Source of the DNA: Physcia stellaris | Lineage: Eukaryota > Ascomycota > Lecanoromycetes > Caliciales > Physciaceae | Assembly (NCBI GenBank): GCA_018902385.1 | Contig: JABSSW010000034.1 | Coordinates: 248,001 to 312,000 of the forward strand | Reading direction: 5' to 3' | DNA: 64,000 nucleotides | Shown: positions 1 through 64,000 of the stretch, one piece after another | Position numbering within the stretch: position 1 is the first letter of the stretch | Layout: every line of letters starts with the position of its first letter | Made by a program: the position numbers and the translations under genes | The notes under the pieces: generated by a model | What the model was told of the DNA's origin: nothing | Databases searched by the model: none | Seen by the model: the letters and a program-made list of their open reading frames with translations, nothing else

Positions 1-1356
1 TGATTCATGTTATCGATATGATACAATTAATATCGAGACTTTTCATGCAAAGGAATTTGATTTGAAAAAAACTGAAAATTGCGACGATTGAATTGTAATC
101 AACAGACGATGTGTTCACGAAATTTCGCAAAAATTTAGAAAATGACATTGAAACGTTAACATATATCATACAAACAGAAATATCTTTTCAAAATCATCAA
201 TTTTTTGATTTATTTTCGTTGAACGTTTGATTGCAACGTCATTGCGACGACGATATTTCATAAATCAGCTCAACGAGAATTTGAAGTTTCGATATTGAAA
301 ACGATTTTCATGATCACGATTAATTCGCTTCGAATACAAACGTTGATAAATGTTTTGAATCGTATAAACAAATCATCGTTTATTGATGCGACGGTTTTGA
401 TTTCTGATTTCAATAAACAGCTCGATGAGCTCATTTTTCATAATGAATTCTCGATCACGAAAAATAAATTTGATTTTGCGTGTATTTTTTTTGCTGATTT
501 CGATATCGTGCTGTTTGTTGATTCAATTTTTGAGCATTTGTATCGTAATATTCAGTCGTTTTGACGTCATGTATCGATTGATAGACTTGTCTACACGATT
601 CTTGACGATGAGAGCATAATTGATAGCATCGAGTTTGATTTCACGAGTATAAAACATTCGACGACGTGTGATTTGATCGAGTTTTCAATTTGATTCAAAT
701 TTTTGTGCAAAAGAAATTTGTTCATCGAAATTTAATAATTGTACATGTTCGCGACGTTCTTGATTGAATAATTCGATGACAGCAGCGAAATCAATAAATC
801 GAAAGTTGCTCGATAAGGCTGATTGATTTGAATTCGAAAGAGGAGCAAACGATTTTGATTTTTCGAATTTGCTGAACAGCACGATTTTTGACGATTTTGA
901 AAGCAAAATCAAAACGTACGTCGTTCTGAAGAAGAAAAACAAAAGCATTACGTTTGAAAGATGATTTTTGAAAAAACTGAATGTGAAAAAAAGTCATAAT
1001 ATCGATATGTTGAAAAATAATAACGAAAATTGAACGAAATCATGATTCGAGCCTTTATAGAGAGAATTTGTAGAGCAATTTTCATACAAACTGATTTTTC
1101 AAGCGCGCGCATTCTGAAATCGTCAATCATAATCAATGAATAGATACGAAACAGTCAAAATATCAAAAAGTGCATATCAATTGTTTTGCAAATGAGATCG
1201 CTTCAAAATTGCGAACGGTAAACGATTCTATTGACTAAAAATTGCTTAGTCACTTTACTAATTGACTTATTAAACATTTTGACTTGTAAAACATTTTCGA
1301 TTATAAAACATCGTTCTAATCGAGGCCAAAACATATTTATGAATTATAATTTACTG
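1..1356. other. AT-rich RIP-like block, unidentified
   Basis: Strongly AT-rich sequence with the same look as the neighbouring retroelement: many TGA/TAA stops and few intact codons. Short open stretches exist on both strands (for example 295-564 plus, 685-948 minus), but I recognise no domain in them. The copia target duplication shows that position 1361 was joined to 6601 before insertion, so this block is not part of that element. It is either an older, degraded repeat or unique DNA reached by spreading RIP. Confidence 0.5.
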
Positions 1357-1361
1357 TCTTA

Positions 1362-1523
1362 TGTTGAAATACAGAATAATATGACTGAATCATGATGTGA
1401 CATACAATACATTCGATGAGTAAACTATCTAGAAAATCTATTTAACTACACGAATGTCATATCTATGTCATATGAAATTTTGACATTTATTGATTCAACA
1501 ACGAGCATCAGATTTTTTTGACA
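1362..1523 (-). repeat. copia 3' LTR (heavily RIPed)
   Basis: 162-bp terminal repeat, TG...CA ends, same length as the copy at 6434-6595. It carries many more T/A substitutions than that copy, for example a gatttttttgac stretch against gatctttctgac in the other LTR. It is the downstream LTR because the element is read on the minus strand. Confidence 0.93.
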
Positions 1524-1929
1524 CATTTTCATGAACTGAACTGCTCGTGATATTTTACTTTTTGAAATTCAATTGATCAACAAAACGATTGAATTTTATT
1601 TTATCGAGCGATTTAATAAATTCGTCAGCTGTCATTTCGTTAATAAAACAATACTCGAATAATATCGCTTTCTTGTTCATCTGCTTTTTAACGTAATGTC
1701 ATTGAACGTCAATATGTTTCGTTCGAAAATGAAATTTCGAATTTTCTGTTAATGCAATTGTTTTTTGATTGTTTGCTTTAATCGTGACAAAATGTTCAAA
1801 TAAATCGAAATTCAAATTCAATTTCTTCAACAATTGAGTGATTCAAATGATTTTTTTTGAAATTTGCGTTTGTGTCATATATTCGATTTCGCACGATGAC
1901 AAGATCACGCACGTTTGCAATTTAAAAAA

Positions 1930-4900
1930 TCAAATAATTGCATTTTCATGAAACGTAAATAAATAAACGTCAATTGAACGACGAATTGATAAATCGTTTG
2001 CATGATTCGCATCGATATAATCGACGAAATCATCAAAATATTCATATACGATAACATAGTTCTGAATATTTTTCAAATAACGCAAAATTCGTTTGACGAC
2101 TTTCATTGTCGTTTCAGAAAAATTTAAATTGTAACGAATCAATTTTTGTACAGCAAACGAGATATTCGATCTCGTTTGAATTCATAAATATATCAATGAT
2201 TCGACGATGATTTGATATTTTTTGATTTGTTGTACGATCGCTTTATAATTTTCATGAATTTTCAAATTCGTTTCGATTTTCATTGAAATTGATATTGATT
2301 TGCAATTTTTCATGTCGAAACGAATAAAAATTTTTTGAATGTAAATCGATTGCGATAACGAAAAAATCTTTTTTTCACGATCACGTGTAACGATCATGTT
2401 CAAATAATGATGACAAAAATCTAAATTCGTCATAAAAAATCTTTTATTCAAAATTTGCTTGAATTTCTTAATTGTTTTCGATTTTTTTGATTCAATAATG
2501 AGCAAATCGTTCACATATATCGAAACAATGAATCGTGTTTTTCGATTAATAAACATCGAATGATTCGATTTCAAACGTTCAAATTCTTGTGACTTCAAAA
2601 ACGTATTCAAAATTTGATATCATTCGCGAAAAAATTGTTTCAAATCATAAAAAACACGACGAAATATTCATATTCATTTTTTTTTTTCGAAATTTTCAAA
2701 TGATCAAATGTAAATTCGTTTTTTCAAAATCGAATTCAGAAAAACGATGACAATATTCATTTGCTCGACATTCAAATTTTTTTTCGCAATAATCGCGAAT
2801 ATCGTTTTGTAAAACATGAATTTGACGATCGAAACATATGTTTCGTTGAAATTAACATCATATGATTGTTCGAATTTTTTAACACATCATCTTGTTTTAA
2901 ATTTGAAAATTTCATTTTTCAAATCTCGCTTAATCTTGAAAACAATTCTAAAAGTGAATATTTTCGTTTCAATTGAGACACTTGACAATCGAACACGTTC
3001 GTACGTTTTCATCTTCTTATGAACGATCATTTTTGCGTCTAAAGTTGCTTTATGCTTCTTGACGTAAAAATCAGACAATGCTTCTTTGATTGTGAGTGAT
3101 TTTTCGTCGATAAATGCTTTGACTTTGACGAAATATGCTTGAATCAACTCAATGAGTTCACGAAAATCGTTTTCGGAATTCATATCATGATCGTAAGCGA
3201 AATCAAAATTCTTAACGACTGTGATTTGACGACAGTAAATCAACGTTGATGCTTTAACAAAATTCTCATAATAGTTTTTATTGACTATCATCGAGATCTG
3301 TTTATTTCAGTTGTTGAGATTTTCTCAATGCTCATTTAAACGTGATTTTGTTGAAAAATTTCGAATTCGAACTGATTTACGTTCAACAATCGTGAAATTC
3401 GAATGAGAATTCGAATGTAATATTCGATCGTCGAAATCAATATCAGTATTCGAATTCGAGTTCACGTTAATGAAATTCACATTCGTATCATTCATATTCA
3501 CGTCATTTGCATTATTTGAAATCGAATTTTCAAAATTCGTAATCATTTCAATATTTTTCGTTGATTTTGCGAAATTTGATTTTCTATTATGATTAAATTG
3601 CGAAATTGATTTTTTTTCATCGATAATATCGATATTTGCAATAAAAATGTTTTGAATAGTAACATTTTGAATAGAAATATTTTGATCATTCGTATCAACG
3701 ATTTCATTTTTCGATTGATCATCGAATTCAAAAAATGTTCAATTGTAAATTTTGTTGAAATATTTCAACATATATGACTCGTCAAAATGAACGTTTTTTG
3801 CTGTAATAATTTTTTTAGAAATCGAATTTCACAAACGATATTGATTAATATCAACATATTTCAGAAATTTGCATTTAATTTCTTTCGAATTGAGTTTTTT
3901 TTGATCAAATTTTTTCTTGAATAACGCTAGTCAGACATCGCAATCAATAAAACGTAAATGATTCAAATTTGATCTTTTATCGAAATAAATCTCGTAAAGA
4001 ATAACATGTTGAATTCGCAATCGAATGCAAAAAAATCGATTTCGAAAATAAACAATCGTTTTCAGTATTTCATTTCATAAAAACGCAAACAAATCATTAT
4101 TTTTCAAAATGACACGAATTGCATTCATTATCGTGTAATTTTTTCGTTTTGACATTTCATTCTGTTGCTTTGCATAAAATGCAAACGACTTTCATAAAAC
4201 ATCAAGCTTCTTGAAAAATTTGTCAATTTTTTTGTTTTTGATTTCATCGTTTTCATCAAAACGTCATCGTTTAACAAAATAATCAAACGTTTGAATCTTA
4301 ATCATGAACATAAAGTCTTTTTTCAAATTCGTGAAAAATTCGTTCTTGATGATATACAAATACAAAAACAATAATTTTGTAGTTTTATTTCTTTTCAAAC
4401 AATAGTAATTCTTGTTGTTTCACGTGAATGAAATAATGAAATTTTCTAAATCTGAATCGAACATCGCGTTTTTTTCGTATACAGAATTTTGAAAACGACG
4501 AGAAAATTTCAATTTCGATTTGTTTGTATTGCAATTTTCACATTGAGAAATTGATTTCGACTTGTTAATTAAATTAACGTCATCAGTCATATTTTGCAAT
4601 CGAATAAAATTCGATCGATTCAAATGTTCTGTGCGACGATATCACAATTGCATCGCTTTTTCGCTGTATTTAGAATTCGAATACAAAACAGTCGAATAAA
4701 CAACGTAATGTGTTTTCTGTCTGATCAAATTAAATGAATATTGATTTTTATTTTTGAATGAGTGTAACACAATTCTATTTGATTCTTTGTGATACATTGT
4801 ACACTTTTTCTGATCGAAAATAACGAATTCGTCGTTCTTGATGAAATGAATCGTCGAAAATAAATTCGCATTGAGTTTCGATACGTGTAAAATTTCAAAC

Positions 4901-5596
4901 AGAATGATCGAAATCTCGATATCATTGAACAACAATTTTGTAAATTTAATTGTTTTCTTATCGACGATAGATATATTGTGATCGTTTGCAATGAACATTT
5001 TTTTTTGCGTGAACAGTTCATTGTATTCGATGAAATCGTGACGATTCGACGTCATATGTTTTGTACAATTCGAATCGACAAATCATTCGACAATCATAAA
5101 TGCAAAATCGTGTTTTGAAAAAATTACGTCGATAACAAACGCAACGAAATAAACGACAATATTTGAAAAATTCGACGATTTATCATCGTTTTTTCTATTT
5201 TTTTTTTTTTTTTTTTTTCTTTGATTTTTTTTTTATTTTTTTGTTTTTTGATTTTTTTCGAACTTTTTTTTGAATTTGTGTCTTTTTTTTTTTCATTTTT
5301 TTTTCAGATGTGAATGTTTGATAAAGCATTTTCATTTTCAATGAGTTTTTGCACATTTTGTTACAGAACAAAAATTTTTTATTTTTTTATCTTTTGATTT
5401 TTTTTTTTTTCGAGTGTTTTTTGACGATTTGAGCATCTCGATTCATTTGAGCACGAAAAACAATTGTCTGATCATTTTTCTTGTTCATGCGATTCAATTC
5501 TTGAAAATTGATCGTTATCTTCTCGAAAGACGGCAATTTTCTGCTTGTAATGACTCGAAAAACATACTTCTTGAAATGATCGTTCAAATTTGACAA
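1930..5596 (-). pseudogene. copia gag-pol polyprotein remnant
   Basis: Fragments of one polyprotein can be followed in order. A short gag-like stretch lies at 5387-5596. A protease/pre-integrase part lies at 4642-5055, with the ILHVSKLNANLFS type motif (usual LHVP.L..NLLS). A CENCNTNKSK zinc-type motif of the gag-pre-integrase domain lies at 4420-4623. Reverse transcriptase lies at 2182-2610 (YVNDLLI; then FCHHYLNMIVTRD and LSQSIYIQKIF, both copia hallmarks). RNase H-adjacent sequence lies at 1930-2142 (KRILRYLKN; later YIDANHANDL...RRSIDVYLF). Frames are broken by stops between and within the fragments. A T-rich low-complexity tract (about 5190-5300) is an A-rich, lysine-coding part of the polyprotein on the coding strand. 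Confidence 0.88.
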
Positions 5597-6410
5597 GAAA
5601 TTTGATACAACTGTTCATTTTTTCATTGAAAAGTTCATATTTCGAAGATTTCGTTGCAAAAATTGAAAAATGACGATAAAGTTACTAAAATCGTTATTGC
5701 AAAAAACTAAAATAATGATGACAAATTTCTGATATGTTGTATGACGTAACGTGAAATCGACGTCAAAATATTGTTGTTGTAAAACATTTCAAACGTCGAA
5801 AATCGAATTCAAGTCGTTAATCAAATCAGCGAATATTGAATCGAATTTGTTGTAAATATATTTTTTCGCAACACGCGCATGATCGTTGTAAATTTTGATA
5901 TTAATCATTCATTCAACAAATGTTGAATTGTTTTTGAATCGTTTTTTCAAATTTTCAATGTTAAATTTCGATCGATTTGAATTTGAATAAACGCAAACGT
6001 ATCAAACATTCATTGTTTGTAAAACATTTTTGATTTTGCGACGTTATGATTTGTAATTATCGAAATCACGTAAATTTTCGAAATTTCAAAACGTGAAATT
6101 CGAATTCAATTCATCGATTTTGATATTTTTCAAATTTTTCATGACGCGTAAAGTGATGATGAAATTATCGAATTTAAAATGTGAAAATGTTTGTATCGAA
6201 AATTGAAAAATGAAATGAAACGATTATCACGTGAAAATGAATATTCGAATATGATTGATTCAGAAATTCGAGTTGATGATTACTAAATCAAATTCGAAAT
6301 GTTTTTTTTTTGAATTTTTGAAAGCGAATATCACAATTTTCACGTTTCAACAACTGAATATTTGCAGTTGAGTGACTAGAAACGAATATCAAAAATAAAA
6401 GCGATTCAAT

Positions 6411-6433
6411 CGCGAAAGCGAGAACTCATAATT
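6411..6433 (-). promoter_or_regulatory. copia primer-binding site, half-tRNA type
   Basis: Directly inside the 5' LTR the minus strand reads TTATGAGTTCTCGC. This resembles the complement of the anticodon arm of initiator methionine tRNA (CTCATAA core), with the middle GCC/CC positions changed in the RIP direction. Priming from an internally cut initiator tRNA is known for Drosophila copia and yeast Ty5. The tRNA comparison is from memory, so the match is provisional. Confidence 0.55.
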
Positions 6434-6595
6434 TGTTGAAATACAAAATAATATGATTGAATCATGATGTGACATACATTGCATTCGATAGGAATTAACT
6501 AGAAGGCCTACTTAACTCTACACGAATGTCATATCTATGTCATATGAGGTCTTGGCACTCATTGACCCAGCAACGAGCATCAGATCTTTCTGACA
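6434..6595 (-). repeat. copia 5' LTR (partly RIPed)
   Basis: 162-bp terminal repeat matching 1362-1523. Mutation load is graded: the inner end is AT-rich, while the outer part (from about 6500) keeps GC-containing sequence, so RIP appears to fade within the LTR toward unique DNA. It is followed by the target duplication TCTTA at 6596-6600. Confidence 0.93.
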
Positions 6596-6600
6596 TCTTA

Positions 6601-6977
6601 TTGGTCAATTAATGCGGTAGTCGACTTGCGATCATCCTTGACGCGCGCCGAGAGCGTTCACGGCATCTTCATCTCAAGACAATTTGGGAATGTCACTTCA
6701 CCACTTTCTCAACGAGTTGAAGCATTACCCAAGGAATCTTCCACTATAACGGAATCCACGTAAACATTTGAGAGTTGTGGTCTTGGTCCAAATATTGTTC
6801 AATGAGGCTAATGGTTTTGATAAATTCTAAGATAAACTACTTGATCGACAGTGCGCAGATCTCTTCCCCCGCCACCACCCAAGAGCCTCATCAGTGTATG
6901 ACATTCCAAAGTCGTAATAACTCTTGCTAATTCAAATGACGGCTAGCCCGTCTGAAAGCCTGTCTGTACCACTCCCT
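6601..6977. other. Spacer between copia element and precursor gene
   Basis: Normal-GC sequence, no convincing ORF. It should contain the 3' untranslated region of the minus-strand precursor gene. The precursor reading frame could continue past its TAG through 6978-6932 and end at a TAG there, 16 codons on. Confidence 0.5.
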
Positions 6978-7471
6978 CTAATAAGAGTCAGGATAGGCAA
7001 TAGCATCCTCTTTGGCCTCCCTCTTGTATGAGTCGGGGTACGCGATAGCATCCTCTTTGGCTTTTCTCTTGTATGAATCTGGATAAGCAATAGCAGCGTC
7101 GTTCGCCTCCCTCTTATAGGAGTCAGGGTATGCTATGGCATTTTCGGTTGCCTCTCTTTTGTAAAAATCGGAGTAGGCAATGGCATCCCCGCTGGCCTCT
7201 CTCTTGTATGAATCAGGGTAGGCTATGGCATCCTCTTTCGCGCTGCGTCTGTACGAGTCTGGGTAGGCTATGAAGTCTTCCCCTGCCTTTCTCTTGTAGT
7301 TGTCAGGGTATGCGATAGCCTGATCTGTAGAATCCCGCCTTTCAGCTTCTTACGTCGTCAGCCTTGAAGTTAAGCCGATGGGGAGTTACCCTTTAGGGAT
7401 AGAGACCTACCCAGCGGCACCGCTATAGCGGTCGCAACCAGAGCGTGCAAGAGAATTGTAGAGGTACGCAT
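6978..7471 (-). CDS. Dikaritin-type RiPP precursor (UstA-like), eight core repeats
   Basis: Two exons on the minus strand: 7471-7411, an intron at 7410-7349 (62 bp, GTAGGT donor, CTGAC branch point, TAAG acceptor), and 7348-6978. The join is in phase and gives 143 residues. Exon 1 encodes a secretion signal (MRTSTILLHALVATAIA, then VPL). Exon 2 starts with a dibasic RR and then holds eight units of about 15 residues: five-residue acidic spacer, core AIAYPDSY, KR. Cores in order: AIAYPDNY, FIAYPDSY, AIAYPDSY, AIAYSDFY, then AIAYPDSY four times. Linkers are KR except one RR, and the last core ends at the stop. KR followed by EA is the classic Kex2/dipeptidase pattern. Family knowledge: ustiloxin, phomopsin and asperipin precursors have a signal peptide and Kex2-separated Tyr-containing cores, and they sit beside UstYa genes. 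That holds here. The core is not one I know. The product is unknown; some relatives are mycotoxins. Confidence 0.9.
6981..7334 (-). repeat. 45-bp coding tandem repeat (8 units)
   Basis: Seven full 45-bp units (7334-7020 on the minus strand) plus a final 39-bp unit (7019-6981) that stops before the dibasic codons. Units differ mainly at third positions and in the spacer, while the core codons for IAY and the terminal Tyr are kept in all eight. That pattern suggests selection on the peptide, not a recent slippage array. Confidence 0.93.
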
Positions 7472-8210
7472 TCTGAACGAAGACCAGGTTCAATCAAGAA
7501 ATCTTAATTGATATGCAGATTGATAGAGTTGGGCTGTTCGACCTTCGCGATTTCTAAAGCGGGAGACGTAGGTAGATAGCAAGATGGACAATGTAATGTC
7601 AGCCTGAGATACGGTGTACTTAAATCAGCGGTCAAGGTCCCTCGCTCGGACCTCCTCCCTCGTGATTAGCATACAGCTCTAGAGCCTCCATTCGATTCCG
7701 ATGCCCCACAGCAGCGTCGCAGCTCACGGTCAGGAGAGATCCTAATGGCACAGCAGCGTCGCAACTCACGGTCAGGTGGGATCCTAATGGAGCGTCAGTT
7801 GTCGGACGGACGCCTTGCTATGCTCGTTTAGCAGTTCTGATTCGGCCGAACTTTAACCTAAGAGTGCTGGTCAAGAACTCAGGCAAACCTGCAGCTTGCA
7901 TTAGGTACATCACGCTACTATATCCCACGTAGCAAGGCTCACCAACCGGCCCAATACAGTCACATACATATGCATTCTGTTGTGGTCACCACTGAAGCAG
8001 CCGGAGTGTCTGCATACAAACTTGACGGTGTGGACAAAGCCCGGCAATAGCAGTCCCGATCCTTCTGCGCTACATTCCTCGAAGGTGAGGGGTCGTACCA
8101 GAGCAAGTATGAAGTGATTCGTGACTACAGCCGCTCAAGAATAGTGACAGCTACATCTTCGCAAAGAGAGAGATCTCTGATCGCAGCTGCTCTGTGTTGA
8201 TGAGCTGACA
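7472..8210. promoter_or_regulatory. Bidirectional promoter region, precursor / UstYa-1
   Basis: A 739-bp stretch without a convincing ORF between the divergent precursor gene and the first UstYa gene. It contains the 42-bp tandem duplication at 7708-7791. A shared regulator for both genes is plausible, but I cannot name a binding site. Confidence 0.5.
7708..7791. repeat. 42-bp tandem duplication in shared promoter
   Basis: Two adjacent copies (7708-7749 and 7750-7791) that begin ACAGCAGCGTCGCA and end CCTAATGG. They differ at only a few positions. The duplication lies between the precursor and UstYa-1 start codons. Confidence 0.9.
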
Positions 8211-9004
8211 ATGGCTTCGGAAGGAGCACCGTTTTTGCCTCACAAGGAAGTAAAATTGGATCCGGACCATACCTATCAAGCGACATATTCAAAGCAGCGT
8301 CAATGGTCAAGAGCACTCCTCACACACTTCGGTCTCATAGTGTTGTACACCGTCATCACCATCTTCTTGATCAGATCCCAACGACAGATTGTCGTTCGCC
8401 CACCAGCGGCCGTCGACAATCTTCAATTTAGTTACAGTCCTATGCTGTTCCATAGGCTTAATTCCACTCCCTACGCTGGTCCACCTTCCCCAGAACTTGA
8501 TATGGCTTGGGATACTCTGCTAGCTCCAATGCATATCGCTGTATCCAAAGCCGAACTGGAGCGCGACAATCAAGAATCCGTCGCTCTGCCCGAGAGCGGC
8601 GGATATCTCGGTTGGCTAGGTGTGTTCCATGAACTACATTGCATCGTGAGTCATCTGTGCTTGATCACTCGCTGATACATGGACTGACGGCGTTGAAGAG
8701 GATGCTCCGCGAATGGAACTACCGCTCCTACTACCATCAAAACCTGTCCAAGAAAGAAGAGGAGCATCTCGGACAGCATGCGGATCATTGCTTTGAGATG
8801 CTGCGTCAATCCGCAGTTTGCCATGCTGATGCTTCGCTCACTACTTTCGCGTGGCATCCTGAGCGGTCGAGACCGATGTTCAATGCGAGCGAGTCGTTGC
8901 ATACGTGCGTGGATTGGGATGTGCTTATGAGGTCTATGGAGAATAGGGTGGTGGATGAGGCGGAGATACTACGGTTGCAAAACCCGTTGTCGCAGAACGG
9001 ATGA
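8211..9004 (+). CDS. UstYa-family (DUF3328) oxidase 1
   Basis: Exons 8211-8645 and 8699-9004, with a 53-bp intron (GTGAGT donor, CTGAC branch, phase 0); 246 residues. A short cytosolic N-terminus is followed by one membrane helix at about residues 36-56 (LLTHFGLIVLYTVITIFLI), then a lumenal domain. Both copies of the family HxxHC motif are present: HELHC just before the intron and HADHC in exon 2. A late CVDWDVL element matches the usual C-terminal C.DW motif. UstYa proteins are thought to be copper-dependent oxidases that close ether or C-C macrocycles on RiPP core peptides and hydroxylate side chains. Its location next to the repeat precursor fits this. The start ATG is the first in frame before the helix. 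Confidence 0.92.
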
Positions 9005-9085
9005 GCTATTCCCACAGCTCTCGAAGTGGTTCTAGGCCGTGGATTAGAGTACAGATCTCATGCAATTTCATACCATCCAGTAACT

Positions 9086-9918
9086 TTAATCATCGTGCCC
9101 GTGATGCGCATGTTCCCTCTCATCGCCATGCCCGTGAACCCGAGGATCCTGCTTCCAAGCCTGCCATTTCCTCGTCCACGCAATCAGTTCCCCCCAATCC
9201 TTGCACTGGTGCTGGGTACCGAACCCCGTCACGCCACCGATCTCCGGGTCCTTCACTTCCACCGTGAGATCCGGCTGACACATCAGACTCTGCCGGATCA
9301 AATCGATACAGTGTCTAATATGTGCTGGGCTGTACATCATGGGGATCTCACTGTCGTCCACTTTCTCGCCAACGATAGCTGCCGAGTGGAGGGCCCAGTA
9401 GCCTTGGCGGATGCCGTCCTGCCGGTCATTCTAGTCAGACACTACAAGTACGAACAACGGAGGAAGAGTAGGGACAAGCGCAGACAGGGAAGAGAAGACG
9501 AACAAGACAGTGGAGCTGGTGGAACACGGCCCACGCAGAGCGCTGTGGTGCGAGATCGGGATGCTTGAAGAAGCCGCCTTGTTCCGGGAAGATGGATGCC
9601 CACGCCGCGTTCGAAAGATTCGACGGTGCTGCGCCGAAAGTGCGGTTGTAGCGGAAGATTTCTTTGCGGTTGGATACTTTTTTCAAACGTTAGTCTTCAC
9701 GATGATCCAGCTAGATTCAGAGTGGGGACCTTACGATTGATCCCAGGGTCAGCGTTGAGGGAAACGGAGAGGCGGCCGGTATAAAAGCCCGTAAGAGCGC
9801 TTGCGACAACGATAGCTGTGGTGATCCAAATGGTGGGGTATTTGTAATGCGAGCGAACTCGAGAGCCGCCATTGACCGCTTCGTATTTGTATTGTCTGTT
9901 GCGAAAAATTTGGAACAT
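9086..9918 (-). CDS. UstYa-family (DUF3328) oxidase 2
   Basis: Three exons on the minus strand: 9918-9735, 9676-9504, 9418-9086; introns of 58 and 85 bp; 229 residues. The second donor is the weak GTTCGT, but phase and family alignment support it. One membrane helix near residues 27-46 (TIWITTAIVVASALTGFYTG) precedes the lumenal domain. Motifs are HQLHC, then DGIRQGYW, then HIRHC and CKDWGELIAW. The tail is rich in His and acidic residues. It is convergent with UstYa-1 (gap of 81 bp) and divergent from the methyltransferase at 10354. Clusters of this kind often hold two or more UstYa genes that act as a pair on one peptide. Confidence 0.92.
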
Positions 9919-10353
9919 TGTTGGACGTCTTAGAAAATGAAATCATAGTACGAAATTCCTGAGTCGGGCAACAAGAGGGTTGGGCGGGATTTGGTTTATC
10001 TACCTACGGTATTCTATAGGTAGCGGTGCGGGGCGAGTTATTGCAGCATAGCGCACAGGGTGGTTCTACTAGTAAGCTTAGGAGCCTCATGAGGTACCCT
10101 AAATACATGTAGCATCAGCATAGCCTGTATTTCGTCGGCTAAGGGGCTTCAGAAAAGCTGCATAGACCCCGAAGACATGCACACCGAACATTCCGCCAGA
10201 ATATTCCCCGAAATTCTGTTCTGGGACATTGGTCGGGACTCTTCACACTCACCTCTCCACCTTTCTATGCTAGTTTATGTCAGGTCTGTTTTCTGCGAAC
10301 GTAAAGCACTTGAAGCATAGAGTACACCGTCAGTACAGTGGTTCCGGAGTACA
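9919..10353. promoter_or_regulatory. Divergent promoter, UstYa-2 / methyltransferase 1
   Basis: 435 bp without a coding signal between two divergent start codons. No specific regulator site recognised. Confidence 0.45.
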
Positions 10354-11884
10354 ATGGCCACGAGCCGCATAGGAGAACTTGCAGCGATCATTGCCACGAA
10401 CACGAAGCAAATCGATGCATATCTTGCAGATACAGGACTACCGGGTCTATCGTTCGATCCAGATAGCCCAGCTCAGGTGCTACTAGACGACAGAGTGATT
10501 GCTTCGCGTCAAGCTATTCTTGATGCGACGGATGAGCTTCATGCGTTGATGCAAGGACCAATTGACATTCTTACAAGACAGCCTGTCAGTACAGAAGCGA
10601 TCATGTTGAAGAGTCAACTGCGTCCAACTAATTCAGCAATCGATAGTTCAACTTTCTCGTCAGCCTTGAAGCTATCACCAAATTTGGGCTTGCGTCCTCT
10701 TTCCCAGCCGGCAGTGACAGAACGACGTTTGCAGGTCTTGCTGAGGCCAGCGGACTCCCCGAAGCTCACGTCCGACGGCTTCTACGACATGCCATGGCAT
10801 TCAGGGTCTTCCATGAACCCAGTGAAGGCGTGGTATGCCACACGGCAGCCTCTAAGGCCCTTGCTGACACTCCTTTGCTACGACAATACATTGGCATGGT
10901 CTCTGAGGAATTATGGCCTGCAGCGACAAAGGTCAACCAAATGACTGTAAGGAAAAACAAGTAATTGGACTGACGATTGACAGACCGTGGAAGCACTAGC
11001 GAAATGGCCAGGATCCGAGGAGCCACACAATGCGGTAAGCTCCAGCTCTTCTGTCTCCGCACTTTTCATCCTGATATCCTGGCAAGGGATTCAACATTGC
11101 GCACAATACCGATGCTACAATCTTTGGCGAAATTGCCAAATATCCTGATAGGGACCAACGTTACGCGGACGCTATGACGTACTTCTCGAATGGTCCAGGC
11201 CTGGAGCATCATCACATAATAAAAGGATACGATTGGGCCTCAGTTGGAGAAGGGACTATCGTAGACATAGGAGGCTCTCATGGTTCCCTCAGCATTGCGA
11301 TCGCACAACAATTTCCGTTGTTGCGGTGTATAGTGCAAGATAGACCACAGGTTATCAGCTTCGGCCAGGACAGCTTGCCTTCAAATCTCCAGGGCCGCGT
11401 ACGGTTTGTGGAACATGACTTTTTCGAAGAGCAGCCCATCAAGGACGCAGACGTTTACATTCTGAGGTGGATCCTTCACGACTGGTCCGACAAAGATGCC
11501 GCTCGCATTCTACAGCGACTGATACCGGCTCTCAGGCTGGGAGCGAAGATACTGGTCCTTGAGCAAATTCTACCAGCACCAGGGGAGGTCTCGAAGTATC
11601 AGGAGAAGGCGTATCGGTGAGCGGGTGCTTCGAGCAGAGGTTCTGGTGTGCGCTTGGCTAAATCTCAATCCAGGTCGATGGATTTGGCAATGTGGGCCTT
11701 ACACAATGCAAAGGAGCGAGATATGGGGGACTGGGAGGCACTGTTGGGGATTTCCGATCCAGGATACAGCCTCAAATCGGTGACAAAACCTAAGGGTTCG
11801 AGATTGAGTATCCTCGAGATTATTTGGGATCCGCAAAGGACGTCGTCAGCCGCCGCAGTCAGTGAGACAGGCATTGCTCGCTAG
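10354..11884 (+). CDS. O-methyltransferase family protein 1 (SAM-dependent)
   Basis: Five exons: 10354-10584, 10647-10931, 10984-11034, 11087-11616, 11674-11884; 435 residues. Exon 2 might instead end at 10946 (better GTAAGG donor), which would add five residues. The shorter form restores the family sequence ATK-TVEALAKWPGSEEP. There is a winged-helix dimerisation region (LLRHAMAFRVFHEP) and a SAM loop VDIGGSHGS, in which the usual third Gly is Ser. The catalytic His lies in WILHDWSDKDAARIL, with a C-terminal ALHNAKERDMGDW helix. Related fungal enzymes methylate phenolic hydroxyls; in RiPP clusters a methyltransferase may act on the peptide N-terminus, so the substrate is open. Exons 2-4 match the paralogue at 50455 in length. 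Confidence 0.9.
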
Positions 11885-13167
11885 GTGTGGGCAAATAGGA
11901 AGAGTCAGATTGCAGCTGCAATATCGCGATCGAAGCACTGTTCGGGCACTCGCAGTGAGCTCTTGGGAAGAGACATGATAGAAAACGCCACTTGTCTGAT
12001 TAAGCGCTCAACCCTGAACGTTGAACCATTCAAGGTTTTGAAAGAAGGAACTCTACTACGATAAGGCATGGAGCCTTTGGCAGGAGCTTGATCCGCATCC
12101 TTTGCGGCGTGACTTTGGAAGCACTCTTTCAAGCTGCCAGCCTCCCGACCCTCTCACATTGTGGGTTCTTATCGCCAAGGCGCTACGAGTAGGACCGACT
12201 ATAATAGGCTAGACCTTTCTGAGCTAGCGGCTTGAACTTGCGCACAGAACTTTTACGGAAAATGAGGTGTGCTCTAGCGTCTGTGTTGTCACTGTGCAAC
12301 ACTATTAGCAGACATCCCTTTTCGTTTCAGCTATGTCAGATTGTGAACCCGACCTGGTCAATCACAAACGGTGCAGTATGAGAAAGGCAACCAAACGGCT
12401 TCAGGCCATGTGAAATGCCTAGCTGCGGCTGAAATCTAAGAAACATTCAAATCCATGCGTTGCATGGAGCTAGGTCGAGCTAAAGTCCGATGGGACCATG
12501 GGGGAGGATTGACAGAAGTCTTCTCCGACTGGGACGCAAGTTGAAAGTTATCCCGGCTATCCCAGCACCCGCAGGTCATCCCGGCGCGTGCATGATATCT
12601 CCCGGCTGACTGCGCCGCACTGCGGGGGCGTTTCCAAGCGTACCATCGTAGATGTCGCTTCTAATCACGCAACGATAAATGGCCTGACACTCGAGTGCAG
12701 GGAGTGTTCAACGATGGATCCGGAGAGGAAAAGCGCTGCTTAACGTTGGATCATGTGTCACGTTGATACTTCGTAGATGCCTGCCCCATCGCTTACCGGG
12801 GTGAGTTGTCACCCGCATCATGTTTTGAGCACGAGCGAGTCACTCTCAGTGCCTACTCCCAGTAGTTTGGTCCAAGACGGATTGGGAAATTGGGGTCTGT
12901 TTGGGGCATTGCGCAGGCAGAGTACAGCTCTGCAGCACGTTCAAGGTTCACAAGCTGTGAACAAAGAAGATAGCTCAGTATGAGGTTCTTCGTTTGAGAC
13001 TGTCATATCTCAAACATACGAAACACGAGGAAAGTAGTGTAACATTACGTTACAAACGCACTTATAGAGTCAAGCACCGTACTGGAGCTTGCCCTCTCCT
13101 TCGTTGCCAAATACTCCGACAAATTTCAGTTGGTTGATCGCACAAGTCTCGAGCATCAGGAGAAATC
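11885..13167. other. Intergenic, no gene seen
   Basis: About 1.3 kb of normal-GC DNA. Short ORFs (for example 11905-12132 minus, 12777-12983 plus) have no recognisable domain, signal peptide or splice context. Probably the terminator of methyltransferase 1 and the promoter of the SDR. Confidence 0.5.
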
Positions 13168-14201
13168 ATGACGGGCACCGTCATCATCACAGGAGCCAAC
13201 GGCTCCCTTGCCATTCCGGCCGTCCAGCACCTCCTCGCAAATTACCCCAGTTACACTGCCGTGTTGACTGTTCGCAACCTCATGGATAGCGATATCAACA
13301 CAAAGAAGCTACGTGCGACCATTGCAAAGTTCCCCGACGCCAAAACTTCGCTTTACCAGCTCGATCTTGCAAACCTCTCAGCTGTAAACGAATTTGCGAA
13401 CAATATCGCCGAGAAAATCCAACAAGGCACTCTCCCCCCTCTCGCTAGTCTCATTTGCAATGCCTATCACTGGAACCTGGTTGGTGGAGTCGAACTCACG
13501 GAAGACGGCTACGAGAAGACCTTCCAAGTGAACCATGTCGCTCATGCGGCCTTAGTCCTCCGACTTCTCAGCAGCTTCGGCTCTGAAGGCGGCCGTGTCG
13601 TGCTTCTTTCAAGCGACTCACACTGGCCTGGCAAGAACAGCCTTGAGAAATACTCACCTGCCATACCCGATGACTTGGAATTGCTGGTGAAACCGGGTGC
13701 GGACAAAACTCCTGATAACATGGGGCGTGGATTCCAGAGATATGCCATTTCGAAGCTTGTGGTGGTCACTTGGATGTATGCGCTGAATCGGTATTTGAAA
13801 GAGGTATGCTTAAGATCTAACCTCAAGCTAAAGTAATTAGAGCACCACTAATGGACTGCTAGGAGCCCAAATTTCGCAATATCACAGCTGTCGCCATCAA
13901 TCCAGGCAATCTGAGTGACTCTCGCGCATTGCGAACCAATACCCCTACTTTTCTTGTCTTGATGTCCAAGTTCATCATCCAGCCACTACGCTTTCTTATG
14001 CGCTTTATGGATCCCACAATGCGCACTTCTGCCGAAGCTGGGGCCGACGTGGTTGATCTCGCAGTCGGAAAAGCCCACCCACAAGAACGTGGCTACTTCA
14101 CTCTTCTCAAACCAGACGCCAGTGCCCCAGAAAGCCTTGACGAGAAAAAGCAGGAAAAGCTGTGGGAGAAGACTCTGCAGTGGACAAAGACCACGCTCTA
14201 G
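13168..14201 (+). CDS. Short-chain dehydrogenase/reductase (SDR)
   Basis: Exons 13168-13803 and 13863-14201 with a 59-bp intron (GTATGC donor, CTAG acceptor); 324 residues. The N-terminal nucleotide-binding loop is TGANGSLA, so the last Gly of the usual TGxxxGxG is Ala. The NAG position reads NAY (LICNAYHW). A serine at LLSSDSHW and the catalytic pair YAISK follow. The C-terminal lobe (INPGNL, then helices to the end) is complete. Such enzymes reduce ketones or oxidise alcohols with NAD(P)H; the substrate cannot be told. The position between the RiPP genes and the cupin/FAD oxidase pair suggests tailoring, but no direct link is visible. Confidence 0.88.
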
Positions 14202-14420
14202 AGTATGGTGCCAACACGAGCGCTGCTATGACCTAAGGTTGACATCAGGAGGCGTTAGGAGGCTCACAAGTTCTACACCGTGCAACCCAACTTAGAACCC
14301 AAACAGCCATATCTGTTATCCGTGGCTACAAGAATGGGTCAATAACACACTGGACTCTTTGTGTACATAGGCTAAAACAATGAAGACCATATCCCTAGAT
14401 TTCCCTTACAATCAAAGTGC

Positions 14421-15177
14421 TTAATCCATCTTCTTTCGATCCGAGAATTTCCTCTGAAGGTACGATGCCTCCATCTTCTCACACGCTAATGCCCAATCGG
14501 TTGTCCATTTTCTGTAAAAGGGCTGATATCCCAGCATAGCCCCCACCCATCTACCGATTACGATACCTAAAATCCTTGACAGGTTACGCCCAAAAGGTAC
14601 CCACCACGGGACGGATAGATACGAGCCACCAGCATCGAACATCTAACCAAATGTGCTCAATGTAAAAAAATGTCGCCAGCTTTACAATGATTGAGAGGTG
14701 GAAACCGCGACACACGAAAGATTGCGTGAGTTGAAAAGTATGACCCACACATACGAGCTGGATCAAATCCATGCGTCCACCTCCCATCACAACCTCATCC
14801 TGGTACCTGTACCAATTCTCGAAGAACACGGTATCCAGCCGGAACAGCTCTGCTGCCTCCCCACCTGAGAGTAGAAACCTAGTTGTTGCTCCAGTGTACT
14901 CAGCGTCTTCCTTGCTTCCCTCTTGTAGCAGCGGTGGAAACATTCGATGACTAGTCCACGGCGCTACCCTGACCTGGCCATCCCCAGGGCCAATGATGCG
15001 GTCGCATCCCTCGATCTCAAGTCCCAGTCGACCCTCCAAGACCTCCATGTACTCGCTCTGATAGGGGTGAAAGTGCGCTGGCGGTCTTTGCGCGCCCAGA
15101 GCAAGGATTTGCGGATGCCGATCTTGGACAGTCACTTCGAACGCGAACGCACAGTTCGGGCGGGAAACCACGCGCAT
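14421..15177 (-). CDS. Cupin-domain protein
   Basis: Two exons on the minus strand, 15177-14755 and 14642-14421, intron 112 bp (GTATGT donor, GTTAG acceptor, phase 0); 214 residues. The cupin core has the metal-ligand pattern HFHPYQSEYMEVLEGRLGL followed by the second motif around GPGDGQVRVAPWTSHR. A His/His/Glu first motif and His second motif are thus present. The C-terminal exon is hydrophobic and aromatic (VPWWVPFGRNLSRILGIVIG) and may pack on the sheet or a membrane. Fungal single-cupin proteins of this type occur in secondary-metabolite clusters as oxygenases, isomerases or dehydratases; which one this is cannot be seen. It is divergent from the FAD oxidase gene. Confidence 0.85.
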
Positions 15178-16078
15178 TTTGATGGCGCCATCAAAGCTGA
15201 ACGGATTCAGGACACTTGTCAGCTAATTGATTCACAAGTCCACATCTAAGTAAAGAGGTCACGAAAGCCAAGCAAATAGAAGGATCAAAGATAGCTCTTT
15301 GAACAAATATTCGGCTTAGAAAATGCGGGTTCATACGCAGCGAAGACTTCCAACTCATCTTGGGCCGGTTGTTCAGATGCGTATACTGTCATATTGTTAG
15401 GTGATCTTAGGCAAGACTCCACTTGTTCGAGAAGCCCAGAGGATATCAAACCACATAAAGGTAGATACTCTAGTAGACTCGCCCCAAAACTTGAATGGTA
15501 CTCGAGACCCAACTTTCAAAGCCGCAAGAACCTTTTCGTTATTTGCTGGGTCAACCATGGCCCCACCATGCACGCTTGCCTTTTTGCCTTAAATGTAATG
15601 GAAAGGAGGGTAAGCAAATCATGCAATACGAAATGTACTGATGACATGCAGATCATACGATATAAAATAAGCCGAATAACATGCGAGGAGTGGGCTGAGC
15701 TGGTTCTGTGGTGTGTTACACAGCAGGAGCAGATCGCTGCGCCTAGATAATATCTCTCAAATTCTTGGAGCGCCAATTTTATTTGCAAAAACCATGAGGC
15801 GCGGTCGCAGTACCCTGATCATTATGCTCGTCCATCCAAAAATACACCCGGACATCAGATCTTTATCATTCTCACATCGTCACTGAGTGAGTTTCAGCCT
15901 ACGCTGTGCCTCATGTAAGCATCCATGATCACAGTCGATGCAACCGGAAGGAATGAGCCAGAAGCTGAGATCTCAAGAGGGCAGTGGCATAGATTGAGAG
16001 ACTGGACCGTAAAAATAGTATAACAAGATCAAAGCCCGGGTACCTGGCTCCAATGCGCATTGGTACTGTTCAAGCAGA
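15178..16078. promoter_or_regulatory. Divergent promoter, cupin / FAD oxidase
   Basis: 900 bp between divergent starts. Short ORFs at 15285-15512, 15394-15750 and 15516-15788 overlap each other and show no domain. I see no gene here. Confidence 0.45.
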
Positions 16079-17807
16079 ATGTCTCATCTCGTCAAACAAC
16101 TGACTTTACTTAGCCTCTTGTGCCTCACCACGGCCTCAACTGTCACAATTGCAAGAAACAGTACTGCAGCAGCATGCCAGAAACTTGAGGTATTGTTTCA
16201 AGACTTTAACGTTTTGTCTTCGGAGAGGAACTACACCTCGCTGAGTACGGAAAACTGGTATACACATCATCTTTTTGACTCTTGGTGCGCCAAAGCTGAA
16301 CATCAAAAGGTCGCAGACCGCGTGGGCGAAGCCTTCCTGTATCGTACAACCAAGACGAACGTCAGAGGTCCAGCAGATCGTCCGATTGCTGACTCGCCGG
16401 AATGTTCCGTTTGCTATTCGTTCCGGAGGCCATATGCCATCTCCACTCGCAGCAAATATCAACGATGGGGTTCTCATTGACATGGCCTTGATGAATGGGG
16501 TAAGCTACGATGCTGCTCGAAACGAGGCAAGGGTGGGAGCAGGCCAAAGATGGCGGGACGTATACCATGCGCTCGACGGCTACAATGTGACTGTGGTAGG
16601 AGGCAGGGTGCTGGATGTTGGCGTAGGAGGTCTAATCCTGGGATGTGAGTATGTCTCAAACTTTCAATGAATTAATGCTGAGGGTGCAGGTGGTTTGTCA
16701 TACCTATCCGATCTCCACGGTCTCGCTTGTGACAATGTCGTCAACTTTGAGGTATGCCCTTATAACCTAGACAATTGTATCCCACTGACTCAGAACAAGA
16801 TTGTCCTTGCGGATGGATCAATCGTCAATGCCAATGCGAAGTCCAATTCAGATCTTTGGTGGGCGCTCAAGGGAGGAAGTAATAACTTTGGTGAGAATCT
16901 GGCAGTTAGAGCCTTGAGACTTTCCTAATATAGCCAGGTATCGTAACGACATTCACCCTATCTACATATCCTATACACGACGTTTGGGGTGGTAGTAAGA
17001 CATATACACTTGACCAACTACCTGCTCTTTTCTCCGCCCTGACGGAATACCAAACCAAACCCAACAAGGACCCTTACGCAAACCTCATCATGCAAGCTTT
17101 CATCACGAACGCGAGTATCGGTGCGTTCGTAAACATGGTTTATCTCAAACCCGAAGTCTCTCCCGCCGCTTTCAATCCCTTCTACTCCATTCCCACCGTC
17201 ACCGATACGACAAAGCTCCAGACCCTCACCGAATTGATAAGCGGTCAACTAGTTCCAACAATCCCTCGGTACGAAGCCTTCTGCCTCCAAAACAAATAAG
17301 CCACCTCCAGAGCTAACCTCTTCCAGATTCGACTGGTTCACCACCACCTTCAAACCCACAGTGCCACTCTTCTCGCAAATCAGCCGGATCCTGAAAACAG
17401 CCCCCGAGGTGCAGACCTTAAAATCGTTGACAGCGGGTTCCCTGGCCCTGGCACTGCAACCAATCTCCGCCAGCGTCGGTCACGCGGGTAACCGTCGCGG
17501 TGGCAACGCCCTGGGCCTGGAAGCCAGCCACCAGACCTGGTTCACGCTCGACACCGCTTACTGGAGCGGCGCCGACGACGGGGCCGCGCACACCGCGACG
17601 GGAGATCTCCTGGCCAGGATTGAGAACGTGGCGAGGAGCGACGGGAATTACCTTCCCTACCAGTTCATGAACGATGCGAGCTATGGTCAGAGTGTTATTG
17701 AGCATTATGGCGCTGCGAATGTGCAGAAGTTGAAGGCTGTGCAAGCGAAATATGATCCTAATCTCGTGTTCCAGAAACTGGTTCCTGGAGGCTTCAAGCT
17801 GCCTTGA
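16079..17807 (+). CDS. Secreted BBE-type FAD-linked oxidase
   Basis: Six exons: 16079-16257, 16310-16644, 16690-16751, 16800-16890, 16938-17268, 17327-17807; 492 residues. The intron 16752-16799 is 48 bp and stop-free, so it could be retained, but splicing restores the family sequence [13 protein letters not shown] signal peptide covers about residues 1-25. The FAD PCMH domain has the flavin-binding His near residue 101 in [30 protein letters not shown] and a C-terminal BBE segment ([14 protein letters not shown]) follow. The VGVGGL region lacks the Cys expected for a second covalent flavin link, so it is probably a mono-covalent enzyme. The family does two-electron oxidations with O2, often on alkaloids or polyketides outside the cytosol. 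Confidence 0.9.
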
Positions 17808-17876
17808 ATGGAGCCTTTCGATTCCTAGACGGCACGGAGAGACATGTAGCTAATAGACATCTGATGCATACTAGCC

Positions 17877-18221
17877 TCATTCATCTTGACCGCACTTGAC
17901 AACCATTGCCACGTAAGAACTAGTTACATGAGTTGGTATGTGTTTAGTGGGGTATGTTAAGGATGATGTGGTGGAAAAAGGTTCAACCAGATCCCACACA
18001 CTAGCATGGCACTCTTCGTTCAGGTAGCCCTCCAGGTACGACATGCCGCGAGATCGCCCCCGAGCCACCCCTAGGCGCTGTCCCAGTCCCAGTCCCAGTC
18101 CCACCACACCAAGAGTAGAAGCCTTAGATCCCTCGTCTCCAGGTGGGATCCAGATAAGTACAGGTTTAGACTTGAGCATCGATTCCGTGGCCCTTGCGCA
18201 AGCTGTCAGAGCATGATCCAA
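17877..18221 (-). other. Possible gene fragment with LIWIPPG motif
   Basis: An open frame of 114 codons. The only notable part is VLIWIPPGDEGSKAST near the N-terminus. It resembles the start of another minus-strand frame at 21108 (YLIWIPSGSHDLDSQ). A short CCCAGT tandem tract at about 18085-18103 makes the Gly/Leu-rich middle. Probably a relic of a repeated gene family; function unknown. Confidence 0.25.
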
Positions 18222-19559
18222 TGCTTGCTGAAAGCATGTAAAGGCTATTTATTGGGGCCTTCGTGGGCCAGACGCTCCTACTTGTACTCTTGCGAGGCTC
18301 CTGGATTAGTACTACAGTCTGAAATTTGATCTTGATCTGCACCCAAAGCACGGCCTTCGCAGTCGGTAAAGTTCTGGTCTCTTTAATCTTCGAGCAAAAT
18401 GCAGGATGGGCTTCAAAAAGTATTTTCGCATGTAAGTTTGGAGCTCTGAACCGCCGAAGATATCGAGATGAAGAATTAACAGCATGTGCAGAAACATTAC
18501 TCTATCTGCTGTAGACTTTCAGATTAGTCTCGTGTTCCCGGATAGTGGCTTCCTGAACTTATCATAGATGAGGATTTAGTATTTAACAAGTCTGAAAAGT
18601 AGAATCGAGAGAACTTTTGAGATGAGCTCCTTGGATGTGAGAAGAGCTTGAGAGAAAAGAAGATGTAGAAAGGCAGAGTATGCAATTAGAAGTGTATTAG
18701 AAGCTGATTATTGATGTGGATGTTACGTTCTTTCGTTTCTTCTTTTGTTATGGATTGCAGGAGGATACCCTGCTTAAGGCTGAGATATCGATGTTCTAAA
18801 GATCTTGCTTTGCATGTTGTCTTCTCGTTCACTCAGAGTTTCTAGGATGTGTAGTTTCCTAAGATGGAGACGCTTCCGGTCTGTCTCTCGCTAGCTCGAC
18901 CTATATATGAGAACACAAATTGCCCGAGCACACTTCAATCAGATATTCCACTCCACATGCGGAAGCTCACCATCCCTCTCCTCATCTCCATCTCCAAAAA
19001 ATCCACCCACTTCTGCTCCTCGAGCTTCCGAGCAGCTTCCTGTCTCTTCCCCCATTCTTCCTTACCGATCCCAAGATTCCCCAAAGATGCTTCAGGAGTT
19101 CCAAGCGAGCGCCCTGAATTACCCCTCCGGCGGATCGGCGAGGGAGGAAGGGAGCGGGGAGAGTGGTTGAATGCGAGATGGTATGGTGGGCGGAGGAGAA
19201 CAAGTCTTTGCTAAAGGTACCGGGTTTGTAGCAGACTAGGTCTGTGAAATCATGGTAGGCTGAAAAACATTGTTTTAAGATGGCTAACAGGCGTCCTCTT
19301 TCCAGTGGTATTTGGGAGGTCAGTATTAGTTTTTCTTTTCTTTTTTCTTTTTTTTTATTGGTTAGGTGTGGGCCACTGTACTTGTACGACTTGTATGACT
19401 GCCTTGGAAATTTCCATCTCTGGCCAACGCGCGAGATCCTATTTTATCGTTTTTGGATTGGGGACTGCACTGGGCGGGAAGTCTTCAGGGAGCTAGGAGA
19501 GTTATCAGCATCTAGAGATAGATTTAAATGAGGTTCGGAACCATAAGAACTCACAGACA
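18222..19559. other. Sparse region; one open frame without ATG
   Basis: No complete gene. On the minus strand a frame stays open from about 19225 to the TGA at 18937-18935. It encodes a charged helical stretch (KEEWGKRQEAARKLEEQKW) that looks more like protein than chance. It lacks a start codon and visible splice partners, so it may be an exon or a relic. The rest shows nothing I can assign. Confidence 0.3.
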
Positions 19560-21108
19560 AGACAATCATACTCAACATATTAGTCTCACAATGCACCATC
19601 AACGCAAGAACAGGCCCATGCCTTAGAGCCTGGCGCAGGCTCAGCTTTGTGTTCCAGAAGCCACTGTCGGAGATCCGCGTAGTCTTCTTCTCAAGGAAAA
19701 AGCGCTCTCAGCATATCATAGAACGACGACATTTCTCTGTCATCTCCGTCATAAGCACTAGAGGCAACGCCAACAACCTTGAGATTAATTTTGCCCAAGT
19801 ATGCGGTGACGCGCTGAGTTGGACAGGTCCTCTCACTTGGCAGCTTTAAAACCTTCAGTGCACGTATGTGAGAGCATATTAGTGCGATGTATCGATACGC
19901 AGCATGTGCCCAACCTTGGTCCGGATCAGCGGCCAGGTCTTCCATTCCTAATATGTCATCACTCATCTCTCTCATCTTCACCGCCAAGACGGAAGGACCT
20001 TAGATTGAATCGAGAGGCCTGTTCCTCGTCGACGGTGGTGGATCCAATACTGTAAATCGCAGATATCCAAGCTGCAATGGCAGTCATTTCGTGTGTGAAA
20101 AACAAAGATATGGAAATCCCACAGCAGAAACGTAGCTCTGTACACCGTTTTGGACCATCGCTACCAGTAGCTCGTACTTATCCAGGAATCGAGAAAAGGA
20201 TAGATCGGATTGATCTAACACCGACAATTCATCCATCTTTTCTACATCAATTTTATCATTTAGGTTATTCAGGCTCTGCCAGGAGTCGTTCTGTCAAACA
20301 CCGGCCGTTGACACGCCCGCTAAGACGCCTCTCGATCCAGAATTCTCATCCTATATATATTCGCGACAACCGGGGATTTAGTCCAATGTTGGAAGGGCCG
20401 CAGAAAATTGTTCTAGCATCAAGTCCTCAAACGCAGGGTTCCTTTACTGGAGGTCATTATCATATTTGCTGCCCATGCCTAAACCGGTCGAGCATTTTGA
20501 CACGGGATGTAAGGAGTAACTAGGCGACGAGCCGGACATATGTTCTCCCTTTCAGCTCCGCCCCCGCGGCCTCCCGATGCTCCCTTAGTAACCGCAGAAA
20601 GACGTGACAGTGGTCTTCGAACTTGAGGCGACTGTTCAGCATGAAAGCGCCCACGATCATTTCAATAGCGTCCCAGGTTCGACATTTTATTTTCGAGACC
20701 CCGGGGTAGCAAAGACTGGTACGTCGTCTTCCAGCTGCTGCACCGCTATGACGACATCAGTTACCTTGGTTCTTTTCGTGCAGGTAGGATAGCCAGACGA
20801 TCGGTGCTTCGTGCTAGGATCTGGACAATGTGTTTCAGATATCCCCAAAGAACTGTATCGCGATCTCGAAGGTGGTTCAGTGTAGACTGTAAGTATCTGC
20901 TTCGGGCTCTGTTCATCGTTGATTGAGTGAGGGCGAGAGCGACGTCAGTGGATCGGAGGAGGCTTGTTATGATGCTATTGTCTAGGATTCCTTTTCGGTC
21001 CCGGAATTGCGAAGCCATGGGATGTCTTGCGGCGGATACGAATGAGGGTTGAGAATCTAAATCATGGGATCCTGACGGAATCCAGATTAGGTAACTGTGT
21101 TTGGACAT
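19560..21108 (-). pseudogene. Degenerate gene of unknown family
   Basis: Several protein-like blocks follow each other on the minus strand. 21108-20761 (begins MSKHSYLIWIPSG, later STDVALALTQS and RYLQSTLNHLRDRDT) and about 20670-20524 (EMIVGAFMLNSRLKFEDHCH, then LRLLREHREAAGAELK) are the first two. 19987-19691 (AYRYIALICSH, LGKINLKVVGVASSAYDG) then reads through one TGA into EEDYADLRQWLLEHKAEPAP. Frames change between blocks and stops intervene, so I read this as one or two decayed genes. I do not recognise the family. Undetected introns could explain part of the breakage. Confidence 0.4.
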
Positions 21109-22153
21109 TGTCGGTAAATAGAATGAGTATCTGATTTGGTCGAAATCCCCTCTTCGCTTTAGAACTGGCGCTCTCCTGAATCAATGTATGCGTGAAGGAG
21201 GATAGTATCTTAAATGACTCTAAAGAAACGACGTTCAACAACATTGAGTTCATGGCAGTAGTTCGAGACGGCGCAGCCCGCGAGTTTCGATCAACAATGA
21301 CTCTAAGTAAGAAAATGTGCTGTGAGATGATTGCAACGTGAGGATCGCGATTTCGGACTAAACATCTCGAACTCTCATGTCTAGAGTTGAATTTGGTTAC
21401 ACAGATGCAGGACTTGCTCAAAATTCAAGATTTTTCTCTTCGATATACAATACTGATGCATTGCTCACTTATTATCATCTGTCGCTTGTCTGGAATAGAG
21501 ACGAGCATCGTAAACAACTTCTTGTGTTGACGAAAGTGCCAGACAATATGAAGATTTCGCTAGAAAGAATTGATTGAAGGTTCGATTCCAATATCATCCA
21601 GAAGGAAGATCAGACTGCTCAAAAGTGCACGCGACAGTCGTCGCTCTCGATGAAAATTCAGACGACACACTTCGATGAGAACACTATCCGACAGATTCTC
21701 AAAGCAAATGCTCCGGTCACTCATGATCTGAGCATAATCAGCGCCCCCTATTCGCCAAGGCTCATACTTGGCGAATAGGGGGCGCCGATTACTCGTATGG
21801 TTCAGAGCTTGAGGTGTCAAGGCTACGCAAATTGCGAATCGCAACGCTGGATGTGGTTGAATACAATTTCAAGCACAAGGCTTCTTGTTGAGAAAATGAA
21901 ACTCCGTGCCATATTCAAATGAAATGAGCATTGCAAGTCAGAACTTGCATACGCGAAAAGATCCACTCGGAAGATCACGTGCTAGCGCGACATTCCCCTG
22001 GACGGGATGACGTACGTGGCTTGAAAAGCCTAAATAAACACGACACGTCCCTTGTCAATGTCGATCCCCCTTCTATCTCCTCTCATCGATTTCATAAATT
22101 GCATTATTCGCCCATCACATATTTCCAACCAACCAAATCAACACTCGAATATC
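21109..22153. other. Intergenic with hairpin; no gene seen
   Basis: Overlapping short ORFs (21062-21421, 21377-21577, 21560-21844) show no domain. The only structured element is the inverted repeat at 21735-21791. The last few hundred bases before 22154 are the likely promoter and leader of the DUF7726-like gene. Confidence 0.4.
21735..21791. repeat. Perfect 19-bp inverted repeat (hairpin)
   Basis: The arm 21741-21759 (GCGCCCCCTATTCGCCAAG) is followed by a 7-base loop and its exact reverse complement at 21767-21785. Outer bases TAATC / GATTA (21735-21739, 21787-21791) extend pairing past one mismatch. The arms are GC-rich against the surroundings. Confidence 0.95.
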
Positions 22154-23069
22154 ATGCCCAAAGCCGCACCCCGCTCAAATGGCCCCAAGGCCTCCGCCCA
22201 TCGCGCAGAGCCTTACACCAAATCCCAACCCAAAACCGCCATCGATAAAGAAAACGTCGATCCCAACTCCCAAACCGGCAAAACCCCCCCGCATGGCGAC
22301 TGGCGCTCCATCCCTCTCGACGAAATCGCAGGCGAAATCCCCTGCTACGACGACGCCTCCATCGTCCGTCGCAAGCTCAAGAAATTGCTCTCGGACAAGT
22401 CTGTCATCCCGGGTACTGATGGCAAGAAGTGGACGCAAGCGGCTATGGTGGCTGAGATGCAGGAGTTGGAGAGGAGGGGCCATCCGGTGCCGTATAATGT
22501 CAACGCGAGTGGGCCCACGGCGAGGAGTCTGGGTGGGTTTTTGAAAAAGAGTGGACGTATGGCGGGCGGGGATAGTCCGTGTTATTATTGGGGGTATGTG
22601 CTCTTGGAGAAGATGAGGGTGTGGAAGGGGGAGAAGAAGAGTAAGGCGAGGGAGAGGGCGGAGGGGGAGTGAGTTTTCTTGTTTCTTTTTTTCTTCTCTC
22701 TTTCTTGGATTTTGTTTGGTTCTTGTTTTTCCCCTGCTCTCTGGTCTGTAATCTGTTTTGACACTTGCTGGACTTCTTTGCACTGCGTTGCTTGATGAGC
22801 ATACTCTTACACGGCGTCGTAGGTTTCCGGGTGGATATTGCCGGGAAGACGCCTCCAAGAAACGTGTCTCGATGCCGATTGGCGGCCCGCCCCCTCCTGG
22901 TGCTTGGGAGCCTCGGGGCCGTGGTTTCGCTGGGCCTGTGGCGCCAAGGCCTTTGCAGCCTCCGGAGCTTGCTACTGGCTTTCAATTGCCCAATACGGGT
23001 GTTTACTCGGCGAATGCGGAGATAGAGCCGCCAACCTGCCCGGCTGGGGCTAAGGTATTTTATGTCTGA
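22154..23069 (+). CDS. DUF7726-like protein
   Basis: Exons 22154-22668 and 22823-23069, intron 154 bp; 253 residues. The N-terminus is basic and disordered. The domain starts near DWRSIPLDEIAGEIPCYDD and runs through RRKLKKLL and a YYWGYVLLEKMRVWKGEKK helix. This is a fungal nuclear-type domain that often occurs once or twice in small proteins; the family name is from memory. The donor GTGAGT overlaps a TGA stop, so the unspliced message encodes a complete 172-residue form. Splicing adds a Pro/Gly-rich tail of about 80 residues. I chose the ATG at 22154 because the upstream in-frame extension is hydrophobic and looks like leader sequence. Confidence 0.7.
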
Positions 23070-23411
23070 GGTAGGAGCCATCGGGGAGATTTATCTACTA
23101 TCGATGACATGACTGCGGCACCATTGGTATGAGTATCCCTATCATGTTGCCATCCCGTGGGGTCACATTGAATGGCCATAGGCGCCGAGGTCCGGAGACT
23201 GTGACTTTCATCTCTAGAAAATCCTACGACAGCTTTTTGTGTTTGCTTTGGATGCTTCTGACTGTTTGCCAATACATTCGTCGGCTACAGATTATACGCA
23301 AGCAAGGGTTTGGGCCTACGCCGTTTCTGCCTCGAAAGGATCCCATATCGGCCGGGATGTTGCCCTCCGTATGTTCGGTAAGATGAGGTTTGCACGTTGC
23401 CGACGTTCCGC
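23070..23411. other. Intergenic, convergent 3' ends
   Basis: 342 bp between the ends of the DUF7726-like gene and the methyltransferase. Short overlapping ORFs only; nothing assignable. Confidence 0.45.
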
Positions 23412-24399
23412 CTAGGGCTTCCTCCCAATCGTCACCCAGTATCCCGCCTCCTTACCCTCCTGCTCCGCCAAATCCTTCACGCACTCATTTTGAAACCCTT
23501 CAATCTCAGCCGGCGAATAACCCATCCCGTCCAACAATTTCGGAATAGCATGATAGTACAGAGGCCCGTATTCCCTCACCGCATGCTCCCCGATCTTTCG
23601 GGTCTCCGGCCTGCTCCCTACCGCCCAAGTGCCCATCGGGATCCGGTATTCGATCGTCTGCACGTCGACCAGACCGGCTTGCTTCATGTAGCCACTGACG
23701 TGCTTTCCTGCACGGAAGTCCCATCCTCGCTTCTCCCCCGCCTTGTGCAGCGCTTGCAGCCAGCCCCATTCGCCGCTGCAGTACTGACCATGGAGGAAGA
23801 GATCGAGCGCGAACTCTTGCATCTCCACCCAGCCGCCGCTTCGCAGAAGGGACGCCATGGCACGGACATAGCCCGGCCAATCCGACATCCCGAGCACGAG
23901 CAGCCGACTGAATATGAAGTCTGCCGAAGAGAGGGACAGGCGCTCGTCCTGGCTGAGGAGGGCGCGGATTTCCCCTTCGATGAAATGGACATTTGAAGGC
24001 TTTGGGCGGGCGGGTACGGGGGATAGGTCGATGCCGTAGACCTGGGCGTCCGGGTAGTTGGCACCTAGGTAGCAGGATACGGTGCCGGTGCCGCAGCCGA
24101 CGTCGATGAGAAGGTGAGGGTTCTGCAATGGGGCGTGGATGACCTGGTCGTGCATCATTGCTACGAGAGCAGATGCTTGGTCTTCTAGACGGGCGATTTC
24201 GATCGAGCTGCGAGGGAGGGTCTGAGTCCTCATCAAAGCACGCTAGGATGATATCTTACTCGTTGGGAAGCGCGTAGTCGGATTGTGTTTTGTGGTAAGT
24301 GATGTTGCGGCTCTGGCTACCAATTTTGTTGCTTGTTGGAGGCCTTTCAGTGGCTTCATCTTGCCCAGCCTTAGGCGGAGTGGGTTCTTGCTCCTCCAT
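23412..24399 (-). CDS. LaeA/UMTA-type SAM methyltransferase
   Basis: Two exons on the minus strand, 24399-24260 and 24207-23412, intron 52 bp (GTAAGA donor, CGCAG acceptor, phase 2); 311 residues. The join restores YALPND-SIEIARLEDQ, the typical entry into the domain. SAM motif I is LLIDVGCGTGTVSCYLG, the following acidic position is in YGIDLSP, and WVEMQEF matches the post-motif strand. It is the class of fungal methyltransferase that includes LaeA-like proteins and small-molecule methyltransferases. It lacks an obvious nuclear signal, so I cannot say regulator or biosynthetic enzyme. The start at MEEQEP is preferred; an upstream in-frame ATG at 24576 exists. Confidence 0.85.
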
Positions 24400-26832
24400 G
24401 GTTGGCAGGACTGCTTTTTCGATCTTTGAAAGGCGAGTAGGTGGAGGCCAGAAATGGGATTGACTGTCGTTCCTACGGAGTGTGTTGAATTCGATGTTGC
24501 CTGTCGAGCTTATTGTATAGCTTGTACAAATACAGCAAGATGACCAGACAACTAAACTTGACAATCGGTTGCTCAACTTCCTTCAATTGACACCCTTCGC
24601 ATTGGGTAGAATTGCATGAAACCAAAAACGTGTTTGACCTCCGCTAAAGTATGCTAGCACGAAACTATCACATAGCTTCATGATCGATATCCTATTCTAG
24701 TATAGTCGGCGCTCCTTCGGTCGATCATCCGGTCGTGCGAAGCAATCTAGATTTTAAACGCCGTCCTTCAAGCGATGGATACGCCGGGTCATGCGGCAAT
24801 GACAAGTCAAGCCACGGCAAGGCGCCCAGGCTCACTCACCCGTTAACACGGACACTCATCGCATTGCCCGACCAGGCTAAAGTGTACGTAGTATCTGTCG
24901 AGACGCTCATCTATGTCTCTGGCTAAGAATGTGGGGTGGTATCGATACGGCTCATTGGCGCGCATGAAGAGGATCCAAGTCTCCAAGAAGTATAAAAGCG
25001 TCTAGTCTAATGGTGGTGCCGGAGGATTAGGAATCAGTAAGAAACAAACGGCTTTGCCGCTCCTACTCCCGATAATAGTTATGTGATGCACGCAGTCTCC
25101 GATGATGCAACAAGTGATCAAGCCAATAATAATGCATGGGAGCATGTCTCAACTGGCGTACATGGTCTGGAGCACTTGGATTCATGGTTCCACAAGCGCC
25201 CTGCTCCCGCCGCGAGGAAAGGTACCCTGTCATCTACTTATAGGGTCTGCAATGGTAAAGTCTACTGTGCGTTGCGAAATATCGACAGCTTGCCAGAGTT
25301 TTCGTTTATCGCTGTCATTCTGAGATAATGACATTGATGGATTATGGTCCGGGTCAACGTGGTGACATAGACCAAGTCATCCTTAGCACTTCACAGAGAT
25401 CACCTCGGTATTACACTCTGGGCAACCGCTCGATCGAGGGGCGGAGAAGCGTACAGGGTGAAATTCTGATATGCCAACCAATCTTCCAATCACTGAAGAC
25501 TCTAAAGGAAGCGTCCAAGCTACACAATCCCAGGTAATCCTTCCGAACCTCTTGCCTTCTCGCGCTCTTCCATTTCGACCTCCTCGTTAGTCTCCCTTCG
25601 TCCTCTCGTCTCGTCAGATGAAACAGTCGATCTCTACGAACAGTACTCGAGACTCCATCTGCACAGTCATTCTTTCCATTTCTTCACCGACTTCTCCGCG
25701 AATGACCATTCGCGGGAACCGTCGCCGGTTCTGCACCCCAGCTAGGAATTTAGCTCCACAGATTTGGTTACCGACAGGATGGCAATTCCTCATTTCCAGA
25801 TAGCGCGTTGAGCCATCAATTAGTGCAATTTGTGTACAGACGTTCTGTACCGTGCAGTCGCAACAGCAGTGGATCCCTCCCTCAGGAGCCAAACTCAGCT
25901 TTGGAATCGAGAACCGACTTGGATAGCTAATTTTCTGTAAGACTTCACAAGGAAGCGTGCAGGATTATGCAAAGCTATGGGGGTCCTGTTACTGTCTCCA
26001 GACTGATCCTTTTCCAGAGCAGGAAAGATCGTCTCCTGTTCCATCGTAATGAATATCCATATTCACCGACTTTTCTTTTTACGCCATGCTCATCGTATAC
26101 GCTGTCGCCATGTTCGACCGTGTTTGATTAGGTATGGAGTTTGATTGATAAGCAGATTGATAAGCAGGATATAGCTCAGCCTGTATAGGTTTCAGTCGCG
26201 CATGCAAGAGCTTCAATCTCCGCTTGCGCCGTACGCACGGTCGTCCATACGCAGAATACCAACATGATTCCCCACAAAAGAGTCTTGATGGACCAAGCAA
26301 CAACGATTGCACCAATGTCTCGGACGCCGCGCCGCACGTCCGGCTGTCACACCTGTCAGAATTGGAGCTAATGCAGCTCAACTTATATAGCTCTCAATTT
26401 AGCAAACATGACTAACAAATCAAGCAAGCCCTTACTCCACAGGTGCTGTTGTTACATTCCGGGAATAAAAATGTGTCGGCATCTACATGCTGTCACGTCT
26501 ATATCACTCAGCTTATATATGTTACATTCGGATATACGAGGGACACGCAAGCATGCATTGTGTTTTCCCTTTCCTCGGCGTTCCGATATCACGAATTATT
26601 TCGAGATGTGATCGACGATTGCAAGTCGTTGTCCTCCTCCACCGGCGTTGGAGGCCCGATGGTTGCGTATACACAGGCGCTGGAGATCCGACGGTCAGGT
26701 ATAAGAAGGAGCTTCTCTCCCGCCAGAATTCTGGAAAGCATCCAACTCGACACTCATCTTTCTCAACACCTCCATGACCATCAGTCATACAACTCTTGCA
26801 AACAACGCTTCGCGTTCGACATCAAATCCAAC
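24400..26832. other. Intergenic, mostly empty
   Basis: Over 2.4 kb with short ORFs that overlap on opposite strands and show no domain, apart from the Cys-rich candidate at 25614-25945. The end of this stretch is the promoter of the knottin-like gene. Confidence 0.4.
25614..25945 (-). other. Candidate Cys-rich exon
   Basis: The minus-strand frame opens after a good acceptor (TCTTACAG, about 25940) and runs to 25614. Its first half is cysteine-rich (HCCCDCTVQNVCTQ, then RNCHP and NQICG) and its second half is charged. I find no signal-peptide exon upstream. It may be the last exon of a small secreted protein or a chance frame. Confidence 0.3.
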
Positions 26833-27199
26833 ATGCAGTACAAGCTTTTCCTCGCCGCTCTATTCCTCCCAGCTGCCATGGCAGCCGTGGCTCAAGCTCC
26901 CGATGCAGCGCTCGAGAATGTCCGTTGTTGATCCTCTCTATTATCTTACCATCACCCTCTTACTCCATATACCCTCAAGATTCCCGCTCATTCCTCCCCG
27001 CCACTCTCCCTTTCCCTCCCCATCTCCCCCCACCCACCGTCTCCCTCTCACCTCCAAGACTAACCCAACCCTCTAGACCCTCGAGAAACGCTGCTTCCAC
27101 CAAGGCCAAGAATGCAAAGCCAACGCCGGCAAATGCTGCCCCGGCCTGCACTGCAGCAGCAACGCGGTAGGCGGCCACGGGGTCTGCGTCGCGTCTTAG
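26833..27199 (+). CDS. Small secreted Cys-rich protein, knottin-like
   Basis: Exons 26833-26919 and 27077-27199, intron 157 bp; 69 residues. Exon 1 is a signal peptide (MQYKLFLAALFLPAAMAAVA) and a short pro-region. Exon 2 opens with a Kex2-type LEKR directly before the first Cys. The six cysteines follow C-x6-C-x5-CC-x4-C-x10-C, the inhibitor cystine knot pattern. The donor is the weak GTCCGT, but phase 0, the CTAG acceptor and the protein logic fit. Small secreted cystine-rich proteins of fungi act as effectors, antimicrobials or surface proteins; no specific relative is recognised. Confidence 0.75.
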
Positions 27200-29233
27200 G
27201 AGGAGAACGAAAAGCGAAAAAGGGGAGAAGGGGAGGGGGGAGCGGAGATGAGAGGAAGAAAGTGGAGAGGGGTGGAAGGCTAGGTAGCTGGAATGGGAAT
27301 GGAGGCTTTAGAACCGTGGGCTTCGAGACGTCGATGCGGCCATGAATACACTCTTTTGACCAGTTGGTCTCGTTTTTATTTTATTTTGGGCGGGAACTGT
27401 GCATCCTGTTTTTCTCAGGGACCCTTTTGCGAAATCAAATCCTCCATGCCCAATACGAGACTATGAATGCTGAGATCGATCCTTTGTGAAGTGCATCCAT
27501 GAAAAGGACTTGGAGGATTCGAGAAGGGATATCTGGGGTGCTTTCACTCTAGTGTCTATGCCGCGCGTGACCACCTCTCAACATTGCTATTGAGAATAAC
27601 TCCCAGAGCTTGCGCGTCCGTGGATGCGACGTTTTAAAGCACGTTAGCGATCGGCATAATTGTCAGTGATAAGATGGATAAACTGAGACGAGACTTGATG
27701 CGAACTACAAACCTAGCTTTCAGACTATTGATAGAAGGCAGTCATGCACCACCAACAAAAAAAAAAAAAAAAAAAAAGCGAAGAGGGCTCGGATAAGAAT
27801 TTGATATGATTGAGGCTTGGAACAGGATATTGGTACTCTGAATTTAGAGATTGAGAGAATAAAGGAGGTGGGCGTACTCGTACTGAGATCTCCAGCCGCC
27901 TCCCCCTCCCCTTGATTTCAGCAGCTCCACTTCCGTCCTCGAACTCAACTTCTCCACGCCATCCTCACCTGATTTCAAGAGCCCGCTCTAAGATCTCGAA
28001 TACATCCCCCGTCTCTCGCCGGCCTTGGACTCCAAGCATCGTCCACGAGGATTTGGCGATCCTTTCATCTCCTTACTCTGTGGTGTCAGATGTGCTTCCC
28101 TGCCGCCTGGCAGCGTCCTCGAGTCCAGCACGATGGCTGGAGATGTCGCTCCAAACGTGGCTGCTGGCGGTTGCGTTTGATACTACTGTGGGTGAGCTGG
28201 GTGGGGGTGTGGGAGAGTAATGGCAGGAGAGCTATAGCGTGAAAGAGAAAGAGAAGGAAGGCAGGAAAATGAAAAAAACACCCCTGAACACATTCTCGAT
28301 TTGCTCTGGACATTGCACCTGTTTCGAGATCTGCTTCTTGCTATTGCGTGTCAGTTGGTAAAACAGCTAGAGCTCGGGATTCTGCCCAGGGATTTGATGG
28401 ATAGCAAATCTAGAAGGTCTATTCAGATGTCGGGATATGGAATCTCATGAGTGACTTAGGTGAATAGTTAATGAGAGACCGAGAGGCTTGGCGGATTTTT
28501 ATCGAGCTCAATCGGGCTTGGTATCTAGATTGGGGCACCGAGACGGAGGAATTGGTTGAAGCACAAATTTTGGTGGAGAGCTTTACTTGGTCCCGGGGCA
28601 GTGATGGATTTCATGTAGGACATGATTGGGGCGAGGAGGCTGTTTGCCTGGATGGAAGCGGAGAACGATCTGGCATGGGAATGAGGTAGGTGGGAAATGG
28701 ACTTCTCTTTGCTGTTATTGAAATCTCGTGAAAGGATGTATAGCTATGAGGTGTATGCGGATCTCAGAGCGGGAAGGGGAAGTATCGAGAGATTGATTGA
28801 GGCTCATTGGGTTTTGAGGCTTCTTCTCGATTTTGTTATTGTGGATGGTGGTTGCTGTAGGAGGAGATTTACTATTCGCTGTTTTCCTATGAAGCTCGAT
28901 ACTTATTCGGTGCAATATCAAATACAATGTATGACTTTACTTTAAGCAGATATCGTGATCCTTTCCATTGGGTGAATAGAATTTTGATCCGTCATACTGA
29001 TTTTAGAGCCGTTTTTCTTGAAGGGGCGAAGTAGAATCTCATCTTACAAATTCAAGCCTGATCTATCAGTTCAAGATGCTATTCTTCACCCCAACGATCC
29101 TGCAATCGCGTCACAGCGCAGCGTACACCATAACATTCTCGCAAGGATCGAATTCAATCTCCATATTTTTGAGATTTGGTAAAATCTTCGGATTTCTTTC
29201 CGGCAGACCTTTCAGTATGGCAATAGCTACATC
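27200..29233. other. Intergenic, no gene seen
   Basis: Two kilobases of low coding signal with a 22-base A run near 27757 and purine-rich stretches. The ORFs at 27912-28220, 28471-28689 and 28697-28945 have no motif, and their composition follows local low complexity. Confidence 0.4.
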
Positions 29234-29692
29234 CTAATCGACACCATAGCCTGGAACTAGGGTTTCGCTCGCAAAAAAGTCATCTGATGGAAGCATATCA
29301 ATCAACCTGCGAAGACGACCTAGCTGTTTCACTGTTGGAATCCAGCTCCAACTCCAGCGCTTCGATGAACATGGGCCCCCAAGCCGGATTGTTTTGTAGA
29401 CTTGGAATGACTTGAGTAAGCCAGTGAAATGGCCCCCAGCCAGCGCGAGCTCATGGTCGTGGACGTCCCGCCAACCTCGAGAGTTACCAGGGTGTAGGTT
29501 GCACACCCAAGTAATTTCTGTGGATACCACTGAGTAGATATTTGCCATCGGCACTGAACATATCAGCGGTCGTGATATTGACCACAGAATTGCCCACAGC
29601 TTTTGAAATAGGGTTCAAGGCGTCGCAACTATTGATGATTCTGAAATCAGCACCTAACTTTCTGAGAAAAGGCAGTAGCTGCGTACCTTGAA
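29234..29692 (-). pseudogene. Gene fragment left of hAT insertion (F-box-like gene, 3' part)
   Basis: Minus-strand coding-like sequence in two overlapping frames (29720-29484 and 29554-29234). These contain LRKLGADFRIINSCDALN, ITTADMFSADGKYLLSGI and a SWIPTVKQLGRLRRLIDML stretch. It ends exactly at the hAT target duplication. Together with the minus-strand sequence right of the transposon (39640-40566) it appears to be one gene split by the insertion. Frame changes suggest further decay or unseen introns. Confidence 0.5.
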
Positions 29693-30177
29693 GTCGAGAA
29701 CAAGGCGCCCAATAGTACACTAAACTACTTGCACTATCGGTGCACCACGGTTTCGAGCCCGAATAGTGCGTATAGTTTGGGCCATTTATCGCATCATACT
29801 ATTTAGTATAGTACAGAAAAAGAGTGATAGTTTTGGTGCGTATCAGTAGTATGTGTGATGCAAATGATTATTATATTGTTCAACTTTACGAAATGTTCGA
29901 ATGTTTCAATTCTGAAAATATTATCAGATTTCTGAATAATAAAATACAAAACATCAGCTAGCGTGCATCATCAGATTTTTTGTTAATGATGTTGCAATAA
30001 ATTACACGCATTTTTGATATTTTTGATAAATTTCAGTCTCAAATTTCTGTATTTTTCTCGGATAATCGAATTTTCGAGCAAATTTCAAACATCAATTTTC
30101 AGAAATTTTGTTTTCGTTATTCTATCTCAATTCAATTCAATTTTTCACACATCAACAATTCACGTTATATATCAACA

Positions 30178-32601
30178 ATGTCTCAATCAAGTCGATTCGA
30201 ACTATCTGATGCTATTATTATGTTAACGGCTGCATCGAATAACTCTTTTATCAAAGCGACGATCGTCAAATCCAAACTTCAGCCTCGCAAAAATCGAGAT
30301 GTCGATGAGATTAACATGTCGAATAGTCAACGCGACAAATTTTCAGCGTTTACAACGCGTCGAATCAGCGAACGACGATTTATAATTTTTCAGTCTGTGT
30401 CGTCTGAATACTCGAAGCGAGTTTCAAAACGAGCGCGAGCACGAACGAATTCGATCGTGAAAACTGTCGTGAAAATTGCATTGAATATTCAGATTCAAAA
30501 AACGATTTCGAAAATCGACGAATCACTATTCAACGAATTCGACGAAAAATCAGTCGAATTTGCAATCGATTTTGCAATCGATACAACAATATCACAGACG
30601 ATTTCGAGTCGCAAAACACGAATTTCGATTGACAAGTTTTTTCGCAAAATCACGTCGAATATTTATCATCATTTCACGTTGTTTCGAAAACAAGAAAAAA
30701 TTTTCGCAAAATGCAAATATTGCATCATCAAATACGTCAAATTCGACGATATCATGAAATTCAAAATGCATTTGCGATTAAAACATCATATCGATTTTCG
30801 AAATCGTGACGAAATTCGTTTAATTTTTTACGATGACGATTTTGTTTTCGCTTTCAATCGTCAATTTGCAATGAAAAAAAAATTGAAAAATCGTCAAATT
30901 GCAAAACACATAATCGCTTCGTTGAATAAACAGCATTTTTTGTATTTGTATTTTCGATGAATCGTATTGATTGACGTTTTTTTCAAACAAATGCGCAATA
31001 GAAATTTTCGAATGTTTTTACATTACATCAACAAATTTGCGAACGCTCTACTTTCTGCTTCGAACAATACTATTCAAGCGAAAATCATGATATTGTACGA
31101 AAAAAGCAAAAAACGACTATGTCATAAATTGAGCGTTGCGATCATTTTCATACATATTACATGCGATGTTTGATCTTCGTCAAATCATTTGAGTTTTCTA
31201 GATTTCGTGATTCATTTCATTGACGATGCGAAAATTTTTCGTATTTTGTTGTTGAGTTTGAAGAAAATTCAAAATGCTCATAGCGATGCAAACATGACAG
31301 TCATTATTTTGCATACGATTCGAGATTTCGAGTTTCGCAACAAGTTGAAATATTTCGTCATGAATAACGTTGATTTTAACGATACAATGATGAAAATTAT
31401 TGCGCAAAATTTTTGAAACAACGATTTTTTCAAATACGATTTCGTTGAACATCGATTTCGTTGCTTGAATCATATCATTAATTTATCAATTCAGAATTTT
31501 TTATTTGATCAACATTTCGACAAACAAGCACAAACATTCGATGTGATTTTTAACGACGAAAATTTACAACATTACAGACGTTTCGAATTTCAAAAGAAAT
31601 TGCACAACGTCAATACACACATCATGAAGAATAATCAACGCATACAGAAATTCAAGCAATTCAGCGACAATCACATGTCTGTGCGAAACATGAAAGTGAA
31701 ATGAAATTCGTGATTTGTCATGATGAATTGATTTATCGAACAGATCAAAAAAACATTGCAATTATACATTTTGAACGAAAATATTCAGAACGATAATATC
31801 AGCTCATTCGAATGATTCTTTTTTCGAGACATCAGAAATTTTTTGAGATCATTTCAAGAAATCACGAAGAAAATGAAAAATCGTCTTGCTATAATCAACG
31901 ATTATTTATCGACGTTGAATTATTTGTTTGTTCATTACGAGAATGCGACGTATGATTTCATCGACAATGATTTCATGCAATTATTTCTTGATGCTGAATT
32001 CAAGAATCTGCAAAAATACTGAGACAAAAACATCAAAAAGATTTCCGTTTATATCGTCGTCGTGATTCTGAATTTTGCACAGAAATGAAACTATTTCGAA
32101 ACGCATTGAAATTCATTGTCAATTGTTGAAGCAAAAATCAAAATTACGAAATTGTGAAGCACGTACAATCGCATTTCTCTTGCTACAACAGTCAGTCAAT
32201 TTTCAGAAAAAAGATCGTCAGATTTGACTTTTTGAATGTATCGAAATCACGAACAAAGACATACAGACGAGTTGAAACAATATCTCATTGAGTCGTTGAA
32301 TTTCAACAGAGATTTGAATTTAATCATTTGATGATTAAATCAACGAACGAGATTATCAACATTGATTTGCATGATTTTGAATATTTTCTGTATTTCATTT
32401 ATGTTTTTCGAATCAGAACGTGTATTTTCTTCGTTGAAGCACATGATAACGTCAAAACGAATTTCATTGATTTCGAAGATTATCGAAGCGCTGAAATGCA
32501 TCAAAAATTGAATGAAAATCGATATTTTCATCGACGAAAAACTCATCGTCGTATTGACTTTGATCGAAAAAATGAAAAAATTTACAGAAAAATTGAATCA
32601 T
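30178..32601 (+). pseudogene. hAT transposase remnant
   Basis: The first frame (30178-30960) ends with a BED-type zinc finger: CKYC at its start and HLRLKHH at its end, with about 20 residues between. Later pieces carry hAT core features: HFIDDAKIFRILLLSLKKIQ and a motif like LKYFVMNNVDFNDT at 31189-31416 (usual DNA.sND), and KLHNVNTHI at 31465-31704. A possible C-terminal dimerisation part lies at 32328-32606. At least ten stops break the frame, many from TGG-to-TGA changes. Confidence 0.8.
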
Positions 32602-32921
32602 TGTAAGAAATAAAAATTCAGAATTTTCGAAAATGCGATTCGCATTTCGTCAAACAATTCGATTATCGAAGTTCGAATGACTTCGAAGAAAATCAATCTC
32701 AATCACTTTACAACTCGATCAACGATAAACTCAACAAGTTCATATTGTCAATCGAAATCGATCGAATTCGTACGATTGAATAAGTAAAATGTGAATAAAA
32801 AACAATTGCAAAACGTAATCTGTTTTGTAACGATTAATAAATCAATATATTACATTTCAAACTATACATTTTTGATGTCAATAATTCATTAAATTATATT
32901 ATTTTTAATACGAATTTTACA
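32602..32921 (+). repeat. Gypsy 5' LTR
   Basis: 320 bp, aligned end to end with 38911-39230. More heavily converted to A/T than its partner, for example attgtcaatcgaaatcg here against actgtcagccgaagccg there. Confidence 0.93.
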
Positions 32922-33403
32922 TTTTAATCGCTATCATATTTCAAAATGATGTCACTCGTGTATACTTAACAGAATACAGTTCTGTTGTTTCGCATACATC
33001 ATGTCGAACTCTGATAATGATTTGCTTTTTGAATTTGTCGAAAATGTTGACGTATTTTTTTGATTGATTTATTACAAGCAACAGATCGAAAAAAATCATA
33101 AGAAAAAAATCAAATTACAAGCTCGAAATATCGAGCGCTCGAAATTTGTAATCTTTATTTCATTTGTTTTTACTTCATTTACTTTTGCTTTTGATTCTGT
33201 TTGGAAATTTTTCGTCATGAAGATTATCGAAACGACATCGAATCAATATGAAAAAAGAACTACAAAAAGTGAAAGAAATATTGCAAACAAATGAAAAAGC
33301 AATTCACGCAAAACAACGTGAATCACATGATTCAATTTTCGAATTTAGTCAAGATCGCATACGTTGATATTTATTTTAAATCAAATAACAATGCGAACAA
33401 GTT

Positions 33404-36400
33404 TTGAGACGCAAAAATCGACTTTCATTCAGACAAACAATACATTTGAAACGAATTCAAAATTTTTTGAAAAGCGACATCGAACGAGCAATCACGTTGC
33501 AACAGAATCTTTTGAGAAAATATCGCAAGCACAAACAGAGTCACAATCAATCGATTAAAAATTACAATGTCGAACGAATAAATATGTTTGTTGAATTGAA
33601 ATTCGAATTCAGATTCACGAAAGCAATGAAACTCAACGATTTTCGTGACGAGTTACGTTTGAAATTTCGCTGCATGCTTCTTAAAAAAAAAATTTTCACA
33701 AAGACGAAGTTGTTTGAACGATTTAAACGTATGAAAAACGCTCAGATTTTGAAAAAGAACTCAAGAATTTCAAGAAGCGTAAAATCTCGTCCGATATTGA
33801 CAGTTTTGAAAACGAAAACGAGAAACTCAAGATTGCGAAATTCAAGAATAAAAAGATCAAAAATATTAAAGTCAATTCGAATCACGAATCAGTCAAATCG
33901 AAAAATACTCGAATGTATCGTTGATTCGTCAGCGAATTCAAGAAGATTCAGAACAAAAATAACTGTATAAATTGTGACAAATCAAATCATCAAATCGAAA
34001 TTTGTACAAACAAAAAAAACAAAATCATTTTCGCTGATCAAATTTTTGAGCAATCAAAAAATTAATCGATTTGATGATTTTCGTTCAAATCGTTAAAAAA
34101 AAGAAATTTTCGAATTTCGATTTCGATACGTCGTTTTTTTCAAACATGAACAAAAATCATGTTAACAAGAAAAGAAAACGACGCAAAAAGTTTAAAAAAC
34201 TCGTGATTCGTAAATGCGTCAAAATCAAAATTAACATACAAAACGAAAACAAGATTTGAAACGAATCGAAAACAATACTCGATACAGAGACGAAAATTAA
34301 TTTGATAAATCATGTTTATGCGAAAAAATTGAATTTTCGTCGTTTTGAAACTTTAGATTGTGATGCAATAACAATTGACAATTATCGTTTGAAAACGTAT
34401 GACGTTTATTTCGTACAATTCGAAATGTCAAACGTCAAGAAAATTAATCGTTTTTTCGAGAAATCGTTTCTGATCGTGAATTTGAATTGAAATTTAACGT
34501 TAAACATGTTTTGAATACAATTTTCGAAAATCAAAGTGAATTGAGACGACGACAATATCAAGACTTGACGTTGCAAGAAAAAACATTTCATTTTCATCAC
34601 ATGTCGTATCGAGAACATCGAATCAAAACAATTGATCGAAAACGTCATCGATAACGAAGTCGAAACGTATTTCATGTTCGTACGAGTGTATATTGACAAG
34701 CAATTCGACATGCATGAAATGCATATTTCAAAACGAATTCAAATAGAATTTGTTTTGATTGAGATGAAAAAAAAATTCGATGTTAAAATCACTTTTTTCG
34801 ATATTTTGAAAACGTATGAAGAATTCGATAACGAAAATAAAATTTACGAATTATCGAATCATGATTCAAACGATCATGCTATTGATTTAAAAAAGAGCAA
34901 AAAATCGTCGCATGAATCAATTTATTTTTTATTCGAGAATGAATTTCGAATATTACGTGTTTACATCGAGAAACATTTAATTAACGATTTCATTCGATTT
35001 TCACAGTTTTTGCAAAAACGTTCATCTTGTTCGTCAAGAAGAAGAACGGTAGCTTACGATTATGCGTGAATTACAGAAATTTTAATGTTTTCACGATAAA
35101 AAATAGATATTTTCTATCGTTAATCGATGAAAGTCTAAATAGATTCAGCAAAATCGTCAAATATATCAACATTGATTTGACTGTTGTTTATTATCGATTA
35201 CGTATCAAGCATGAAGACGAATGAAAGACAGTTTTTCGTATTCGATATGATCATTTCGAATATAACGTATTTTTTCGATTTCATTAACGTTTCGACGACG
35301 TTTCAGAATTTCATCAATAAAATTCTAGCGACTCGTCTCGATATTAACGTCATTGTATATCTGAATGATATAGTAATCTATTCGATGAACGTCGAGATTC
35401 ATGTCGACGATGTCAAATGAATTTTTGATCGTTTTAAGAAAAATAAATTATACATTGTTTTTGAGAAATGCAAATGATTCGTTGACGAAATAAACTTTCT
35501 TGAATTCGTTGTTTTTTCTCAAAAGATGAAAATGCAAAACAAGAAAATCGAAATTATTCAACAATGATCAATATTTCGTAACGTTTTCGACATCATGCAA
35601 TTTCTCGACATCGTTAACTTCTATCGACGATTCATTAAACATTTCAATAAAATTGTTGAATTTTTGATCGTTATGCTAAAGAAATCACAAGAATTTCGAA
35701 AGAATATTCGTAAACGCAAACGAAATCAGAATCGAAATCGCAACAAATTATCGAATATTCACATTTTTTTGATCAACGAGACATTGAAAGTTTTCAAACA
35801 ATTTCGCAAAACATTTATCGAAATATCAATTTTACGTCATTTCGATTTCGAGCGTGTTATTCGAGTCGAAATCGACGCATTCGACAAGATTTTAAAAATC
35901 ATTTTATGTCAACAAGACGACGAGAATCATTGACATTCTGTTGCGTATTTTTCGCGCAAGTTGATTTCGATCGAATGTCATTACGAAATTCATGACAAAA
36001 AATTGTTGATTATTGTGATTTCGTTCAAGCAATGAAAACACTATTTCGAAAACGCAAAAAAGCAGATTTTTGTTTTTACTGATCATCGCAATTTGAGACA
36101 ATTTATGATCACAATTAAATTGTTTTCACGTCAGATTCGATGAATTCAAAAATTGAATCGATATAATTTCTTAATCGATTATCGTTTCGATAAAAAAAAT
36201 CCTGCTGACGAATTTTCAAAACGATTTGATCACATGACGATTACTGAGAAAAACGTCGAAAACAATCGTCAAATTTTGAAACAATTGCAAAAGTCATTGA
36301 TCGCAAACTCGAAACGTTTCGAAAAAATGCGAATAAATGCGATCAAAATCATGAATGCGATGCATGTCATGAAACGATTCATGAATGCGATGCATAACAT

Positions 36401-38403
36401 GAAACGTCGATCGCATTTAAATGATTCAACAATCGAATCAATCAACGCTGTTTCGAAAACATTTGATTCAAAAAATTCAAAACGAGATCGAATTTCAATC
36501 AACGTTGATTCGAAAACATTTGATTCAAAAAATTCAAAAAATTCGAAACATTCGATTGAACAGAAATCAGACGTGACATTCATAAAATGAAAAATTTTTG
36601 TGTTAAAATCAGCGATTGTATTTGAGTGCGCAATGCATAAAATTCGAATACAGATTGTTTTACGAGAAAAGACGACATATAACGACGAATCAACATTTTC
36701 ATTGTTGAATTTCGTTCGTGATTTGATCGTTAAAAATCAGTTCGTTTTTGAAATATGTCGAGAATTAATTATTTCGAAAGCAGAAACAGACAATTGACAA
36801 CACAAAAATGAGTTTTTGTATTACGACGATGTCGTTTACATTTCAGAAAATTTGCGTGAAAACGTTATTCGTGCACATCACGATAATTCGCTCGTTGATC
36901 ATTTCGACATCGAACGAACGCTGAAATTAATACGTCGAAAATATTATTGATCGAATCAAAATTTTATCGAAATTTTGAAATGCGACAACAAATCAAAAGC
37001 ATTGTGAAACATGCGTCGTTTGCAAACGAAACAAAGTTGTACAACACAAATCATACGACGAATTTTTTTTTTTCGATTTTTGAATTTAAATGAATTGATT
37101 TTTTTATAAATTTCGTGACAGAGTTTTTTCAAACAAAGCGTGAAATGAAACGATTTACGATTCGATTTTAATGATTGTGAATCGTTTAACGAAAATGATT
37201 CATTACATATCAATGATTAAGACGATTTTCGCAAAGAATTTGATCGAAATTTTATTTCGCGAAGTCATTCGATTTCACGATTTTTTTCGTCAATCGTTAT
37301 CGACAGAAATTTCATTTTCACATTCAAGTACAACGATACGTTGTGTTACGTTTTGAAAATCAAACGTAGATTGTCAATCGTTTTTCATTTTCAGATCGAT
37401 GAACAAATCGAGCGAATGAACAGCGTCATGAAGCAGTTTTTTCGCGTTTTCGTCAATTTCGAACAAAATGATTGAATAAAGCTGTTGCTCATGATCGAAT
37501 TCGTTTACAACAACAGCAAGCACGCATTCACAAGCATTTTTTCGTTCGAAATCATGCTTGAATATTCGTTTCGCATGTTTTTCGAAAAAACATGAAACAA
37601 GAAAGTTAAGTTCAAATTCGCAAAGAAACACGTTGAACATTTAGTTGAATTATTTCGAATATTGAAAGACAATTTATTCGTGACACAACAACAACAAACG
37701 ATGTACAAAAACGAACGCACGAAATCAATGTCATACAACGTCGAAAATTACGTGAATTTGAACGATAAAAACATCAAAATTAAACGAAACAAAAAATTGA
37801 AATGAAAATTTTTTGAGTCATTTCAAATTTTAGAAATTATAAAAAATCAAATTTATCGTTTAGATTTATTCAAACGTTGACGCATTCACGACGTTTTTCA
37901 CGTTTTTCTTTTAAAGAAGTTCAATGTTAAAAAAAAAAAAAAGCATACGTCACATTTTTCTGAATTTTCGTATCAAGTTGAAGATATTGAACTCGACGAG
38001 AACATGAAAATGAAAATCACGAAAAAATTCTATGAAATCGAAATCATTAAAAACAACAAGATTTTCAAAACAAATGAAATTTCAAACAAACTTTACAGCG
38101 AATTCGATTTTTACTATTTGATAAAATGAAAAAATTATGAAAACGCGACTTGAAAATTTGCATCGTTTGTCAAGCATTTTCGAAAAATTTTGCGACAATT
38201 TCACAACGAGAATTCAAAGAAATTTGATGTCAATAAGAAAACAAATCATCGAAAGTCACGAAAAAAATGAGTTGAAATATTTATTGCATGTTAACACATT
38301 TTCGTTTTCAAAAACTTTGTGTGTTATTTATTGTCTAGAATTTACGACGCATGAAAAACTGAATTGTGTCAAAAACATTTTCAAAAATTGTTGTTCGATT
38401 TGA
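33404..38403 (+). pseudogene. Gypsy gag-pol remnant
   Basis: A basic gag-like frame lies at 33404-33970. A protease/linker part (34302-34490) and 34632-35069 follow. Reverse transcriptase is at 35027-35420 (FVKKKNGSLRLCVNYRNFN; TIKNRYFLSLIDE; VIVYLNDIVIYS, where the catalytic YLDD has become YLND). A connection/RNase H part is at 35595-36101. An HHCC zinc-binding stretch is near 36860-36945 (RAHHDNSLVDHFDIERTLK), and integrase is at 37171-37356 (IVNRLTKMIHYI; RFHDF). The end (37860-38403) is basic and may include a chromodomain region, which I cannot confirm. Confidence 0.85.
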
Positions 38404-38910
38404 TCGAACGATGAATCATTGAATAAAAATGTGAAATGAAATAAAAAAAAAATTTCGAAATTTGAATATCAATACGATCGCGATTAATGAACGTCTATCG
38501 CGTTACACATTTTTTCATGATATCGATGTTGATATTCGAAATAAAAAAATGAAAAAATGAAAAGATGTTCGAATTCAGAACTTTTTGTCAACAAGTCAAT
38601 TGTCAATCATCATATCGAAAATTGTGAATTGTACGAAATCAGACATTCGATCATGAAAACAGCAAACAGTTGATTCATCAAATTATGCTTTTTCTGAATT
38701 ATTCAAGAAAATGTTTTTTCAGATTTTTAACGCAGACTGATTATTGAATTCGAACAAAAATATTTCGAGATGCGAAAATCACAATCATAATGATTTTTCA
38801 AGTCAACGCAAGATCAAAACAAGTAGAACACGTCAAAACAAGCAGAATACGTCAAAGTTTCTGTTAACATGTTGATCTCAAGAAATTTCGATGCTTAAAG
38901 AAAAGACGTA

Positions 38911-39230
38911 TGTAAAAAATAAGAATTCAAAATCTTCGAAAATGCGACTCGCATTTTGTCAAGCAATTCGATTATCGAAATTCGAATGATTTCGAAGAGA
39001 ATCAATTTCAATCATTTTACAACTCGATCAACGATAAACTCAACAAGCTCATACTGTCAGCCGAAGCCGATCGAATTCGTACGATTGAGTAAATAGAATG
39101 TGTATAAGAAGCAACTGCAGAACGTAGTCTGTTCTGTAGCGATTAGTAAATCAATATATTACATCTCAAGCTATACATCTCTGATGTCAATAATCCATTA
39201 GACTATACTATTTCTAGTACGAGTTTTACA
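38911..39230 (+). repeat. Gypsy 3' LTR (partly spared by RIP)
   Basis: 320 bp. The first ~130 bp are AT-converted like the rest of the element. From about 39045 on, many C and G positions survive that are T or A in the 5' LTR. Confidence 0.93.
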
Positions 39231-39235
39231 ATCAT

Positions 39236-39631
39236 ACATCGTTGCAAAGATTTCGAATTCGAACGAATGACGTCAAACGAGAATGATATTTCAATGCAAA
39301 AATCTCGAATTCGAACGAATGACGTCAAATGAATTGATCAGTACATCAGACAAATCTTGCACGAGATCAGAAAAACGAGCAAGACCAATTTGTATGTAAA
39401 TTTGTTAAATATTTCGGGAATTATCGTCTGTGCAACTGTTTTCGCAATATAATTTTCGAAAATTCTCAAAACATCTACGTACTATACGTACTATCGGTGC
39501 ACTACTGGTGCACCACCAAATTTCGTAGTATAGTATAGTATTGGGCTTCTGTGGAGTAGTACACCTCAAAAATCGGTAGTATAGTATAGTATGAGGCCTG
39601 TGGTGCACTACTCGCACTATTGGGCGCCTTG
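39236..39631 (+). repeat. hAT right end with subterminal repeats and TIR
   Basis: The part of the hAT element downstream of the Gypsy insertion. It holds a direct repeat (TTCGAATTCGAACGAATGACG at 39248 and 39307), two GTAGTATAGTATAGTAT motifs and the terminal inverted repeat at 39616-39631. Confidence 0.85.
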
Positions 39632-39639
39632 GTGGAGAA

Positions 39640-40566
39640 GCCTAGAGTCCGTGATATCCTAGACCTCGATGTGGAACCCAGGGCAGTTCAAAAGCTGCTG
39701 TTGCTCTGTGCGTGATCGACGCAGATGTAGCTCATTGATGGGAGCTGGAACGATCGCGTAACAACTTTGAGGGCATTGCCCCGTTTGGTTTCCAATAATT
39801 TAGACTTAGAGAGCCGGCGGTGAGACTCTGTGAGAGATTTTTGTGAGACTATTGTCAACCTTGAGTACTTTCTAAATGACGCTTCGTAGATAAATCGAGA
39901 CGTAACTGCTCTGCTCTACAATCCCCAACGTAGTAAAACCAGATAACAAAGTCAATAGAAAGCCCAGAGTTGCATATATCACCTTGGTTCAGGACACCAA
40001 GCGAAGATTTGCGATTGAGGTACGGGCTCGCGCTCACCAGCGATCCATTGGTTACGCCAATGCTGGCGTGACCTCGGAGTAAGAGTTCGTTATTACCATC
40101 GTCACTGTTCTCATTAAGAAAATTTTGACTACCATCCTTCCAGCCAGAGCCGCAGTAGTTATTGGAACCGATGGTTAGGTAGCAAAGGGAGTCATCGCGA
40201 TAATATCCCGAAGCATGAATATTGGGTGCGACCAAGTTGCCATGTAGTCTGGAAATAAACCAAGGATCGGTCCACTCTATCGTACCAAGCTCTTTATCTA
40301 GGATTGGTACCCGGTATGGCCACAAGTAATGCCTTCAAATTATCTCGTGGACAGCAAGGACATGAAGCTGAGACTCGAAATTGGTCTGCCCAACCCCGTG
40401 CGCTCAGTTGAGAACACACATTCATATAATTTCTTGCGCTCGCGAGGTTTGGTGAGGGGACCGTTATTGTGTATGACAATGAGCGGTTGTCCAGATCTGC
40501 ATTGGTGGTGAATGAGAGCATCTCGCGCAAGATCTCGTTTGATAGGTCTTGAAAGGGGAATGGCAT
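39640..40566 (-). pseudogene. F-box-like gene, 5' part, cut by hAT insertion
   Basis: The minus-strand ATG at 40566 starts MPFPFQDLSNEILREMLSF, similar to an F-box helix. The next frame (40325-39855) has DPWFISRLHGNLVAPNIHAS and FVIWFYYVGDCR. Near the transposon the frame reads ELHLRRSRTEQQQLLNCPGF, then HIEV, a TAG stop, DITDSRLL. The target duplication follows directly, and coding-like sequence resumes at 29692. The stop is consistent with a C-to-T change in a Gln codon. F-box proteins recruit substrates to SCF ubiquitin ligases; this one is probably dead. Confidence 0.5.
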
Positions 40567-41326
40567 GATTGGAGAACTTCGCTCTCCGCGTCGGCCGACT
40601 TCAGGGGTGTGGCCATCTCTTTCGCCGTATTCGACAAGGTTATGTCTCAGAAGCATTGGGTCCTTCTTCGCCTCAAAGTGTGGGAAACACAGACAATGCA
40701 CTTTATTAAATAAAGCTCCAAGCATTTAGTATTGTGTCGTGTTTAAGTTTGATAGCAGGCCTTGGATTGATCCCGTGAAGTCTTCAAGTTTGTTGATAGG
40801 ACGGAGTGCAGCAGGGCGCTGAAGGATATGTGCGAAGGGAACAACATGCAGGCAATAGCGCCTACTAACTAAAAGTTCCGTACTCGGGTAGCTAACGACA
40901 GTGCAACGGCTTGCTATTGATGGTAGAGGTGATATTATATATGCCACCGATAGACACGTTGTTATGATCAAGTACCTAGCCATGCTCTCATTGGCTGATC
41001 ATTATGAGCGTTGAAGTAGCCAACGAAAGAGTGATTTTGTAATCATGAGTAAATGCGTGGCATTCCACCTTGGATAATCTCAAACATCCTAGGAACGTCC
41101 AAACGAACGGGGACGATGGAAAGGTTTTCATGTTGCCTGTCCCTCATCAAGACTTGGTGAACGACCTACATGTACACCTCGCAATTTTCTTTTGACTTTT
41201 CCTCTCGATCACTCTCGTAAGAAACCTGTCGGTTAATTGAAGAACGAACGTTAAAAATTCATGATATGAAATGACGAAACCGTGAAACTGATATATCGAC
41301 ACCTACATCGTCAACTTCATACCCGC
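40567..41326. other. Intergenic, no gene supported
   Basis: A minus-strand frame at 40983-40726 starts with a signal-like segment (MARYLIITTCLSVAYIIS) but has no further feature and ends next to the F-box-like gene. The rest shows no coding signal. Confidence 0.35.
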
Positions 41327-42423
41327 TCACTGATATGCCTTCGGATCAACATTCGCAGCCGCGACATCACAAGCCTCTGGATTATACCCAACCAACACCC
41401 CACTCGCCGAATACCCTCCCGCGTTCGTATACACCCCAGCCAACTGACTCGGCGCCGCGCCCGCGAGCGGACCGTACACGGTCGCATTCCCAGACCTCAA
41501 CACGGGGGCCGAGAAGCTCTGGTTGAAGTAGATCGTGTTCCGCCCACAGAGGTCGTTGTTAAGGATCAGTGGCTGGTTGGCTATTTGGTGAAAGGTATGC
41601 TCGGTGTACAGCGGCGACTTCGCAGTGATGAAGTCGAGATCGAAAACTTCGGGCTCGACTGCGGGGCCCGAGACGGGGTTGGGAACGATGATTTGCTTGA
41701 CCTCGGTGCTGAACTCGCTGGGGTTCGATGCTAGTGGGGCATAGGCATCGTTGCCTGGGGTGATTTGGGCAATGGCGAGGCTGGTTCCTTCGGCCGTACC
41801 GACGAAAGCTGATGGAATCGTTATGTTAGTCGATTGTTGTTTGCTGTGGGACTTCTGGCTTACCCGGTACGAGAGCTATTAGAAATGAGATGTCGCTTTG
41901 GCTGAAACCGCCATCGGTGCCTCCTATGTAGTTCCGTAATGGCTGCGAGCCTCAGTAAGAGCAGCAACAAGATTGTATCGAGACTTACATAACTGAATGC
42001 TGTCTTGCCATCCTTCAGGCGGTCGGTGTAAGGTACGTAAATACCTCCTTGCTTGAGAGATGGGATCTGCAGGTCCACCATGCGGATGTCGTTCTCATAA
42101 AAAGAGAACACGAGCACCGGATGGGCCGTAGAAGGGAATCCATGCGGGAAAAGGGTTTTGTCCGAGTAAGGAGGCGTGAGGAGAGGGTAGGGGACAAGGG
42201 GTTGGAGAGAGGCAGTCGGGACTGGTAGGACAAACCATGCTAATGGTAGTATAATCCGTCAGTAAAGGCTGATGTCTTACGAATCGAGGATCTTACTGCC
42301 ATTGTTGCACATCGTTCTGACGTTTGGGTTATAAATAGCAAGTGTATTCTGGCACGCTGGATCGGCTGCAGCAAAGGATCTCAAAACAGCCGCAAAGGCG
42401 AACAGCGAAAGAAAGAAAAACAT
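41327..42423 (-). CDS. Secreted protein of unknown function
   Basis: Four exons on the minus strand: 42423-42297, 42239-41989, 41942-41864, 41808-41327; introns 57, 46 and 55 bp, all GTAAG-type donors; 312 residues. Residues 1-20 form a signal peptide (MFFFLSLFAFAAVLRSFAAA). The mature part has Asn/Pro-rich stretches, a YIGGTDGGFSQSDISF segment and few cysteines. There is no transmembrane helix and no catalytic motif I can name. Expressed-looking codon use and clean splice sites argue for a real gene, likely a cell-wall or extracellular protein. Confidence 0.82.
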
Positions 42424-43346
42424 GGCTTCGACTGCAGATGGTTGAAGAAATGCTAAGCGAAAATGACGGCTTGAGTTTTGGGCTCGAGTGTCTGTCAGGA
42501 CTTACAAGGAAAGAAGTCTACGAATGAGTCGGAACCTTTATAAGTTGATCGTCTCGGATCCATCTAGCCGATATCGCTCCATCTAGAACGATTTCGTGGA
42601 ACATGGTATGTGGTGCCTCCACACCATCAGTGGCTTGCTCAGAGCCACCCCACAAAGTGGCGAACCCAGCGTGGGGCATGACTCCTATTGCGTGATAGCA
42701 TGCACACCACAGTTGGCATGAGCGCCATCTTTCTAGCAAATTTGCCCGATAGCATATACTCAGTGACGAAAAAGAACGATATCTTTCAAAGCAGCACTAT
42801 GATATAATTGGCTACAATGATAAAACCGGAGGAGAAGAAAGAGAGGCAGAGTTGATCAGTCCAGTCCGCACCTACCTAGCACTACCTCAATGGAGATGTG
42901 GTTACACGGTTCTAATATCGGACATGATCGGATGTATGAGCCAAGTGTGGGTTGCATTTAACGGAATGGTAGCGATTTCTTCATAGTTCTACTCGGAGAA
43001 ATTGAGCTTTGCTGTACGGGATCTAGATCATGATCTGAACGAGCATCTCAGGTACGCGATCCACATCGAGCCTGATACATACGGCAACCCCGGATTCTCG
43101 TTCGTCGGATCCAGGACAGTCGGTCACAAGATCGGCTGAAATCGAGGTGGTTGCAGGACAGGCTCGTACGAGTGTCCGTATGGGGAAATGATGTCGAGGT
43201 CGGGTTCGGCCCGACTTCGTCCTGCAACGCCTCCTTTCGCATGAAGCTGACCGAATAGATTGATAAATATAACACTTTGGTGTTCCAATATGACTGCACA
43301 TTACGACGCAGAAAATAGCATGTCCTTCGCGACTTATTGTTAGAGC
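42424..43346. other. Intergenic, no gene seen
   Basis: About 920 bp between the secreted-protein gene and the next one. Short ORFs at 42518-42739 and 43023-43301 carry no motif. It includes the promoter of the 42423 start. Confidence 0.4.
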
Positions 43347-44602
43347 CTAGCTGTCCGCGCCCCAGCCACCAGCCATAGCGACATCCCTCCCCACGGTAAC
43401 GGCATGATGCAGAAACCCCAACGCCCCATCGGCCACCGCATTGCCAGTGCTTGGGGTTCTCCCCATTCCATTCGGTCCAGCCTGGCGCAAGGCTTCTTCA
43501 GTCCCAAGTTTATACTCCTCGTCAATCCAACCCTGCTTCTTTCCCAATATAGCGCGCCGTAGGCTAGGTCTCCATTCTTCGAAGAAGGCCTTCTCGCTTT
43601 TGACCACAAACTTCCGGTTGCCGCACGCCGGGGAGCAGCTGTAGGGGAATTGCGATATCAGCACCTCCCATCGTCGAGTCACGAACCAGAGATATGGCCA
43701 GGTGAAGATCCAAAGGAAGGTAAGGTAGAAAATCCATCGCAGCCATGTCTTGTCGCGGAGCTTGTTCTGCCAGCAGGGACTGTAGACTGTGACGCGATTG
43801 TGTGTAATCGGGAAAGATATCTTCGTATGACCTCGGTAGTTGGTTGATCCTACCAATGAGGAGAGAAGGTTCTCCAAGGCAGCCGCGTCGTGGTAGAGTA
43901 TTTGCCGCCGAAAGGTGAACGAGCGGACGGGGTATGGCGAACTGATGTAGGCATCAGTGACGGCTCCTACGATAGCCGATCCCAATTCCGCATTATCTGG
44001 GATCAGTTCCTTCGTCCTTTGACCTTGGTACACCTTGTTCCCGACTCCGGCATGCAGCAAGCCCTGTATCCTCAGGTGATTGGGAGTATTGGGACCAGGG
44101 ACGAGAAGATGCGTCATATCCAGCATCACGTCGAAGTCTATCACGGTCGATTTCTCCTTTTTGTCCTTCGTATGTACTGTTTCTGTGTGGGTGCCTGTGA
44201 TTCTGGCAGTGAAGATCGGTGGGTATTGCGCTTGCTCTTCCAGCATTTCTTGCAAGGCTGAGGCACAGTGACTGAAGTCCGGCCAGTGCGTTGTGACCGT
44301 CGTCTTGTCACGAGAAAGGCGTGAGGCAGGTAGGGCGGGTTGAGTAAGGTATCTAGATATGATCTTGTTGGCGACTTCTCGCACTTAAAAGAGGTAGCCT
44401 ACGTTTGCGAGTCCTGTTGCGTGTCTGCTGTGTCTTGCTGGTGCCCTGTGGGACCAACGACATCTTCGTAGGCTGGTAGATCAGCATCAGGATAACCTAT
44501 ATCCTCCATCAAGACAGCCGAAGATGTGGAAGCCGCATCGTCACGGTCGGGCTCGTCTCTGTAGACGCCTGGAGTGGGCTTTGAATGTATCGGCTTGCCC
44601 AT
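43347..44602 (-). CDS. Conserved fungal single-TM protein, function unknown
   Basis: Two exons on the minus strand, 44602-44403 and 44352-43347, intron 50 bp (GTAGGC donor, TCTAG acceptor, phase 2); 401 residues. The N-terminus is acidic and disordered with a DLPAYEDV motif. A soluble domain follows (THTETVHTKDKKEKSTVIDF, then DVMLDMTHLL). One or two hydrophobic segments lie in the middle (WLRWIFYLTFLWIFTWPYLW), then a basic cytosolic-type segment with SEKAFFEEWRPSLRRAI. I know this arrangement from uncharacterised ascomycete proteins with a PPAYED-like start, but no function is established. Confidence 0.8.
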
Positions 44603-45308
44603 GTTGATGAGGTTCTCCTAGCTTGATACGCGTACTCGAGGCTGGGAGGTCAGAAGAAAGAAAGAGTATGCAGCTGGGCTCCTCGAAAAAAAGTCCAGTC
44701 GCACAAGGATAGGAATCACAGACTTGAAAGTTCGGTTGGCTTCAGGCTCTTGAGTCTCCATGCCATCCTCAGCCGCATTTTATTTTTAGGGCATCCATCC
44801 CGAACGCTCCAACCCTAGAGGCTGCTTCAGCCCTAAAAGCACTGAAAGGTGCAATAAGAGAAAGTGATTGAAATTTGGTCTGCTTTGAGATGACGATGAG
44901 CAATAACACAAGCCAGTCATGTTCGAAGATTTTTCGCCTCCAAGTTGATGTTAATATCAACTTCATAATGTCGAAACTCCTTTCAGGCTAGAGTGCCTTC
45001 TGAAGTCGAGGTGAAAATAAGAACTCATATGGATCTATCTATATATTTGATGCTGTCTAGCATGAGTCTAGTATGAAGGTTATAAGATGTACTGATAAGA
45101 CTCTCTACTTTTCCCTTACTCCAAGGAGCTGGTTCCATGCAAGTATGCCGACTTTCTCCAAAAATCTCCAAGTTGGCCGGTTTCGCGAACCAGCGCGCCC
45201 ACCGCACTGTCGTAAAGGGCGCCCAGAGGTCATTCTGTCAATGAACATTCCTAAGCTCGATCCAAAAAGACTTGATCCAAAGGGTCCTCCCAAAATGAAA
45301 TGAGGTGT
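44603..45308. other. Intergenic, no gene seen
   Basis: Promoter of the single-TM protein gene and the 3' flank of the receptor gene. Short ORFs on both strands around 45025-45303 mirror each other and have no domain. Confidence 0.4.
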
Positions 45309-47074
45309 TCAAAATAAATCATCCTGCCACTCCACCCGGTCGCTAACCGTCAGCACGACCGTCGTCTTTGCGCGTATGCGATTCATCGGCGTTTCTTGCT
45401 CCAGCTCTTCCTCATGAGGACCATCAAGCTCAACGATGTTTGCTTCCATCCCCTTACCGCCGTAGATCGTCACGTCGTGGGACACAGACCCCGGCCTGCT
45501 CTTTCCAGCCACTGGGAGCCTGTTGAAGCTCTGGTTGTAAACTTTGCTTCCGTTGCGCCATGTCGAGGCGAGATTGCTAGAGGAGCTGAAGCGGTCGTCT
45601 TGGCCTAGCGGTGGTTGCGAGGCTTTTATATGGAAGAGGCGTACGAAGAGGGGCCGGAGGGAGGGGAGGCAGGTGCTAACTACGGCTATTGAGGGCTCGG
45701 CTGCGGTCCAGGTCAAGGTAGGTAGGAAGTCGTCTGGTGGCTGTTAGGGAAGGAAAGATTTCGACGACGAGCGAGGGGAAGAGGTAACTTACAGGTAAAA
45801 TCTTTGCCGTGGTAGCGGGCCATGACAAACAGCCTCACCATACTCACAGCTACGACACTAAACGCACATTCTCAGTTGCGCGAGAGGAGGGTGGACAAGG
45901 GGACTTACACCAGCCCGGTGATGAAGATGCTAGTAAGGACGCATTTCTGCACTTTTCTGGCTTTCAGACGCCATAGTATTGGCAGAGGCTTCCAACTGCG
46001 TTAGCCTTGAACCATTTATGGGGTAAGCGATCCTTACCAGAATTAAGAGTAGAATATCGGTAGCAGTGTTGATGGATCCATTGGCGAGTAGAAAGTTGTG
46101 GATGCTGATACAGCGACCCCGTAGCCTTGACTTGAGACCGCCGCTGAGAGCGAGCCAGAAGTCGCTGATGGGGACACATTCCAGGACGAACACTAGGGTG
46201 GATGCAGTGCCGAAAGCGAGGACGAACACTCCGCAAGCGATGATGATGCGGCGGAAGGTGACGATTGGGAAGATCCGGTAGAGGAACAGGACTCTATAGA
46301 CAGGTGAGCAAGTTTACCACGTCATCTCACTCGCGCGGGCAAATATAAGCATCGAAAGGAAGTGGAATTGACGAGAATCTGGCAATTCGTTTTGAACCTG
46401 GCAGTCCCTTTTGAGACAGTGACTGCATATGACTTGAAGGAATCCTTGGAAAGTTTTCCTTCCCAAGTCGGGCTATCACGCGCTCATGTCGGTTTGATAC
46501 TCAGAGTCAATAGAAACGACCGACAGGATCGGTGTGTTGGGGGGTTCTTACACGGAGCATTTCAGGCATGTCATAGCCAGGGAGTACATGATCTCAAAGG
46601 CATAGACGTGTTGATAGAACGATACCAGCGTTTCGAGAGGCAAAGTTTCAGCATGTCGCCCGAGTGAGCTACGCGACGCTGTGATTGCTGTTAGAGAAAA
46701 TAGCAAAAATCCAGCAACGAGGCTGCGTACATAGGATATTGGTGATGTTGCAGCCCCAGGACAAGGCCTGCGAGTACCTGTCAGTATCAATTGCATATGC
46801 ACCAGCTTCTGGACTTACCATTCCCAGGATTGCAGTCGTATCATCCCACTGTGACTGTCAGTGATCATCCTCGTCGGATCTATCATGGTCACTCTGCGAC
46901 AGGACCGCGGCATACCCAAAGGCCAGCTCCGGCCACCCATCGCGAGATCAATCGCAATGCGACAAAGACAGTGGGGAGAACCAGCAACACAACAGACGCA
47001 CTGAGGACTTGACCGTTGCTGTTGGCCCAGAGCGTGGGATCTTCTTCCGGTGTTGGAAGCCTCTGATGCGACAT
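45309..47074 (-). CDS. PTH11/rhodopsin-like 7-TM receptor
   Basis: Eight exons on the minus strand: 47074-46916, 46848-46819, 46767-46731, 46678-46552, 46293-46038, 45988-45909, 45857-45793, 45733-45309; 392 residues, in phase throughout. One intron (46294-46551) is long at 258 bp. Hydrophobic helices start at SVVLLVLPTVFVALRLISRW. GRH...YAFEIMYSLAMTCLKCSVV and LFLYRIFP follow, then the LECVPISDFW loop and a DILLLILPLPILWRLK helix. The last helix is TLTWTAAEPSIAVVSTCLPSLRPL. These are the signature elements of the fungal rhodopsin-like domain found in PTH11-type receptors and many relatives. The C-terminal tail is cytosolic. The ligand is unknown. Confidence 0.87.
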
Positions 47075-48331
47075 TTTTCAAGGCCGACAAATGAGATGAA
47101 GCCTTCACCAAGAGCTCTAGAGAATGAAAAATGCCTGAAATACCATGGAGAACGACAGCAAAGTCGGCGCAAGTGAGGAAGAAAAGACGGGAGTGAATCT
47201 TTGACTTCACTTCTGCTGTGAATTTGGACCAGCCATGAAAGTGACAACGCTGCACACCATGTTCGGTTCCAGCCCTGGAGGATCTGTACTTTGGACAGTC
47301 TTATCAGGTACAAGTGACAGCAAGGAAGAACCCCGCTCCAATGACCGTTACACCAAAGGTCTTCGGCGTCAAATTGAACATGACCTTGACCTTGAACAGC
47401 CTGGCAGAGCTTACTGTCCAAGGTCTAGTGAAGTCTATCACAAACAGACGGTCAACCGCGAAAGGAAAAGCTGGCCTGAACCAGAAGCGGCACTTGAGGA
47501 CTAGACCACGCCAGGCCGGTAATTGCCTGCGCACGGGCCAAGGTTGAAGGATGTCAAGCGGGAAGTCTAATTCAACGATTGAACCGTTGTGAGCTCGGTT
47601 ACGCGAGGTACGGATGAAGCTGACTGTTCCGTCTCATACATACTAGTCTTCAACATATGTCTGGTTCGCTGTGGAGGGCGTATCGTTCGCATTCGACAAG
47701 CCAGGGGGAGTGTTCCGGCCATTGACTCTTGAGTGTTCTCAATGAAGGAATTCTATCCTTGACAGGGCAACCGGCAATTGCAATGTGATTGTATGATCGG
47801 CATCTAGCCATTTACCCCTGACAGGGCTGATGAGCCCTGACTAGCCGCTATAGTATAAGGGCGTGTCTAGCTCAACGCTAATATGCCGTGCACAGACCTC
47901 ACGGCTTTCAGCTCTTCGATGGTCGCGTTCGACCTCACCCACCGGTAACGTTAGACCTGATAAATGACATGCAAAGAAAGAAGCAATGAAAGTGAAATCG
48001 ATCCCACCTCCCCAACCGCAGAACGCGAAAAAGTGCCCTGTTGACAGAAATCACTCAATTGACCAAGCAACCCTTGTCCATGACACAGCCTCTCGGGTCG
48101 GAAGGCAGGCGTGCTCCGAACAGCCTAGCTAGACCTTTATGGTAATCTGAATGTGGAAACATTACCCTTTACTGTCACATCCTGGGGAAGCATGCAAAGG
48201 ATTATTCGGAGAGAAAGACGAAGGAGAATATTACGATAGAAGGTAAAACGATTGAGACGGAATTTACGCGACAAAATGTGTAATGTGTGGATGCAAAGAA
48301 ATTCCGAAGTAGCTAACGACTGACAGATCCA
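47075..48331. other. Intergenic, no gene seen
   Basis: 1.25 kb upstream of the receptor and downstream of the P450 region. Overlapping ORFs between 46948 and 47547 are antisense to each other without motifs. An imperfect stem (gacagggctgatgagccctga, about 47819-47839) is the only structure noticed. Confidence 0.4.
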
Positions 48332-48547
48332 TCATGTCAATTGAGCGTAGGCTTGTGCATTTGGATACGACATGAAGTCAAGCCAACCGCGTTCCATCCA
48401 ATTGAAGGCATTGGCCAATGTCTCCAGTTGCGACACTCCATACTTTTCCAGCCCATGTTTGACATACGGCGCGGACTTGACTGAGGTGCCATCTTGACGG
48501 AACGGGGTGTCGCACGTCACGGAGTCCCATCGAGGATCAAGGCTCAT
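48332..48547 (-). other. Small ORF directly downstream of P450
   Basis: 71 codons starting 27 bp after the P450 stop, with normal coding GC. The sequence (GVSQLETLANAFNWMERGWL near the C-terminus) has no signal peptide, no Cys pattern and no family I know. It could be a small gene, a displaced exon or the 3' flank of the P450. Confidence 0.35.
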
Positions 48548-48573
48548 GGAGCTCTTGTACTCGATTATAATGT

Positions 48574-50124
48574 CTAGGCTGGTATGAGGGCTACTTTGGC
48601 CCCATTTTTGCTTTCGGTACTAAGTTTATAATGCTCAACGAAGTCCCACACCTGATCTCGGTTTTCTATCCCTTTGAACGATTGCAATATCTTGATGATG
48701 CAATAGCCGATTTCCGTCAACGCTAATTGCTGACCAGGGCAAACCCTTGGCCCGCCGCCGAATGGGAGGTAGCTCCAATGTTGTGGTCTTAGAGTCGCCC
48801 ATCGTTCTGGTCGAAATAGATGTGCATCGTCGCCAAACAAGTCTTTACGCTTGTGGAGTGCATAGAAGCTGAAAGTGACCACATCTCCTTTCTCTACGAA
48901 GACTGGAGAGGTGCCATAACCAGAGTCTCCGCCCCCAGTAGGGAGGATTGTATCTCTCAGTGCCATGCGTGTATTTGTGCCAATCACCGGGTTGAGACGG
49001 AAGGATTCTTGCATCACGTACTGCAGGTATCGGAGGCTCTTCATACGCTCAAAGGTCCATTCTGCATCATCGCCCTGCATTTCGAAAATCTCGCGGCGAA
49101 GGTTCGAATATACGGTCGGATGCCGAGCAAGATGGAAGAAAACGTTTGTCAGAGCTACGCCGGCGGCATCGTGTGCGGGAAGAAAAACATTAAGAAGCTG
49201 ATTCCGGATCTCGTTGAGGTTTTCCGTTGTTCTGACCAGCTCGTCGACAAGGACGTAGCGACCTGGGTTGGCGCTCCGATCCTTGGCGACCTCGATTGCG
49301 ACTGAAGCTTTGAGAATACGTTCATCCACAAAATCATGTGCGACCTTGCAAGATAAGCGAAAGCCATCGTCTTTTGTCAGAGCAGCCCATCGTCCCAGTT
49401 GGATCCGCCTTCCGACCCTTTGCTGTCCATGATTGTAAGCCTTCAGAAAGGACTTCGCAGCATGTGATGTAGTTTCTGAATTCAGTACCCCAACTGACTC
49501 TCCAAACAGGAATTCAGTAGAAGAGTCAAGTGCAAGCCTTGCAAATAATGGCTGTAAATCTACAGTGGACCGGTCGGTGGGCAATTCCGCTATTAAATTC
49601 CGCACGTGCACAGCGTAAGCGCCAAGATGGAGGTCCGCAATTTGAGCTTTGGCGAAGATGGGCTTAATCAGTGCACGAGAGTGTTCCCAGAATGCACCGT
49701 CGGTACACATTATCCCTTTGCCGACAAACGGCTCGAATCCGAATAATCGCATAGGCTGTACTCCCCAGCTAGCAAAGTCAGTACTAAACACAGCTTGGAG
49801 GTTCTTGGGCTCTATGGTGAAGTATTGAGTTTGGCTGTATGTCCTCGACCGAAACGTATATCCGCATTCCTGAAATCTTTTTACTAAAGACGAATTACGC
49901 TGGTCCTCTCGTAATGAGCGAAAAATTTGTAGGATCAGGTCAAGGCCGAACAATGGATCCCGTTGAGATATTGCGCGAGGTGGACGGCAAGCATGGTGTC
50001 TCTTGGTTCTCCGTCGGACAAGGTACCTATGAGCGAGAGGAGCCCCCAAAACTAATGACATCAGGGTCGTTGCGACAAAGAATATAGAGCCTGTCGAGGA
50101 AGCCATGCTTGGAGCGGTGAACAA
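48574..50124 (-). CDS. Cytochrome P450 monooxygenase (CYP52-like)
   Basis: Single exon, 516 residues (498 kDa-scale P450 length range is normal for the family; here one N-terminal anchor, FFVATTLMSLVLGAPLA, precedes the catalytic domain). A second Met (MASSTG, six codons in) could be the true start. ExxR is ESFR, the PERF-like motif is FRPERW, and the heme loop is PFGGGPRVCPGQ with the Cys about 55 residues from the end. The I-helix reads PAHDAAGVAL where the family has AGRDTTA, so the oxygen-activating Thr is missing. The layout resembles fungal CYP52/CYP539-type enzymes that hydroxylate alkyl chains, but the substrate is unknown. It is co-oriented with methyltransferase 2 upstream. Confidence 0.9.
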   Translation of the reverse strand: MFTAPSMASSTGSIFFVATTLMSLVLGAPLAHRYLVRRRTKRHHACRPPRAISQRDPLFGLDLILQIFRSLREDQRNSSLVKRFQECGYTFRSRTYSQTQYFTIEPKNLQAVFSTDFASWGVQPMRLFGFEPFVGKGIMCTDGAFWEHSRALIKPIFAKAQIADLHLGAYAVHVRNLIAELPTDRSTVDLQPLFARLALDSSTEFLFGESVGVLNSETTSHAAKSFLKAYNHGQQRVGRRIQLGRWAALTKDDGFRLSCKVAHDFVDERILKASVAIEVAKDRSANPGRYVLVDELVRTTENLNEIRNQLLNVFLPAHDAAGVALTNVFFHLARHPTVYSNLRREIFEMQGDDAEWTFERMKSLRYLQYVMQESFRLNPVIGTNTRMALRDTILPTGGGDSGYGTSPVFVEKGDVVTFSFYALHKRKDLFGDDAHLFRPERWATLRPQHWSYLPFGGGPRVCPGQQLALTEIGYCIIKILQSFKGIENRDQVWDFVEHYKLSTESKNGAKVALIPA

Positions 50125-50454
50125 GGATTGATCAAGCGAATGTTAAGAGACTGAGTCTCTGCAATTGATGATGCTATAGCAGAGTGTAGAGCCGCGGCGA
50201 AGGGGTCGAGCTATCCCCGAGCAGAACCTTGACTGCCTGCACAAGCGCTAGCCGTTGAGGTACCGGCGGCTTACCTATGACCTTGTCCAGATTGAGAAAT
50301 TTACCGAGGCCCACGGTCGCTACGATGGTCAGTTCACAATTTCTTCTGCGCTTCTCACTCAATCGGCAATCCCTATGAAGTTGTAGGTAGCCCTCCATTT
50401 CCGGGAAGCTTGGTTCATGGGCTTCTATTTGGCTACTTGAATCGAATTCTTAAT
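50125..50454. other. Spacer between P450 and methyltransferase 2
   Basis: 330 bp without a convincing ORF; probably the 3' end of methyltransferase 2 and the promoter of the P450 gene. Confidence 0.45.
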
Positions 50455-51956
50455 CTAGTGGTGTTTCGCCTCATCCCAACCCACTTGAATAAATGCCAGA
50501 ATCGACCCCTTTGGGTGGACTACACCTAATATTTTGTATCTGGGATCCGCCAAGAAAAGCAACCGCATCCAGTCATCTAGGTCACGCTCTTTACCATTAT
50601 GAACTTCCAGCATAGCCATATCGAAAGATCTGGACACTGTCAGACGGCTCACAAATCTCTTGTTCTGGGAATCCTCACCGTAGATTTCTCTCTTGATATG
50701 GCGTTAGACTTCCTGGTTCTGGCAGAATCAACTCACCAATCAGAACGTTGACTTTGCTACTCAAAGCCGGTACCAAAGCTTTCAGTATCCTCAAGGCATA
50801 TTTATCAGACCAGTCATGCAGGATCCAACGCAGGATGTAAACGTCCGCTGCTTTGACAGGCTGTTCTTCGAAGAAATCATGCTCAAGGAAACTTACCCGA
50901 TCGCTTAATTCTGGAGGAAGTTGCTGGAGTCCTGTGCTGACTACCTTAGGCTGATCCTGAACGATGCATCGTAATGAGGGATGACTCCGCGCTAAGGTTA
51001 TGCAAACCGAACCATACGATCCTCCCACGTCAACGATCAGGCCTTCGGAAAGAGACTTCCACGGGAAGGCATCCAATATGTGGCTCGATTCGAAGCCTGG
51101 CCTGTTGGAGGACCATGACATTGCAGCGGCGTAGCGTTCACCTCTAGCCCGGAGCCCTGATAGCTCGTGAAACAGAGCATTACTTGTCTGGTGTGCTAGG
51201 TTGAATCCCTGTACGAGCGGAGGTCAGTCGAGCCTGGAAAAGCTGACGGAAGGGTTTCTGGGTACTGAATGATTCGGCTCTTCGGAACCCGGCCATCTTA
51301 TCATAGCATCTACAACCTAATTCAGGAGTAAGAGGCCTCAACTTATTTGGATGTAGTGTACAGCTTGGCTTACCCGGGTGGCTGCGGGCCACATCTCTTC
51401 GGACACCATTCCAATCCATTCTCGTATGGCTGGATCGTCCACCAGTTGTTTTGATGCCGAAGTATGAGCGACAATACCCTTCTGAGGCTCCCAGAAGATG
51501 TGGTGTGTCATTGCATGACGGAGTATTCTTCGCACATATGATTCAGGGATCCCTGACCCAATGGCAATCTCCTGAAAGGTTGCCTGATCTCTGCCGCTTG
51601 GGAAAGCATCAACGAGGCCGAGGCTGCATATTGCCTGAAGGCTTATCAAGTAATTGTGCTATGTTCGTGTTGACGCATCAGCTGTGCATATGTTTTGAAG
51701 TTCAGGCCGGCTTGAATGGACCCACAGAAGGATTAGTCAATGCCCCAATCGGTCCGAGCATCAGAGCATGCATCTCATCGGTAGAATCAAGCAGTACTTG
51801 TCGTGCTTGAGAGATTTCGCTGTCATGGATCCAGGGACTTGGTGTATCCGCGTCGAACGAGATTGGCGAAAAACCTTTTTGAGCAATGTATGCCTCAATC
51901 TTGTCTGAGTTCTCTGATATGAGCGCCGCAAGAGTTGCAAGTCGTGACGCGGTCAT
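50455..51956 (-). CDS. O-methyltransferase family protein 2 (paralogue of gene at 10354)
   Basis: Five exons on the minus strand: 51956-51726, 51658-51374, 51316-51266, 51208-50679, 50629-50455; 423 residues. An ATG two codons upstream (51962) exists; the start at 51956 gives exon 1 the same 231 bp as the paralogue. Exons 2, 3 and 4 are 285, 51 and 530 bp in both genes. The SAM loop is VDVGGSYGS and the catalytic His lies in WILHDWSDKYALRIL. The dimerisation segment is RRILRHAMTHHIFWEPQKG, and the acceptor-side helix is EVHNGKERDLDDW. Like its partner it has Ser in place of the third loop Gly. Substrate unknown; the neighbours (P450, hydrolase, relic aminotransferase) suggest secondary metabolism. 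Confidence 0.9.
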
Positions 51957-53320
51957 CTTCAAAGATATCCAAGACCTAGTCTGGAATTTCTCACTCCATT
52001 TGCTAGGGGGACAGAGTGATAGCTATCGGAACAGTGCACGTTGAACAAATACATGCAGGACGGTCACGGCATACAATATCCTTTGAGCAATTGCCACCAT
52101 GCGATGGGTCTTGGGAATCATCCCCGTGATTGGACTCAATCACCGCCGGAGCATAGACTCCAGTCAAGCGAGGCTGCATTCCACTATTGAAAGTAGGCGT
52201 CCTGCTTGTGCTAAGCCCCCTGGAAAAATGGAAGTCGTACCGAAGCTTGCCAAGTCTTGAGGGGTTATGCAGTCTTACTGCATCAGATCATCCTTAACTT
52301 CGTCATTTCCCTCAGGAGAGCCCGGAACACTAGGCTGCGTTGCGAATGGGGTTTTTTTCGTTGAATATAGCCAACAAGCTTTAAGCGCACCACTGATCAT
52401 CAGCGATAATTTTCATCTGACCACATCGGCCCACGCGGCTCTCAGAGGATGCCTGTCGAATCTGTGCAGTCGGGCATATAAAACGGGACTTTGAAGCTCC
52501 CGAGGAACCTTTCAGCCTGTCTGGACATGTACAGAAGAGAGGCAGCCGCCGGTAGCATGCTATCGTGTTCCAAGACTATCACAATCGTGATTCAGACGCT
52601 GGGGCATGGCCATGTATGATGGTATATATATGGAAAAGTCTTAGCGATGCACCAGTAGCTACTGTCACCAAGTCTCGATAGCGCCGTCCTTGTAAATTCG
52701 TGAACCTTTATAAGACGAAAGATCAAACATCACACTCACTGATCGCACATACCATCTTAAGATGCTTTGACGTTCCGTTGCGATCAAGGAATGAGCATGA
52801 GTCTCTGAGTGTCTATGGTTTCACGAGCCCAGAGGCACATCATCCCCGAATTTAGGCTCGGCGGCAGTCGAGACCAATTATAGAGAGCGATACCAAGCGG
52901 CAACACGGTTCAGGCGCGCCTTGGCCACGTTGCCTTAGATGATCTAACATCGCGTCTTCCCTTCACATCCTTCGACAATCCGATATATACATGTGGTAAT
53001 CGTTCACCTACTATACAGTCTATGTGTACTCAGCTTTCGGTCATCATCTGATTTCTTAGACATGGGCTGTGCGCACTCGACGAGAGTTACAGCGAAAAAT
53101 GGTAGAGAAGGAATCAAAACGCTCTCCGCTGTAATTAACAGTGTCTGGTAGTAACAACTTGGGCATTCTCAGTTGTTTAATTGCTTACACGCGCCATCCA
53201 GGGAATGGTCAGCCCTCTGCGTGAGAGACTGACCCGTGCAACCAGTAGCACGTCTGGGGGAAGGGCTCGCGCAAGTTGCGTAGCCGTCCGCGGACACGCT
53301 TCTAACTAACATCCCCGCAG
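51957..53320. other. Divergent intergenic region
   Basis: About 1.3 kb between methyltransferase 2 and the first clear aminotransferase exon. The missing 5' exons of the aminotransferase should lie in its last few hundred bases (an LGEGLAQ-like stretch, usual LGQGLAQ, is visible near 53262-53280). No other gene seen. Confidence 0.4.
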
Positions 53321-54774
53321 CTACGAGAATCCGCCCGATTTCCTGATCGAGGCTCACAAGCGAAGCTTAGATATCGTGCAATGCAATCAATACGGTCCGA
53401 CCGGAGTGAGACACCCACAATCGAGGTATTATCAAGAGTCTTTGACACTGAGCCACTCGCCTAGGGTCTACCGCGGTTTACGGAAACGCTCGCACGCATC
53501 TATTCTCCGCTGCATAACAGGACCTTGGACGCCGATTCGAATATATCGGTGCATTCAGGGGGCACGGAAGCCCTCTTGAGCGTCATTACAGCCTTCATAG
53601 AGCCTGGCGATGAGGTGGTTGTTTTTGAACCAGCTTTGATCTGTATGTGCACGTCTCCTTGCCGGTCGAACAAGTTACTGAATGTGGAAAAGATATGAAC
53701 TACATGTACGCTACGTGGGTGGTGTTCTCAGGATAGTACCATTGCATCCGCCAGAGCATGCAGTCACCGGTATGAGCCAAGCCAACGAATGGACTTTCAG
53801 ATTGGAAGAACTGAAAGGGGCTCTTTCACCGAGAACGAAGCTACACGTAAGCCCATGTTGGTGCGCAACGAAGGGCTAACAGTTATATTCAACGGGTTCC
53901 AGATCGTGAACACGCCGTAAGTTCAAAAGCGCCTCAGCGTTCGTTCTCTCCTAAATGTTATGTCTAGCCACACTCTGGGAAAGGTTTTCTCGGCGGAAGA
54001 GCTATCGATCATCGGCGTCGAAAAAGACATCATCATCCTAGCGGACGAAGTCTACGAGCATCTCTACTACACCCCATCAATGCCCCTGCCCCGAATAGCA
54101 GCCATCAACGACAACATCGCCCGCCAGACCATCAGCATCGGCTCCATCGGAAAAGCATTCAACGCCACGGGATGGCGCATCGGCTACGCGATCGGCGACA
54201 AAGATCTCATCCGCCACGTCAAGAATGCGCACATCATCCTCAGCTACACGACGGCCGGGCCCGCCCAAGTCGCTGCAGCAGTGGGACTGGAGGAGGCGGA
54301 ACGGAATGGGTTTTGGGACCGGCATCGGATGGCGATGAAGAAGAAAATCCATGACCTTTGTGCTGTCTTCGGTGAGTGGGTCACATGAGATCTGGAAACC
54401 ACACGTTTGTTGACCGCTTTTTGTTCTTAGTGCGTCTATCCATCAGGTGCCCATTTTATCATGGCCAATGCATCGAGCATCAAGATCCCTGCGAACTATA
54501 TCTTCCCCGACAATCTGTCCCGGAAACCGAAAGATTGGAAACTGTCGTGGTTTCTGCTGCGGGAGCTTGGGGTCGCCACCATCCCTGTGAGCGGTAAGCA
54601 TATTTCCTTAGCGAAACCCCGGCGTTCGGGAGTCTTACTGACGGGATTGTGTCAACTTAGCCTCTTTCAGCAGCGCGAATTCTCATCTCATAGGTTGATT
54701 ACCTCCGGTTTGTCATTTCCAAGCCGCAAGCAGAATTGGAACTTGCTCATGAGTAGCTTCGTGGGATGAAGAGT
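53321..54774 (+). pseudogene. Class I/II PLP aminotransferase, decayed
   Basis: Recognisable exons: 53321-53405, 53465-53642, 53693-53846, 53903-53916, 53969-54371, 54447-54593, 54661 on. Motifs match kynurenine/glutamine-type aminotransferases: PDFLIEAHKRSLD, CNQYGPTG, HSGGTEALLSVITAFIEPGDE, VRYVGGVLRIVPLHPP, then NTPHTLGKVFS. ADEVYEHLYY and the PLP lysine in SIGKAFNATGWRIGYAIG follow. Damage: the join after 53642 is out of frame with the good GTATGT donor. The last exon shifts frame at about 54692 (ending at TGA 54696-54698). In the shifted frame that restores VDYLRFVISKP a TAG follows at 54754-54756 before LRGMKSYL. The 5' exons are not resolved. The active-site part is intact, so a truncated product is possible. 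Confidence 0.75.
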
Positions 54775-55356
54775 TACCTATCTGTAATCAGTCAGGTACT
54801 CCCCGCTCATGACATCATCACGTTATATGAGATTCATGGTTGACATTGAAGCTTTCGAGCCACGCTAGACTTCGAATTGAAGCGTTGATGCAGGTGAGAA
54901 TTACTAGCCGTTGATACGAGACACAGTAATGGGTATGAGAGAGGTGCTTGACAAACCAAATATCAGTGGCTTGTTTATGCTAACAGCATATCTTCCTACC
55001 TCAGATACTGTGATAACCTCCGAACAACAGGGCATCTGGATCATTAATTTGAGACAGAGACATACATGATCGCATGATGTCGAAAATATATCAAATCCCC
55101 CTTTGGAGAAGGTCTTGGCTGTGATCCTAGATGAGGTATTCCACGGTCTGCTAGTAAGTGGTACTAAAATTATTGATGCATCGAGAACAAATTTGCGATT
55201 ATTCGATTTGAGACGAAATTAATAAATGAAATCATTTTCATGTCGTTTTCATTTGCTTTTTGACAAAATTGATACACGTTTTGTCATAATGAATGTATTA
55301 GTGATGATGCACTAGAGGCAAGACAGCAGCGCGAGCTGCTTTTAGCCCTGTCATGG
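54775..55356. other. Intergenic with small AT-rich patch
   Basis: Convergent 3' ends of the aminotransferase relic and the hydrolase. About 55150-55300 is AT-rich with TTCATTT-type RIP-like sequence and may be a short transposon remnant. Confidence 0.4.
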
Positions 55357-56210
55357 CTACTTCCCACCAAAGGCTTCCACAAGTCCTGCAACCGTTTCAG
55401 CCAACTCTTTCGGCTTACTGGCCCAAGGGCTATGACTAGTGTCCATATCCTTGACCGTCCATTTTACCCCGCTTCGCTTCACGAACATGTCCTGCACGAA
55501 AATCGGCAGCGCTTGGTCCACTGTGCATCTCACAAACCCAAGCCTGCCTTCGAACGCTGGCTCCTGCCATGCCTGTGCCGGGGCAGGGGACTCGTACGCG
55601 AGCGTGGCATGTGGAAGGAGGGAAGAGGCCAGACGGTCCGCAGTGTCCGAATCAACGTCGTGGTAAAAAGCCTGTTTGGCCGGAGACGCAATGCTGAGGC
55701 CTTCGGACGGCTAGGGGAAACCCCCACGGCATTAGTCGCGGCTGGTGAATGGGATTCGAGATGGGTGATTGCACTCACTTGGTCCACAACGCAATAGGGT
55801 GCGTGTTTCCCGCCCAGATAATCCAGCAAGCTGATCCCTTCCGGCACCACGAATGCACTCATGTATATCAATCCCAGAACACCGCCCTTTTTGCCATCGC
55901 GCGTCGTCTTACTGAGGCCGTGAGCGGCGCCTCCGGCAGGAACACCGCCATAGGAGTGCGCGAGGATGACAACGTCCTTTTCTTCGGTGTCGATCAAGGC
56001 TAGTAGTTCCTTACGCAATGCTTTGCTATCCTCGGTGCATGTCGCGGTTTGGGGGCTCTTGGAATTGACGCTGGGTAGTGATGTAGTAGTCGTTGGATAT
56101 CCCAAGCTCTCAAGTTGGGCCGCAAAGTGACTGTAGACAGAAGCAGAATGCCAGCCGCCTGGGACAATGAGGATAGTAGGCTTGATGTCGGTGGTGATGG
56201 ATGTTGCCAT
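55357..56210 (-). CDS. Alpha/beta hydrolase
   Basis: Two exons on the minus strand, 56210-55779 and 55710-55357, intron 68 bp (GTGAGT donor, CCTAG acceptor, phase 0); 261 residues. The start MATSITTD is preferred over an ATG 14 codons upstream. The oxyanion region is PGGWHSASVY, the nucleophile Ser 86 sits in AHSYGG, and the late catalytic His is in DTSHSPW. The length fits the AB_hydrolase_6 group of small cytosolic esterases/lactonases common in fungal metabolic clusters. No signal peptide. The reaction it catalyses cannot be seen from sequence. Confidence 0.88.
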
Positions 56211-58062
56211 CCTGGAAGTTAAGTTGTGAAGATTTCTCGTCTGACTACTCACGATGGCGGCTCATTGAGTTTGGTGACCTGAACAGTTGAACTGAGTTTC
56301 TCATCGGCTGGCTGGACCTGGCCGCTGGAGGAATAACACCAAATCGCAGGAAGTGGCTGGGGGCTTGGCACCGTCTAGAAGTCTGCTCAAGTCTCGATCC
56401 GTTTTCTGCAGCTTCCATCTTTTCTTTTCTCTTTTTCCCTTTTCATTACCATTCACTCGCATCTCTGTGATCGTGTTTTCTGCTCATTAATTTCACTCAA
56501 AGACAATTTTGTTTCTTAGCATCATGGCAGCTTCAGTCTGCTATCAACTACAGATCATTCCTTCAGAGAACACGTGCCGCGGCGCTCTCTCTTGTAGACT
56601 CTGATATATAGTATATTGATGTTATTTTCTTCATCTTTTGTATATCTGCAACCGTGCATGGACTTGTTCAAGCTCGCGAATACATAGAGAAAAAGAGAAT
56701 TCAGAAGAGAAAGAATTCTCTTAATATCAGGAGTTCTACTTCGGCCGTTGAGCAGAGACAGGATTTACTCCGGTCGGGTTTAGATTCTATGGAAGATGAG
56801 TACAAAAATTCAACTCTTGTTCAGACTTCTTGAACACATTGTAAGATATCATGCAAGATTATGCATTACGTACATGTGATATTTTGTTAATTCATTTTGT
56901 TCAAAACGATGTTTCGAAACAAATTAATCAAAGAAATTAAAACGAAATATTTTTTTATTTTCGTCAATTAAAAAAATCGATTTACAATTTTTTAAATAGA
57001 AAAATCATTATCAATTTCAATTTCTTTTGCATAAACAATTGTAACGATAAAAGAAAAAAAAATTGACATGAATATTATCACGTCATATATAATTCAACGA
57101 AAAAATTTTTGTGAAAAAATTCGATAATTAAAAGAAAAATCACGAAAATCGTGACAATCGATAAAATGAAAATATATTCAAATTCAAAAACATCTAAAAG
57201 TTTTTTTTTTTTTTTTCAATTTTCGTATTTTCAAAAATGAAAACAAAAACACGAAATTATAACGAAATCAAAAACGTTTCAAAAAATGTTATATATTATC
57301 GACTTCGCAATTAAATTTCATTTGCAATTTCGTTTTTTATCGACTGCATAGACTTATTTTCAGCTCGAGATTCAAATTCACTAATGTGAATCGAAATCAG
57401 TCATCGCAGAAATGCATTCGGCGTCAGAAATCGAATTTGTTTTCTATTCTATACATTGACGAATTCTTGCGCGTTTTTGCAGCGTCAGAGAATTCGATGA
57501 CTGTTTCCAACATGATCAGAGGTATACAGAACGAGCTTTGGGAGCGGCTTGAGTCTCGGTAAAAGTGGACCCTTACATTCACAAAGGGTGCCATACCATT
57601 ACTTACGATCTGTATTCAATTTTACGGTCATTCAGAGTCTGAATGAAACATCAACCTGGACGAAGCGCGTTGTTGGCCTGGGTACGTGCTTCACGCATTG
57701 ATGATTGATAGCATCACGTGGCTTGGTCCATCAGGGTCAAAACGCCAGACATTATTATTCCGCTCTATCAGCCAAGATCCTGTCTCCGGCCAATGCATGA
57801 CCTGTGACACGCAGAAACTCTAAAAGCAAGATTTGATTTATCGTCTTATTCACCATGAAAAAACTTTCAAGATGTTCTGCTTATAGTAACGAAGAAATAG
57901 AACCTCCTTGCCCATCCTCCTCGGTGTCTCGTGCTCACATAACCATTGCGGCAAAGCGATCAAGCGGTACTCAGGCTGAGGGTGTACGGACTCCTTCCCT
58001 TTTACCATTGCAGGAAGCTTTCTGGACTTCGTGCTACTAGCTACAACATTCGGAAACAGGTC
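56211..58062. other. Intergenic with RIP-like AT-rich island
   Basis: No gene seen. About 56850-57480 is a sharply bounded AT-rich island with poly-T and poly-A runs and no LTR or TIR I can pair. It looks like a fully degraded repeat. The ORFs at 57855-58040 and 57946-58590 are shadows of the reverse transcriptase gene. Confidence 0.5.
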
Positions 58063-61000
58063 CTACTCCTGCCATTTAATCCGCAGACTCCTCGCCAAAT
58101 TGACCATCCCCATCGGCAACAGCCCCTGCTCAACCACACAAAGCCCGCCAAACTTGTGCATCATCTCCTCTTTATAAAGATCGATGACCCAGAGCTCATA
58201 AGCCGAGAAGCGATCCCTGACTCTCACATCTCTCTTATCCCTGTTCCCCTCACCACCAAGCAACGTCCTCGTTTCCTTGGACAAAACCCCAGCTTCCGGC
58301 GTCGGTCGACTCAGCAGCTTCTTATACACCTCGACCAGCTGCGGACTAGTCTCCTCCCTGAACTCCGTGTACTCCTCAAAAGACATAAAGCCCGACGTCT
58401 GGGGGACGAATTTATTGCCCGCGATTTTCCGGACTTTCCCGCTCTCGTACAGCTTCTTGGCGGCATCGTAAGCTTCTTTCTCCTGAGCGAAGAAGCCGTC
58501 TGGGCCCATCAGATCGCCTGGCTTCTCCAGGATCGACTTGCGGAGAAGGAGAAGGGGGATGGAAGGGTTGAGGAGTCCGAGGCCGCCTAGTTGGATGGGG
58601 TAGTAGATGAAGCCGTCGGGGATGTCGGCAACGCCGAAGCGCTCCGCCAGCATCGTCTTGACATGTAAAGCGACATTGCCGCTGGCTTTGGGGAATAGGG
58701 TTTTCTGAACACGCTCAAAGGTGGATAGGATGCTCTTGATGTGGTTCAGCCCCATGCAGTTGGCAGGCTTTCCCATCATCGAGGTGAAGAAGCGGACGGC
58801 GTACGAATTCCAGATGTGGATCCAGGTGAAGATGGACGTCGCGCTGCTGAGCTGCTCTTTCAATGCATAAATGTGTTTATCGACCATAGCCTGATCGATT
58901 GTGAATTGTCCGTCGGCTTTGTTGAGAATCAGCCAGCCCCAACGCACATCCCCCTTCGGCAGGCTTGTATCCAATGGGTTCAATTTCTTGTAGGTAATGC
59001 GGAAGCTGCCCGATTTACCAAGGTTGAATTTGAGGCCCATTATTTTGGCAAAATCAGTCATGGCCGACCATGCCTGAACGCATAGTGCCTCGGAGCCCCA
59101 AAACCAAAAGTCATCGTGGAGCCGGTACAAGCGCGAACCTTGTGTACGCTGATTGACTGCATAGTCCATAACGAACATTAAGACTTCTCCAAACACGTCT
59201 GCTAGTGGTGAACTCATGGGAGTTCCACGCTTCCTGATTCGAATTTTGGCATTTGGACCATCTTCGTCAAACCTGGTAGTAGATACGAATTAGCTTCTAC
59301 CCTTGATCATGTACCCAATATGGGGAATTGTGCTCAAACCACAATGCTAGCCTCTCAATGAAGACAACGACTGGCAATTAATGCAGAGGAGACTTACCTC
59401 ATGGGTACTTCTAGCGCTTTGCGAAAGAATTGTATCCATAGGTCAGAGACACCAAAGAACTTAAGAACAGCAAAAATAGTGGAATGGGGGAGAGATGGTC
59501 CGAACGATTCAAAATCTGAGCGCAAGACCGTTGTGGCTCCAGATAGTCTCAAGCTCATATTGATCTCGGTTTGTAACAAGTGCAATAAATTCACCTTGAT
59601 CTCGGAGATGGGCTTGCGTATGATCAAGTCCGGATCATCGTCGTCGTCTCCAGCACTGGCATCGTACCCACGGTCGACCTCGTTCTCTTCTCGCAGGAGC
59701 TGTGACAGAAAGTAATCGTCTTTAAGTGTCTGCTTCCGGATGCTTCGAACGCTTGTGGTGACCGGAGCGCCGCCGGTGTAGTGCTGCCATTTGTAACGGT
59801 CTTGAAGATCCATCATCTTGGGTGCATCGAACCACGTTTGCGACTCAGAGAATTCCGTTAGACTCTTGTAGAAACGCACAGACCACTTGACGCCGATGTA
59901 TCGAAGGAGTAGGGCGTCGTGTATTGGTTCTTCGTGAAAAACTCGATATTGTGAATTGATCTGTTTGCGTTGTTCTGCCTTGACACCTTCGGACGGCCAG
60001 GCCCAGCGATCTAAGGTCTTCATTCTCATGTCCAGGTCATCACCAAGGTCTTTCATCGCGTCTGGATTACGCTGGATGGCGGTCAAGATCGCCTTTTTCT
60101 CATTGGTAAGGAGGTCACTTCTCAATAAGCCTCGCACACACCAGTTCAGCGTACGGCTGTTGAATTGCTCGTCTTCGGCCAAAGATCTTTCTAATTTTGC
60201 TATGTCCTGCTTGACGGCTGACAGCTTTTTCGCTCTAATCGGCTCCGGAGTGAATAGATTTTCCAGGTACTTTGTGATTGCTGCTGAGTCTGTTTCGACG
60301 GCCGTGAAGACGTAACTTTCCCACTTGACACGCTCTTCTTGAGCGGTGGTTGGGAGATTCTATTCGAGACAAACTAATTAGCTTCTCAACCCAAGAAGAG
60401 GTTCTCTTCTGGTACATTCCTACACGGCAGTGTGCTTATGAGACTGCGATGCATAAATCCTTTTCGAGAGCAGCCACATTGATATGACTTACCTTTGGTT
60501 CTGCAGACTTTCTTTGACTAGGCTGTGGAGAAACTGGCTTTGCGACTCCCCTTTCACTGACTAGCCATTCTTCAATGATGCCCTTGTGTAAGCAAGCGTA
60601 GCCATAGCGTTGAGACTGTGCGTCCAATCGAAGAGTAAATTGATCTAACCACTGGCGCACCCGCACTGCTGATATCGAAGGATCACATCGTGCTTGAGCC
60701 AAGAAGCGCTCAATATTGATGAGGAAGCTTTCAGCCGTACTTTCGTTCTGGCGCATCAGTGGCAGCCTTTTCCAACCATCGTAGAGTATTTGCACTTTTT
60801 TCACCAAATTTTCTTCATGGTCGACGAGATGCAATAGACTCGCCTTCCCCTCCTCAAAACGTGTACGTTGTCGCTCCACCTGGTTGAGCTTCGACGTAGT
60901 CGTCGCAAGGGTGGTGCTCATCAGCTCGTTGAGAGCAGCATCCTCAACTCCAAGGGACCGCACTGACATAGGTGGTTGGTGAGAAACTGTCATCTCGCCA

Positions 61001-61187
61001 CCATACCCGATCCCCCTTTCTGAGAAGTATGGAGTGATTGACCGTACTGATGGGGCTCCGCCACTGGACTCAGGTGCCTTCTCGAAGGGGTTTACTGTAG
61101 CAGTTGGTGGCGGCTGAAGCGGTGATCGTGGAGAAGTCTGGTGTCCAATCAGCGAGATCAGATAGGGGATGCCACTCTACCTACCAT
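58063..61187 (-). CDS. rvt: Domesticated reverse transcriptase (rvt type)
   Basis: Four exons on the minus strand: 61187-61185 (ATG only), 61137-60493, 60359-59398, 59272-58063; introns 47, 133 and 125 bp; 939 residues in phase. The one-codon first exon is inferred, because exon 2 has no in-frame ATG until residue about 49 (60993). The N-terminal third is coiled-coil-like (LNQVERQRTRFEEGKASLLH). The polymerase core has motif A as VLRSDFESFGPSLPHSTI and the catalytic pair in YRLHDDFWFWG (about residues 590-591). A thumb and C-terminal extension follow. This matches the single-copy, non-mobile rvt genes known from fungi (studied in Neurospora). There are no LTRs, no endonuclease and no RIP damage, unlike the retroelements in this window. 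The natural role of the family is unsettled. Confidence 0.88.
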
Positions 61188-62113
61188 TTGAGTATCGTAA
61201 CCAAGGTCACGCCGAAGCATACGTGTAACAGCTGGGATATCCAAGCGCATGAAAGGTAGAGAAATGCGTTGGTAGACAGGACCGACAGAGTTCCTTGGAG
61301 CAGACGAGGTGAGTGTAATTTCTGGGAGAAGATGGAAGGGAACAACACGCTTGTTAAAGAGGTGACGGTGGGATTAGAGGGCCTTGCGTTCAGTGAACTA
61401 TGACAATTCCTCTCACTCATTAGCAAGAAATGCAAGAAGACCGGAATAGAATCAGACCAACCTCGAGTACGACAAGCAAGAGATCAATGTCCTATGGTTC
61501 GATCGAAGGAAGGACAGGCGCCGGAACGACTCTGAGGTGAGTAAGCCACAGCTGAAACAACCGTCTCAGGAAATCCGATTGTGGGTGATTGCTTTTCGGA
61601 CGGCTGGGCGATATTGAGAATTTACAACCAATTGATATCCTGCTCCTGCATCGTCTGGATTGGAATAGTACGCTGCACAAGAACGAGAATAAGAGAAGCA
61701 ACCGCGAAAAGAGTCAATGGCAACAGAGTCGTAGTTTAGTTGTGTGTGCTGAATGATCAATGGAGTGACGACTCAGTATCATCGGACGGCAATAAAACCG
61801 GTAAGTTCCGAAGGACCCTTCTTTAAGCGAGATCGGGATGCCGGTCAACCGTGTCGGCATCATGTACGACTTACCTCATAAGTACCAGCTCCCCCAACTT
61901 GGGAACGTGGTAGACGAGCATTGAACCTACTCTTTGAAATCAAAAAGTGTATCAGCACTCATGGCCAGTAGGCATACAGCAAGAAAACTACATGCTCTAC
62001 CAGAAGCATCTTCGGCGAATGCAAATAATCGATTAGAGTGAATTAAACTATGCGGCGAGATCAACCTCACCAGGGTATCTAAAATCAAAACGATATTTTT
62101 CAGAGTAAGACAA
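61188..62113. other. Intergenic, no gene seen
   Basis: About 930 bp upstream of the rvt gene. The ORFs at 61181-61435 and 61492-61760 lack motifs. It should contain the rvt promoter and the terminator of the next gene. Confidence 0.4.
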
Positions 62114-63410
62114 TTAGAAAGCAACACCAACATCAACCACGACTGGTTCCGGACTCTTCTCAACATCCACACTGTAGCCCCTGGCAGATAGCCCCATTGT
62201 CTGACAGGACGACAACGAGCTCCCCTTCCGGTGTGGCGAGGAGCGGGGCGTGCTCCATGCTGTATTGGGCTCCGCCGCTGTGGAGGACGTACTGTAGACG
62301 CTCGAGGACACAGAAGTTCGATGGTGGGTCGATGAGGGTCGTAGAGAATAGAATGGTGCAGAGATAGGTTCCTCTGACTTGGCGGGTGGTTGAGCAACAG
62401 GGTTGGCACGGAGTAGCCATTGAGAGATGCGAGTACGTGTAGAAGGGGCGCGTGGTCGTTGATAGATGCCTTCATTTGCATTTAAAGGGTCTTGGGTAGG
62501 TTGAACGTCTTCGCCTAGTAGAGCTGGACCAGTCAGACGTGTCAATACCGGGCTCCTGTCCAGGTCCCCCTCCTTATCCTCCATGATTGTATGACACTCG
62601 GGAAAGCGTCTTTCGATCTGCTGCCTTTCTTCTAGATGGGTCCTCAGTCTAAGACTTTGCTCGCTAGCTCTTCGATAAAGCGTGTAGACTGGTTCAGGGC
62701 CTGACTTGGCTCTTGATGGAGGTGGAGGCTGTGGTAGTTTAGTGTCGAGGGAGTCTAAGAAGTCTTGTGTGCTCTGAGAGAGAGCTATGCTTGGACGACG
62801 ATGAATGGATTGGGATGTTCGTCCTGCATCATTGTAGGTGTACCTGCTGTCCATACTCGATCGTGAGACATCCATAGACATGACCCTCGAAGGGACAGGC
62901 TTCCTTGGTATGCTGAACGCTGTCGACGGCCGTGAAAGCATGGGCTCGGACCTGGATTTGGTCAGGGCTGGCGGAGGGAACGTCAGGGAAGTATCGTCTA
63001 GCAATGCTTCATCGAATTCGGGCAGAGATGGTAATTCGTTGCCGGGTATATGAATGCTTAGTACCAACGGCCGAAACCCTTCTCCTCGACCTCGTGGCAG
63101 CTCCACTCTCTTGAAGTCATAGGGCGCTCCGATTGTCCCAATGCTTGTACGCCGTGCCCCATTCCTTCGACTTGTCAGGCTTGCCTTGCTTGATGCCCTC
63201 GAGGCAAAGCTGCGACTGTCCGCAAGCCATTGTGAAGGGCGATGTGAGGTTCGAGGAACGGTCTGGGTATCTTGAGGCTCGGAAGTAAGGGTTTCAACGG
63301 GCTGAGGTTGCTCGCAACAAATCTGTCTCTTCTCATTAAGAGCTTGTGTTCAATTAGCATGTGAAATGTAACGTGAACATGCACCACTCACCCGGTGGTT
63401 CCGGCTCTGA
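62114..63410 (-). CDS. Disordered fungal protein, 5' end unresolved
   Basis: The long minus-strand exon runs from about 63341 to 62114. An upstream exon ends near 63393 at a GTGAGT donor, with a GCTAATT branch point and ACAAG acceptor, joining DQSEPEPP to ALNEKRQICC. The true start lies further upstream; a candidate first exon starts at 63762 (MNGQDAPGYYSPLGD). The protein is rich in Ser, Pro, Arg and Thr with many RxxS-like sites, no membrane helix and no fold I recognise. Short conserved-looking parts are APYDFKRVELPRGRGEGFRP and TRTRISQWLLRAN. Likely a phosphorylated scaffold or regulatory protein, but this is a guess. Confidence 0.65.
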
Positions 63411-64000
63411 CTGATCCGGCAGTCTAGGAAAGCAACAAGCAATGGATGAAGCCAGCCATCTCGAATGTATCCAACCCATGCAATCACTCGAAGCATTCAT
63501 CACTGATCTCTCATCGCCGCCACCTCGCACCTGAGCCAGGAAGCATCAAAGGTGAGAAGGGTGGGGAGGTAGGACAAGATAAAGCTGTGTGGGAAATTGA
63601 AACAACGCATCATCTCCCATGTGAATCCATAAAAAGCAACCAGGCCAGGGACGAGTCCATGAATGGCTCACGAAGTGTCACGTCGGTATCACTAGGGGCG
63701 TCAACGAGTGCAGCAGGAGAGTGGGTCGCCAAGCGGGGAATAATAGCCTGGGGCATCTTGACCATTCATGGCGACAGATGAAGGTGGAGAAGGAGGATGA
63801 ATCAGAACGTGACAATGAGCTGACGAGACTGGACTGCATGATTCGTGGTCGGGCGTGGATGGTGGGCGCTGGGTTGATGCTGGGCGCTTAGCTGAAGATA
63901 ACTCGTCCAATGCAACGCAAGGAACCATCTCGAACGATGCAGTCATGCAACCTTAATCTTAAACAACCACCCCAGAATGACAACGGCGCAGAACGCTACA
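63411..64000. other. Upstream region of the disordered-protein gene
   Basis: May contain its first exon(s) on the minus strand, for example the ATG at 63762. Nothing else supported before the window ends. Confidence 0.35.

Follow-up and report, generated by a model that had tools for sequence, protein, structure and literature searches.

Excerpts of a survey of fungal genomes (PMC7329392) report 7878 Kex2-processed repeat proteins in 1461 fungal strains, sorted into 838 types plus 2560 stand-alone proteins; 1758 of the 7878 have DUF3328 genes nearby. According to the same excerpts, the neighbouring gene is the position where DUF3328 genes are most frequent around the repeat-protein genes, and Tyr is present in the repeats in 65.6% of cases with DUF3328 neighbours versus 38.2% without. 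Two definitions of a dikaritin are given in excerpts of PMC12048977, one based on the presence in the cluster of a DUF3328 protein with two HxxHC motifs, and the five-gene definition of Ding et al., which includes a tyrosinase, a methyltransferase, multiple DUF3328 proteins, and a transporter or peptidase. The core motif of ustiloxin and phomopsin is EDYXI, as stated in an excerpt of PMC6339444.

Lichen fungi have also been explored. The excerpted part of PMC12048977 covers a survey of 111 lichen-fungus genomes, which turned up UstY genes but no conserved repeats in its two conserved clans. It further states that O-methyltransferases (OMTs) had never before been reported in dikaritin clusters, and that DUF3328 proteins also catalyse different reactions, among them hydroxylation and chlorination. 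Lichen RiPP clusters with low similarity to the asperipin, ustiloxin, and phomopsin clusters are mentioned in an excerpt of PMC12711211.

The locus described here lies in a stretch of 64,000 nucleotides (hereafter, the window; C34:248001-312000) of a genome assembly of 44.0 Mb in 147 contigs. On the minus strand, from 7471 to 6978, a signal-like exon of 20 codons is followed by a probable intron of 62 bp and by eight units of 13 residues. Very probably, this gene codes for a secreted repeat precursor that Kex2 processes and from which a ribosomal peptide of the UstY type is made. Its features are the following:

7411 to 7471, minus strand: exon 1, MRTSTILLHALVATAIAVPL plus 1 nt, signal-peptide-like with a hydrophobic run; 61 nt, ATG at 7471
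7349 to 7410, minus strand: probable intron of 62 bp, GTAGGT ... CTGAC ... TAAG, with the GT at 7410
6978 to 7348, minus strand: exon 2 including the stop codon, TAG at 6980-6978
7290 to 7334, minus strand: unit 1, DSTDQAIAYPDNY-KR
7245 to 7289, minus strand: unit 2, KAGEDFIAYPDSY-RR
7200 to 7244, minus strand: unit 3, SAKEDAIAYPDSY-KR
7155 to 7199, minus strand: unit 4, EASGDAIAYSDFY-KR
7110 to 7154, minus strand: unit 5, EATENAIAYPDSY-KR
7065 to 7109, minus strand: unit 6, EANDAAIAYPDSY-KR
7020 to 7064, minus strand: unit 7, KAKEDAIAYPDSY-KR
6981 to 7019, minus strand: unit 8, EAKEDAIAYPDSY, then stop
7472 to 8210: intergenic region of 739 bp between the divergent precursor and UstYa1 genes

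The coordinates and strand proposed in a preliminary description of this DNA were borne out by the ATG at 7471, the 61-nt first exon, and the TAG at 6980-6978. Exon 1 codes for 20 residues with a hydrophobic run, ending in AIAVPL, which were read by eye as signal-like. Exon 2 begins with AERR, directly followed by unit 1, and the repeat frame is free of stops from 7349 down to the TAG. No ATG-led open reading frame of at least 20 aa covers the repeats in their frame. The repeat exon has no ATG and lies behind a probable intron, and for this reason it escapes ATG-based ORF calling, as the preliminary description had supposed. Between the precursor and UstYa1, at about 7690-7800, an imperfect direct repeat of some 40-45 bp was observed around ACAGCAGCGTCGCA.CTCACGGTCAGG, which is possibly regulatory.

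Three acceptors keep the reading frame and would give introns of 62, 65, and 86 bp; the last intron base would be 7349 (TAAG), 7346, or 7325 (CTACAG), respectively. The RR ahead of unit 1 is kept with the 62- or the 65-bp intron and lost with the 86-bp intron. The last base of the 62-bp intron lies 9 nt past the branch-like A of CTGAC. A comparable acceptor is found in the adjacent UstYa1 gene, where the intron of 53 bp (8646-8698, ending in ACTGACGGCGTTGAAG) has an AAG acceptor 10 nt past ACTGAC, and where the splice junction fits the homologue P0012 from Calogaya (HELHCI-RMLREW). Moreover, the window precursor has a first exon of 61 nt with a phase 1 intron after codon 20, and another repeat gene on the same contig, at about 104.6 kb (L014), has as read a first exon of 64 nt with a phase 1 intron after codon 21. 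The UstYa1 acceptor and the near-identical place and phase of the intron in the second gene support an intron with such an acceptor in the precursor. The 62-bp intron with a branch point that had been described earlier is probable; its GT at 7410, branch-like site, and frame agree, although the two longer alternatives are also in frame.

The eight units are separated by seven dibasic Kex2-type linkers (KR or RR). Units 1 to 7 have 13 residues plus the dibasic pair, which makes 15; unit 8 has 13 residues, with the stop codon right after the last Tyr, so that the eight 15-residue units claimed previously are in fact seven plus a shorter last one. The residues I-A-Y-x-D-x-Y are invariant in all eight units, although their codons differ. 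Within the core, the A before I is replaced by F in unit 2, P by S in unit 4, and S by N in unit 1 and by F in unit 4. The Tyr-rich core AIAYPDSY given in the preliminary description holds as a core under selection, with its invariant part being narrower and its leading A not fixed.

Codon-by-codon comparison of the eight units gave pS of 0.741 and pN of 0.071 for the core IAYPDSY (pN/pS 0.095), versus pS of 0.719 and pN of 0.355 for the five linker positions (pN/pS 0.494). For the dibasic pair, pN/pS was 0.127. Among all 1716 choices of 7 out of the 13 columns, only 6 reach the conservation of the core. IAYxDxY is fixed even though synonymous differences approach saturation, which indicates that the units are old duplicates kept for the peptide. 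This pattern of selection shows that the precursor gene is real and that its core is under selection. A chance open reading frame as the source of the repeats was rejected by this contrast in pN/pS and by a shuffle control, where runs of at least three similar dibasic-flanked segments occurred once in the real window and in none of 10 local mononucleotide shuffles.

The genes to the right of the precursor are the following:

8211 to 9004, plus strand: UstYa1 (PF11807), exons 8211-8645 and 8699-9004, motifs HELHC and HADHC; junction fits P0012
9086 to 9918, minus strand: UstYa2 (PF11807), multi-exon, motifs HQLHC and HIRHC; limits and exons by eye
about 10354-11884, plus strand: O-methyltransferase, PF00891 Methyltransf_2 in frame 11075-11617 (E 2.9e-29); limits and introns approximate
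13168 to 14201, plus strand: SDR, possible cluster member, adh_short 28.6 bits against a cut-off of 26.6; limits approximate
14584 to 15177, minus strand: cupin protein, possible cluster member
16245 to 16667: FAD_binding_4 match of an FAD-binding oxidase, possible cluster member; BBE match at 17253-17804 below cut-off

UstYa1 stands head to head with the precursor at a distance of 0.74 kb and is followed by UstYa2 and then by the O-methyltransferase. Both UstYa proteins carry two HxxHC motifs. Profile searches placed none of the 15 tyrosinase (PF00264) matches of the genome on contig C34, and no S41 peptidase there either, the single S41 match of the genome being on C28. For MFS transporters, 9 of 342 candidates were scored, too few to decide. 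A second methyltransferase (Methyltransf_23 and relatives; 23415-24242, minus strand) and a single-frame cytochrome P450 (48577-50142, minus strand) were observed in the window at 16 and 41 kb from the precursor, respectively, and were left out of the cluster. AT-rich blocks (GC about 0.25-0.39), at 1-6500 and about 28000-40000 of the window, lie around a block of about 50% GC.

With units separated by dibasic sites, the window gene has the repeat layout of a Kex2-processed repeat protein, and it fits the pattern of DUF3328-adjacent Tyr repeats reported in the excerpts of PMC7329392. It shares with the ust-RiPS/dikaritin repeat proteins treated there the putative signal peptide, the repeated Tyr units, the Kex2 sites, and the adjacent UstYa. 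The best reading of the locus is a dikaritin in the DUF3328-defined sense, as judged by the two HxxHC motifs of UstYa1 (HELHC/HADHC) and UstYa2 (HQLHC/HIRHC), with what would be a new core in a known class. As to the five-gene definition, the methyltransferase and multiple DUF3328 proteins are present at the locus and a tyrosinase match is absent from the contig. The locus shares with the ustiloxin and phomopsin clusters a repeat precursor, several DUF3328 genes, and a methyltransferase, but differs from them in that its core is not EDYxI and that its contig carries neither a tyrosinase nor an S41 match; in this genome, EDYxI is found in the precursor at C28. The absence of the EDYxI core and of these two matches puts the window gene outside the ustiloxin/phomopsin subtype, which was rejected given the core IAYxDxY. 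The dikaritin-type assignment made earlier stands in terms of precursor plan and neighbouring UstYa genes, and not in the sense of that subtype.

The window locus resembles the asperipin-2a cluster, whose core contains several aromatic residues and which is not known to contain a tyrosinase. According to the excerpts available, that cluster contains no peptidase gene (PMC12048977), in keeping with the lack of an S41 match on C34, and has one DUF3328 gene (PMC7329392), versus two at the window locus, where an O-methyltransferase is also present. The lichen RiPP Clan R1, also from lichen fungi, likewise combines two UstY genes with an OMT; in contrast with the window locus, with its repeat precursor, this clan has genes for a tyrosinase and an FGE-sulfatase, and no repeat precursor was identified in it (PMC12048977).

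As had been anticipated, the core appears to be new: AYPDSY, IAYPDSY, AIAYPDSY, and IAYPD are absent from the open paper library, while the supplementary lists of published surveys could still hold the same core. The strings YPDSY, YPDNY, and YSDFY occur in that library only in unrelated papers, the last two as judged by title.

Homologues of UstYa1 and of the precursor were searched. For UstYa1 exon 1, 41 homologues were obtained, the best (P0001) at 94% and another close one (P0003) at 81%, with longest contigs of 26 and 42 kb, respectively. Named relatives include Gallowayella weberi (66%), Calogaya cf. arnoldii (60%), Lecanora helva (50%), and Lobaria immixta (49%, with 72% of the query aligned). 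A named relative that is not from a lichen is the Dothideomycete Byssothecium circinans (44%); Calogaya and Gallowayella belong to the Teloschistaceae. These relatives suggest that the host is a lichen-forming Lecanoromycete, probably one of the Teloschistaceae. Three of the relatives (P0001-P0003) run into intron sequence, which points to intron-unaware prediction. The preliminary description had proposed searching the unit against fungal proteomes, with relatives far from UstYa genes speaking against its reading. Exon 2 of the precursor, compared with 5.8 billion proteins, returned two candidates and none that scored; this is weak evidence of absence, since exon 2 offers gene callers no ATG. 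In its own genome, exon 2 matched itself and a 31% segment on C75 (E 0.235), which was taken as chance. Neither exon 2 nor the UstYa1 homologue P0012 had a match among solved structures.

The 20 UstYa profile matches of the genome were grouped into 11 loci, and the sequence around all 11 was scanned, mostly for about 10 kb on each side; the stretch was shorter at C20 (about 5 kb) and, on one side, at C32 (about 5.5 kb). Repeat genes were found near UstYa at 5 of the 11 loci, three by a strict rule, the fourth by the tandem-repeat part, and the fifth by a looser scan. Besides the window gene, these are:

C28 at about 157 kb (L021:1530-1889), minus strand: EDYxI-type repeat precursor (EDYFI/EDYYI), mostly AVEDYFISVDNKKR; six units in the scan, eight as read
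C34 at about 104.6 kb (L014:2978-3271), plus strand: repeat precursor, three units of EPMGRSYAISGLDEGLEKR; the distance to a UstYa gene is about 3 kb, that to the window gene 150 kb
C15 at about 136 kb (L018, about 1056-1265), minus strand: repeat gene with four units around IMIEAYH, flanked by two UstYa genes; a signal-like exon and a probable intron precede the repeats
C69:102075-103031 (L024:7676-8632), minus strand: fusion frame of 319 aa, with UstYa and MFS genes in its vicinity

All five have Tyr in the unit and a first exon that is signal-like by eye, and in the four besides the window gene a probable intron was read between this exon and the repeats. No Tyr-bearing repeat gene was seen in the scans of the remaining six loci, which indicates that UstYa genes often stand without one. 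The same scans revealed no repeat precursor in UstYa-free sequence (20-64 kb of the window, L011, and L012). The association count covers the UstYa loci plus these few UstYa-free stretches. An 18-residue repeat at C15 (L017:7505-7777), which has no dibasic sites, and low-complexity or short repeats from the scans were not counted as precursors.

At C28 (about 143-157 kb; L020, L021), a partial S41 match lies about 2 kb from the UstYa gene and partial tyrosinase matches lie about 12 kb from it; by gene content, this region is a putative ustiloxin/phomopsin-type set. The three units of the C34 gene at about 104.6 kb are identical in DNA, in contrast with the diverged units of the window gene. 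In the C69 frame, at least six 22-residue units of the TDWYADSAQG type are followed in the same frame by some 180 conserved C-terminal residues, in which the HxxHC motif occurs twice (HQYHC and HTIHC). This fusion has 37 homologues, including Xylaria, Zopfia, and Trypethelium; repeats and domain are retained in those examined (10 sequences, 14 aligned), several of which have a signal-like N-terminus. Precursor and modifying domain may thus be united in one protein here. Speaking against this, it scored 14.8 bits against the Pfam UstYa profile, below the cut-off of 25, and profile comparison found no relation between the fusion family and the UstYa1 family. AlphaFold models of the two families were of low confidence (mean pLDDT of 47.8 and 49.9, respectively). 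The strings WYTDSA and WYADSA are absent from the open paper library.

A Kex2 repeat protein may also give a linear product, such as a secreted signalling or surface peptide, with the adjoining UstYa acting on a different substrate. Ala is found at unit position 2 in seven of the eight units, and Ala at this position resembles the dipeptidyl-aminopeptidase spacers of pheromone precursors. In the excerpts of PMC7329392, 6120 of the 7878 repeat proteins have no DUF3328 gene nearby. Furthermore, the search returned UstYa1 relatives from several lichens and from one Dothideomycete but none for the precursor, and the actual substrate of UstYa1 could therefore be a different one. However, the precursor and UstYa1 share a divergent intergenic region and are accompanied by a second UstYa and an OMT, the core has two invariant Tyr, and the same pairing recurs at four more UstYa loci (the examined set being UstYa loci), making a linear product unlikely. 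An alpha-type mating pheromone precursor would have the same plan of signal peptide and Kex2 repeats. The core of ascomycete alpha-pheromones is of the W-C ... P-C-W type, whereas that of the window gene has neither W nor C. In this genome the exact pheromone pattern (with GQ) had no match, and with two mismatches it gave 67 matches versus 35 for a reversed control; from these 67, two adjacent one-mismatch copies on C11 were kept as the pheromone assignment. This typical precursor, at about 197.5 kb (L035) with two copies of WCYRPGEPCW, together with the core lacking W and C, refutes a pheromone identity for the window gene, which we regard as having a negligible chance of being correct.

The gene could also be a decaying or silent relic, given its setting beside an AT-rich, transposon-bearing block. 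To its left, up to about 6.5 kb, there is AT-rich DNA with pieces of Pol_BBD and RVT_2, presumably Copia-like, and this AT-rich DNA with retrotransposon polyprotein debris ends about 0.5 kb from the precursor. The open frame, the strong purifying selection that acts on the core as well as on the dibasic pairs, and the GC of 0.44-0.51 across the gene, versus about 0.27 in the left AT-rich block, make this very improbable.

For the precursor of a UstY-type peptide, we infer a pathway in which splicing, processing, cross-link, and methylation, as well as the product and its role, are predictions. The signal peptide would direct the precursor into the secretory pathway, where Kex2 would cleave after KR/RR and a carboxypeptidase would strip the basic pair, giving eight 13-mers, of which six would end in IAYPDSY, one in IAYPDNY, and one in IAYSDFY. 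Trimming would remove the first five or six residues, which vary between units. The two conserved tyrosines would be the targets of the UstYa1 and UstYa2 oxidases, the most likely result being a macrocycle closed by an aryl ether or by a C-C bond, and a phenol or carboxylate may be capped by the O-methyltransferase. The calculated [M+H]+ of IAYPDSY is 828.377 for the linear peptide, 826.362 for the -2H form, and 840.377 for the -2H+CH2 form; for the -2H forms of IAYPDNY and IAYSDFY it is 853.373 and 876.377, respectively. A UstYa-modified product is backed by the four further UstYa loci of this genome, each with a nearby gene in which Kex2-type Tyr repeats follow a signal-like exon and a probable intron. 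More tentatively, and with considerable doubt, the locus may represent a lichen dikaritin subclass in which two UstYa enzymes, without a tyrosinase, link the two Tyr of Y-P-D-S-Y into a bridge before O-methylation takes place; the genome would then maintain at least five Tyr-core precursors with differing cores near UstYa.

Precursors of this kind are already known, 1758 DUF3328-adjacent ones having been counted by 2020 (excerpts of PMC7329392), and what appears to be new is the core. In the genome of one apparently lichen-forming fungus, a group in which precursors of this type have been difficult to find, five Tyr-core repeat genes lie near UstYa genes. The window gene supplies peptide masses to seek, and its repeats, behind a probable intron in an exon without ATG, with four other genes built alike, suggest where to look for precursors.
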